A stretch of DNA of 64,000 nt. Source: Rosellinia necatrix (lineage: Eukaryota > Ascomycota > Sordariomycetes > Xylariales > Xylariaceae). This document shows positions 1 through 64,000 of this stretch, piece after piece. The number at the start of each line of letters is the position of its first letter. Position 1 is the first letter of the stretch. The notes beneath the pieces are model-generated. The model was not told the DNA's origin. It made no database searches and saw only the letters and a program-made list of their open reading frames with translations. The position numbers were made by a program, and so were the translations under genes. Where the stretch lies: positions 6,634,001-6,698,000 of the forward strand of contig JAGYVD010000001.1 of the NCBI GenBank assembly GCA_021209875.1, in the 5' to 3' direction.

Positions 1-484
1 TAATAATGCGGATTAAATTTTTTAGCGATATAAATAATATTATAATATTTAGTTTGCTACTAACTTATATGATATTAAATTAAACCTATAACTTTTTTTT
101 AAAAAAACAAGCTAGAGCTAATATAATAAGCACCTCTCTGCTTTTAAAAAAAAAGATCGCCTAACACAAGCTATATTTCCGCTTGCAGCGCTTTAAATAT
201 AAAAAAAAAGAACATTAGTTAAGCGGACTTAAATTTAGAATTAAGTTAAATTTAACTTAGCTAAAAAGTTTAAACTTAAAGTTTAAATTTATTAACATAT
301 ATAAATTATGTTTTTATAATTTAATTAATAATAAGTTAACGTTTTAAAATTAATTAAAATTAAATTATCATAATATTTTATAGCAACTTTAAATTAATAA
401 ACTTAATTAAACTATAAATAAAAAACATAAATATTTTAAACGCAGCTATAGTTTTATATATAAACAAAAAAAAATATTATAATA

Positions 485-705
485 TTGTGATAGCCTATGC
501 CTGAAGTTATATTTATTAGGGTAGGAAATAAAGTTCATTTTTTAGCTAAGTAGCAGAAATTATAAACAGTATATATATAGCTTATAAAAGGCAGTTTTAT
601 AAAGCTGGTTAGTTTTGGTTATATTAGTCCAAGTTTAATTGTTAATTTATAAGCTATTTAATAATTATTTAAAATAAAAATATATAATAGTTTATTTATA
701 TTAGT
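485..705 (+). repeat. Repeat family B, copy 1
   Basis: Degenerate sequence including GATAGCCTATGCCTGAAG, AGCTAAGTAGCAGAA and a TATAAAGCTGGTTAGTT stretch. The same order of words recurs at 17,698-17,940 in a far less mutated form, so this copy has probably been hit by more RIP-type mutation. Confidence 0.7.
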
Positions 706-1921
706 TTATATGTTAATATTTTTTTCTAAATATTGTTTGTAATTTTTTTGTTTTTTAAAAAGATATAAGGTAGTTATAAGCTGTTTTATAGTTTTTATAT
801 TTATATTTTAAATTTATAAATAAAGTTTTTTTAAATTAAAACAAATTTTTTATTAAGTTTTTTTTTTTATAAGTTTTAATTTATATATAAATATATATTT
901 TATTAGTTTAGTTTATTAAAATATTTTAACGCTGTTTCTAAATATTTTATACTATTATTTTTTTTATTTATTATTTATTAGTTTTTATATGCTTTTTAAA
1001 TATTTTAAATATTTATGCGCGATTATTTTTTAATGTTTTGCTAAGCTCTGTTTTTTACTGCTTTATATACAGCTATATAAAGTTTTTAAGCCGCTTGTTC
1101 TTTTTTTTTTTTTTAATAATAATTAGCTTTATAAATTATTTTAATTTTTGCGGTGCTTTAATCTGTTGTTTAAGCTGTTTATAAATTAATTTTATTTTAT
1201 ATTATAAGCTGCTGGGCGTTTTATTATTAACACCATATCTGTTGTTTATTATTACAGTGAAGCTTTGTTTTTATTTATATTTTAGCTAGCTTATTAGTTC
1301 AGCTTATTAACATAGCTATATTTTTTCGTTTTTAAAAGTCAGTTTTAAACTGTTCGCAACTTTTTTATTAATTAATTAAGCCATTGTTTTTTATTATATT
1401 AACACAGGCTGTTTTTAGCTATTATTTTTATATTAATTTTATTAATAAAAAATAAAAATAACCTCTTTTCTTTTAGTTTTATCAGCTAATTTTTTTTTTT
1501 TTTTTTTAGCGCCTGGCGCTGCTTTTATTTATTTATAAGCTTTTTTAATTAAGTCTTAACGTTATTTACGCTTTTTTTTGCTTTTTGTTGAGCTTTTTTT
1601 TAATTTTTTGTTATTTATTTTTAAAAGCTTTTTTTTTTAAACTGTTTTTATGCTGCTTATAATAGCTTTAAAAGCCTTTTTTCTTCATGTTATTATAAGC
1701 AAGCTTTTTATTAATATTTTATATAGCCTTTTTTTTGGTTTTATTTATAAATATATTATATTATATATATATTATATTAATAAGCTCATAAATAATAATT
1801 TTTAGTTTTGTATATAAATTAAATTAATACTATCATTTTTTTATAAGCTTATTATAAACTAATTATAAAAAGAATATGCTATTATATATTATATATATTA
1901 TATAAATAAATAAAAATATTT

Positions 1922-2140
1922 TTGTGAAGCCATCCCGACAGACGACTTCCTTAGGGAAGCCATCTTGTCGGACGGCTTCTTTAGGGAAGCCTTCCTTTGG
2001 GAAGCTTTCCTTGGTGAAGCCTTCTTTCTGGATGGCTTCTAGGAATAGTTATACATTAGTTAGACTAGGAGATAAAGAGTAAATTAATCTTTATCTCTCT
2101 CTAACTATCTGATGCCTACTATTTAATAGCTAGCGACCTC
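1922..2140 (+). repeat. Repeat family C, copy 1 (GAAGCC-rich, LTR-like)
   Basis: A G+C island built from degenerate ~25-30 bp units that each contain GAAGCC or its complement GGCTTC, followed by TTATACATTAGTTAGACT and a pyrimidine-rich end with ACTATCTGATGCCTAC. The same end recurs at 17,330-17,515 and at 18,960-19,045. An LTR identity is a guess: no primer-binding site or coding region could be tied to it. Confidence 0.65.
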
Positions 2141-5100
2141 GGTCGATCCCTTTCCCCCCTGTATCTTTTTTACAAAACGGTCAGCCCCTCGGTAGACTTG
2201 TTTTCTTCAGATACATTCTGCCCAATTTGGTTGAGAGTAATACATAATTTTTAAACAAGACTGCCTTCTTTGTTTATACTATTAAGAAACAATATGTTAC
2301 ATAGAAGCTGTTGTCGCAGTTACTAAAAAACAGTTAGTTTAAGCTAAATAAAGCAGAAGCTTTTTTAGCTAATAATATATTTAATAGAATATATAAAACA
2401 TCGAACAGTATTTTATATAATATAAAACAGTATTTAATAAAATTTATATATTTTTAATTATAAGTTATAATTAATAATATAAATAAATTTATTATAATAT
2501 ATTTTAAAATTAGCTGCTTTATAATAATAATAATCTAAAACTAATTAAATTAATTTATATTATATATAAAAAATATAGTTTAAACAGCTAATAATAATAA
2601 ATAAAATTAAAAGCTTAATTATTTTCGTAAAAAAACTTGATTTTAATTAAATATCGCTAAAAAATAAACTATATATTTAAAATAAAAATTTTTTAAATTA
2701 AAGCTTAAATTATAAATAAATTAAAACTAAACCTGGAGCTAAAACAAACTTTATAAATATAAATAAAGCTATTATTAATTTTTATAAAAGTTAGTTATAT
2801 TTAAAAGCCGTAATAATATTATTATACTAATAAAAATTAATATTAAAAAACAGCTAATAAAACAGCGCGTTATAACAATAGTTAATATTATAATATTATT
2901 TTATATAATAACTATAATATTAGTTATATATACTAATTTTCTATAATAAAATAGCAATAATTTTTATTAGAATTATATATTTCTATTTATAATTATAAAA
3001 ATATTAAAAACAATAATATTTTTATAAGTTCAAAAGCTGTTTTTTATTAATTAAATTTATTAAAATATTATTATATAGCAAAAATATAAATAAATATAAT
3101 ATTAAACTATTAAAATAATAACTATGTTTATATAATATAAAAAAGCTAATTTATTAGTTGTTATAATTAAAAAATCTATAAATAATTTTTATATATTATA
3201 AAATTTTAAAATAGTTAAAAAGCTTTTAGCTTATTTTAAAGTTTTAAATAGTTTAATAAAAACATGTAAAATATAATAAAATATAATAAATTTAATATTT
3301 TTATAAAGTTTTTTAAAAGTTTAAAAGTTTAAATTAATATTTTGTATAAAAACTAAAAACAGAATATATATATATGTTTTAAATAATATATTTATAATAA
3401 AGCTAAAAATATTTTTAAAAAATATAAAACCTGGCAAAAAAAATATTGTTAAAATAAATAAAAATAAAATAATATAAATAAATTTAGTCGATAAATAGCA
3501 GAATTAAATTTTAAATATAATCAAAATATATATGCTAAAATTTAAAAACTAAAATTATAAATAAATAGTTTAAATTTATATTTTGCAATAAAAACTAAAG
3601 TTTATAAAATAACTAATATTATTTAAATTTTTAATATTTATTATATAACGTTATATAAATAATTAAAAAAAAACAAATAATAGTTAACTTTTAATTATTA
3701 AATAAAATTATTATATTAAATACTTATTTATTATTAATATTAAAAATTATTATAGCTAGACTTAAAAAATATTAATATATTATAATAATTAATTGTTTCA
3801 AATTTTTTATTAACTGTTAATATAGTTAAGCAATCAAAACAAAATAATAGTTATTTTATTAAAAGTTTTTATATATTTAAAATTATATTAATAAAATTTA
3901 AAAATAACTTAAGTTATATTTAACGTTTTATAAATAATATTTTTATATTATATAGCCGATTTATAGCAAAATATATTGATAATATTATAATATTTTTAAA
4001 AATATTAATAAATATTATAAATATATTAAAAAATTGTTTTAAGTTTTTAATAATATTAACTTTAGCTTAAAACTTACAAAATTATTTATAATATATTTTA
4101 TAATATAATTATTAAGGTTTTTAATACACAGCTTTAGTTTTATAATTATTAATACTTAAATTAAAACTATTTATAAATTAAAACTATTAATAATAGTTAT
4201 AAACTTAAAAGAATATATTAAAATAATAAGATTTTTGCGCAAGTTTATTTTTAAATATTAATAAAAGCTTTTATTATTATAAAAAAAAAAACAAAGCTTT
4301 TAATAAACATAAAAACAGTAAAAACTATATTTAAAACAATTTTAATGCAACAACGTTAAACAGCAAAAATTATATTTATATTAACTAATTTAAAAATATA
4401 AAGTTTTAAAATTATTTGAAATTAGCTTATAAATATTAGTTATTTTAAATATTAAAATTATAAAAAACAGTTTTTATTAAACTTACCGTTTTTATAAATA
4501 AAAATATAAAATAATAACATTTTATATAAGCTTTATATAAAATAATAAAAAACTTTTATTAATAATATTAAATTTATTTTATTTTTTAGCAAAACTTTAA
4601 CGCAGCAAAAAATAAGTTATTAATCTATTAAAAAAGTATTAATATTAGTTTAAATATATTATTAACTATAAACATAAACATAATTTTATATGCTGCTAGT
4701 AATAATATTAAAAAACTATTTTGCTATTTAAAGCATTATAGAATAAATAAGCTTAAAATTAATTAATGATTTAAAATTAAATATTTATTTTATATTAAGT
4801 CGGCTTAATTTTATATTAAATATACCATTATAATTGCTGATTTTATGTAATGCTAATAATGCTATTATTTAAAATAATAAAAAACCAAAAACGTTTAAAA
4901 ATATTATTAAAAACTTTAATTATATTGCAGCTATAAAAATTAAAATAAATAACGTTTAAAAAAAAGATTATTTAAAGCTATGAGAAAGATTTTTGTTTTA
5001 TAAAAATAATTAAACAAATAAACAAACAATATAAAAAATAACTATAATAAATATATAATTATTTAAAAAAATTAGTTTTATATTATAGCTGCTCATTAGT

Positions 5101-7289
5101 TTATTTTTTTATAAAATTTTTAACGATCTGTTCTATTTAATAAACGTTTAAAACGAAATAAAGTTATATATTTTAGCTGGTTGCTAATAATAATTACTGC
5201 AGCTAGCATATAATAAAAGTATTATTTTAGCTTTTAAAAATATATTATAAACTATAAAGCTTTGTTATTTATAATTTTTAAAATAAATATTTTAATATAT
5301 TTAAAATTATTTCTAATATTTTAAAGATATAACTAATTAACAAAACTATTAAAAAATTAAAACTTATTATAAAACTATAATATTTATATTATATTATTAT
5401 AATAGATTTTATTATTAAGCAATTATAAGTTTTAGCAGCAGATATTTTTTAAAAAGTAAATAGTTATATAATTTATAACTTTTTATGCTAGTTATTTATA
5501 AATTTTCTAAAAAAATATTATTAATATTTAAAAACGCTATATATAAAACTAAAAATAAGCAGAAGTTTTAATACTTATATTATTATTATTTCATTAAAAC
5601 ATGTTAGCAAAAATTATTTTAAATAAAAACTTAAAATTTATATTTAAATTTTAGCATATTTATAAACTAGAATAAATATATTATTAGAAATAACAAGAAA
5701 TTATTATTTTTAAACTAATAGTTAAAACAAAAATATAATTAAAACGTTAAAATTATTATTTATTATTATATTATATTTTTAAAACGCTATAAATAAATAT
5801 TATTTTAATATGATAATATAATTTTAATAACGTTAAATTAATAACAGTAAAAAAGCCTAAATAAAATAATATTAAGCTTTAAGCTATAAAGTTTTTATTA
5901 ATTATAAAAATATTTTGTTAATTAGTTAATGTTAATTTTTTTATTAATTGTATTAAATAAATATAAAAACAACAATTTAATTTACAGCAGCTAATATAAA
6001 AATTTAATATAATATTAAATATAATTTAATCTAATTTTAAATAAATAAAAAGTTCTTTTATATTTATATAAAAATATTATTTGTTTAAAAACTTTTATAA
6101 AAATAGTTATAATAATAAATAAAACTATTTATTATTTTAAAAAACTAAATAAGCTAATATATAAGTTAAACTTTTTAAATATTAACGTATATATTAAATT
6201 GTTTTAATAACATATTTATGTTTATTGCTGCTAAAACTAAACTTTTTAACTAAAAAAAAAACGCTTTAAATATATTTATATTAAAAAAATATAAACAATT
6301 TTATATTTTATAAACTTAAAACTGTGTTAGCACAATAAATTAATAAAGCAAATAAGTATTTAATAATAAAATATTTTATTTAATAAAAAAATATAAAGTT
6401 TATATAATAAATAATATTTTAAAACATTATTTATATAAAACGTTATTACATTAATAAAAGCTTTTAATAAAAAAAAGCTGGTTCTTTTAAAAAAACTATA
6501 TGTTAAACGCGTTAAAAAAACAAAACTTGTAAAAAAAATAAAAAAAAAATATTAAGCAAAAATTAGCAACAAGTAAATATTATCTTAATTATTAATATAT
6601 AAATACTACTCTGTACGGCGTAATAAATATAGCTGGCCTAGTTATTTAAATTAAATAAATTAAATATAAGCGACCTGTTTATTTAGTATATTTTGCTTAA
6701 TATATATAATTGTTTATTTACTCCGTTTTTTTTTAAACAAAATAAAACATATAAAGCTTTTTTATATAAAGCTTTTTTTATATTACTTATATAACGTATT
6801 TTTATTATTATTTTTTATTATTAACATATTGTTTAATATAAGTTTTATTTATTATTTATCATTCCTGTTTATTATTTAATATAATATTACTTTACTTATA
6901 GTTAAAATAGCATTTATAAAAACGATCCGCTATTTTATAGCCGACCGCGACAAAATCGTTGTTTTTAATAATAATTTAAGCTATAATTAAAGCGACAAGC
7001 TTATTTAAAAAAAAGTTTTAAAATTTATTTTTTATTACAGCGGTTAAATTAAAATAATAATTATAGCAGCCGATTTTTTTTTAAAATATTACTTATAAAC
7101 ATAATTAATAAGCATATTATAAGTTAATTATTAATAAAATAGTTGCTTAAACGTTTAAGCTATTTATAATTAATATAAAATTAAAAAAAACATAATTACA
7201 AAAAAAAATCGATTAATTTAAAATAATAACGCTTTATTAATTGCAAGCTTATTAATTTTTTAAAATTATTAAAAATATATTTTTAAAAA

Positions 7290-8868
7290 ATTAAGAAGAT
7301 TGGTATAAGGGTGGAAAAAAAGATGCCTCTGTTAATTTCTGCTAAGTAAGGAATTCTAGTAAGTCTAGAATTAACCCCTGCAGGGGTAGCCGTGGGCCAC
7401 CTGTTGCCAGCCGTAGCTTGTGCAACTTATTTTTAGCTTATTTAATTTAACAATATATAAGTCAGTAGCTTAATTAATACGGTCCCTTTTAGGGACTTTA
7501 TTAAAATGCCGGCAAACAGAAAAACAGCTATTATTTTTAATAATATGTCACGTTGTTTTATAAAGCTGTCCTCTGCGCTTAACCTTTTTTTTTATTTTAA
7601 AACAAAAGCTGTTTTTTTTTAATAATCGTTTATTACTTTTTTTAAATAACATAGTTAATTTTTAATATATTATTAATTATATTTATATTTTTAGCTTTAT
7701 TATTTAATTAAATAATTAAATTTATTTTTTTTATTAACGTAATGTTTAAAAATCCGTTTAATTTTATATATTTTTTATTATTGCTATTTAAATACTTATA
7801 TTAATTAATTTTTATTAGCTTAAATATTAGTTTAGTTTGTTTAAAAAATTATTTTAGCTATATATACGTTTTAAATAAATTATTAATATGATTAAATAAA
7901 TTTTATAATGCTTTAAAAATTTAATTTATAAGCTAAATTTTTAATTTTTTTTTATTGTTTAAAATTTTACGCGTTATAAAAATACTTTTTAAAAGCTTAT
8001 TAAATAAATAATATTTGTTGTATAAATATAATAATATTTTTTATTAAAAATAAATTATAATATATAATATTTATTATTATAATATTTTTTGTTTATGCTG
8101 CAGCAAAATTTATTACTAGCTTAACGTTTTATTTAAAATAGTTTTTAAAGTTTTTATTTGCTTTATATTTAATTAGTTAAACTAATCGGTAATAAAATCC
8201 AAAAATTTTAATAATTAAAATTTAAATAATTGTTTATATAAAATAGATTATATAGCTTATAATTATATAATATTAAAATTTTATTATAATATTAAATATA
8301 AGTTAACTTAATTAAACTTCAAGTTTTTAAAATTATAATAATATATTATTAATTTAATAGTTTAGTTTTTTTTTTAATAATCTGTTATTTTATAAATAAT
8401 AAGTTGTAATTATTAATTGTTTTATATATAAAGCTTTTATATTTTTTTAAAAGTTAAACCTAAATTTTTAGGTTTAATTAAAAATAATATTTTTAGAAAT
8501 TTTTAATTGTTTATTAATAGTTGTTTTATAAAAACGTTAGCTTAGTTTTTAGTTATATATTTTTATTTTTAAAAATAAACAAAGTTTATTTAAATATATA
8601 ATATAATATAATTATTATATAATTATATATATTATAATATTTTTATTTATTAACAGCTATAAAATATTTTTAATATTTATTAAAAATAGTTTTAATATAA
8701 AGTTAATTATTATTATTTATATAAATAATATATTTTTAAATATATTAATTTAAAACTTTTATTAGTTTAGACCTGTTTATATAATTAAAATTATAATTTA
8801 AATAATATTTAATATATTTTTAACTAATTAAAACTTGTAGTAAATAAAAAATGTTTTAAAATTTTTAT
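7290..8868 (+). repeat. Repeat family A, copy 1 (left arm of inverted pair)
   Basis: A degenerate element beginning near a motif reading GGTATAAGGGTGG and containing the island with the palindrome CCCCTGCAGGGG and GCCACCTGTTGCCAGCC. The same sequence appears in reverse complement at about 17,965-18,830 and as a short direct copy at about 14,715-14,915. Compared with the inverted copy it carries about 700 extra bases, roughly 7790-8505, which could be a nested insertion here or a deletion there. It is mutated mostly by apparent C-to-T and G-to-A changes. Boundaries are approximate. Confidence 0.75.
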
Positions 8869-11800
8869 TATTTTTTAAACTTACGTAATATTTATTATTA
8901 TATATAGCTTTAAATATTTATTTAATTATATTATATAAAACGTATAATTATTTTATTTTTTAATATTAGTTATAAATTAAGCTATTTATAATAAAAAAAA
9001 ATGCTTAAGTTTAAAAAATATTATAACGTTTTTATTATTTTAGCAAAATTTTAAAATATTTAGCTTGTTTAATATTTTATTATATTATATATTAATTTAA
9101 TAACTTTTTAAATTTCTTTTTTATTTGTTATTTATTACTGCTTTTATTATATATTTTATTACGTTTTATATTAAGTTTAATATTACTAGTTTTTTTAATT
9201 TTTATAACTTGCTTGTTTTATTTACAGCGTTTTATATTAATTTAAGTTTATTTAATACGTCCGGTATATAATTTAGTTTTTTAATAAATAATATATTTAA
9301 TATCTGTACTAAAAAATATATTAAAAGTTAACTAGTTAAATGTTTATATAATTTATAGCAGCTATATTTAATAATGTTTAATTAATTATATTTTTAATTA
9401 TTAAATAATTTATAAATATAATTATATTGTTTTTATTAAATTAAACTACTATTTATAGTTTTTAACAGCTTAAATAAAACAAGCTATTTTTAATTTAAAT
9501 AGTTTATATTTAATTTTAGCCTGTAACAAACTATAATTTAAATATATAATTTGTTTTATTTATATTAATAAAATTAAGCTTTTAAACTTTTAATTATATT
9601 TTTATTTATATAAAATAATATAATTTTAAAACTACGTTTTTAGCTTTATTTATTTATAAAAAAGCAGTTTTTTAAATTATAATATTATAATATTATTTTA
9701 CAGCAGATAACGTTTTAAATAGCTTTAAATAAAACTATTTCTATTTTTATTAGTTTATAATATATATTATAAATATAATAAATATATTTTCTTTTATTTA
9801 AAATCTTTTTTTTTATATTTTTAGCTAAAAGTTAGTTTTTAATTCTATAGTAATTCTGTTAATTAAACGTAATATAAAATCAGATTATAAAAAATCCGCT
9901 TTTTTAAAATATTTTTAAAAGCTTGCAAAGTTTTTAAAAACTAATTATTAAAATACTTATATTTGCTCAGCAGTAGTTAATAATTTTAAAGTATTTATAT
10001 AAAATTTTAAAAGCTTTATAAATAAATAGCTAATAAAATTTCGTAAAAATATCGCGATATTTTTTATAAAATAATATAAAATTATATTAAAATATTTAAA
10101 ATAATTTTATAACTATTAAAATATATAATAATATTATTAATAAAATATTAATAATAATATATATATTTATATAATAGTTAGTTTATATATTTTTATATAT
10201 ATGCTAAAAATTATTATATTTTATTAATATTATATTAAATTGTTTTAAATTATAAAAACTAATTATTATAAATATATTTTTAAATTTAAAATATATTAAA
10301 AATTAATAAAAAATCTTGTTATATTAATAATTATAATATATTTTTATTTAATAAGCTTTTATTTATTTTTTTTATAAAATAACAAGTAATTATTTAAAAC
10401 TATTATTTTATTAAGTTGTTAAAAATTAACTATTATTTAGCTTTTATTAACTTTATATATTTTTGCTATATAATAAAAACAAAATAAATAAAAATATTAG
10501 GTTATTTATTTATTATAACTAATTTATTTTATATAATTTATTATAAATATTATTTAATATTTTTATATTATATTTATTAAAAAATACCGCTTTAAATTTA
10601 ATTTAATTTTTATTAATTATTAATAAAAATATTTTAAGTTGCTTTTTTAAAAATATTTATTTCTTTGCGATTTATTTAAATATTATAAGATTTAACTATT
10701 TTAATAAATCAAAAAGCTTTAAACGTTTTTCGGCGTATATATAAACATTTTTTTAATAATAGTTTTAAAAAATCGCCTAATTTTTAAAACTTTTAAGTTA
10801 ATTATTATATTAAATATAACGTTTATAAAAAAATATTTTTATTATTACATTTAAATATACTATTTTATAATTAATATTTTTTATATAATATTAAACATAT
10901 TAATTATTTGCACGTTTAACATAAAAATTACTATAAAATTTAACACGTAATTTATTTTATTTAAATACGCGATTATTTTTACGTTTAATATTATATTAGT
11001 TATTACTATAGTTAATAAAAAATTTAGCTTAAATTTTATATTAGTCGCTATAATTATATTTATTAAAAGTTATTTATTAATTTCAGCTAAAGCTGTTTTT
11101 ATTAATAATAAAATAATAGCTGCAACTATAAAATTATTATTATTAATTTTTAAAAGCTTATATATATTTTATTATTTTTGTTTTTTAAATTTAATCTAGC
11201 TTAATATTTTTATAAATTTTAACAGTTTTATTAAAATATTTACTATTAATACTATTTTAAAAGTTCTAGCATTAATTATATTATATATATTATTTTTATA
11301 TATAACTATCAAACAAAAGCTTTAATTGTTTAATAAAAATTTATATTTTATTATAAAATAAGCTTTTTTATTTTATAGTTTTATATTTTTTAACTAATAA
11401 TTTTTATATATATTTATAATTATAATTAAATATATTAAAAAAATTATAAATTTATTTATTTTTTAGCCTAGCAAATAAATATTTTTAATTTATAATTAAT
11501 TATAATTTTATATAAATATAAAATATTATTATTAAGTAATATTTTTAGTTCTAAATAGTTTTTATTACTTATTTTTTTATATGTTTAAATATTTTAAGTT
11601 TTTTAATTCTATTTATTTTTTAATATAAAAATAAACTTGGCTTTTTAAGTTCGACCGATTTATTTTTTAAAACAACAAATTTAATTTAATCAAAGGCTGT
11701 TTTATATATTAAAATATTTAAAAAAGATTTGCTAATAATAATTTTTTTAATATTTAGGTCAACATAAATTTATTAGTTTTATTTAACTAAAAATAGCCTA

Positions 11801-14714
11801 GCATTAATCCGCAGATATATATAACTTAATTAAAATATTTTATTATATTTGTTGTTAATATTTAACGCTTTAATTAAAAAATCTTGCTGTTAAAAATATT
11901 ATTAGCTGTTTTATATATTATATTAAAATATATTTTTAACGCGTTATAATTTAGCTTTTTTTTATTTAATAGTTTTATTTTTAGCTTTAGTTTATTTAAT
12001 AGTTTTATTTTTAGTTTTGACGTAATTTTATAAATAGTTAAAAAGTTAATTATATAAAAATAGTTTTTAAAAACAGTATTTATAAGTATGCTTTTTATAT
12101 ATAATTAAAAAAATGTTATTTTTTTTAATTTAATATAAAAGTTATACTTTTTATATATAATTTTAAAATAATTTTTAATTTATAAATTTAATAATATTAA
12201 TAATCAATAAAAGCTAAATTTAGTATTAAATAAAAAAAAGCGCGTTTTTTGCTGTGATTTTGCTTAATTTTTTATTTATTTATACTACTGTTTATAAAAT
12301 ATATATAAAATAAACGTTAATTGTTTTTTTTAATTTTAGCTATAGTTTTTATAATCTAAGTATTTATAATTTTAATTTTAATTATAACTATAGTTATATT
12401 TTTAGTTATATTTTTAATTATAACTTTTAGTTTTTAATTATAACTTTTTAGTTTTTAATTGTAACTTTTTATTTTTTAATCGATTTTTCTGTTTTTTTAA
12501 TAATTATTACAATTTTAGTTCTACTGTTTGCAGCTTTTTTTGCGGCTGCTATTTTAGTTGTTATAACTTTTATTTTAGTTTTAATACTATTTATAGCTGT
12601 GTTTACGGCTGTTTTAACTTTAATTTTTAAAATATTTATTATTTATTTAATGTTTTTTTTAATCGGGTTAATAATTATAGCTTTTTTAACACGTTGTTTT
12701 AACAGCTAATATTAAATTTACTAAAATTATTTTTAGTTTAATATTTAAATATATTTTTTAATTTTATATTTTAGCTTATATTAGCTGTTTTTTATTTTAT
12801 ATATATAATCAGCTAAAGTTTTTTAATTTAAAAGTTAGATATAATTTAAAATTATATTTTTTATTAGTTGTAAATATTTTTATACTTCTGTGCTAATTTT
12901 TATTATTTTTTATAGCGTTTTTATAGCTTTAATATATTATATTTAATATTAAATAAACTAAAAAAACGCGTTTTAATTTTCCGCGATATTTTTTAAAATA
13001 AGTTTTTTTTTTATAAACTTTTAAAACTTTTTACTAGCTTACGTTTTAAATTTTTTTTATAGTTTTTAAACAATATATTTAAGCCTGCTTTTTTTATATA
13101 TAACGGTCGCTTATATAAACTTTGCTGTTTTATTATAATAAAGCTAATCTATTTAATAAATAATTAAATAAATTAATTATTTATTAAACGTTTAATGCTT
13201 AAATATTTTTATTTTTAATAATAACTTAATATAATTAATAAATAAATAAACGTTTATATAAATTATATTTTTTTGTTGGCTATATATTTTTATTATTAAA
13301 GTTTTTTATTTTAAATTAAAAGTATTAATATTATTTTGTTTAATTTTATTTATATTTTTTTGTTTTAACTGTTATATTTAATATAAATTATTTTTATTAA
13401 TTTAATATAATATAACTACGTTTATTATTATTAAAACTATTTAAGCTAAAAAATTAAATAAATTATTATTATTATAGTTTTTATTACAACAGTAGTTATT
13501 ACTATAACGCTTATAAAACTTGTTTTAATATTTAATAAAAAGTTCTAAGTTATTATTTTTTTTAAAAAAGTTTTGATTTAATAAAACGTATAAAAAAATA
13601 TAATAGTTGCAACATTTAATTTATTTAAAACATTTACCGTTATATTTTATATATTAGCTAAAGCACCGGTTAATATAGCTGTTTTATTTTTGTTTTATCG
13701 GCAGGCTTTATTTTAAATAACCGATCTACGGCTTTATTAGTTTTAATATTATTTTTAGTTAGCTGCAGTTCTAAGTTTTATATTATTAAAATTTAATATT
13801 AATATTTTTAAAAGTTTAAAAATTTTTAAACCTACGTAATTAATTTTAAAACTAAATTAAAAAATATTTTTATAGTTTTTATATTTTTATATAAAATATT
13901 AACTAAAACATCGGCTTATTTTTAATGTTTTAAAAATAATCGACAGTTTTTAATTTAAGCCAGGTTGTTTTAACAGCAGTATATTTTTAAATAAAAATTA
14001 TATTAATTTAAAATATTCTGCTAAAGTTTTTTAAAGTTGTTTATATTTAAACTTAATATATATAATAAAATATAATAACATAATATTATTACAAGCTTAA
14101 AAAATTAAACATATTATTAAAAAATATTTAAATATATATATAATATGTTTAAATAGCTGTTTTATATATAAATATTATTAGCTATTATTTTTAATTTAGT
14201 AACTTATAATTTAAAAGCTATAAAAAATAAAACGGTATAAACTATATATATAAAAAATAAAATAATAAAACTATTTTTAAAAATTCCAGTTTTTAATTAT
14301 AATATATATATTTATAATTATTTAATAAATATATTTACTAACGCTTTTTTAATAATAAATAAAAATAAATAATTTGTTATATTTATAAATTTAAATAAAC
14401 TTTAATTATTAAACACGTTTAAATATATAACTTTAATAATAATAACTTTTAAAATATAAAAATAAACTGCTAAACATTTTTAGCAACTATTTATTTATAA
14501 GCTTTAATAAAATATATAATTTATATAAAAAAATAGTTATTAAAATAACGTTTTATTTATATTAATTATTTAATTATAACCGGATTAAAACGCGCGCGCT
14601 TAAATTTTTAGCTATAAACAAAATCTTTTAACTTTAAAAATTTAAAAATAATATTAATTTAGTTTAATAATAAAATCTATCGGTTATATAAATATACTAC
14701 TTTAAAAAAATTAA

Positions 14715-14915
14715 TATAAAAATAAAAAAAAAATACCTTTATTAATTTCTGCTAGATAAGAAATTCTAATAAATCTAGAATTAACCCCTGCAGGGGTGGC
14801 CGTGGGCCACCTGTTGCCAGCCATAGCCTGTGCAACTTATCTTTAGCTTATTTAATCTAATAATACATAAGTCAGTAGCTCAATTAATACGGTCCCCTTC
14901 GGGGACTCTATCAAA
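14715..14915 (+). repeat. Repeat family A, copy 3 (about 200 bp end fragment)
   Basis: Direct copy of the first ~200 bp of family A, including the CCCCTGCAGGGG palindrome, GGGCCACCTGTTGCCAGCC and the CGGTCCCCTTCGGGGAC hairpin near its right edge. Similarity to copy 1 ends abruptly just after this hairpin, so the fragment is either a truncated element or a solo terminal repeat. Confidence 0.75.
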
Positions 14916-17329
14916 AATATTTAATTTAAAATAATATTAATAACAATTATATTATTATTAATTTAGCTATTATAGCATTATATTATTAACGTTTTAAATT
15001 TAAATTATATTTTAAAATTAAAAACAGTTTAAAAAATTATAAAATAAAAAGTAAAAATAATTATAATATTATTAAAAATATTTTAATATTTCTGCTATTA
15101 AAAATATTAAAGCTTTATAAATTTTTAGTAGTATTAAATATAGTTTTAAAACTTTTTAATTAAATCAAGGTTTTATTAATATAAATAAAAATTAAATACT
15201 TAATAGTTTTAAAAATTTTTTAGTTAATATTTTTTTTAAACAAGTTATTTTTTTAAACAACGTAAACTAATTAAAAATATTGTTGCTGTTTTTATTAAAA
15301 CAGCTAATAATAACAATAAAAAAAACATTAAATTAATAAAAACATACAGCATAAAACTATTATTTTTAACGTAGTTATTTATAATTTAATTATAACTAGT
15401 CCTGCTATTAATTTTATAGCTATTTAAAAAGCTGTTAATATTACAGATATTTTAGCAGGTAATAATGCTGTAGTTATAAACAGTTAAAGCAAAAAAATTA
15501 ATATTAAGCGTTAAATTATATAAGCATATAAATAAAAATATTAATATAATTTTAATACAGCGCCGGTAATATTATTTATATTAACTAAAACGATTAATTT
15601 AATAGGCGACCGGGAAATCGCTAGTAATATAAAGTATAATATTAACTAGAATAATATTAATACTTATTATTAAGCGATATATACTACGTTTAAACAACTT
15701 TAAATTATATAGTTAACGTTTAAACAAGCTTAACTTTTATAAGTCTAACGATTAAAATTTTACAAAGCGCTAACTAATATTATAAATTTTATGTTATAGC
15801 AATATTAAACATAGTTTAATACTAAAAAAATTTATAAATATATTTTTAGCAACAGTATATATAAAAACTATTATAATATTATATTTTAACTAGTAAAAAC
15901 AAATAATAATTAATATTAGCTATTATTATTAATATAACAGCAGATATTTAATATAAAATTATAAAATAATTATATAATTATTTTTAAAACTTCAAAAATA
16001 ACGCAGCAGCGCTTATTTTTTGTTTTTATCGCAAAAAAGCTTTTTATAATAAAAATAATTTAATAATATATAATACAAGCTTTATAAATTTAATTATTTT
16101 ATTTAATCGGACTACTTTTATAAATAAAGTTAATAAAATTAAAAGCTTATTTAACAATAAACTTAAAACCTTTAAAACGTAATAATTAAAATGATTTAAT
16201 TATTAATAATTAAAATTTTATTATACGCGTTTAAATTAAAAATTAAAAAAGAAATATAAAATTATAATTATATAACATTAAATGTTTTTTAAATTTAAAA
16301 ATTATTAATTATAAAATTAATAAAACTATATAAATTAAATATAAAAGTTTTTAATAACTTTTATATTGCTAGCTATATAATTAATTATAATAACGTTTAC
16401 AATATTAATAATTTTTATAACTATAACAACGTTTGCAATACTAGCGATTTTTATAATTATATTAATTAAAAAGCTAGCAAAAAAAACGTTTTTAAATACT
16501 GTATTAGTTGTAATGCCTGTTTAATTAATAAAAGCGTTAGCAAAAAAATTTCTGCGGCTAAAAAATCTTAGTTATATAAAAAAACTATATATAAGCAAGT
16601 TATTATTAATATAAGCTTAAATTTAAAGAAATCGCTATTTAAAACAGTAAATAAACGCTGTTATATTTAGTAGATGTTATTCAGCGGAGCTTAATTTTTT
16701 AAAATATTAAAACATAAAATCTAACAAAGCCGGTTAGCTTTTAAACCGTTAATTATTTTTATAAACTATTTCTTTTTAATAATAAACCTTTTATTAATTG
16801 TTTTATATGTTAATATTTTTTAACGACATTTATTTCGTTGTTTTTTTTTTAAGTCATTTTTTTTTTATTTTTTTTTAACTTTTTTTTAACACTTTTGCTA
16901 TCGTGCATATTTTTATGCCGATATTTTACGACAACAATATCAATTTTTTATTTTTAATAACGCTATAAACATTTATTATTTTTATTTTTTATTTATATTA
17001 ATAAAATAAGCTTAAACTTGCAGACCGTAAACGCTATTATTAGTTATAAATTATAAATATATTAAACTTTTTTTATGTTTTTATTTTTATTTTTTATATT
17101 TTATTATTAATAAATTAAGCTTAAACTTGTAGACTAAAACCACTGTTATTATTTGCAAGTTTTTATTAACAACTATTATTAAGCTGCAAACATTTTTAAA
17201 AAGCGGCAGAGATTTTTTTTGCTTTAATTTTTTTTTTTTAGCTGTTATAAATCAACAAAGTTATTAATACTTTTATATTAGAGGCAATTATAAAGCTATT
17301 TTAACAGACAACTTTTTTAAAAAATCTAT

Positions 17330-17515
17330 TTTATTGGACGCCTTTTTTAAAAAAGCTTTTTTTTAAAAAGCTTTTTTTAATAAAGCCTTTTTTTCAGAAA
17401 GCTTCTAAGAATAACTATACATTAAATAGACTAAAAAATAAATCATAAATTAATCCTTATCTCTCTCCCACTATCTAATGCCTACTTATTTTAAAATAAA
17501 CTAGTTATTATTATA
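17330..17515 (+). repeat. Repeat family C, copy 2
   Basis: Degenerate direct copy of 1922-2140, recognisable by AAAGCTTCTAAGAATAA, ATACATTAAATAGACTA and TATCTCTCTCCCACTATCTA. Copies 1 and 2 are about 15.4 kb apart in the same orientation. Confidence 0.65.
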
Positions 17516-17697
17516 GCTATTTATATTTTATATTAATACCATTTATAAATACATTTTCAATAATTTTAAACTATATTTAATATTTTTATATTTTATGAAA
17601 AATATTTATATATAAAAGAAAAACTTTTTTATAAGTTTTTTAAATAATAAAAATAAATTTATTAAAGCTTGTTTAAATTTTTTAAAACGCTTAATAT

Positions 17698-17940
17698 GAT
17701 AGGCTATGCCTAAAGGTACACTTATCAGAGTAGCAAATAAAGTTTATTTTCTAGCTAAGTAGCAGAAGTTATAAACAATATATGCGTTGCTTGTAAGACG
17801 TAGTTTTATAAAGCTGGTCAGTTCTAGTTGTACTAGTCCAGGTTTAATGGTTAGTTTATAAGCTATTCGGCAATTGTTCGGGATAGGGGTATATAGCAGT
17901 TTGCCTGTATCGGCCCGTGCGCCGATACTTCCTTATAGGC
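17698..17940 (+). repeat. Repeat family B, copy 2 (best preserved)
   Basis: Direct copy of 485-705 with more G+C retained, for example TCGGCCCGTGCGCCGATAC at its right end. Its terminal ~70 bp is repeated again at 18,886-18,955 on the other side of the inverted family A copy. Confidence 0.75.
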
Positions 17941-17964
17941 ACTGCCCATGACAGTACTACTCTG

Positions 17965-18830
17965 TAACAAATTTTTAAAAAGGTTTTTGTTTATTATAAG
18001 TTTTAATTAGTTAAAAAATATATTAAATGTTATTTATATTATAACTTTAATTATATAAACAGATTTAAACTAATAAAAATCTTAAATTACTATGTTTATA
18101 AAACATGTTATTTATATAAATAATAATAATTAATTTTATATTAAAGCTATTTTTAATAAATATTAAAAATATTTTATAACAGCTAGCAAGAAAAAATATT
18201 ATAATATATATAATTATATAATAACTATATTATATTATATATTTAATAAACCTTATTTATTTTTAAAATAAAAATATATAATTAAAAACTAAACTAACGT
18301 TTTTATAAAACAATGATTAATAAATAATAATAATAAAAAATATAAAATTAAACAGATTTTTAAACACCGCGTTAATAAAAAAAAGATTTAATTATTAAAT
18401 TAAATAATAAAGCTTAAAATATAAATATAATTAATAATATATTCAAAACTAACTATATTATTTAAAAAAAAAAAATAAACTATTAAAAAAAAACAGCTTT
18501 TGATTTAAAATAAAAAAAAATTTAAATATAAAAAACAGCTTTATAAAACAATATAACATATTATTAAAAACAGTAGCTGTTTTTCTGTCCGCTGGCATTT
18601 TAATAAAGTTTTTAAAAAAGCCTGTATTAATTAAGCTACTAGCTTATATATTATTAGATTAAATAAGCTAAAAATAAGTTGCACAAGCTACGGCTGGCAA
18701 CAGGTGGCCTACAGCCACCCCTGCAGGGGATAAATCTACTCTTATTAGATTTCCCTACTTAGCAGAAGAATTAATAGAGCATCTTTCTTTCTACCCTTAT
18801 ACTAATCTTCTCACCTTTATTTAATCTATA
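17965..18830 (-). repeat. Repeat family A, copy 2 (inverted, internally shorter)
   Basis: Reverse-complement copy of the 7290-8868 element. The outer ~250 bp (18,570-18,830) and the inner portion match in order. About 700 bp in the middle of copy 1 has no counterpart. It retains more G+C than copy 1 in the terminal island. Nearly identical ~70 bp pieces of repeat family B lie on each side of it (about 17,870-17,935 and 18,886-18,955). Confidence 0.7.
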
Positions 18831-18885
18831 TTATATTTTACAGACTTAATACCTTCCTACCCCTATTTATTATTACTCATAAGCT

Positions 18886-18955
18886 ATTTATCGATTATTT
18901 AAAATAAAAATATATAATAGTTTGCTTATATTGGCCCGTGCGCTAATACTTTTTT
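18886..18955 (+). repeat. Repeat family B, right-end fragment
   Basis: About 70 bp matching the right end of the 17,698-17,940 copy (ATAAGCTATT through TTGGCCCGTGCGCTAATAC). It leads directly into a family C fragment. Confidence 0.65.
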
Positions 18956-18959
18956 CTAT

Positions 18960-19045
18960 AACAATTAGTTAAACTAAGAGACAGATAGTAAATTAATTTT
19001 CATCTCTTTGCAACTATCTAATACCTTCTAATTTAAAAACTAGTT
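18960..19045 (+). repeat. Repeat family C, right-end fragment
   Basis: Shares AGTTAAACTAAGAGACAGA, TTTTCATCTCTTTGCAACT and ATCTAATACCTTC with the right end of the other family C copies. It abuts the family B fragment, suggesting a rearranged or nested composite. Confidence 0.55.
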
Positions 19046-19440
19046 TATTAATATAACTAATATATAAAAAACTAAATAAAAGCTTAAAAATAAAATTATA
19101 TATAACAATAAAACCAGCGATTATAATATTTTTAATAACGTTAATAAACCAGACGTTAATTTAATTAAAAGAGAAAATAAAATATAAAACTATTGGAATT
19201 TTGGCAATTAGTTGCAGACTATAACTATTATTAGGCATGTTTAACTTTTATATAAAAACATATAGCTATTATATAAAAACAGAATATATATTATTTTTAT
19301 TATTTAATTAGGTTATATATTAATAAAATTCTTATATTTATATAAAAAAATCCTGATGCATATAACAGTTTATTTATATAAAATTATTAAATATAATAAA
19401 CATTATATAACAAGAAGTTATATTCTGTTTCACGCGTAAA

Positions 19441-20299
19441 CAGTACATGCATCGCACATACAAAGCCCATTCAACAAAAACTATATTATCGTCAGAAACA
19501 TCAAATAACGCTATATTACTGTTAAAATTAATTAAATAACAAGTCATCCATTGTATTAGCTGTATTTAGGGTGAAATGGCCCGCGAGGGGGTGGCCTGTA
19601 GCCTCCCCTGTTAGCTTATAGGGGCAGGGCTCAATATCATTGATTCATCGGCCTACTATCTAGGTGGAAGGCCTTCAGTCCTTAAGTACACAAATATGCC
19701 TCTAGAGCTAAACCATAGGGTAGCTGGTACCTCGCCATGTGCTTTATCTACCTGACGCATTTCCGTTCCGGACAAAACCGTGGCATCTATACTGCTCGGT
19801 GTTTCACTTGTAGGGATTTGTGTAAAGAAAGCAGTCTCAGATGTTTTGTTCTCTGAGGAGGAAAACTATCACCAAGTGCTATGATGACTCTGATATCAGG
19901 TATGATCATCTTCTGCCAACAAAATCCATCTAGTAGTAAGGTCTACTATTGGTGCTAAGGTATCAAGTCTGTAAAAGTGTAATATAGATTAGAGGGGTGG
20001 TTCATCTCATTAAGCGAATAGTAACTTTAAAGGAGGAGTGCTGGGTCAATCCAAACACGAACTATCCAGAGATCTAAGCTGTTGTCTAAATATATTCTCT
20101 CTCATCCCAAACACCTTATTATCTCTGCCTTGTGCACAGAATGAGGCATAAACGGACATATCCTGTCTGATTGAACTCATCCGAGAAACTCTCCTGTTAA
20201 GGACAAGAATAGGTACAAAGTGAGGTGAGGGTCTGGTGCCACTAATATCTTATTCCTAACCATGGCGATAACTCTCGGATGAATCTTCAACATAGTCCC
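19441..20299. other. Transition region without a gene
   Basis: Composition returns to about half G+C. Apart from direct repeat D and a segment at 19,588-19,612 that resembles the GGTGGCCT...CCCCTG island of repeat family A, I see no supported gene here. Confidence 0.5.
19618..19711 (+). repeat. Direct repeat D, left copy
   Basis: About 95 bp that recurs at 63,768-63,863 in the same orientation, sharing CAATATCATTGATTC, AGGCCTTCAGTCCTTA and ATGCCTCTAGAGCTA with few mismatches. It lies just inside the edge of the AT-rich block. It could be a solo LTR, a terminal fragment of a transposon or a dispersed genomic repeat. Confidence 0.8.
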
Positions 20300-20650
20300 T
20301 TACCACGCGTTGACGCAGTAAAGGCTGCCGACAACAACGTTTTCGCCGTTTTGGAGTATCGTAGGGAAGCCATAGCTAAAGGGATTGCCATGGCTGCCCT
20401 GGCCATCCTCCGATTCGTACGGGATGCAGGTGACGCCGTCATAGAAGGGGATGTACAGTGTCGAGACCTCCGCGAGTGCCGTCTTGTTGCGGTACATTGG
20501 TCCGAAGGGGACCAGGATGGTGTTGTTTGTTGGCCCAATCCCAAGGTGGTTATGGGATGTCTCGATGGTCACTGTGGCGCAGGGGCGGTGGTACTGCGGG
20601 AGCACGCCGGCAAGGGCGGCCGGGAGGAGAGAGAGAAGTGTGAAGCGCAT
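20300..20650 (-). CDS. Small secreted protein (candidate effector)
   Basis: A single-exon 116-residue protein on the minus strand. Residues 1-15 form a clean signal peptide (short basic start, hydrophobic core, ALA-G cleavage site). The mature part has three cysteines (24, 75, 112), two N-glycosylation sequons (Asn43, Asn55) and many aromatic residues, and it ends at the tryptophan after the last cysteine. I do not recognise a family. A TATATATA box lies about 160 bp upstream. It is the first gene after the RIP-like block, a typical location for fast-evolving secreted proteins of fungi. An overlapping plus-strand frame of 139 codons lacks such features and is taken as a shadow. An odd cysteine number argues for caution about the effector label. 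Confidence 0.6.
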   Translation of the reverse strand: MRFTLLSLLPAALAGVLPQYHRPCATVTIETSHNHLGIGPTNNTILVPFGPMYRNKTALAEVSTLYIPFYDGVTCIPYESEDGQGSHGNPFSYGFPTILQNGENVVVGSLYCVNAW

Positions 20651-22670
20651 TTCGGCTGGTTGTCTGGAATTCTATCAGCATATATTTGGCAAGATTGAGA
20701 TGTTATTTAGGTAGTACCGTACCGGTATCTTTGTGAAGGTCGATATTTTTGCGAGCGTGTATAGGTAAGGAGTAAAAGTGAAAGTGAAATGAGGGCTCCG
20801 GACGGCTGGTATATATATTGCTTAGAATAACCTCAAGCTCAAATTGGCCTCAACCTTTTCTCCTATAATCTAATCTAAGCCCAAGAAAGAATTCTGGGTA
20901 CCACGGCAGTATCCCCAGCCGATTACCAATGCTATACTAGTATTCATACTAGTGCTACTTCTTTCCTATAAGAAACCACCCCCTTCCTCTTGTATAGTCT
21001 CGGAGCTGCTAATATTTCCAAGATAGCTTCTGAATCAACCTGACGGGTCGTATATTCACGTTGATCTCACAAATTTAGGGAATGTCATCACAAATCTCGC
21101 GCTGACGCAGCCACAGCAGGGCATGGTGGTTAACTCAACGTTCATTGCAAAAGGTTGGAACGGAGCAAACTTAAATGCCACCACTCTCTTGATATGTCCA
21201 AAACCTGTAATAAGCATGAACAGCTTGGTAAATAGCTTTTGATGCTCACTAATGTGTTCTTGCATCCCCTAAACATTATTTTCTATCCAGCTGACTAGCG
21301 CGCTTGCTGTTTTTTAAACCAGCTATCCCTTGCTACCACTTAGGTGTCCCTAACACAGCACCGTTATGTTCCTCTGCACGCCTCGTTCCTTCTCTCGCCC
21401 AAGGTACCTGTGCCGCGCTGTAGAAGGTAGTGGTGATATTATACAGTCAATTATTCCGTTGATAAGTCCAAGACGGTGACGAATACATACTCCTTCCAGC
21501 CACCCTAGCCTTCATATGCCCTCACGGCACCGAGCTGAGATAAATGGCCATACCGCCAACGTCCATCCCATTAGCCAACATCGTGGCTGAAGTATATCTA
21601 ATTTCGGTTCAGCGTATGACTAACACGCACCCAGTGATCAAGCCACTGAACTAAGCCCTGGAGGCTGGGCCACTACCGGGCATGAGTTAAAATATCATAC
21701 ATATAAGTCCCAGCGGCCGTGTGCGATACGGGTCATTTCGAGAACGGCCACAAGTTAGAAATGTGAGAATTCAACTGTAATGGTGCACGTTGAGCTGAGG
21801 TAGGGGAATTTGTTAGAGTTGATTTTACTATCTGCAGTCATCATGGTACGCAATCTAACGTGATGTACAAACCATATTACATGACAGAAGCGTAATTTTT
21901 AATGAATAATCTTAGATTTGTTTCATATCCCGAGGTTATAATTTCTCGGCTGACTTTTCATTAGGGACCTTGACGCACTGGATATGTTCACTAACGGCCA
22001 GGTCATGCTGGCTAAATATCGCCAGACTAGGGCCAAGAGAAAGATGTCCGTTTTTATCGGCTTGCATCCAAATACATTGGACGGGGTATAGATTGCGAAA
22101 CGGTGGCCCCCGAACTTGCTGTAATAGGGAGGGTGTAACCCTATAGGATTAACTCAAGTTTCATCAAGACCCTGGTCGGCGCATGTAAGGACATTGATGA
22201 GTAAGGAAAAAGGGCGTTTATGCGACCTACCTAGTCAAAAACTCGTAACTTTATAGAGTTGGCTGCCCTGTTGTGATGACACGATACCGGAATCGGCTCG
22301 TTGTCGAACTGCACTATCGCAAAGGCGACGGCTAGAAAACCATCAGAGAAAACCTTAGCCCGTATGCTAGAGTAATCTAGGTAAGAACATATGCGTGCGT
22401 AGAGTCCCATACACAAGCAACCTATTTGCGTATGAGGGTTGCAGTTGGCGAGTACAAGTAAGTCCATGCTGTGTCTCGTGCTCGGGGCCGACGATCAGTC
22501 CACACACCCGGCCGTACATCGGCCCTTAGTGTGCACAGACCGGATTCGACCAAGGGGCCGGACGGGGGCGGAAAGGGGGGCGAAATTGAGAGAAAGAAAG
22601 AAAGAAAGACAAAAAAAAAAAAAAAGAGGTAGGCTGCTATCCCCAGTGAACCGGGGGGCATCAGGAATTG
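20651..22670. other. Intergenic region without a supported gene
   Basis: Beyond the TATA box described separately I see no coding region with intron signals, domain similarity or a signal peptide. The few short open frames (for example 21,056-21,265 and 22,231-22,467 on the minus strand) look random. A purine-rich AAAG and A15 tract sits at 22,587-22,626 and reads as a poly-T tract on the minus strand, just past the tRNA. Confidence 0.5.
20810..20818 (-). promoter_or_regulatory. TATA box of the small secreted protein gene
   Basis: An uninterrupted TATATATA run on the minus strand about 160 bp ahead of the start codon at 20,650, at a distance usual for fungal core promoters once a short leader is allowed. 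No other gene starts nearby. Confidence 0.4.
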
Positions 22671-22803
22671 AGCCCGATGCGGGGGGTCGAACCTAATTAT
22701 GATAATTAGTATGGTTGGTCGGCACTTTTGGGCGTTGAATCAGTAACTCACCCGCAACCTTGAGATTAAGAGTCTCACGCTCTACCGATTGAGCTAACCG
22801 GGC
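22671..22803 (-). tRNA. tRNA-Lys(CUU), interrupted in the T arm
   Basis: Minus-strand sequence from 22,803 gives a 7-bp acceptor half GCCCGGT, D arm with AATCGGTAGA, and an anticodon loop CTCTTAA (anticodon CUU, lysine). The gene then breaks in the T stem after GCGG at 22,752. Fifty-nine bases (22,751-22,693) follow, then GTTCGACC and the 3' acceptor half ATCGGGC to 22,671. Joining the two parts gives a full cloverleaf whose acceptor halves pair completely, except that the T loop has one extra C. A poly-T tract lies about 45 bases downstream and could terminate Pol III. The insertion has GTGAGT and TTAG ends. The gene may be dead, or the core of a SINE-like element. Confidence 0.65.
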
Positions 22804-22886
22804 AGATGTTTGGATTTTTGTGGAATTATATAATGAGACTAGGACGAGAGGAGAGAGCGGGAAGATCAATGCCTTGCGGACCATAT

Positions 22887-22935
22887 CCCAGGAACAGATC
22901 CCAGGAACAGATCCCAGGAACAGATTCCAGGAACC
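22887..22935. repeat. 13-bp minisatellite
   Basis: Three perfect and one imperfect tandem copies of CCCAGGAACAGAT. No gene overlaps it. Confidence 0.85.
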
Positions 22936-23282
22936 AGGCATTGAATATTTTATGCCAAGACGACGCAATGCCAGGCCGGGGCGAAACTAATTGGTGAACT
23001 GGAGCTCTGCAGCAAATGCCAGGTCGGTGTTAGGTAACTGAATACATGTAAGCACGCGAAAAGTCGGGACAAAGGCTGACGCTAGGCTCGTTCAAACATG
23101 TCCAGGTAGGATTCAAGCATACCCATGTCGGGATCCTGCCATCGAGCTGCTATTTTCGACCAAGATGTTTCCGAGCCCTGCACAGGAAACAACAAAGGAG
23201 GGTGGCATCGCTGCAATCGACGGGCCTTAATAGAAGGAGGCGTGCAGTAGAGGCCGGGGCTCCCGGCGATCGTAAGAGAAAC
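22936..23282. other. Upstream region of the GH114 gene
   Basis: No separate gene seen. The GH114 reading frame continues upstream of its first ATG without a stop for at least 27 codons, so an additional upstream exon or start cannot be excluded. Confidence 0.4.
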
Positions 23283-24263
23283 ATGCGAACGACAGGCGCC
23301 GTCCTCGAAGTTCAAAAGGAGGCGGGATCGCCCGCCGGAGATGTCTCACAGGCCACGACCACACCATCACAGCATTCTCTGACACGGAAAAGGATCATCA
23401 TCATCATCATCATCATCATCACCATGGTTGGCGTAATCAGCCTCGCACTGGGCCTCGGGCTCGGCATCGGCCTCACGCACGCCAGCCCCGCGTCGCCGTC
23501 GTCGAACGGCCCGACCTCGAGCGCCGCCATCATCCAGCCGGCGGTGGGCACGACGTGGGACTACCCGCTCGGGTTCTCGCTGACGCCCTCCAGCGCGAAC
23601 AAGAGCACGGCGTTCTACCCGGTGGACCTGGAGGACACGCCGGCGGCGACGATCGGCGCGCTGCGGGCGGCGGGGCACACGATCGCCTGCTACTTCAGCG
23701 CGGGCAGCGTCGAGGCCTACCGCGCGGACGCGGGCGCCTTCCCGGCGGCGGCGGTCGGCAACACGCTCGACGGCTGGCCGGACGAGAAGTGGCTCGACGT
23801 CCGGGACGCCGGCGTGCGCGCGGTCATGTCGGCGCGCATCCGCAGCGCCGCGGCCAAGGGCTGCGCCGGCGTCGACCCGGACAACGTCGACGGCTACGAC
23901 AACGATTCCGGCTTCCCGCTCGCGGCGGACGACGCGGCCGACTACGTGCGCTTCCTCGCGGGGGAGGCGCACGCCGCCGGGCTCGCGTTCGGCCTCAAGA
24001 ACGCCGGCGCCCTCGTCCCCCGCGTCCTCGACGTCGCCCAGTGGGCCATCAACGAGGAGTGCGCCGCGTACAGGGAGTGCGCCGACTGGGCCCCCTTCGT
24101 CGCCGCCGGCAAGCCCGTCTTCCACGTCGAGTACGTCGATGACGACGACGCGACCACGGTCAGCCCGTCCAAGCTCGCCGCCGCCTGCGCGGCCGACGGC
24201 CAGTCTGGCTTCTCGACCATCGTCAAGCACTACACCCTCGACAACTGGGTTGTCTACTGCTAG
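23283..24263 (+). CDS. GH114-family glycoside hydrolase, membrane anchored or secreted
   Basis: Single-exon 326-residue protein of the endo-alpha-1,4-polygalactosaminidase-like family (GH114, TIM barrel). From about residue 92 it shows the family pattern: WDYPLGFSL, YPVDLEDTP, IACYFSAGS, then LDVRD and GVDPDNVDGYDND, followed by GLKNAG and FHVEYV. Known members hydrolyse galactosaminogalactan-type polymers. Residues 38-46 are nine consecutive isoleucines encoded by an ATC microsatellite, continuing into a Gly/Leu-rich hydrophobic stretch to residue 65, so the long form is a predicted type II membrane protein. A second in-frame ATG at 23,424 in a CACCATGG context would give a secreted form in which the same helix is a signal peptide. 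The catalytic part is unusually G+C rich. GTG upstream is not accepted as a start. Confidence 0.85.
   Translation: MRTTGAVLEVQKEAGSPAGDVSQATTTPSQHSLTRKRIIIIIIIIITMVGVISLALGLGLGIGLTHASPASPSSNGPTSSAAIIQPAVGTTWDYPLGFSLTPSSANKSTAFYPVDLEDTPAATIGALRAAGHTIACYFSAGSVEAYRADAGAFPAAAVGNTLDGWPDEKWLDVRDAGVRAVMSARIRSAAAKGCAGVDPDNVDGYDNDSGFPLAADDAADYVRFLAGEAHAAGLAFGLKNAGALVPRVLDVAQWAINEECAAYRECADWAPFVAAGKPVFHVEYVDDDDATTVSPSKLAAACAADGQSGFSTIVKHYTLDNWVVYC
23398..23420 (+). repeat. (ATC)n coding microsatellite
   Basis: Perfect ATC repeat inside the GH114 gene that encodes nine isoleucines and forms the first half of the predicted transmembrane helix. Length variation here would change the helix by one residue per unit without a frameshift. 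Confidence 0.95.
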
Positions 24264-25220
24264 CTGTAAACTATTCGGCGGTGGTGTTGCTGGAGATGGA
24301 AGCTGCGCTTTATATTGTAGTTATAAAATCTTTTACCCTACGGCGAGCTCGTTGTATATATAGATACCTATGTGTTTGTACATATTTCTATTTCATTCCG
24401 TGTTGGATCAAAAATCCAAATGTGGTGGTGCTACGTCGCATTGCGATTTATCCATATTTGTCTTGTTCTCGACCTTGCTTTCAATTAACTAAACTATAAC
24501 TAGTGTAGTCTGAAGCTTGTCTGCCCTGGCTGAACATGGTCTCACAATGCGGCATAATGGCTGCTTGTGGATCCTTTCAGAATCAATGCTGTGCGGAGTG
24601 GGAAACCATTGATGAAGAACACGGGAAGAATCTGTCTACATGTCCGTGCTGGGGTTTGATAGTTATTCGTTGTGGCTACCGCCTTGCTTGTTAAGTAACA
24701 TCATTCAGAAGTTAAGTGATAGGTAAGTACCCAAATGTATAGAAGGGGTGGCTAGGTAGGTAGCTAGCTAGGAACAATCTTATCGATAGTGACCATACGC
24801 GCCGAGCTTCTGCCGGAACAAGATCGCAGCTGAGGGGTGGGAGCTCCTACCTAGTAACTAGTTTGGAGCTAGCTTGGCCGCTTAGGTAGGTAGGTAGGTA
24901 GGTAGGTACGTGATACATGTCTACCCGCTTATCGCTAGTGGATCCGCCGAAGCTCGACAGCTTAGGTCCAAAATTTTCCATTGGCGGCTTCACATTCCAA
25001 CTTCACCTACATCGGCAGTTTGCTCCGGAATAGCGACAAACTGATCTCCCAAAATTCTCAGGCGCATTATCTACATATTGTAGCCGATATTGAGTATCAA
25101 GGGTATCCAGCATCAATTGCGCCTATTTCGGCCCTCCAACGTATTGCGAACCTGCCCGTCGATCGTTGAACTACACGTAGGCCGGTCGACCTGTCGCGGT
25201 CCCCCCCCCCAGTTGCAATC
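24264..25220. other. Intergenic region with (TAGG)n tract
   Basis: No supported gene. A TAGG tetranucleotide repeat occupies 24,883-24,908, and looser TAGGTAG words occur on either side. The C10 run at 25,201-25,210 sits just ahead of the NOP56 start. Confidence 0.6.
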
Positions 25221-27175
25221 ATGCCACATCTAGACTATCTTCTGCACGAGGTCCGCTCCCAGAGTCTATCATGTTCCCTTTTTCATGATCTGTAGGCCCA
25301 CATGGGCCGTGAAACGAAACGCGCCCTAGCTAACCTTTCCTTTCTGACGCAGTCGGCCACCGGATATGCCATCTTCAAGGTCGTCCACCAGCAAGATGAC
25401 ATCGCATTGAGGATGGACGAGGTCAAGAAAGCCGCCGAAGACCTTGCGAAGCTGGGAAAGATGGTCAGCCTCACGTCGTATGCTGTCTGGCGATCCGCCG
25501 CCGAGGCTCTCGAGAACATCCACTCCATCAGCGAAGGCCTCATGACCGATTATCTGAAATCCACAATCGAACTCAACATCCCCGCGTCGAAGAAGAGCAA
25601 GATTGTCTTGGGTGTCGCCGATAAGAATCTGGCGGGAAATATCAAGGCTGCCTTCCCCGGTATTGAAGCCGAGACGGGCGACACCTCCGAGGCCGTCGCC
25701 TACCTGCTGCGAGGCATCCGAATGCATTCAAGCAAGCTTTTCAAGGACCTCAAAGAGGGTGATGAGGAAAAGGCTCAATTGGGTCTCGGCCACGCTTATA
25801 GTCGCAGCAAGGTGAAGTACAATGTTCATCGAAATGACAACCACATTATCCGTTCTATCGCCACTCTGGACAACTTGGATCGCGGTATAAATCTGTTTGG
25901 CCAGAAGCTAAGAGAGTGGTACGGCTGGCATTTTCCCGAGCTTTACGCTATCTGCTCCGATAACCTCACCTACGCCAAGCTCGCTCGATTTATTGGGGAT
26001 AAGAGCACGTTAGGGGACGATAAACTCCATGAGCTGGCTGCGCTCGTAGGGGACGACGAGGAAAAAGCTGCTGAGATTATCCTGAAGGCGAAAATGTCCA
26101 TGGGCAGAGAATTAAGTGAAATCGATCTTCAAAATGTTCTCACATTCGCCGAAAAGGTTCACAGCTTGGCAGGTAAGGATTAACCCCCCTTTCACCATGA
26201 TCTATGCATACTGACCATTTTATCAACATAGAATACAGAAGGACTCTGTACTCGTACTTGACGGATAAGATGAGCAGCGTCGCGCCTTCGCTTGCCACAT
26301 TGAGTGAGTAATCTTGCTCCGTTTTTTATGTTCGCCCCGGCGGGATTAGGGTGTCACTCACATATACTCCGGACCCACCGCCAATATTTCCATTTGCTGG
26401 GCCTTTACTAACTTTCGCCTCCAACTAGTCGGAGATGTGGTTGCTGCGCGCCTCATCCAGAAAGCCGGTTCATTGACTAATTTGTCCAAATATCCGGCAT
26501 CGACGTTACAAATTCTCGGTGCAGAGAAGGCTTTGTTCAGAGCGCTTAAGACTAAGTCTAATACGCCGAAATACGGCCTTATCTTCCACTCTAGCTTTAT
26601 CGGACGGGCTGCGCAAAAAGATAAGGGCCGCGTGAGCAGATACCTAGCCAACAAGTGCAGTATTGCGTGAGTGTTTTTGCCCTTCCCACCACATCGTGAG
26701 GTTGAATTTACACGTTAATTACTAATACTTTCCCATCTAGTGCGCGTATTGATAACTTTTCGGAGGAGCCCTCAAAGAGATTTGGCGAGGCTCTCCGGAA
26801 TCAGGTTGAGGATCGACTTGAATTTTATGCCACAGGCAAGAAACCTAGCAGAAATGCTGATGTTATGGTACGTTTACCTGTTCATGACCAAGTTAGCCAG
26901 TACTCACAAACTACCAGGACAAGGCTGTGGCGGATATGCTGGCCGAGGGCGAGAATATGGCTATTGACACTGACATGATCGATGCTCCGCTCCCGTCTAC
27001 TGCCGAGGCCGCTAAAAGGGAGAAGAAGTCGAAAGACAAGAAAGAGAAGGAAGAGAAGAAGGATAAGAAGGATAAGAAGCGCAGGCATAGCGAGGCTAAG
27101 GAGGTTGCAGAGGCAGGTGCCGAGGCCGAGGGCGAGAAGAAGAAGAAAAAGAAGAAGAGACACGCGGAGGCGTAA
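25221..27175 (+). CDS. NOP56: Nucleolar protein Nop56, box C/D snoRNP core subunit
   Basis: Six exons: 25221-25250, 25353-26172, 26232-26303, 26429-26666, 26741-26867 and 26918-27175, giving 514 residues, close to the yeast protein. All introns (50-125 nt) have GT-AG ends, and the first contains GCTAAC. The first exon encodes [10 protein letters not shown], which joins [10 protein letters not shown] to form the standard Nop56 beginning. An internal ATG at 25,302 lies in the intron. Residues 1-70 match the NOP5 N-terminal domain, about 165-405 the coiled-coil and Nop RNA-binding domain (including [10 protein letters not shown] and [12 protein letters not shown]), and 452-514 the lysine/glutamate tail. 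It binds box C/D snoRNAs with fibrillarin, Nop58 and Snu13 to direct rRNA 2'-O-methylation in the nucleolus. Confidence 0.97.
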
Positions 27176-28120
27176 ATCCCCCGGAGCTTGGAAGCGGAAG
27201 TGCGAAAATATCTGTCGGGTGTTTGAGGGATGGGACGAACGTCTCACACTCATGGTTCGTGGCGTTTCGGCTCTAAGGTGCTTGCTTATTCCTGGTGTCT
27301 GTCTGTCTGTCTCTGCTTGCTTTCTCCGTATTCTGTACATATCTGGGATCATACCCCATTTGCTTTACTCCCTCCCTTCCACCTTCCTTCGACGTGCTGT
27401 TGTTGTGTTGTGTTTTGCCCCGCGCGATGCGGGGATGCAAAACATATTTCGATCCCACCGATTGTACGAAACGCGTGCTTTAGCTCGCTGTATGATGATG
27501 ATGATGAACTTCGCTTACTTTTATCCTTTGATATCTCACGAAGGGACATGTGATACTGCCGCGTCGCGACTCGCAACCCCCACGGGGCTCGCGGGGATGC
27601 ATGATTCGGAGATTGCGCATGTATCTATATCCCCGTGATCGGACGCCGTGTCATACTTAAAAAAAAAAAAAAAACAAAAAAAAGAAAAACAATATCTTTG
27701 AATCTCACCATACATCCCGTAGCCACAAGCGGTAGGTACATTTAGAAGTCCCGCCTGGATGAGCCTCCCCCGGGCCGGAAAGAGGGGGGTAGGGGGGAGA
27801 TCCCTTTGAAGGACGCCTCCAACGCCGGTATAATGCCTGTCTGATTCATCTGTCCGTCAATCCATCGACGTAATTTGACTCTTTCTCTCTCTCTTTCCCG
27901 CTCGCTCGGCCATCTCTCTTCATCTCTTCCCACTTCCCTTCTTTCTCCCACTATCTCATTCTCTCTCTCTCTCTCTCTCTCGCGTAGAAACATGTGTGTT
28001 GTTTCATGGCCTGTTTCAGTGTCTCGTTGACTAACCTCGTCTGACGGGAAAAGATCTTTCCCCCTATGCTAATTACACCGGGGTGCAGTAGGTGTAAAAG
28101 ATAGCGAAGGAAGCGGTGCT
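27176..28120. other. Convergent 3' intergenic region
   Basis: Lies between the ends of NOP56 and VPS4. It holds a run of A residues with interruptions (27,660-27,690) and CT-rich simple sequence with a (CT)n tract at about 27,960-27,981. Open frames here are low-complexity. I see no gene. Confidence 0.6.
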
Positions 28121-30435
<2,315 letters not shown>

Positions 30436-31020
30436 ATGGCCGGCGTACAAGATCGGCTCCAGATACTGTCCGAGGAATACCAAAAATTGCAGCAGGAGGT
30501 TCAAGCCGCTGTTGATGCCCGACAAAAGCTCGAAGCACAGAGACAGGAGAACGTCGGAGTACAAAAAGTGAGCCGGCCACCGCCGTCCATCAAGACATTC
30601 CTTCCACTCAGGCATGAATCCAATCACATGACATACAACATATCACTAATTTGCCAAATGAAGGAATTTGAGAGATTAAAAGATGGTGAGAAGATATACA
30701 AGCTCTCCGGGCCTATCCTGCTAGCACAAGACAAGGTGGAAGCCGAGAGTACTGTGAACGGACGGCTTGAATTCATCGGCAAGGAACTGTGAGTGATTAT
30801 TTCATGTCGAACAAGGGGATACCCAAAGATGAGAGATGAGAGATGAGAGACGAGAGACGGCGCACTAACAGTGGAATGTGTTCTTGATAGGGAGAGGTCG
30901 GATAGCCAGATCAAAGAGTTGCAGGATAAGCTAGAGAAGAAGAAGGGCGAGATTATACAGGCACAGGCTGGACTCCCCCAGGCTGGTGCCCCGCCTGGAA
31001 AGGCTGCAATGAAGGCCTAA
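30436..31020 (+). CDS. Prefoldin subunit 6 (beta-type)
   Basis: Three exons (30436-30567, 30664-30788, 30891-31020) encode 128 residues. The first intron length is a multiple of three without stops, so an unspliced frame would insert 32 codons, but GTGAGC, ACTAAT and AAG|G splice signals and family length argue for removal. The second intron contains GCACTAAC. The start lies in a perfect CCACCATGG context. The protein has the two long amphipathic helices of beta prefoldins flanking the hairpin containing KIYKLSGPILL and the NGRLEFIGKEL segment. It belongs to the hexameric cytosolic prefoldin that hands actin and tubulin to the TRiC chaperonin (yeast YKE2/GIM1 counterpart). Confidence 0.93.
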
Positions 31021-32089
31021 TCACGTATATCGGCGGAAGAGCTGATTGCTATGAGATTTGCGATCGCCCAGCGGGTTGCTCTACAATCTGGCCCTAAGGA
31101 TTGCCGCGGTTTGAGGAACGAGCGGAGGATTCCTCAAACAAGCGGGACAAACAACTTTACCCAAGCTGAATGCCTCTGCCAAACTAGAAAATGAAACTAG
31201 AAAATGACACCTCGCCTGCCCAATGACCATAGCACGCGGGAGTAGTATTTATATATATACGCAAGGACCTCTTGCTCTTACGCTACTAAAGCTAGCTGAG
31301 AATGCGTTATATTATCATTATCAATGGAAATCTTGGCCGATTACTTGCCTTCCGTGTGTTTTACATTTTCAAAATACATGGGCATTATACTAGGTATATC
31401 CACATGTGAAGAGGCACTTGATACTCATCAACCATCGTTTATTTCTAATATACGCCCTACTGTTTTAAGTCTACAAATTAAGTGATTATAGGTACTACCT
31501 ACAAGCACCTCTGTTCCTTCCGCTACTGTTACCCCTACCATGCCCCGGATAACCCTCGGTACAGCGGGGAGCTGTAGTGCCTAGAGCCTACTGCGCCACA
31601 CCATACCATGTGAGTCTTGAAATGACGTAGGGTTCGCGCGGGAGCTGCCCCGCGATGTGGCTTGAATTCCAGACGAGTGGTGGGGAACCTTGTTGGCTAA
31701 CACGGCAATAGGTAATTATGTAGTAAGTAAGTAGGTGCCTGGGTTAAGCAATTTCCCAAGCAAGCAGGTAGCTCGATTAGATCTCAGGAAGACGCGTCGC
31801 TTTCGCTTGCACCCCTGCTGGGCAGCCGGCCTTCTTCCAATTTACAATACAAGTACACCTACTAGGTAGCTCTCTTATTATCATAGCCTACCAACGCCCC
31901 CCGCCCGTCCACGCACCGATCGGCTCGCCAGCTACTCCGTCGATTCACTGGTCATACTGCAACTCACCATTCCGCGCGCCTCACCGCTACCGATTCCGAA
32001 TCCAGCCCCTTCATGAGACAGACACCTTTTGTTCCATGGCCACGTAGACACGACCTAGGCTGCCCTGCACCTGTGCCCTTCCGTCCAAC
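31021..32089. other. Intergenic region
   Basis: No supported gene. A direct doublet of AAACTAGAAAATGA occurs near 31,180-31,205. The last 200 bp are C-rich and probably contain the leader of the following gene. Confidence 0.5.
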
Positions 32090-33955
32090 ATGGGTTCGAT
32101 CGCCGATGCCGAGGGCCCTGGCCGCCCGTTGAGCGTGAAAGAAATCTCGGAGCGAGCGCAAGCCTTTGAATGGAACGTTAATATCCCCTTCAAGCATTGG
32201 ATGCGCACTGCACAAACGCTACAGCAGGAGGTGAGTTGCCCTCACGGTGTCGCAGAGCCTATAACAACAAACCTTGTCGCGGTAGTAGTTGTAATGGGGC
32301 TGCTGGGTCGCACTCGCGCGCCTGACACTGACATGACAGCCACAGGCAGACATGTATCTCCGCGATGGAAATTTCCCCCAGGCTTACCTGCTTTACCTTC
32401 GATATTCCACCTTGATCCTAGATCTGCTCAAGACACACCCAGAATCCAAGACACCCGAAGCAAAGAAGGCTCTCAAGACCAAATATTTCACTATCGATGT
32501 TGTGATCAACCACTTGGAGAAGATCAAGCCCATGCTGGAACGGCGCTATGAAGATTGGAGGGCCACTCAAGAAATAATAGACAGCCGTACATATCATCTG
32601 CCCGCCTCCCCAGATAAAGTAAAGATATCTGCCACATATCGTCAGCATGCCTCGAAGGACCCTGCTTTATCATATGCCAGTCGCCTACTAGATGCCGGCG
32701 AGAACCAGGACCTCGCCGTCGAGCTAGCACAGAAGGAAATCCAGCGACGAGACGCCGGTAGACGGGCCACCAAACGAAATGGCGAAGCTCGCCACCAGTC
32801 AGAGCGACGCACCGCTGGCTTCTGGGACACGTGGACTCAGGATATCGCGCATAAGCAGGCAGATGAGGAAGAGGTATTCCGCAATCAGATGGAGTCAACA
32901 CGGAAGGCTCTGGATCGAGACACAGACCTACCCGTTGACCGTCCTGGGGGCACAACGGGTCACCTCTCAAAGACACCAGCTGTTGTTAGCTATTCCTACC
33001 CCAAGATAGCCAGATCCTTGCCAGTGGAGTACAGCCCTCAGCACCCCAAAGACAATGGGCTCCTACTACCCGGGCCACTGCGGCCTCCCAAGGAGAAGGT
33101 TGAACGCATTTCGCCCCTCGCACCCGAGCGCCCAGCCAAGACTCCGTATGCTGGCCAACCTCCTAGTCGCACCTACCCCGTCACTCGGGACTCACACGAG
33201 CTACCGTCCCGTCCCCCCAAGATCCACGAATCGGTCCCAGGGCGGCCGAAGAAACAACAAACAGTTGCGTTCAAACCAGCCGCCTACCTGGAGAATGGCG
33301 AGCCCATTAGACCCATTTTCCTTCCCCGTCAGCTTCGCCGTCGGTTCCTCGAAATTGCGTCGGAAAATACTAAGCGCGGCTTGGAGATGTGTGGAATCCT
33401 ATGTGGTACCGCGGTTAATAACGCGTTATTCATACGGTGCTTACTCATCCCTGAACAAAAATGCACCTCAGATACATGTGAGACGGAAAATGAGGCTTCC
33501 ATGCTGGACTATTGTATCGAAGAAGATTTGTTGATGCTCGGCTGGATCCATACGCATCCCACACAGACTTGTTTCATGAGTTCGCGAGATCTGCATACGC
33601 AATCGGGATACCAGGTTATGCTACCTGAGAGTATCGCAATCGTTTGCGCACCAAAATTCGATCCATCGTGAGTAATTACCTAGTCCCAGATATATATAGT
33701 ATTTACCATGCTGCAACAGTTTGCTAACGTTAGCTGACCAGATACGGAATATTCCGACTTACCAACCCACCGGGATTGTCACACATACTCAACTGTACAC
33801 AATCCTCCACATTTCACTCGCACTCTGTGGAAAATCTCTATACTGGTGCAGAACACCCCCCCGGCCATGTATATGAACACGACAACCTCGAATTTTACGT
33901 GCAGGACATCCGCCCTGGCGCCCGCAACGGGGCCGCCCCGAACAAGAAATTTTAG
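32090..33955 (+). CDS. AMSH-like JAMM metallo-deubiquitinase (Sst2 type)
   Basis: Three exons (32090-32230, 32346-33667, 33742-33955) encode 558 residues. The N-terminal ~150 residues match the USP8-dimerisation/MIT-like helical domain (NIPFKHWMRTA, YLRDGNFPQAYLLYLRYSTL). A long Pro-rich linker follows. The C-terminal JAMM domain carries the catalytic zinc ligands H449, H451 and D462 with Glu439/440, in the sequence HTHPTQTCFMSSRDLH. The AMSH structural zinc site is also present (H464, then Cys and HSH in the last exon). The family cleaves Lys63-linked ubiquitin chains at endosomes and acts with the same ESCRT pathway as VPS4. The usual DLHTH reads DLHTQ here; the altered His is not one of the known ligands. 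Confidence 0.94.
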
Positions 33956-35005
33956 GGCATCACATTTGAATGGGTCGGTTACGGCACGGGCCTGTGTGGG
34001 CTAGTTGGCTTCTCTCTTGTGGTCTGCCGGTCTAGTCCAAGGACGCACCGTTTCTGCTTCGGATCCCGTTGATTCAAAACATTGAAGCCACACGAATCAC
34101 ATAGATGACGCATGTCACGCTAGGCAAGGATGGAGGATTGATACCCCATGGGTTTATCTCTCTCTTTTCATTTTTTTCCCCTTTCTTTCCTCTTTTTTTT
34201 TTTTCCCCCTCCCTCTCTTTTTATTTCCATCCGATGTGTAGCTGCTGTGCAAACCATTGGTTTTTCACCGCATAGCAAAAGGAGTTGGAGGTTTGGAGTT
34301 AAACTTGAACCCAGGTTTAGATGTAAATGCATGCATGGGATGGTGTTTATCCTTGGCTTGAGGGGTCGAAAGGTATGAAAGGGGCACAAATGAACTGAAA
34401 AGGTTAAGGGGAGCCTGTCAAGAAGATCTCGTCGATGTTGTGGCGAGTGTGATGAGAATAGTTTGAGGTTTTACGGACAAACGGACGGACGGACGGACGG
34501 GTGAGACTATTAATATTGATGCTAATGGTGCAAGTAAGGCTATAATAGGTCCTGGTGGGCATGGTGTATACGCAGGTGTCAAGTTCCAAAATCCCCGCCA
34601 CGTTGGCATCCTGTGTTGTAAACCACACTAGCTAGAGTAATGGATCTGGTAATTGTAATAATGCCACCCTAATTTCTTTGCTATGGTAGTGTTGCAGAGC
34701 GAATACGGTAAGCGGGCAAGTTCTAGTTGCGTAGACGGGCTGTTTAGGAGTTGATACAACGATTCATTCATTCGTGAACTTTCGAGCCCCAAGGTGGTCT
34801 GAGGTTTATATATATATATATACTCACCAAGATATGAGCATGCCTTCGCGCTGATTTTGACATTTCCGCGTTCGTCTGATTCTGTTATGAGGCACAGTCG
34901 GTAGTGCTACTCTTAACTGAACTTTTGCCCTGCAACAACCCAGAACTCAACAAAACCCCTTGAATTTGATAACTGCATCTCTCTCTTGTGCTCTTCTATA
35001 TTAAA
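33956..35005. other. Intergenic region with simple repeats
   Basis: Contains T-rich tracts around 34,150-34,225, a (GGAC)n tetranucleotide repeat at about 34,478-34,500 and a (TA)n tract at about 34,808-34,822. No supported gene. Confidence 0.6.
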
Positions 35006-35743
35006 TCAATACCCGAGATGAAATCCCATTTTGGTCGCCAACAGTTCCAGCAGCTTCCCCGGGTCTAGGGCGGCGTCCGGGTATTGTCCGGTGAGGAGGA
35101 TCCCGGTTCTCCCGACTGGAGTCGATGAATCCGCTGGCACCGAGGCCGCCTGACCGGCGTCGTACGCCCGGAGCGCCGCAGACACCCGCGCCGGCGAGTC
35201 GACGTGGCGGAAGAGCTCCTGCAGCACCATGGCATCCTCGAATGCTGTCGCCGCCCCCCCTTCCCTGCTCGACGGGTACCAGGTTCCGGCAGTCCTCAGA
35301 ACCCAAACCCCCGCCAGCTCGCGCGGGAGGGAGACCCGGTGCACCACCGTCCGTTGACCTCTCCGAGCCCTGCGTTTTACGCGGGGCGTTCATAATAGTT
35401 CTTCCTCACACCATAGTCTAATTAGACGAATTCTTTATATATAATTTAATTTAATTTAATTTACCAATGGCGCTGCGGGTAGAGTTCAGGGGCACCGCTC
35501 CCGCCCTCTGGAGCAGCTCTTGTTCGCCGCCGCCGGACGGGAATATATCTGCTTCCAGGGCCCGGATGCCATTCGGGCTCAGCGCGTATGGCGGCGCCGC
35601 GGACACCCGGGAATGTGGCCGAGGCCTCGCGGAGCTGCACGCCGACGTGCGGCAGCTGGCTCAGGGGCGTAGGCGACCGTCGTCCCGCCGAGGCCGCCGC
35701 CGATCACGGCGATGCGGAGTGGTGGTTGCGGGGTGGCTGGCAT
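35006..35743 (-). pseudogene. FAD-dependent monooxygenase remnant
   Basis: On the minus strand an ATG at 35,743 opens a typical flavoprotein monooxygenase N-terminus: PLRIAVIGGGLGGTTVAYA is the Rossmann GxGxxG motif. The frame is then lost, and ALSPNGIRALEADIFPSG, the usual next block of salicylate-hydroxylase-like enzymes, continues in another frame. An AT-rich stretch (about 35,395-35,465) replaces the middle of the protein. A C-terminal piece (35,347-35,006) then resumes with AFEDAMVLQELFRHV and a second short Arg/Ala-rich helix resembling AALRAYDA. Roughly half of a normal ~400-residue enzyme is missing, and the GD motif is not recognisable. It lies next to the RiPP-like cluster, whose relatives use FAD monooxygenases. 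Confidence 0.75.
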
Positions 35744-36252
35744 TGGGGGGGAGGAGGAGGAGGGGGGATGGGTGGGAAGTGTGATGGCACGGTGGAGGTG
35801 GCGCGTTTTGCCCTACGCGAGCTCATCTCTAGCATGCAGCGACGGTTGAGATCTGAATGCCTGTAGCGCATGCGGTGCAACCAACGCTGGCGAGACATCT
35901 TGTGCGCCGTTACGCCGTTACGCCGGTATGCCCTTGTTTATGTACTTACCTTTCTATGCCGTCTTTTTTTTTTTTTTAAGAATAGACGAGTTTCTCTAAC
36001 GAGGCAATCTTCATTTGTAAGAATAGAATTAATATTAGTTCTGTTACCTTTCGTAACATCAGATTTAATATTTTAGCTATGTTCTGCAAGTGGTCAGCAT
36101 CGCAGTTGTAATTCTATGTATGATGGGTAGATAATTCATTGTCTTTCCAAGTAAGATGGCTGCCCTAAAAGGTGAAGTATGCTCTAGCAATACAACTCTG
36201 CTTCGGCACACCACTGCCCTAGACCCATAACCATGATGACTGACCAAGGCGC
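35744..36252. other. Intergenic region
   Basis: No supported gene. The sequence becomes AT-rich toward 36,060 with a T14 run near 35,966. G-rich simple sequence (GGAGG) at 35,747-35,780 marks the old monooxygenase promoter side. Confidence 0.5.
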
Positions 36253-37090
36253 TCATGCTCGAGGCCGACCCTCTGACTCTAGTAGCGGATTCGTCATACT
36301 TGCGATTTCTTCGTGAGACACGACTCGATCGGCATGGGATTCCATCAAAGCGTCCCAATCCACGCATCTGTGGGGTACACGATGCGTGTTCAGCATCGGG
36401 TGCGGCAGGCGTCCATCCCATTTAAACACAGCAAGGGCACTCGTGTCCGCGCGGCATATAGCCGCGTTCCGAAGCCAGTCCAAGCAATGATCGATGTGGA
36501 CCATCTGGTGTCTGCGCCCCTTTGCCGTGAGGTTCGGGAAGTAGTGCTCGCGCCAGCTCCATTGCCTCAGCATCTTGACGCAGTGCAGCTCGTGGAAGAC
36601 GCCGAGCCACGCGAGATACCCGCCGTTGGGCAGCGCCACGGAGGACTGCCCGTGGGCCGCCAGCTCGTCGGCCGTCACCCGGACGCTCATGTTGTTCAGC
36701 AGTAGGTGCCAGGCTTGGTCGCTCTCCGGCATGGGCTCCCCGGAGTAGGGGCTGTTTACGAAATTGTCGTAGAGGCGAAACTCGTACTGGACGGCGAGGC
36801 CAGCAAAGGCTGTGATGATGGAATGATGGAATAAGCCACAGTGTGTTTGCCATTGGAGGGTAGGACTAACCTTGCGTGTCCGGGGCGGAATAGAATCCAT
36901 TATTGTAGCGGATGATCGCGAACGAAGCAACCCCATACAATATCATCAACACTAGTTGGGCTACCGAGGCATAAAGCCATAAACGAGGGTGGTTCTTTTT
37001 TCGACGCACGTCGGAGGCAGCATATTCTTGATTCTCATTTTGGAGTAGAAGCTCCTTTTCGGTAATGTCTTCTCTCGTTTCGCTGTCCAT
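36253..37090 (-). CDS. UstYa-family (DUF3328) oxidase, copy 1
   Basis: Two exons (37090-36871 and 36809-36253; intron 61 nt) encode 258 residues. The N-terminus is a charged cytosolic segment followed by a single membrane helix at about 38-60, then the lumenal domain. The two family-defining motifs are present: H146-x-x-H149-C150 in FHELHCVKML, and H178-x-x-H181-C182 in HIDHCLDWLR. UstYa-type proteins catalyse oxidative macrocyclisation of peptides in ustiloxin, phomopsin and asperipin biosynthesis, and oxidations in cyclochlorotine. The gene starts 490 bp from, and is divergent to, a repeat-containing precursor peptide gene. Substrate assignment is inference. Confidence 0.9.
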
Positions 37091-37580
37091 AGGAGCTGGG
37101 GATAAGTCAAAAGGTAATATGGAGTTCGATGGACGTGAGAAAAGGAGGGTGGGATGGGATGGGGTCTAAAGGCGTAGGGGGGTACACACCACAACCGTAC
37201 ATGTGACATTCCCGTCTGTGATAGCATATAAGCGGCTGCAGATGTCCAGGGCCTCGGCTTGATGGCGATTTACTTTTGCCGGGTTGGTATCAGTGGCGTC
37301 GTAGTCAAGTGCCGTACCTCTGTTCCATGACACTAGAGGATCTGGTTCCCCCACTAGGATACCTCTTCAGCCGGCCGCTTTATATCATTGCGATTCTGAA
37401 AAGCGGTGTAGTAACAGGATGTTACCTGAAGAGAAGCTCGGTGAATGGAGAAAATATAGCCAAGTTTTGCATATAAAGGTCGCGATTCCGGGCTCAACAT
37501 GTCCCCTATTCATATATCCCAGCATCTCGAACCCTAGCTCGAACCGGAATCCCCATACAATTATCAAACATCATAGCAAG
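37091..37580. promoter_or_regulatory. Bidirectional promoter, UstYa copy 1 / precursor peptide
   Basis: The 490 bp between the two divergent start codons probably serves both genes. A TATAAAGG element lies at 37,472-37,479, about 109 bp upstream of the precursor ATG. No operator-like palindrome was evident by eye. Confidence 0.5.
37472..37479 (+). promoter_or_regulatory. TATA box of the precursor peptide gene
   Basis: Canonical TATAAAGG about 109 bp upstream of the precursor start codon at 37,581; the only close TATAAA match in this divergent promoter on the plus strand. Confidence 0.45.
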
Positions 37581-37816
37581 ATGAGAAGCAGTCTCGTTTT
37601 CATCCTGGTCCACTCGATGGCCATCATCACTACCGCCCTCCCTCACGGTGAGCACAAAAACTAGATTAACCTAGCCTCTGGAGGTACTGACGGGAGATAG
37701 GGGATGTGGACGAGATGATCGTTTATCCCGAGCCCGACCTCGATGATGCGGTGGTCTACCCAGAGCCTGATCCAGACTCAGGAGTCATTTATCCAGACCT
37801 ATACACGGATGACTAA
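37581..37816 (+). CDS. Candidate RiPP precursor peptide with three 11-residue repeats
   Basis: Two exons (37581-37647 and 37701-37816) with a 53-nt GTGAGC...AG intron encode 60 residues. Residues 1-20 are a signal peptide (hydrophobic FILV...AIITTAL core). The rest is acidic and consists of three consecutive 11-residue units (24-34, 35-45, 46-56) and a YTDD tail. Conserved unit cores are IVYPEP, VVYPEP and VIYPDL, so Tyr31, Tyr42 and Tyr53 are exactly 11 apart. Dikaritin precursors have this design: secretion signal plus repeated Tyr- or Phe-containing cores next to UstYa genes. Unlike those, no KR or RR Kex2 site separates the units; there is no basic residue after His22. Too short to be seen as a continuous frame. 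Function is inferred from architecture and context. Confidence 0.7.
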
Positions 37817-38356
37817 AGGAACCTATTTGTTTGGGAATGAGGGTCGGTCTGGTGGAAATCCTGATGGATATCATTATTGTACCGGGGGTATTACCTCCTT
37901 AATCACATGTGGGCGGTAGCTGGCCGAATTGGCTTTCCATGGAGGGGGTGTCTTGGATATATTGCTTTTCATGATTGCGATGTTGCGTTACCCTGGGTGG
38001 GCGAAGTCTGGTTCGAGGCTCCTACAAAATGAATAGTTCTAGTTCGCGAAGATCTTTCTCCGCATTCTGACAACCGATGGGAAAACTTCGACCACAGTAG
38101 TGAGTCATATACAAAACGATACGCAGTGAGCCTGTCGTGTAGCCAATACACCATGCAGACCCCAAGTAGGGCTTGATGTGGGAATACATAGTTCGCATAC
38201 ACACCTCGACCATGGTGGAATCCCATGTGTTGACATAGTGTATCACTGCTTCCATACATAGGTATAAGAATGATACTGTATCGTGTATAATATCACATTA
38301 AAATAGGAAAAGGTCGCATTGAATTGTGGCAAGGCAAGGCAACGTGTGGTTTCGTC
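37817..38356. other. Intergenic region
   Basis: Between the precursor peptide gene and the first O-methyltransferase gene, both on the plus strand. Two overlapping minus-strand open frames of 77 and 96 codons (37,969-38,259) have no recognisable features and no splice support. No gene is called. Confidence 0.5.
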
Positions 38357-39552
38357 ATGGCGGGACATTCCATTATGCAGCTCGCGACCACGATTCTGGA
38401 GAAGACAACTACAATTGATAGATTCCTAAAAGCGAACGGGCTGCCGGGCCCTTCCTTACTCCCAGATGCACCACCCACGCTACAGCTATCTCCCGAGGTA
38501 GACGCATGCCTCCAACAGGCCCTCGCCGCCATCGACGAGCTCAACGTGCTGCTTCTCGGGCCGCTGGGGTGGTTGAAGCAGCAAGTTGACCACACTGTAA
38601 GTACCTACCTACCTACCTACCTACTTCCCTTATGCATACATGTATGTATGTATAATGTCGGGTGGCTACAGCGCCGTTCCAACTAACGCGACTCGCATGC
38701 GGGCGCAGTACGGCCTGGTCAGCCTGCACGCGCTCTACAAGTACAAGATACCCAGCCGGCTCCCCATTGGTGAGGAGGCCTCGATCTGCGACCTCGCGGC
38801 GCGATGCTGCTGCTGCTGGGACGAGGGTGGGGATGGAAATGGGGACGCTGCCGCCGCCGCCGCCGCCAGCGCGGCCGCGCCACTGGGCCGCATCCTACAG
38901 CACGCGGTCACGAACCACCTGCTGGCCCAGCCGCGCCCGGGTTACATCGCGCACACCGCCTGCTCCGCGCTGCTCGCCCGCGACCCGGCGCTCATGGACT
39001 GGGTCGGCAGCGCCTGCGAGGACCTGTGGCCCGCGGCGCCCCGGGTCGTCCCGGCGCTATCGAAGTGGCCTACCTCCAACACCACCACCACCACCACCAC
39101 CACCACTACTACCACTACCACCATCGCCGCTACTACTACCGCTACTACTGCAGATGATGCTGATGATGCCAAGCCAAGACGCCATGTGGAGACGGCGGCA
39201 GCGGCCTTCAACCTCGCCGAGGCCACCGAGACGCCGTTCTTCGACGCCCTCGCCCTCGACCCCGGGCGCGCGAGGCGCTTCGCCAGCGCCATGGCCGCCA
39301 TGGCGCGGGGCGTGCCGGGATTCGAGCCCGCGGCCGCCCTCGACGCCTACGACTGGGCCGCCCTGGCAGACGCCGACGCCGCCGTCGTCGACGTGGGCGG
39401 CTCCGAGGGCGCCTTCGCCATCGCGCTAAAGCGGCGTCACCCCGCGCTGCGCGTGACCGTCCAGGACCTGCCTGGGGTGATCGAAGGTGCGAGGGCGCGA
39501 TTCGGTGGTGGTGGTGGTGGTGGTAGTGGTAGTGGTGGCGGTGGCAAGGACG

Positions 39553-39612
<60 letters not shown>

Positions 39613-40133
39613 GTGCTGCTTCTGCTGCCGCCGCCGCTGCTGCAGAGATCGTCTGGCAAGTACATGATTTCTTCGACGTGCAGCCGGCGCGGAACGTGGA
39701 CGTCTTCTTTCTCCGCCTCGTCCTGCACGACTGGCCCGACGCGCTCTGCTCGAAAATCCTACGCCAGCTGATCCCCGCCCTGCGCCCCGGCGCGCGAATC
39801 ATCGTCAACGATCTCGTGGTCCCGCCGCCCGGGAGCCTGCCGATCTACCAGGAGCGTCGCATCAGGTATGTGCCGCCCCCAATCCCAACCCCCCCTATCT
39901 GTCGCGGTGTGGTTCCGCTGGCCTTATGCAGGCTCGCTCGCTCACCTAGCCTCTTTAGATGTCAGGACTTGGCGATGCTTGCGCTCTTCAACAGCAAGGA
40001 GCGATCTCGAGAGGAGTGGGCTGAGCTCGTCACGGCAACGGACCCTAGGTTTCGTATCAAATCAATCGTGCAAACGCCTAAATCTCCCCTTGGGCTATTG
40101 GAAATAGTCTGGACTCCTGAGAATGCTGAATAA
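38357..40133 (+). CDS. Class-II SAM-dependent O-methyltransferase 1, with microsatellite insertions
   Basis: Three exons (38357-38596, 38709-39865, 39959-40133) encode 523 residues, about 100 longer than relatives. The ATG at 38,357 is the first in frame. Helical dimerisation segments are followed by the SAM-binding motif AVVDVGGSEGAFA, VQDLPGV, and the catalytic-histidine block LRLVLHDWPDALC, then GARIIVNDLVVPP and LAMLALFNSKERSREEW, so it is a plant-type/fungal O-methyltransferase (Methyltransf_2). The extra length comes from simple repeats: poly-Thr from ACC/ACT tracts (39,076-39,151 and 39,552-39,612), poly-Gly from GGT (39,505-39,545) and Ala runs. The second Thr run follows the DLP motif, inside the SAM fold. 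Likely tailoring enzyme for the neighbouring peptide, by inference. Confidence 0.85.
39076..39151 (+). repeat. (ACC)n/(ACT)n coding microsatellite
   Basis: Trinucleotide array in frame with the methyltransferase, encoding a run of about 14 threonines and then Thr/Ala-rich sequence. Confidence 0.9.
39505..39612 (+). repeat. (GGT)n then (ACT)n coding microsatellites
   Basis: A GGT-rich array encoding Gly/Ser (39,505-39,545) followed closely by about 18-20 ACT units encoding threonine (39,552-39,612). Both keep the methyltransferase frame open. Confidence 0.9.
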
Positions 40134-40253
40134 AGTATTACTATAGATTGGTTCGGTTGTTCGTTATATTCAACTAACTTCTCACTCTATCGTGTGCGTT
40201 CACTGCTTAATTCTGAACATGCTATTATTCAAATTCATCCCGTTTCCTTTTTT

Positions 40254-41000
40254 CTAGTTCCATTTATGAGACTCCCAAGTAGCTGTCCACTGTTTCAGCT
40301 CAGACCAGTCGATGCACTTATGCTCCTCCCCAAATCCTCGTACCCCGCCCAGGGAGTCGTCTTTTACCTCAATCGTCAAGTCCGGATTGCACATGAGGCT
40401 ATGCCGCAGGAGGTCAATGCAGTGACGAATATGAGGGGGGCGGAGCATCATAGGCACGCTACTTTCATTGAGTCGTTCGCCGGCCATGGCCACATCATGT
40501 ATCAACCAGTACCCTTGGCGGATGCCATTCTAGATGGTGTGAGTGGTCTGTAAGCCTACTGTCACAACGCGGAACATAACCAAACGGTTGAGGAGCAGGC
40601 GCAGCTTACCAAACAGTGTAGGTAGTGATAGACAGAGAACGTCGAGCGTTGCGGGGCGATTGTTGGGTGTGTGAAGAAACCATGTTGCTGCGGGAACAAC
40701 CCCTCCCAAAGATCATCGGCCCCAGATGACCCTTCAGCAAAAGACCGATTATAGACGAAAACATGAGAGGATGCAGGAACTGTCATCAAGTATTTAGCTC
40801 TGTGACCTAGAAGATAATGTGAACTGCTCACGAGATAGAATGTTGCCTTTTATGGTCACTGTGTAGCGCCCAAGAATAAATGCTATAATAGTTGAGAAGC
40901 TCGTGAATAGCAAAAGCAGTTTTTGGTAAGATGGTTGAACATGTTGAGGTGGGGAGCTTTGTCCTATCAGCTTGTAACCTCCTATGGCTCGTGACAACAT
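40254..41000 (-). CDS. UstYa-family (DUF3328) oxidase, copy 2
   Basis: Three exons (41000-40832, 40779-40610, 40529-40254) with introns of 52 and 80 nt give 204 residues. A membrane helix lies at about 27-46, followed by the lumenal domain. The paired motifs are H108-x-x-H111-C112 (VYHYLHCL, continuing across the intron to IRQGYW) and H146-x-x-H149-C150 (PHIRHCIDLLR). It is shorter and clearly diverged from copy 1. Clusters such as ustiloxin contain two UstY proteins that cooperate in cyclisation, which fits this pair. It is convergent with O-methyltransferase 1 (120 bp gap). The first exon-exon junction is the least certain; an alternative acceptor would leave a 22-25 nt intron, which is too short. 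Confidence 0.85.
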
Positions 41001-41918
41001 CGATCTTCTTTGAGGATACTTGCATATATTTGATGTGAAATCTCCAGTTCAGATTAAGAAGGCGGTAAGAAGTGATCAGAAATCTTTTAAGGGGAATTCG
41101 GTAGGTGTATCTTCAGATCGAGGGCCGGGAAGACAAGAGCGTATGATGAAGGTTTGCTATCATCAGAAAGTTAACAGAGTAGCATCCGATCGAAGTTCGT
41201 AGCCGCAAATAGGGGGATCGATGGGTGAATTCCCGGTTCGGGGCGTCCGGTGAGACTACGCCAATTACACATTGACCATAGCTTCCCAAATCTCTGGCCG
41301 TTAGGGATACCCAAACAAGCCACCCCATGTAGCTAAGTAACTTTTAAGCGGTGAGACCAACACAAGGCCCAAGTAATCCTAGATATGGTCGTGTCATTCA
41401 ATTCCGGCCGAATCCATTTCAGGATATCTTCTCCCATCCCCGCATATGCGAAGACACATGCAGTCACTAGGACCAAACTGTCCAGGAACACACTATCATA
41501 CTATGGCCCCCAATTTTGTAGGCATAAAGTTCAAAAAGCGGCGGCCCTACTTTCTGTAGCAGTAGGCGGCATACCAGCAGATGCTACGCTGACTGGGCTG
41601 TGCAAAAGCAGGGTTACTGGCCGTCATATTCTGGGCACTACCAGACCAGTGTCGCGTACATTGTAATAAAAGTGGTAACGAACTGAAGTCAGGTAGTATC
41701 ATTTAATGCGTTTACGACACACATATATTAAACAGTTTGATACAGCGAAGGAGAACAATCCTGGATGGCGTGAAAGATTAGCTGTTGACCATACATTATT
41801 ATCACCCGACATGTTCAAGAGTGATTCAGCTTCGAATCCTATATGATCATACGGTAAGACTGCTAAACTGCCACACTGCCCTCGCGACGGCTACATGGAG
41901 TGAGCGGCGATGTTCAGC
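41001..41918. other. Intergenic region
   Basis: Upstream of UstYa copy 2 and downstream of O-methyltransferase 2. Several open frames of 60-93 codons lack any feature. No gene is called. Confidence 0.5.
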
Positions 41919-43175
41919 TTATTTGGGAATACACTGAATAACAGAATCTTGCCGACGAGCATGATATATGTCAATGCGCAATACTTTCAGCCCCGCCGCA
42001 TCAAGTAATCTATGCCACTGCGCCGTTGTCCGTTCGCAAGAACCAAAAGAAGCCATTAAAGTTAGATCAAGCGTGGCCGCCTCCCAAGTAACCCCACTGT
42101 CTGGCAGCACCATCTCGTCAATCAGTATCTGCGAGTCTGGCCCAAGTGCGGCTATAAGCTGTTGTAATATCGCGACACACTTGTCGTCGGGCCAATCGTG
42201 CAGGATGTTCCTGAGATAGTAGAAGCGAGCGCCCTTTATGGGCTGGGGCTCGAAGAAATCATGCGGCGTCGGCTTGACCCCGTCGAGTTTGAACGGGATC
42301 TGTTCGAAGGTCTGCGGGAGGTCTTGCAGAATGAGCTTGCCCCGGAGTCTCGGAAAGGCCGCGAGGAGCGCGAGACATTGATGGCCGAAGCCACCACCGA
42401 CATCGACAAAAACGCTAGGACCGGCGAAGTCCCCGAGTTCCTCCTCAAAGGGGAATACGGAGAACCAGGGTACGCCAACAACACCATGGACCGTCATGAC
42501 CTGCTGGAGCGGCGCAAAGCGCTCCGGTCTAGCGGGCAACCATGCGAAGGCCGGCAAATCCGTCGCGAATGCCCTTTGGAACGCCGAGTTAGTAGCGCTG
42601 CTCACATCTTGATACTTGATCTCGGCCAGGAAATCCGGGAAGGCTTGGAGAACGGGGCCAACGTTGTCAAAAAAATGACGGACGCCGCCCTCATAGCCGG
42701 GCTGTGCCAGGGTCTTGGTGATGGCGTTGGCAGCGAAGCTATCCTGGGACACCTCCCGGATCATGCCTACGGAGGCGAGATAGCGCAGAATGCGACCTAC
42801 GGGTCAATGCTCAGCAGATGCCCATGAACGTGCGACTTCCGTCGAACTGACTCATCACGAGGGGAGCTGCATTCGTTTGCGAAGAGAGCGCAGCGGCGCC
42901 CAACGGCTGCGCACTCGCCGCCAGCGTCTTGAAGATCCCGAGATCGACCCCGATACGGGCGGCGGTGATCTCGAGTTGCTGTCGTCATCGGTCAGTCATG
43001 CCGAGAGGGGGGCTCGTGGCGCGCAACAATTTACCAGGCCTGAGAAACGGGAGAGCGTGTCGTGAGGGGTCTCTAGCTGGAGCTGGAGACCGTAGATGGC
43101 ATCGAGCACTTTGTGGCGGTCTGCGCTATCGGCCTGCGTTGCTAGGCTTCGTAACTGCTCCAGTGCCGCGTCCAT
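41919..43175 (-). CDS. Class-II SAM-dependent O-methyltransferase 2
   Basis: Three exons (43175-43035, 42978-42852, 42796-41919) with introns of 56 and 55 nt encode 381 residues, the usual family length. The helical N-terminus (QLEITAARIGVDLGIFKTL, then RILRYLASVGMI across the second intron) is typical of fungal O-methyltransferases. The SAM-binding loop DVGGGFGHQ is at 221-229, LILQDLPQTFEQI follows, and the catalytic His289 lies in LRNILHDWPDDKC. The last block ASFGSCERTTAQWHRLLDAAGLKV completes the fold. It is more intact and less repeat-laden than O-methyltransferase 1 and only distantly similar. Probably a tailoring enzyme of the same cluster. The second donor (A|GTCAGT) is non-consensus at +3 but restores the frame and the family pattern. 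Confidence 0.88.
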
Positions 43176-44323
43176 TCTGAAATATTGAAACTGGATCGAT
43201 TGTGTGCCGAAATGGTTGACCCCCTTCACTTACAACTTTGATAGGAATCTTAGCTTGGAAGACTCTGTCCCTCTGCTCTCCTGTCGCCTTTCTTACTGGG
43301 TATAAGGCTTTTGGGGGGTTTTTATGCAGCACTTTTGCCCGTTTAGATGGTTAATCAATGCGGGTGTTCATGATAGTACCTCCTAAGTTAGGCTGAAGTT
43401 TGATACGGCGGTTCGGAATACCATGTTGTTATGTTGTTGAATGCAGCAGGCTGCGCTTAGCATAGCATTCGCGAGCTGACCTATACGGTGGCGGGGTATG
43501 ATTGTATTATTGGTCATATCATCACGAACCCCTCTCAAGTTCTACAGGATTTTGTCCTGTTGTAGGGCAACATCCTGGGTTTACCTGACCATCACGACCG
43601 CATGTAGCATCCCTTACCAGTTGGTGTGTTTGGTTTCGCAAAGGGGTCGACATGCGTATAGCACATGATTGGGCGCAACTTGCCTCGTGCAGCATTGCCA
43701 CATACGGTACTTGCACGATCCTAGGCAATATTGTGACACTGGCTGCATATCTGGCGCACCAACAGCTGACCATTGGTCCCTTATCACATAGGGATCTAGT
43801 GAGCCCAATCGAAACCTTCCCCGATACCCATCTGTATGCGCCCGGGGCGCCAAAAGTACATTCGCCTATCTTGCTCCCTAGAATTGCGTTTCTGGGCGTA
43901 CCGGAACACGAAGCCTAAAGGGACTACCTAATTGTCATCCCAATCATATATGAGGAGCCAAGACTGCAGTCAGAGGTACGCTATGTAGCTGAGTAAAAAT
44001 GGAGAATAATAAAGTTTGCTTTGAATATGATGTATTGGGCGCAAGAAAAGGATGTATGGGTGTGAATTGTGTGCGGCGGCAACCGAACAGCTATGGTTGG
44101 CTGCGTTGGAACAGAATAATTAACCGCCATCCTTCCACGATCTGTGGTTGTTTACCAGTTACCAAGGATTTTGTAATGCAATCTCCACCCATGATTAACT
44201 TAGCCACACGACGGTAACAACATATGTATAAAATAATAGTTAGGGAATCTTAATATCACCACTTTTCTAGTAGATGGTGGTCATACTCGCCATAGGAACG
44301 GCCAATTGCTGTAAGACGCCGCC
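43176..44323. other. Intergenic region
   Basis: No supported gene between O-methyltransferase 2 and the rhodopsin-like gene. Open frames at 43,522-43,918 and 43,999-44,217 show no domain, signal peptide or splice support. Confidence 0.5.
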
Positions 44324-45665
44324 ATGTCATCAGCCGATGAACCTCTACGACCGCTACCACCAGATGTAGATCGTGGCCCTCGCCTTATAGCCATGTTTTG
44401 GTCTTACACGGCTATTGTTCTTGTGATATTGAGCTTACGATTTTATGCTCGGTTCAAGATTCGCGCATTTGGCTGGGATGATTGGCTGATGCTTATTACT
44501 GTGGTATGAACACGCCTTTGAGAAGGATCAAGGAGAGATGAAGCTCTGAGCTCACCATACTAACCAAACCCTTAGATTCTTTTTGTCACCACGACGATTT
44601 TTGTTACGTATTTAGCAAGCGTCGGAGGGGCCCGACACGTGTTCTACTTATCGCCGGAACAAGCCATATTAGCACTCAAATGGACCTGGATTTCACAGCC
44701 AACGGCCATATTCCTCTTCGGTACTGGAAAAGCGTCCGTGGCAAGTTTGACGCTGCGTTTTGTAGGCCCCAACGCATTCTGGGTCAAGTTCACGTTGTAC
44801 TTTGTCATCGTGACGATCTTTATCGTTAGTTCCCTCGGAGTCGTCTTCACGTTCGTACAATGCAACCCCCCGCGAGCGTTGTGGATGCCGGGACTCAAAG
44901 CTTCATGTTGGGACCCCCAAGTTCAAACAGATTTCAATTACTTTCTTGCGTGTACGGTATTCATCCGCGATTGCCACAGCAGAGCTCCTAGCTGACAGAC
45001 CCCAGCTTGGAATATCGCTGCCGACGTCGTGCTAGCCCTTTTGCCAGCATCTTTGATCAGTAGATTGAAACTTCATCGGCAGAAGAAGATTGCTCTATCC
45101 GTACTTCTGAGTTTGGGTTTGATGTAAGTCACATATTTTGAACCTCAGATTTCCTGCTAACAAATAATATTAGTGCTGCAATTTTTAGCGGGATCAAAAT
45201 TCGTTTCCTCAGCGATCTCAAAGCTCGAGAAGACTTCACGTGTAAGTGTGGTACCGGTTGTTTGTTATTTTGCATAAGCTAAACATATCGTGATAAGGGT
45301 CCGCATTTGAGATACAAGCTTGGACTGGGGCGGAGGCGTTCGTCATGATGCTTTGTGGTAACATCCCGCCACTGCTTCCTCTTTGGGACCGCTTCATTTC
45401 AAAGAAGCTTGACTCGACATACAGGAGGAGGCTACTACCAGAAAAGCATGGAGGTGCTTTCTCCCCAAAGACAACAGAAGTAAGCCACAATGACGCAGAC
45501 TATCCACCTCTGGGAGATACGAGTGATAGCTGGAACCCCAGTGCTTCACAGTCGCAAATTAAAATGAGCGGCGATGATACTAATACACCTTTCAATTTAC
45601 GAAATACGGATATCTCGGTGAGGACTGAAATTGACGTGAGAAATGGTAGGCAAGAATTTGTGTAG
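44324..45665 (+). CDS. Fungal rhodopsin-like integral membrane protein
   Basis: Five exons (44324-44503, 44576-44951, 45006-45123, 45174-45241, 45298-45665) encode 369 residues. Introns are 50-72 nt and the first contains ACTAACC. The protein has the layout of the fungal rhodopsin-domain family of seven-helix proteins: first helix WSYTAIVLVILSLRFYARFK, then the family motif FGWDDWLMLI, a CNPP segment in FVQCNPPRALWMP, and NIAADVVLALLPASLI. The C-terminal ~90 residues are hydrophilic and Ser/Thr-rich, as in relatives. Function of the family is mostly unknown; some members are PTH11-like receptors. Its position beyond the methyltransferase does not prove cluster membership. Confidence 0.87.
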
Positions 45666-46117
45666 GTACGAGATATTGGAATCATCAGATAGCTTGTTAA
45701 CGTAGCGATGGTTATCTGCACATGGTAAATGAACGGGTTTTATGATGTTCCATGCTGGTGTATACGGGTATATAGGAAAAGATTAATATACATATATAGT
45801 ATAGTTAGTTAGTGAAGGATTATTGAAAATGTTGTTCCTAGGGGGTTAGGGGTTAACGCAAAGCGACCATTGGTTCTGACTCGCGACTTTTATGAATTTT
45901 ATACGAATAATGATAATTGACCCCTAGATAATCTGCACTACAGCGGTTAAGTTTAATGGTTAGAGGGATAAAACATCCAGGGTGGAGGTCCACTGAATGC
46001 TATTAACCCAACCGAACTACCCCTTTATATCCACCTACTCACTTGCTTATGTCACTGTAGCCTACTTCGTAGCATGAACTACTATGACTAATATTCAACG
46101 ACAATAATTAAATCCGT
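45666..46117. other. Convergent intergenic region
   Basis: Between two convergent gene ends. A segment at 45,945-46,020 superficially resembles an A box and folds weakly, but no tRNA could be built. No gene is called. Confidence 0.5.
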
Positions 46118-49100
46118 TTATTGATATGTTTTTGCTTGGTGTTGCGGGTGAGCTAGTTGTGAAGGCTGCTGATAAGCTTGCTGTGTAGGCTGCTGGTAAG
46201 CCTGTTGTGTGGGTTGTTGGTAAGCCTGCTGTGTGAGATGCTGTTGATAAGCTTGCTGTTGGAATTGCTGGTTAAGTTGTCCTTGTCCCGCCTGTGAAAG
46301 ATGTGATCCTACAATACTACTTGTGGGGTTTGTGGTCGGGTTTGACATTCCGGCAAACCCTGCAGGGCCTGCACCAGGTTGTGGGACCATGCCATTGAAA
46401 AAGCTCCCCTGCTGTAGCGGTCCTTGGGAGGGGTTGTTCATGAGTGGCATCCCAATAGAACCAGGGTTTCCAAATTGTGGGCGGAATGTGATGCCTCCCA
46501 TCCCCGTAGGGGCAACTGGCTGAACCGACTTCATGTGAATTGTCTCGTCGACCTCGAAAGCGTCGTAGCGGAAGCCCCAACGCGAAGCCTTGTCAGCATC
46601 GGTTTCGGTCTTGATACTCCAAATGTAATAGTTGAACTCATTGGACACTTTTGACACGCGTTCAAAGTGTTCCCGTTCAAGCCTGAACTTGTCACCCGCA
46701 CGTTGATAGCCAGCCAGCGCGACGGCACTCTGGAACGCGTTTCGTATCTGCCGCCCGTTCCAAACTGGACCAATTTTGGAATTCTTGGCGTTTTGCTTGT
46801 CGAAGAAGGTTTCGGCATAGGCTAGTATATCCTCCTTGTCAAATTCCACGACGGTGCTTGATGCCAGCGTTTCTAGGCAGGTGCACCAGATCTGCCTGGC
46901 AAATTTCCATTCTAGTGGTGGGTAATACAACGGAAGATGGATGCGAGACTTGAAGGCTTCGTCAAACACGCCGACTCTGTTAGTAGTGAGGAAGAGAATG
47001 CCTTCGTAGTACTCTAGCACCCGTAGAAACACTAAGAGTAAAAGGGGAAATTAGCAAGGGGGAGTTGAAAAGGGGTGGGAGCGTATTACCAGAAACGAGC
47101 GCATTACGCGCGATATCGTTCTCGCTACGTTGGGCTAGGAATATATCAGCTTCGTCAAGAAGTAGGACGCAGTCCCACAGCTGAGCTAGCTGGAATGCTT
47201 CATCTAGCTTCTTTTCAACCTCCCTAGGAGATGAGCCGAGGTCGCCTGCATCGGTTAGCCGGCCTACCTTAGTAGGATTGAGGTCACTTCGACCGATGCT
47301 TACCGCAAGTAATAGGAAGAAGTGGTCTATTGTATGCCTCCGCAGCACATTCTGAATAGTCGAGACCGTTAGAGGCTAGTGATAGCGTGGGCAATCCCTC
47401 CTTATTACTCACCAGCCGTGGACGTTTTGCCAACCCCTGGTACCCCGTGAAGAAGTATAATAAGGCCCTTTCCTACAAGTTGTCAATGGTTGTCACGAAT
47501 CAGAATTGGAGTTTGACGGAGTAGGCAAATAGATGCAAGTACCCTTGGCACGGATAAGGTCGAATTCTACGTTTGATGAGCCCCTGTCGGCAGAGTGCGA
47601 CTCGACGAGGGACTGGATTAGGCGCTTGTGGCCGTCTGGTAACTGAAGGTGGAGCCAGGGCTCCTTGCGGCGATGCTTTACCGTCAATGTTTCCTGGCTA
47701 TCTTTATCCGTACCTATCCGGAGGCAAGCTGTTTTCCAGAGCGTAGATATCAGGTGTCAGCAGAAGCATATGTTCTCATTTCGCGACTTAAAGGACTCTC
47801 AGGAATGCTAAAACAAAACTTACCCCATTTCCTCGTCCGGAAAACGAATGCGAACACCCTATCCGGTAGTAATAGTAAGTCTTCATCCTCGGTCGGGTGA
47901 GTACGCGCCTTATCCCAGAGTTGAATCTTGGTCCATTCCTCATAAATAACATGCTCAGAAAGCTTGGAATCCCAGACGTTATCAATCTCAACACCTCCAT
48001 ACGTCCTGACTTCCTCTTTTGCCTTGTAGAGCTCCAGATCATTAATGCCGGGCCGCCAACCTGGCATCTCCTGCAGCGCTCTCTCGAAATCCACCATGAC
48101 TTCGCTTTCGATCCATTCAGCGTGCCGGGTGGCATTCTCCGGGATATCGATTTCTACGTCGTGTAGCTTTGCGCCGTTGGGCCTCAGAACCTGATTACGC
48201 CCAGCATACTGCCGGTGGCTGGGTTGCGTGCATTCAACAAACTCTTTGCCGCGTTTTACCAGGGCCTGGCGGTCAACAAACCCAGCCTTCTGGGCTACGT
48301 CGATTGGTATCGCAGGCAGCGACATGACTGGCTGGTGACCCTCGAAATGATCTATCTGGATCTGGCGGTATGTGTGGACATAGCGGGCGCCGTCGTAGTC
48401 AAGGTGGAAACAGTCGATGACGAAGGGGCTGAAACACTGCGTCGAGTCCATATAGTCGCCTGTTAGGCCCTTTCTTGGGGTTTTATGACCCCACCGGCCG
48501 CCTGTGCGCTGGATGACTTTCCAGATCTTGTGAGGCACCTTCTTGTCTTTGATGTAGATAAGTGACCTTGCGGGGTACACAAACCAGAGGTCGGAGAAGA
48601 AGACATGATCTTGCTGGCGAGTCATCATCGCTGGTTCAATGTAACCGTCCATAAAACTCGTAAGGCAGTGCAGGTCCTTAATCAGAGCCGTGAGCTCGGC
48701 CACACCTAGCTCTGTTGGATCCACCATTCTTGGGGGGAAGTCGTCCTCGGGGCGGGTTGCTTTCCACAATTCATCATACTCCCCTTCGCTGAGGTAGGAA
48801 AAGCGTTCCAGGCGAATCCTTTCTAGGTCAGCCAATGCGATTCGAATTTCCTTGCCCTTATCTACAAGGAACTTAAAGGGACGCAGTATAATGAACGGAG
48901 TCCTCTCATAAGAGCTCCAGTTAAATGTAGTGTCATGTATATTGTAGTCAAGGAAGAGAGCGAGCCGTTGTGAGCAGATACGTATGCGATCCGGAAGCTC
49001 TTCGAAGACTGGACTGTCAAACATCGGCAGAAGCGACCTCTTGAACTCTTTCGTTGGCTTGTTGGCTTCTTCTAGGGCCTTATGCTTAGGATCCGAGTCA

Positions 49101-49516
49101 GATGGCGTCTTCTTCGATCCGGAGCTAGACAAGACTCGCGCCCCCTCCTCGCCCTGAACTAACTCCTCCGGCATGGGTTGGCTGCGGGGGATCTGTATCG
49201 TGACATGTTCCGTAGGCGGCGACTCTAAGCTGCTAGCCTCCATCCAAGAAACGAATCTCAACTCAGGTATGGTGAAGAAGGGCGTCTTACTACCTCTGTT
49301 GCTATTAGCATCGTCGTTGCCGTCGCCATCGAATACACTGCCATCAAACAGGTTATTACGTAGGTCGGATAATCTCTGAGCTTTCGACGCGATCAAACGT
49401 GCAACCGCACTTATGTCACCTCTGGGGGCGTTATTTTTGACCATGAATCGTAAATCTCGCTCGTATGCTACTATTAAGTCAACAAGTCCCCCGGCGTTCT
49501 CAAAATCCTGCTCCAT
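46118..49516 (-). CDS. Large AAA+ ATPase (DUF7025 + AAA) with glutamine-rich repeat tail
   Basis: Six exons (49516-47824, 47728-47543, 47472-47413, 47351-47304, 47245-47090, 47031-46118) encode 1018 residues, all junctions preserving frame. Residues about 200-500 match the DUF7025 region found upstream of AAA modules in fungi (PFIILRPFKFLV, SFMDGYIEP, FVIDCFHLDYDG, FEGHQPVMSLPAIPI). Walker A GVPGVGKT is at about 636-643, Walker B VLLLDEAD at 689-696, and a sensor region LFLTTNRVGVFDEAFKSRIH follows. The last ~60 residues are Gln-rich with tandem TQQAYQQP units. The role of this expanded fungal family is unknown; it resembles a protein-remodelling ATPase. The first ATG in frame is at 49,516; a further upstream exon cannot be excluded. 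It is divergent from the DUF7708 gene. Confidence 0.9.
46145..46275 (-). repeat. Tandem repeat encoding TQQAYQQP
   Basis: Imperfect 24-bp units in the last exon of the AAA+ ATPase gene, reading TQQAYQQP or close variants four times. A related glutamine-rich stretch precedes them. Confidence 0.85.
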
Positions 49517-50132
49517 GTTCCCAGCGCTCACTGGGTATGATCTTTGCAAGATTCAGTAATAAATGTTGATGCACCGCTGAGGCTGCTAAGGGGCTGATGA
49601 TTCTCAAAACCTGGTGCCTATGCTCGTATGTACGATATGCTTACGACGGAGGTTTTTATAGTCTCTCTTTGGCATATCCTGGTACATACCCTGGTAGTGA
49701 TGAGGTGATGTGACCACACGCCTGCATGGGGAAAGGGTCTGACCGCCTAGTTCGTACTCCGATAGCCAGTACCTAATATGTGTCGGACCCCAACGATAAG
49801 CAATGCATATAACACATTATTACGATTGGGCGGCAAAATAAAATTCGTCCTGAGTGGAACGCCGTTGAGGGGTTGGCACATGATAGTGCGGACCAATTTG
49901 CGGCTGAGGCATGCATAAATGGGACGAGAAATCCTACTTGGGCTCATGCGACCGACCGGGGTCTTTTCAATAAGGTGAGTATTTCAGAGCCCAACGGGGT
50001 AGGATACACAAATTTACACAATAGTATGTGCGTTGACTGATTTTGCCTTGCCTACATACCCAATTTTGCCCTCGCTATTACACGGCGTTAGTATTCGAAG
50101 CACTGTACTAGCAAAACGGCACTGACACAAAC
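49517..50132. promoter_or_regulatory. Divergent promoter region, AAA+ ATPase / DUF7708 protein
   Basis: 616 bp between divergent starts. No further gene and no clear TATA element. Head-to-head placement could allow co-regulation. Confidence 0.4.
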
Positions 50133-52144
50133 ATGGATCGTGGTATTGTGTCGCAATTCCTCTCGTCTAACGAGGCAGCTAAGTTCACCGAGGCATTGTC
50201 TGACCCGGACCCGGACGTTCTAGGGAAAGCGGAGGCGCTCTATGTTGCTCGCCACGGTCGACTCCCAAGCCCACTACCCCTAGAGCGGCCACAGCCTTCA
50301 GAAACGTGAGGTTAATTTATAGTTCATCATCACTGAGCTCTGCAAGCTGACGCTTACCCAAGATTTACGGTGTTTGTTCTCGAATTTTCCAGTGGCATGA
50401 ACAACTTTCTACGGCAGTCTCGCGACCAAGCTGCTGAAGAAGCATTCAACTCACAATCGTGGGATGAGCTGCGGACTGAGGCCACAAAGGCTCTTGAGGC
50501 CCTTGATGCGCATAATCAGAGACGTCGAACCTGGCGGAATCCATTTGAGGCTGCAGATAAGGTAGGTGGTGTAGTTGCCCGACGTATCGAGTTCTTGATG
50601 GAGCTGGTGCCGGATGGAGAGTATTCCAAGATTATAACTGGTGCGCTACGACTCCTATACAATGTAAGTTGATCGTTAGTTGTACCTTCAGTAAGTCTTG
50701 TTGATGGCGCATAGACGGCAGTACGCAAGAAAGAGATTCGTGACAAGATATTAGGGGCTCTGGAGAGCTTATCCGACACCATCTCGCACTCGAAAGCTGA
50801 GATCAGGCTTTACAGCCAGAACCAAGACCTGAGAGAGAAGTCGGAGCTATTGTATATGAATATCCTCGATTTTGTCAGAGCTGCCGTGGCATATCTTGAC
50901 AAGAATAGTGCCCGTAGGCGCCATTCCTTGGGGTACCCTATAATTTTAACTCCCATTCATTAACTTCGTATAGTCCAGTCGTTCAGGGCGTTTTTCCAAC
51001 AAAAACGGTATGGGTCCGAGTTGGATGACGCCATCGACGCCATGAAGGAGGCATCTGCCTCCTTTGAAAATTGTGTCTCAGTCTGTTTCCAGCTTCGGAT
51101 ACAGAAAATCGGTAGGGACGTCGACAACCTGAAAAATCCAATTTTTGGTATTTATTTCCTTTTAGCGGGCATTCTTAAAGATTTTCCATGTACGTTCTTC
51201 TCACAAAAATGCGTTCGACTTTCCTCTGCCTCTCATTTATACTTTGCGGTGACCACCCGGGGGGCTAATCAGCCCCGGATACTACAGACCAGCTGGATCA
51301 ACTCAAGACGGAGATGCGAAACGCAACAATGATGCACACTCTACAGTTGATACAAATTCCCATTGCTTCTCCTTCAATATCTACAGCAACTTTGCAGCAG
51401 CTGCTCTCCGGTGGTGACTGGCAAACGGTGGTTATGTCGGCAACAGAGGACTTGAACAGGGCGCGGAACTACGTGCCATCGCTACTTGATCAAGAAAAGA
51501 TTGGGTTGCTCATGTCCAACAATGAATTCGTGGCATGGATTAAATCATTAGCCTCAGGTCTGGTGATCCTCCATGACGAGGGCGCCCTGGGGGGAAACTC
51601 GTCTCTATCAGCCCTCAGTTATGTCTCGGCCATCATATCGGGAATGCTAAGCGCCCCTGGAATGATCTCACTGACCTTTTTCTGTGGTCTTCACTGTGTC
51701 TCTAGTAACACATTAGGGGGAGGCTACGGAATCGTGCGGTCTCTCGCTTTACAGTTACTACCCTTGTTCGAAAATATGAATTTGAACACCGCCGGTGACC
51801 CCAACCTGGTTATCCAAGGACTAATGATGAACGACCTCTCAACAATGTGCTCGGTTTTCACCATGCTGCTCCAGAATATCCCAGCCGGCGTCATATACAT
51901 TATCATTGACGGTGCCTACTGGTATGCTACCGAGGCTCGGGGTGAAGGCATGCAGGGGGTGATACTATTTTTGAACCAACTCGTCATGGAAGTACAGGCG
52001 GCTAGTCGCGGCTTGGTACTCAAGGTGTTAGTCACAAATCCCACTGTTCGACAGCGAAATACCTGGGGATTCCAAGCTTGCGACATCTACCTCGACCAGA
52101 GCCTGCTTACAGGGGGCCATCGAGGGACAATGGGTCATGGTTAA
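50133..52144 (+). CDS. DUF7708-domain NLR-like protein with degenerate P-loop
   Basis: Five exons (50133-50305, 50363-50663, 50715-50913, 50974-51189, 51288-52144) encode 581 residues. The region about 60-200 resembles the DUF7708 N-terminal domain of fungal NLR-like proteins (FVLEFSSGMNNFL, WRNPFEAADKVGGVV, LVPDGEYSKIITGALRLLYN). The C-terminal half has a P-loop NTPase-like pattern, but the expected GKS is GNS (399-401) after a poor glycine loop. A Walker-B-like strand VIYIIIDG follows at 498-505. No repeat domain (ankyrin, TPR, WD) follows, so it is either a repeatless family member or a 3'-truncated NLR. Such proteins act in fungal heterokaryon and non-self recognition. The donor at 50,914 (GTAGGC) is weak and the family assignment rests on pattern recognition only. 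Confidence 0.7.
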
Positions 52145-53185
52145 ATACGGTATTAATTAGGAGGATGGTGAAACAGCCGGACATCGCGTTAGGGTTAATT
52201 ATAAAGAAACAAGTTGGTTTATTCAATGACTTTATCTAACATTGGTTCCCAGAGATAAAACGTGAACATTGAGAACCGCTTAAACTTTCACTCTGTTTTA
52301 CAGAATTGCGAAGTATTAGTGGGGAGAATGATGGTTAGTTCAAATAATAGGATTCCAACGAGCTGTCATTGGAACACCGGAGGTTGTTGTGTCAATGCAT
52401 GGATTCCTTGGTTTTTCTCAAGGAATAGTACTAGTTAATAATCTATGTAAATATTATGTTTAATGGAAACTTGAACGTATGTTGAAATTAGGAGGCAAGT
52501 AGAAGATGGTGGCAGGGAGGGTACTTCGCTCCACATATATCTACTATATATTACTGAGGTACCCCCTCACCAATCTCTACTTTGACTAGTTGCTCAATAC
52601 CATATGCCGTACAATTTCATAATTATTCGTAACTTTATATTCCTGCCAATTTGGAGCAGAACGTATATCAGCCATGGGGTAGGACTCGTCCCTGTTTGTA
52701 ATCTTGTCGCTACTGCCGCCAGTCACTATCACGCACTTGGTTATCAACAGGTTAAGCTATATAGATATACTATGGTCACAATACCTAAATACTGCCTCGT
52801 AAGAGGGCTAAATTTCGGAGGCCATCTGATATCAATAATAAATATGTCGTCATGTCTTGGCCGTAGCTCTAGCTTTTATAATGTTGAGATTAATGCACGA
52901 TATCCTGGTTTCCCACTGACGGGGCAGAGGGCGTACATAAACCCTGTAAATGGTCATAGACGGGACCGCGACAATGCCACGAGACAGAAGATGTCGAGTC
53001 TCAAGCGTTTCGGAGGAAATATACTAAAATAAGAAAAACATTCTAGGTGATGCCAACTGTAAAGATATATGGTAAGAAATATGAATCCGGTATTCGATAC
53101 TAACCCAGAAGCGAAAACATCGGCTCGGAAACCTGCATGATCCAGCATCCACAGTACTTCGTAGATCGGCCGAGCCGCGCCGCTG
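52145..53185. other. Convergent intergenic region
   Basis: Between the DUF7708 gene and the ZIP transporter gene. A 142-codon plus-strand frame at 52,604-53,032 has an ATG but no recognisable feature. I do not call a gene. Confidence 0.5.
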
Positions 53186-55123
53186 TTACGCCCATTTACC
53201 CAAAAGTCCCATGAGCACGAAGCCGGCCACTAGTCCGAATCCCGCTAGCGCCGTGGTGCCGGCGCTGGCGTTCTCCAGCTCGCCGCCGAACATCCAATCC
53301 GTCGCCCACATCTCCACCACGCCAACCCACAGGAGGATGCCGGCCGACAGCGCGTCCAGGGTGCCGATGGCGACGACGGTGCTGGGGTTGTTGCCGTTGA
53401 ACTGCCCCAGGACGCCGATGCCGATGGCCATGCCGACGGGCGTCACGAGCGCGAACGCCGTGGCCATGAGCAGCTTCTTCGGCAGGCTCAGCGGCCGCCA
53501 GGCGCCCGCCGCCCCGTCCGCCGGCGCCGCGGGCCCGTCGCCCGCGTCCTTGCTGTCCCTCGACGGCGGGTCCCGGCCGGCGCCGGTCTCGCGGTCCGCG
53601 ACCAGCCGGCCGGCCGTGGCGATGCGGGTCCCGAGCGCGATGCCCTCGAAGGCCTGGTGGAACACGATGACGACGAACAGCGTGAGGAAGACGCTGTCGC
53701 CGGCGACGACGAGCGTAAGGCCGACCACTTTCGTCGCTGAGTTAGCACGGCTTTCGCGCAGGGACAGGACGGGACGGGACGGGACGGGATCGCGGGGCAG
53801 AATAATAACGCGTCGCGTGTTATTACGGGCGGATGAGGGGTGGGGTCTGCGTTGACTTACAAAGCGAGTGGAAGATGATGCCGGCCTCGAGGACCGCGAC
53901 GCTGACGACATCATCGGGGTGGGGAGACGTCGCCCTGTATTTCCGCGCGATGCGATGGGTCGTGTATTCGACCAGGAAGGCGATGAACAGACCCGCCAGC
54001 ACGATCGCGGCCGTCACTGCTTCATACTGTAGTTCGCCCAGGCATTCGTTGCCGAACATGAGAGAGGCGTGCGTGAAGAGCTGCATCCCGCGCATCCGTT
54101 GTCAGCCGGGGGTCCTGTGCGATCGTGGGACGGAGCAGCTTCGGCATGGGTGGGACTCACATGGATCAGCGCCGTCGCAATGATGACGCCGGTGCCGAAT
54201 TGCTTCAGTAGTGTGAAGATGGCCTGGAATCGCCCTGGCAGTAGCGGCTTGAGGAAGATGGGTAGGGCGACGCCTGAACATGCATGTAAGTACCCCTTGA
54301 TTGATCTGCTAAGCGTGAATGTGGGTGCATACCAATAAAGCTCGTCGCAAGCATCACGAAGACGAGACCAATTCTGAGCGGAATGTCGTAGTCGCGGTCG
54401 CGCCGCGAGCACTGGACCTCGCCGCTCGTGCTGGCGTCACCGGTGCAGTGTCTTGGAGTGCAGGGTTAGTCATTAGTTCATGCCTGCCGCGTACAAGGGC
54501 GAGGCAAGTTCGACTCACTCTACGCCAGCGTGGAAATGGCAGTTTTCGCCTGAGCTTTCCTCCGCTTCCTCGCCTTCCCCGTGTTCCTCACCCTCATGGT
54601 CGTGGTCGCCCTCAGCACCATCCACGAGAACCTCGACTTCTATCCCGCCATCACCTAGGCAGAACCTGTCCATGTCAGGGTTGAGACGTCAATGCCGATG
54701 AGAGGTCACTTACGTTTCGGTCCCATGTGAGTGACAGCCGGTGTACGATGGGGCTACCTCGCCGGTTGCTGTCGCCGGTATTATAACCTGGTACTCATCT
54801 GTCCCCACAAGACAATACCTAAACGCGCTGTTAACTCCGGACGCGAACGTTGACATGCGATTTGGCCGAGCGTGGTCACGGAATTATACCCTCCACCCAA
54901 CTCAAATGTCGAGAAACACTCACGCGTCATCTCCGTGCGCATGGCAGCCCGTAACAGCAGTGAAAGACTCGGCCGCGCGTGGGACAATAGCCGGAGCTGG
55001 AGTAATGGTCGGAGCCGGCGAGTTTTGCCAGCGAGGTATTATATCTGAAGCCGCCGCGCCGTAGAAAAGGTAGGTGGCAAGAAACAAGCCTATAGGGGCC
55101 GTCAGAGCCTGGGTACGAGCCAT
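53186..55123 (-). CDS. ZIP-family zinc (iron) transporter
   Basis: Seven exons (55123-54924, 54818-54714, 54665-54519, 54451-54333, 54273-54161, 54080-53861, 53736-53186) encode 484 residues. The N-terminus is a signal peptide followed by an extracellular part with Cys-x-Ser-His-Gly type and Asp/His/Glu-rich stretches (DHDHEGEEHGEGE, CHFHAGVEHC). The membrane core begins at PLRIGLVFVMLATSF. Helix IV/V signatures of ZIP proteins are intact: VVIVFHQAFEGIALG and, on the next helix, ALVTPVGMAIGIGV, with the metal-binding H, E and H/P residues. Zrt1/Zrt2-type transporters import zinc across the plasma membrane. Each of six introns (53-124 nt) has GT-AG ends. A variable cytosolic loop (DRETGAG...DGPAAPADG) lies between helices III and IV or IV and V. 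Confidence 0.92.
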
Positions 55124-57886
55124 CTTCCCACTATGAATTTTCACTATAGTTTATGTAACTGCGCTTTTCGATAGGACTGTGCCGTTTGATGCGGCTTCGT
55201 TGTTGGCGTGAAGGATGTGATGGGGGAGGCTCCGACCAACTTGGCAAGCCCAACCCCAGGCATATATATACGATATATATATATACGCCAACCACAACCC
55301 TCGCAACGACATATGATTACGAGCATGCCGGCAGGACCAACCCCACCAATGTTCTGTGCGTTAACCGCGTACAGCACCCGCTTCCACGAGCCAGCAAGGT
55401 CCTCATTGTCAGGATTTTCTACCTAGCGGTTTCCCTAGTGCGCTTGGCGCGCTTACCAGCTGGTGGATGGGTGCACAGAAGCTGAGAACGGCGTGTCTGG
55501 TGGCGTCTTCAACCGGCATCGAGGCTTGCCGCTTCGTCCGTGGGAATCTAGCTATGTATGCGTGTTTTAAAGTCTGAGAGGTCCATCGCTCGGAGCCGCA
55601 GAAGACTACAAACCCTACTACACGAACTCCGTCGAGACCACGGCAAGCAGAGAAGAGCAGTTTCCCCTTCGTCCCCCTATCGACCACAATTGCCTCTTGC
55701 GTGCAAACGATGCCAGCGAGGTTCTCATGCGTAGGGGTGGCCCATAATATTGATGCGACGATATAATACACATGGCACCACATGCAAGACATAGTTCGGC
55801 TCGTCCCAACAGCCAGCATGAACCAAATGAGCCGAAAATGGAAGCTCAAGCTTCTTCGCTTAGAGGTTTTACCATCAAGGTCGCCATCGAAGATCAATCC
55901 TTGAATTTCATGACTCTGTTGAGTATCCCGGAATCAGTTCCCCCCTCTCTCGCTGTATGGGATTCTTGGCCCTGATTCCTACCGGGCCGATCCGGCGAGC
56001 TTCATTGGAATCTGACACTTTGGTGAGAGTGGATAAATTGACGGTCGCCAACCCGATTCATGGCCAATTCTAATGAGCCGCGATTCTATTGGCTCGATGA
56101 ACTACTACCAGCTCTACAAGTAGTTATACGCTAGAGATACAGGTATCTCTTCATCCAACCGCTGTTTGCATCATTTCCAACGTTGAGTTATTGGTTTGGT
56201 TTAATAGCTACTAGATAGCTAGGTAGCAAATTACATAGGTAGGTTAACCTATGCAGTTGATAGATGGTCGCGATAGCCTCAACGAAATGAGCGTGGCGCG
56301 GTGGCATCGGCTGTTAGCAAGGTGGTGATTATTATGCTCAATGATACTTCTGAATAGGTATACTTTGTACTGTTCCAGGAGTCGCTGTAAGCCCGGCCTG
56401 TCGTTATTGGTTAGCTACCCATCAGATTAATAATCTATTGATAATACCTACTATTTATTTATCCACTTCCATTAATTCAGTCTATGTTACTGGAGGAGTT
56501 GTTGTGTCTTGGCTCTCCACATGAACATGCGTTACATATTCCGATTTGGGCACTTGGCATTCAACTTTCTTGGCCCGGCAAGGTAATACGGTAGGTTAGG
56601 CTGGGCGACAACAAGGGGACTATAAAATCCTCAGCAATCGTGTTTAAAACAATGACCAGGCTAGCAATCTGAGGTTCGAATATGATGCTCCTGAAATTTA
56701 TATCCTTATTTACGAACTCGAACGAATACCCCCTAATTCACCTCCTAATACGGCTGGAAATAGCCCAACTAGGAGACAACTAACTACGCTCTCGTATGTA
56801 ATTCAAGGTATATTAAGAGGCACCAGCATTGTTATTGGAAATAGCCGTAATATCAAATATTTACGATGCGTCAGTTGCGGAGAGAGAAATTCGCCGCCTC
56901 CATAATATCCCTCAATCGGTTCAAGCAATTCATCGCCGTAGTTGTTAAACTGTTGCCCTTGTTATATCTTAACATTACTGATCATAAACATTAATTTATT
57001 TAATTTATATGGGCATTTTGTGTTACCCAAGGTTCAATAGAGTGATCAACTGATTCCTCGACCTCCGAAGGCCTCAAAGGGGGTTTGGATATCTCTATGT
57101 GTACATCACTGATTGGGTACTACAATCACTCCGCTAACCAACTGGGTTTCATATTTCTGCCGTTTTATTAACTCTGGGTTTCTCATTGCCTCTTCTAGCG
57201 TAAGTTGCCTGTTTGGACCAATCAACTGTACCCATGTTGAGCAAACTATCCCCCCGCCTTGATTAGTCTCAACATTATATTTTTACTACAGGAGGTGACT
57301 CATGAATAGTCCTTCCCACCTGCGACAATGAATTTTCAATTTTTACAGCCATTACCCTAGGGTATGCTACACCTTTAGCAACGTGACAGCTAGAAAGTTT
57401 TTAAGAGTGTTGGGCCGGCCATTGAGGGGGCCCCAACACAAACTCATGAAACTTCCTTCATCCCTGGCATGTTGACCAGGCAAGTGTAGCACAAAACGCG
57501 CTGCACCACACATTTCGCGTACAATCAACAATGTTACACCTTCTTCATTCACAAGCATAGAATATAAAATAGGCACGCGACAAATTTTGATATACAACAA
57601 ACTGTATTGTCAATCGACACATAAATCCACACGACAGCATTCTGCAAGCTCTCCCTTTGTCATGCAAGAGGGCATCATACGGAACGTCCCACCTCATCGC
57701 ACACTTCACAGAGCAAACAAAAGGGCCGTAATCAGGTATATATATGCACACCAGCGCTGGATATTTTCGCTGTCTAATGTCGCATCCCAGTCTCCCCTCA
57801 CACTCCGATTCATATACACGACGAGCCAAGGTGACGGTCCGAAAGCCCTCGTAACCACAGCATACTATCACCACCAGCATCTCACA
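55124..57886. other. Long intergenic region without a supported gene
   Basis: 2.8 kb with no convincing coding region. A minus-strand frame of 162 codons (55,409-55,897) has no domain or start context support. Sequence around 56,950-57,010 is AT-rich. A TATATATA element at about 57,737-57,745 probably belongs to the small gene that follows. Confidence 0.5.
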
Positions 57887-58150
57887 ATGTCCGGCAGTCG
57901 ACCCAAAATCGTCAAACCCGAGCGAAAGTCGGTAAGCGGCACCGCAAATAAAGAGGATGAATTGTACGTACTGCTTGACGGTAAACATGCCACGTATTAC
58001 GATGGCCAGATCGTCTCCATCGACGACAAGCGGCCCGAGGACGAAAGCCAACGCGAGGCCCAGAATTCCAAGCGCAAGGGAGGCAAGGATAAGAACGGCT
58101 GGGAAACGATCCCGCTCGACGATAAACCCAACACAGGAGACAAAAAGTAA
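57887..58150 (+). CDS. Small hydrophilic hypothetical protein
   Basis: An 87-residue single-exon protein, very rich in Lys, Asp, Glu, Ser and Gly, with no hydrophobic segment and thus probably soluble and largely disordered. The ATG at 57,887 has an ACAATGTCC context and a TATATATA box about 140 bp upstream. I do not recognise a family. The opposite strand is open for 258 codons over the same interval, but that frame has no ATG-linked features other than hydrophobicity arising from reverse translation of acidic codons. Confidence 0.45.
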   Translation: MSGSRPKIVKPERKSVSGTANKEDELYVLLDGKHATYYDGQIVSIDDKRPEDESQREAQNSKRKGGKDKNGWETIPLDDKPNTGDKK

Positions 58151-59012
58151 CGCGAGTAGGTTATCGATATGAACCGGGCGAGACAAAACGACTACTGCTT
58201 GGTAGTATGCCGTTGCTTCAAATAGCTCAGGGTAGCTGGGTACAAGGCTGTGCGTAGTTAGGTGTAGCGAAGCTGCTGCTTCGCCTAGGTCGCGCCCGGG
58301 ATTAGTCGGAAGGGTATGCATCGGTGTGGATTCATCCCAGAAACACGACCCTATGACTTTGAAAAAAAAAAAGAGTTACGCCGAAAGCTTCGGGTGTACA
58401 TAGGTAGTGTAGGCTGCCGCATGCTTTAAAATCCCTGTTCTAGGGTACCGCTACCTGCAAAGGAATAGCCTTACAACAACATGAATTACATTATACAACA
58501 ATAGCCTCTATCCGATTGGAAAAATTGGGAAATTAGCGGCCGCGAAGTAATAAACATATGAGAAGTGGATGAAGGCTGCTGTTGTTTGTGTTAGATGCAA
58601 TTAAAGAAAAGACCCCATTATGCTCACGAATGTAACGCTCAATGCTACCGGCCCTTCTACTTATACTTCTTGCCACATCCCTTCCACCTAGTATACGGCA
58701 GTGGCCACTATGTACCCGGATATAGTATACACATAGCAAGACGGCTCGTCACATCTGATGCCCCTTGGGAGGCTTGGATCACTGCTACGCAGTTATCCTC
58801 ATGATGTAAAATACATTCATTCATTCATTCCACCTAGTATCCCAAAAAATCATGCCCTAGTAGAAAGATGTTACAAGATTATCTCGCTCGAGGTGCATGC
58901 GCTCGTATGAGGAATCTGGATGCGTGGTTGATAGATGCATGTGAATTAGGCCGTTTCTTGGCGCACCAACTGTCTACAGTTTGGATGACCGATTTGTTAT
59001 ATAATGTCACTA
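58151..59012. other. Intergenic region
   Basis: No supported gene. Short simple tracts include an A12 run near 58,362 and (CATT)n at 58,814-58,828. Three short plus-strand frames look random. Confidence 0.5.
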
Positions 59013-59465
59013 TTCATCCCGATATCTCGTATGGGAGACCGGTGGGCCACCGTGGCCAGCTCGGGCATCGATTCCCGGCCATATCATACCAGCGCTCATG
59101 GAAACAGCGACCTCGAAGTCAACGTCAACACAGGTACTAAGAGTGGATGGGTCAATGGTGGTACCCACAAAGCCTTGCGCATTGACAGGCATTGGACTAT
59201 TTGGTGCTATCATATATATCGACTGATGTGCTGTTCCGAACCTATCGTTGGGGGTGTTGGTCGCTGATGCCCGTGTGTACAAACTGCTGTCACGGCGGTT
59301 TGGGAAGGGGTAATCGGACAAAGGGAGTATGGTACGATCTTCTGAGGGCCGCCGTTTCTGAGAACAGAACTTGCGGCGGATGATAGGTGAGAGATAACGC
59401 GCGCCTGCAATGCACATGATGAGCAACGCGACAATGGCAACGATGGTAGCGTCGGTGAGGGCCAT
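59010..59465 (-). CDS. Hypothetical single-pass membrane protein
   Basis: A 151-residue single-exon frame from the ATG at 59,465. Residues about 5-28 form one strong hydrophobic helix (TIVAIVALLIMCIAGARYL), followed by a basic stop-transfer stretch (IIRRKFC, QKRRPSED) and a ~110-residue hydrophilic tail. Positive charges after the helix suggest N-out/C-in topology. No family is recognised. The frame extends upstream without an ATG. Coding status is supported only by length and the membrane segment. Confidence 0.45.
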   Translation of the reverse strand: MALTDATIVAIVALLIMCIAGARYLSPIIRRKFCSQKRRPSEDRTILPLSDYPFPNRRDSSLYTRASATNTPNDRFGTAHQSIYMIAPNSPMPVNAQGFVGTTIDPSTLSTCVDVDFEVAVSMSAGMIWPGIDARAGHGGPPVSHTRYRDE

Positions 59466-60717
59466 GGGATAATAGGTGGCTAGGCAGCGGGAAGATAACA
59501 AAATATCGGGTGTGAATGTAGGGAATAATATGCTAGATTTCACCGCACTCTACAGGATCTCGATTTGGATGTTTGGATAGTTGAGTGTTTTGGGTGTGCA
59601 CGTCTCTTTCATCATGAAATCTAGCCCTCCCATATATATATACATATATGTATGTATGTATGTACGTACGACACCTTTACCCAGCCACATTAGAGTGCCG
59701 CGCTGGCCGCCGGGGGCGCATGGACTAGCACCTACCTGTATTAGTGTCATAATAAGCCTCATGTTCTAAATGACTTGTCATGGCCCCTGATTGGCTGAAT
59801 GGATAGGTGGCCTGGCGGCCCCTGATTGGCTGGATGGATAGGTGGCCTGGCGGCCCCTGGTTGGCTCCCCGGCTAGGTGGGTGTTGGTACGAAGTGGTGA
59901 ATGCGGCAGGCCAGTCATGTAGTGAATGGCCAGTGGTATGTACAAGTAGGAATTCTGGCCGTTGGCCCTGTATGTAGTTTTCTTCTTTTCTCAACCTTAG
60001 TTTTTCTTCCCAATACATAGGTATAGTTGGGCTTCGCACCAACTGCCGTTATTGCAGCCATCACAAGCCATCACACTGCCATGTGATATATATAAATACC
60101 CGTAGCCCATCACGCCAGATAAATGCTGCCTAGTAAATTCGATTATCTGTACTAAACAAACCCAGAGCATTAACAAGCTTTTTATGATCAATGATTTTCC
60201 CCTTAGATTGATCCACTCCTCCGTTAAAGATTATTATAAATATGAAGCCAATTTTACCCTTCTAAGCATAGCCTTGTCACACATACTTCGTTACGTGAGT
60301 CAATGCTGGCCTAGTAACTGACAGCTTTTAGTTGGTCTAGTCTATCTACGTACGAGACGAAGTTGCGCGACCATATCGGCCTGCGAAAGAACATGAAGAA
60401 AGAACACTCGCGTCCCGTTTACCAGCATTACGTAGCCAGTGGTGAGAGGCATATAGCTGTCTTTCTGAACAAAACACGAATACCATAGCCAAAGGTTTGG
60501 AAGGAAATTAGGCGTTCCGGTGCCAGAGAAGCTATCGATGGTGAGATTACAACTTACCAGCTGCTTTACACTCATAACATGACTACTAACGAAGCAGCCG
60601 GCCCCGTCGGTGAACTTCCTACCGGAGTTTCTATGCGGACACCCTCATAGGCTGGGGGACTGACGCCTCCACATTCGGCGGCTATAGTCAGCCAGATACC
60701 TATACTATCTTACAAAC
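59466..60717. other. Intergenic region with a 35-bp minisatellite
   Basis: Apart from the minisatellite at 59,782-59,881 and short (TATG)n/(TA)n tracts near 59,636-59,668, I see no gene. A 77-codon minus-strand frame at 60,342-60,575 contains a possible splice donor but nothing recognisable. Confidence 0.5.
59782..59881. repeat. 35-bp minisatellite, about 2.8 units
   Basis: Three consecutive units starting GGCGGCCCCTGATTGGCT and ending GGATAGGTGGCCT, the third diverged (GGTTGGCTCCCCGGCTAGG). It also contains CCCCTGATTGG, a CCAAT-box complement, once per unit. Confidence 0.8.
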
Positions 60718-63288
60718 ATGCCAGTCCCATGGGATTTAAGCAATACTACCACCTTTGAGCCACCATATCCCAGTATGATGTGGGTTCTTAGCGAGATTCC
60801 GTCAAATCTCCTTAGGATGCATATGATCGGTGAGTTGATTTTCCCGGCTTATGGGTTTCATGTTTTGACCAAGTGATGATCACCCGGGAAAGTCCCTAAC
60901 GAGGCCCTTCATGGGGATGGATAATCTCGAGATTCATCAAGCTCCAAGACTCTTCGACTCCGAAACCAGATTGATAAAGGCCAATGCAGGTACCGACCGA
61001 CTAGCCACTGTCTTCTGCTGGAACTCTGCGAATCTGGCTCTCCTGTTCTTAAAGCAGCAGTCCAAAACCTAATATACCATTCGTTCTCCAACTGCCGGAG
61101 AGTTGACTTTTATCGTCTTATATTACAAGCCATAGGGAACACACGTCCCGAATGGCTTTCCTACGGTTTTTACCTCGAATGGGCCGCGAGTATTAATTGC
61201 GTCGATTCCTGCCATCTCCTGTTGCAGAAATGGCAACGGTACTGGCTAGGCGGCGGTTTCTTCGGCTGGCCCCGGCGGGGTGATTATATTCCGGCAATAT
61301 TGGCATCTATCCAAAGAGGCGACAAAGCGGAGAGTGCTGACTTCCTTATTCATCACATAATCGATACTAGTAACGCCTCGTCTGGTCTAAAGCACGCTTC
61401 TAGGAGTTCGATTGCGCGCGACTTGTTAGACAGACTAGTAGCCGTCAGCCCTTACCCAAGTTCCATATCACGGGTCCTTCGTTATTTCTTAGACCGCCAC
61501 ACCAGGGTCGATTTGCTTTTCTTACCAAGCACCTACGACATACCTGATAGAAAGATAACCATCTTAGACTACCTATATTTCAATAGCTTTGCAAGTTACA
61601 CTCACCTTATTGATCAGGATGACGAGCTAAGAAAAAGACCTACGTATGCTGGCATTCACGACTCAGCAAGGAAGGGTATTGTTTCCTTTGGAGTTACCTG
61701 AAATCCCAACTGCCGCCACAAACGTTTAAAATAGAGAACTCTTGGGTCGACAGAGTTATTAGAGGAGAATATGAAAGAAATCTAGACATATGTATGGACC
61801 TCACAGCCATTCACATACTTCTCACCCATAAGTTAAACATTCATCAAGAAGATTGCCAATTATCAACCGCATCCCATCTATTCTACCGCGTTATTACGGA
61901 GGCTTACAAGAGTAGAGCTCACCTCCTGCTCAGAGACATAATTGAGGCGCTGGTTATGATGGGGGCGGAGATAGCGAATAAGATAATGGGCGCAGCCGTC
62001 GAAAGCGGAGGGATTGGTCTAATCTGGGCGCTATCTGGTTTTTGTGCCGATTTTAAGAGTAAAGGAGGGTTTGGCGTTGTACAGAGCTATTGAGCTCAAC
62101 AATTTCGGTGCGGTCGACTGGCTCCTACAAAAAGGGGTGCATATCAACAGCTGTCAAATGTATGTGGCTCACTCCACACCTCCGGATATATATTGTACTG
62201 GATATCCCAGGTCCTTTGATCGGACTCTCTGACTTATTCTATACCTTGCATACACACACACTTAACATCATGATGATCCACTTCTCTTGACAACAGCTTA
62301 TGGGACCCCGATGTGGATGAATCGTATACGATTATTGGACAAGCTGTTTTGTGCGACGTCGTGAGAAGCGAGATACTGCAACACTTATTCCTCTCAAACG
62401 CGGTGCTGAAAGCGAATCCCATGGATACCGGAGTGCAGCAACTTGTGTGTCCAGTCAACTACTCTGGTATTTCGAAGCTCCCAGACGCGTTTAATATCTT
62501 GTCCGTTCTCTTACGCTCTGCGACAGGAACCGATGACAGGCCAGAAGTCGGCACGTATAATTTAACTTCTTTATTAGATAACAACCCTTCATGCCATGAG
62601 GAAATCGAATTTCTAGATCTTATTATCGATCTTTTTAGAGATCACAAGATTCCATTTAGCCAAGACGGTGTACTAACTGTTTTGATACAAATGGGCGGTC
62701 CGGGAGAGTGTATACAACGTGCCCTCGACAGAGCACCCGATGTTAACACCTATTGCAATGTGTGTAACGACGAATGTTCATACAGTACCATACCCATTCA
62801 GGCAGCAGCCCAAGTTGGTTCCATTCAATTGGTAGAATTCCTGATACAACGAGGTGCGGAAGTGAACCAACCTGCGAAGGGGCACATGGGCCAGACAGCT
62901 CTTCAAACTGCGTGCGAGCAAGGCCAATTATGATTTGGTCGAATTATTGATTAATAATGGCGCTGACGTCAATGCCCCCCCTGCCTCGGATAGCGGTGCC
63001 ACGGCTTTCCAATTCGCCGCCATGGAGGGGGGCGTCAGGCTTGCTCTCCTCTTACTCAAACATGGGGCGGATATCAATGCGCCGCCTGCAAAGTTTGGTG
63101 GCAAATGTGCTCTTGATGGAGCGGTCTTGTTTGGTCGGATTGACATGGTACAGTACCTTTTGAGAATTGGGGCCCTCAGGTACGAAAAAGAGGAGGCGGG
63201 TACGGATTCTGGAGATACCACAAGCGGGCTAAACGACCGCGAGTTGGAGAACCTACTTGGTATTGGGGAGGAGATATCTTTTGAATAA
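60718..63288 (+). pseudogene. Ankyrin-repeat protein gene, frameshifted
   Basis: A coding stretch of about 800 codons split over several frames. Proposed first exon 60,718-60,829, then from about 60,980 to 61,701 (LLLELCESGSPVLKAAVQN...). The frame shifts near 61,660-61,690 into one running to 62,093 (GYCFLWSYLKSQLP...), shifts again near 62,040-62,065 into ALYRAIELNNFGAVDWLLQ, and passes a plausible intron (62,160-62,296). It continues to 62,933, and a last shift near 62,929 leads into DLVELLINNGADVNAPP and LALLLLKHGADINAPP, ending 63,288. The C-terminal third has at least three classic ankyrin repeats (AAAQVGSIQLVEFLIQRGAEVN among them). Residues flanking each shift read on smoothly, so decay is recent or these are assembly indels. 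Upstream of ankyrins I recognise no domain; the first intron is uncertain. Confidence 0.75.
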
Positions 63289-64000
63289 ATACTAATGCCG
63301 AGTGAGGTGAATCGTCGCATGAGTTACGGTTATAATTCTATAAAGGGGTCAGAATGATATGCCCGCACAATCACTCGTTGGATCTTACAACTTAGATACC
63401 ACCTCACAACATGGCGCTGTATGACGGAATGTGTACCGCCTCCTTATGCACGACTCGCAGACAAAAATTGATTTTCAATTGCGCTGGTCGTCCAAGTTCC
63501 GCGACGAATATTAATTATTGATGCCGAGCAGTTGACCAGCACCGCTCTAGAGTCGGAGGTTTTTACAATCTGAAAACGGGGATTTGCCTGCTCCTTGCGC
63601 CCTCTACTTCATGAGTAGCGTTTACTTCGCGAATACTGGCTTGGGGGGTTTGTCATATGTTGATTCCCTACAAACCAAGTAACACGGTAAGTGCAAACAA
63701 CTGGGGGTGTCATATGGAGACTGTCCAGAGTGAGGTCAGCTGGGTCGCGAGTAGTAATAGCTGAGTATTATAGGGGTAGGGTCAATATCATTGATTCCGA
63801 GGCCTACCATCTCAGGTGGGAGGCCTTCAGTCCTTATATACACCAACATGCCTCTAGAGCTACACACTTAACCCATCATCATCATCTGGTATCTGGTAGG
63901 ATTACAATCCTTGGCCCTCTGGAACTGGGAACTTTCCAGTCCTCTGGAATCTCACAGCTGCTCGGGTCGTTGTGTGGCTGTGTGGCTGTGTGGCTAAGCA
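63289..64000. other. Intergenic region with repeat D
   Basis: No supported gene up to the window end. Direct repeat D lies at 63,768-63,863, a CATCATCAT tract just after it, and a (GTGTGGCT)n tract at the very end (63,972-63,995). Confidence 0.5.
63768..63863 (+). repeat. Direct repeat D, right copy
   Basis: Second copy of the ~95 bp element at 19,618-19,711, same orientation, about 44 kb away. Both copies show the same order of words (GTCAATATCATTGATT, GGCCTACCATCTCAGG, GCCTCTAGAGCTAC). Confidence 0.8.

Follow-up and report, generated by a model that had tools for sequence, protein, structure and literature searches.

The locus described here is a compact gene group within a window of 64,000 nucleotides, by which we mean the whole stretch of DNA analysed (Table 1). 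A small gene for a precursor-like peptide is accompanied by two genes of the UstYa family and two O-methyltransferase-like genes. UstYa-1 and the peptide gene are divergent, with 490 bp between them, and UstYa-2 is found on the other side of the peptide gene, 2.4 kb away. The flanking frames were recognized by a Pfam scan of 30 window ORFs picked from the longer ones, and no PKS or NRPS domain was found in this selection. Positions 1-20000 of the window have a GC content of 9-31% per kb, unlike the rest of the window; their RIP-like indices are 1.20-1.28 for TpA/ApT and 0.47-0.82 for CpA+TpG over ApC+GpT (five 4-kb bins).

Table 1. Features of the locus, in window positions except for the window itself, which is placed on its contig.
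Feature	Position	Strand	Details and evidence
Window	C1:6634001-6698000		Assembly of 49.1 Mb, 12 contigs
Left flank, AMSH-like JAB-domain frame	ends 33671		Pfam scan of window ORFs
Flavoenzyme-like pieces	35006..35774	-	Short, in different frames; nature and cluster membership doubtful
UstYa-1	36253..37090	-	258 aa; two exons, 36871-37090 and 36253-36809; PF11807, homologues
TATA-like CATATAAAGG	37470..37479	+	111 bp upstream of the peptide ATG; consensus only
Precursor-like gene	37581..37816	+	60 aa; ATG at 37581; two exons, 37581-37647 and 37701-37816; 53-bp GT-AG intron 37648-37700; stop codon ends at 37816; homologues and alignment
OMT-1, O-methyltransferase-like	38357..40133	+	523 aa, three exons; PF00891
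UstYa-2	40254..41000	-	204 aa; three exons, 40832-41000, 40610-40779 and 40254-40529; PF11807 on last exon, homologues
OMT-2, O-methyltransferase-like	41919..43175	-	381 aa, three exons; PF00891
Right flank, fungal rhodopsin-domain frame	44576-44995		Pfam scan of window ORFs

The small gene is real and conserved. Its product, MRSSLVFILVHSMAIITTALPHG-DVDEMIVYPEPDLDDAVVYPEPDPDSGVIYPDLYTDD, starts with a signal-like part (residues 1-23, called from hydropathy and by eye) and continues with the tail DVDEMIVYPEPDLDDAVVYPEPDPDSGVIYPDLYTDD, an acidic stretch of 37 aa containing three (I/V)(I/V)YP units, the last of which has a second tyrosine. The two exons have a single matching place in their own genome. 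A protein search with the peptide retrieved nine relatives (E 2.9e-29 to 4.2e-11), which argues against a chance reading frame. The relatives include proteins from R. necatrix (97% identity to the window peptide), Xylaria, Parahypoxylon, Rhypophila, Echria, Podospora and Lasiosphaeria. By taxonomy look-up, R. necatrix and Parahypoxylon belong to Xylariales, and Echria and Podospora to Sordariales; Xylaria, Rhypophila and Lasiosphaeria presumably fall within the same two orders. A secreted precursor with Tyr units beside two UstYa oxidases had been proposed by a sequence-only reading of this DNA, and this part of it is supported.

All ten peptide sequences align with three units in identical order. 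Counted over the seven relatives of full length (two others, whose N-termini are odd, were excluded), the tail is identical to that of the window at 28-36 of 37 positions, versus 3-22 of 22-23 positions in the signal part. Within the tail, two of the 22 unit positions and 10 of the 15 linker positions vary among the ten sequences (Fisher p 7e-4, with the unit borders set after the alignment was viewed). Units 1 and 2 of the window peptide differ in seven of eight codons, five of these differences being synonymous, which fits amino acids kept by selection. As repeats, the units are weak, with two near-identical and one diverged, and a strict repeat scan of the window's own cluster did not flag the peptide. 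Despite this weak repetition, the repeats are convincing because they are conserved between species, the predicted secreted precursor carrying three imperfect core units in all ten sequences. The sequence-only reading expected a new product; six stretches of the peptide's letters are absent from the open-access literature searched, and no paper describing this locus was found among the same open-access sources.

Both oxidases belong to the UstYa family, as judged from a profile score above the cut-off together with two HxxHC motifs. UstYa-1 matches PF11807 with an E-value of 1.6e-39 (136.5 bits) and the last exon of UstYa-2 with 6.8e-15 (56 bits), the cut-off being 25 bits. The motifs are HELHC and HIDHC in UstYa-1, HYLHC and HIRHC in UstYa-2, and both genes are open across their introns. 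Alignments covering 37 of the 46 listed UstYa-1 homologues and 20 of the 75 listed for UstYa-2 show at least 90% conservation of the motif histidines and cysteines. UstYa-2 is 96% identical to an R. necatrix protein over 83% of its length, which, together with the peptide identity, places the window in R. necatrix or a near relative of it. The part of UstYa-1 encoded by exon 2 (185 aa) was modelled with AlphaFold, using an alignment that included 40 of the 46 listed homologues. The model is confident (mean pLDDT 89.9), and structure comparison gave no useful match. The family is reported to use a dicopper site and to make the ether between Tyr-O and C-beta in asperipin-2a (PMC12186524).

OMT-1 and OMT-2 both match PF00891 and are open across their introns, with a non-canonical second donor site (GTCAGT) in OMT-2. 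They are related to each other (29% identity over 214 columns). OMT-1 contains in-frame ACC/GGT/ACT arrays at 39072-39140 and 39504-39612, which encode poly-Thr and poly-Gly runs and are possibly length-polymorphic. The two oxidases and two methyltransferases called from sequence alone stand; a dead FAD monooxygenase, placed by the same reading at 35006-35774, is not confirmed. One of the pieces there has a GGGLGG flavoenzyme-like motif, read by eye. The pieces lie in different frames and match no Pfam family even with the limit at E 10. When the whole genome was searched with FAD_binding_3 (19 of 98 candidates scored), no match in the window was listed. Their origin from a flavin monooxygenase is unproven. 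A flavin-like gene in pieces and long trinucleotide arrays in OMT-1 are what might suggest that an earlier cluster has decayed and that the present genes are its remains. However, the peptide gene, UstYa-1, UstYa-2, OMT-1 and OMT-2 are all open, and the R. necatrix peptide is 97% identical, making decay very unlikely.

Synteny in other ascomycetes had been suggested as a check, and the peptide and its UstYa neighbours apparently share contigs there. Here, location on the same contig is inferred from identical base totals of contigs, compared by eye across three protein listings. The peptide shares a contig with UstYa-1 in five of the nine relatives (contigs of 4140511, 32040, 3990345, 6970587 and 6727 bases), with UstYa-2 in four (114681, 312476, 3990345 and 6970587 bases), and with either of them in seven, representing several genera and two orders. 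One contig with the peptide and UstYa-1 is just 6,727 bases long, and co-occurrence on it is hard to ascribe to chance. Locus tags are consecutive in Parahypoxylon (AAE478_008742/008743). In R. necatrix, a single number separates the tag of UstYa-2 (_9200060) from that of the peptide (_9200080), matching the position of OMT-1 between UstYa-2 and the peptide in the window. Two relatives depart from this pattern: for Xylaria FL0043 no UstYa is listed on the peptide's contig, and for Lasiosphaeria the UstYa pair is listed on a contig of different length. R. necatrix is not represented among the 46 listed UstYa-1 homologues. Both oxidases are listed on eight contigs and the peptide on two of these; on the other six the short gene may be missing, as in the refuting case named by the sequence-only reading, or may just be unannotated.

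This linkage bears on the possibility that the product is a small secreted peptide, a signal or an effector, which stays unmodified and accompanies UstYa genes acting on another substrate. UstYa-type enzymes are also present in clusters for polyketides and nonribosomal peptides (PMC12048977), and a tail conserved very strongly over its whole length and the absence of dibasic processing would suit such a peptide. Yet UstYa is on the peptide's inferred contig in seven of nine relatives from two orders, and the 30 longer ORFs scanned in the window hold no PKS or NRPS domain. We therefore regard an unmodified peptide as improbable.

The mature peptide is devoid of lysine and arginine in all ten sequences, so that no dibasic (Kex2) site separates the units. 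Tyrosinase (PF00264) has 22 matches in the genome, none of them within the window, and the single S41 peptidase match (PF03572) is on contig C3, again outside the window. The claim of the sequence-only reading that the gene has exactly the precursor design of dikaritins is not supported by these results. They also weigh against the idea of a classical dikaritin pathway, in which Kex2 would cut the precursor into cores, cluster peptidases would trim them and UstYa would cyclise them. Two UstYa and two methyltransferase genes next to a secreted Tyr-repeat peptide are consistent with that scheme, but it already fails on the Kex2 sites; together with the three fixed units and the lack of S41 or tyrosinase matches in the window, this leaves it highly improbable.

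The other UstYa loci of the genome served as a control. A PF11807 profile search yielded 28 exon-level matches, which we assigned to the window and to 13 further loci. Repeats were scanned in 20 kb around ten of the 13 and in about 3.2 kb at each of the remaining three. Seven of the ten have a repeat precursor-like frame at a distance of 0.6-1.6 kb from the closest UstYa match, suggesting that UstYa with a nearby repeat precursor is a common arrangement in this genome; no repeat precursor was found in the three scans of about 3.2 kb. The scan is lenient and unspecific, returning antisense frames and low-complexity ORFs as well, and the seven control precursors were chosen by eye among the matches listed (at most four shown per locus). 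In 33 kb of flanking window sequence the same scan gave four matches, which were discarded by eye as low-complexity, out-of-frame, antisense or Gln-rich.

Dibasic sites are present in four of the seven control precursors (C1, C8, C2:404k and C3) and missing in three (C5, C10 and C11). Thus, their absence is not unique to the window locus. Among all eight UstYa-linked precursors, the window peptide alone is without any Lys or Arg in its mature part. Most repeats of the C5 and C11 precursors contain one Arg residue; at C11:2487 kb and C5:1554 kb it is located between repeats (K-A-R-D/E or K-[AV]-R-D), replacing dibasic sites. The frame at C10:264038-264454 resembles the window peptide in its acidic linkers, the lack of dibasic sites and a UstYa match 1.3 kb away, but differs in having five near-perfect 20-aa repeats (FNYxNNIDNAV x5), another core and single Lys residues. 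At C10:264 kb the region concerned covers 1575-2086 of the extracted locus. A later open stretch there, which may be a second exon, contains YTDD and has AADAASILGE as its end, similar to the end AADPRDILG in the C2:404k frame and to the C5 repeats AADPAEVLG. At C7:5600209-5607219, several UstYa matches have a PF00891 match nearby, and no repeat precursor was found.

A RiPP-type pathway at the locus is well supported. Judging from sequence features, it is probably a crosslinked-peptide pathway without the usual protease cutting sites. We assign a probability of roughly 0.68 to the reading in which the 60-aa precursor is secreted and modified by the neighbouring UstYa pair, its tyrosines being crosslinked independently of Kex2. 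Against it weigh the two relatives with no UstYa listed on the peptide's contig, the R. necatrix UstYa-1 missing among the listed homologues, the six contigs listing both oxidases and no peptide, the lack of an S41 match in the window, the unflagged repeats and the occurrence of UstYa-type enzymes in other kinds of cluster. The signal peptide would send the precursor into the secretory pathway, and UstYa-1 and UstYa-2 would oxidise the Tyr of the three (I/V)(I/V)YP units. By analogy with known UstYa products, each Tyr would most likely be linked to a nearby beta-branched residue. Such residues stand before Tyr in the units, which is the order of epichloecyclins and the reverse of that in ustiloxin (PMC9233826). 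OMT-1 and OMT-2 may add methyl groups. Release would depend on some protease that is not Kex2, unless the tail is left whole. The pathway would yield either several short acidic peptides with crosslinks or a single multi-ring peptide some 37 residues long, with putative producers in Xylariales and Sordariales. Unmodified masses calculated from the window sequence are 831.401 for IVYPEPD, 817.386 for VVYPEPD, 1212.555 for VIYPDLYTDD and 4184.835 for the entire tail; each ring would lower them by 2.016 and each methyl group raise them by 14.016.

The conserved acidic linker positions appear compatible with excised cores and with a whole tail alike. That the 37-residue chain remains uncut and single-copy, with each of its three units crosslinked into one multi-ring secreted peptide that never depends on Kex2, is a tentative version that we consider rather unlikely. 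For such a peptide, near-identity between Xylariales and Sordariales would point to a biological function that is conserved, rather than to a rapidly changing toxin. A precursor nearly fixed between orders would be a clean substrate for testing recognition by the UstYa pair. Large surveys of RiPP precursors in fungi searched for Kex2-processed repeat proteins (PMC7329392). Since the window locus and three of the seven other UstYa-linked precursors are without dibasic sites, a considerable share of UstYa substrates may escape surveys of this kind. antiSMASH is described as keying on ustYa/ustYb (PMC7099791), and a cluster predictor of this kind might flag the locus.

Kex2-processed repeat proteins (KEPs) resemble the locus in that a secreted repeat protein is found near DUF3328 genes (PMC7329392). 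However, Kex2 sites are the defining feature of KEPs (PMC10512285); the locus peptide lacks them, and its family should therefore fall outside this class. Epichloecyclins (GigA) share with the locus units an Ile before Tyr in the core; in a comparison by description only, GigA is thought to be Kex2-processed, unlike the locus peptide (PMC9233826). In ustiloxin and phomopsin, by contrast with the Ile/Val before Tyr of the locus units, an N-terminal Tyr is linked to a later Ile (PMC9233826). Dikaritins are described as arising from Kex2-processed repeat proteins through cyclisation by UstYa homologues (PMC10512285). Their original definition named a tyrosinase, a methyltransferase and a peptidase or transporter, members of which may be missing in later-described clusters, and some known dikaritin-type clusters have no peptidase (PMC12048977). 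Compared without protein alignment, the dikaritins ustiloxin, phomopsin and asperipin-2a share with the locus UstYa/DUF3328 genes beside a secreted precursor with repeated Tyr units, and the locus has two PF00891 methyltransferase-like genes, whereas it departs from them in its missing Kex2 sites, the absence of S41 and tyrosinase matches in the window, and its three fixed units with acidic linkers. Because Kex2 sites and tyrosinase or S41 matches are lacking in the window, we do not file the locus as a dikaritin, although it most likely works like one.
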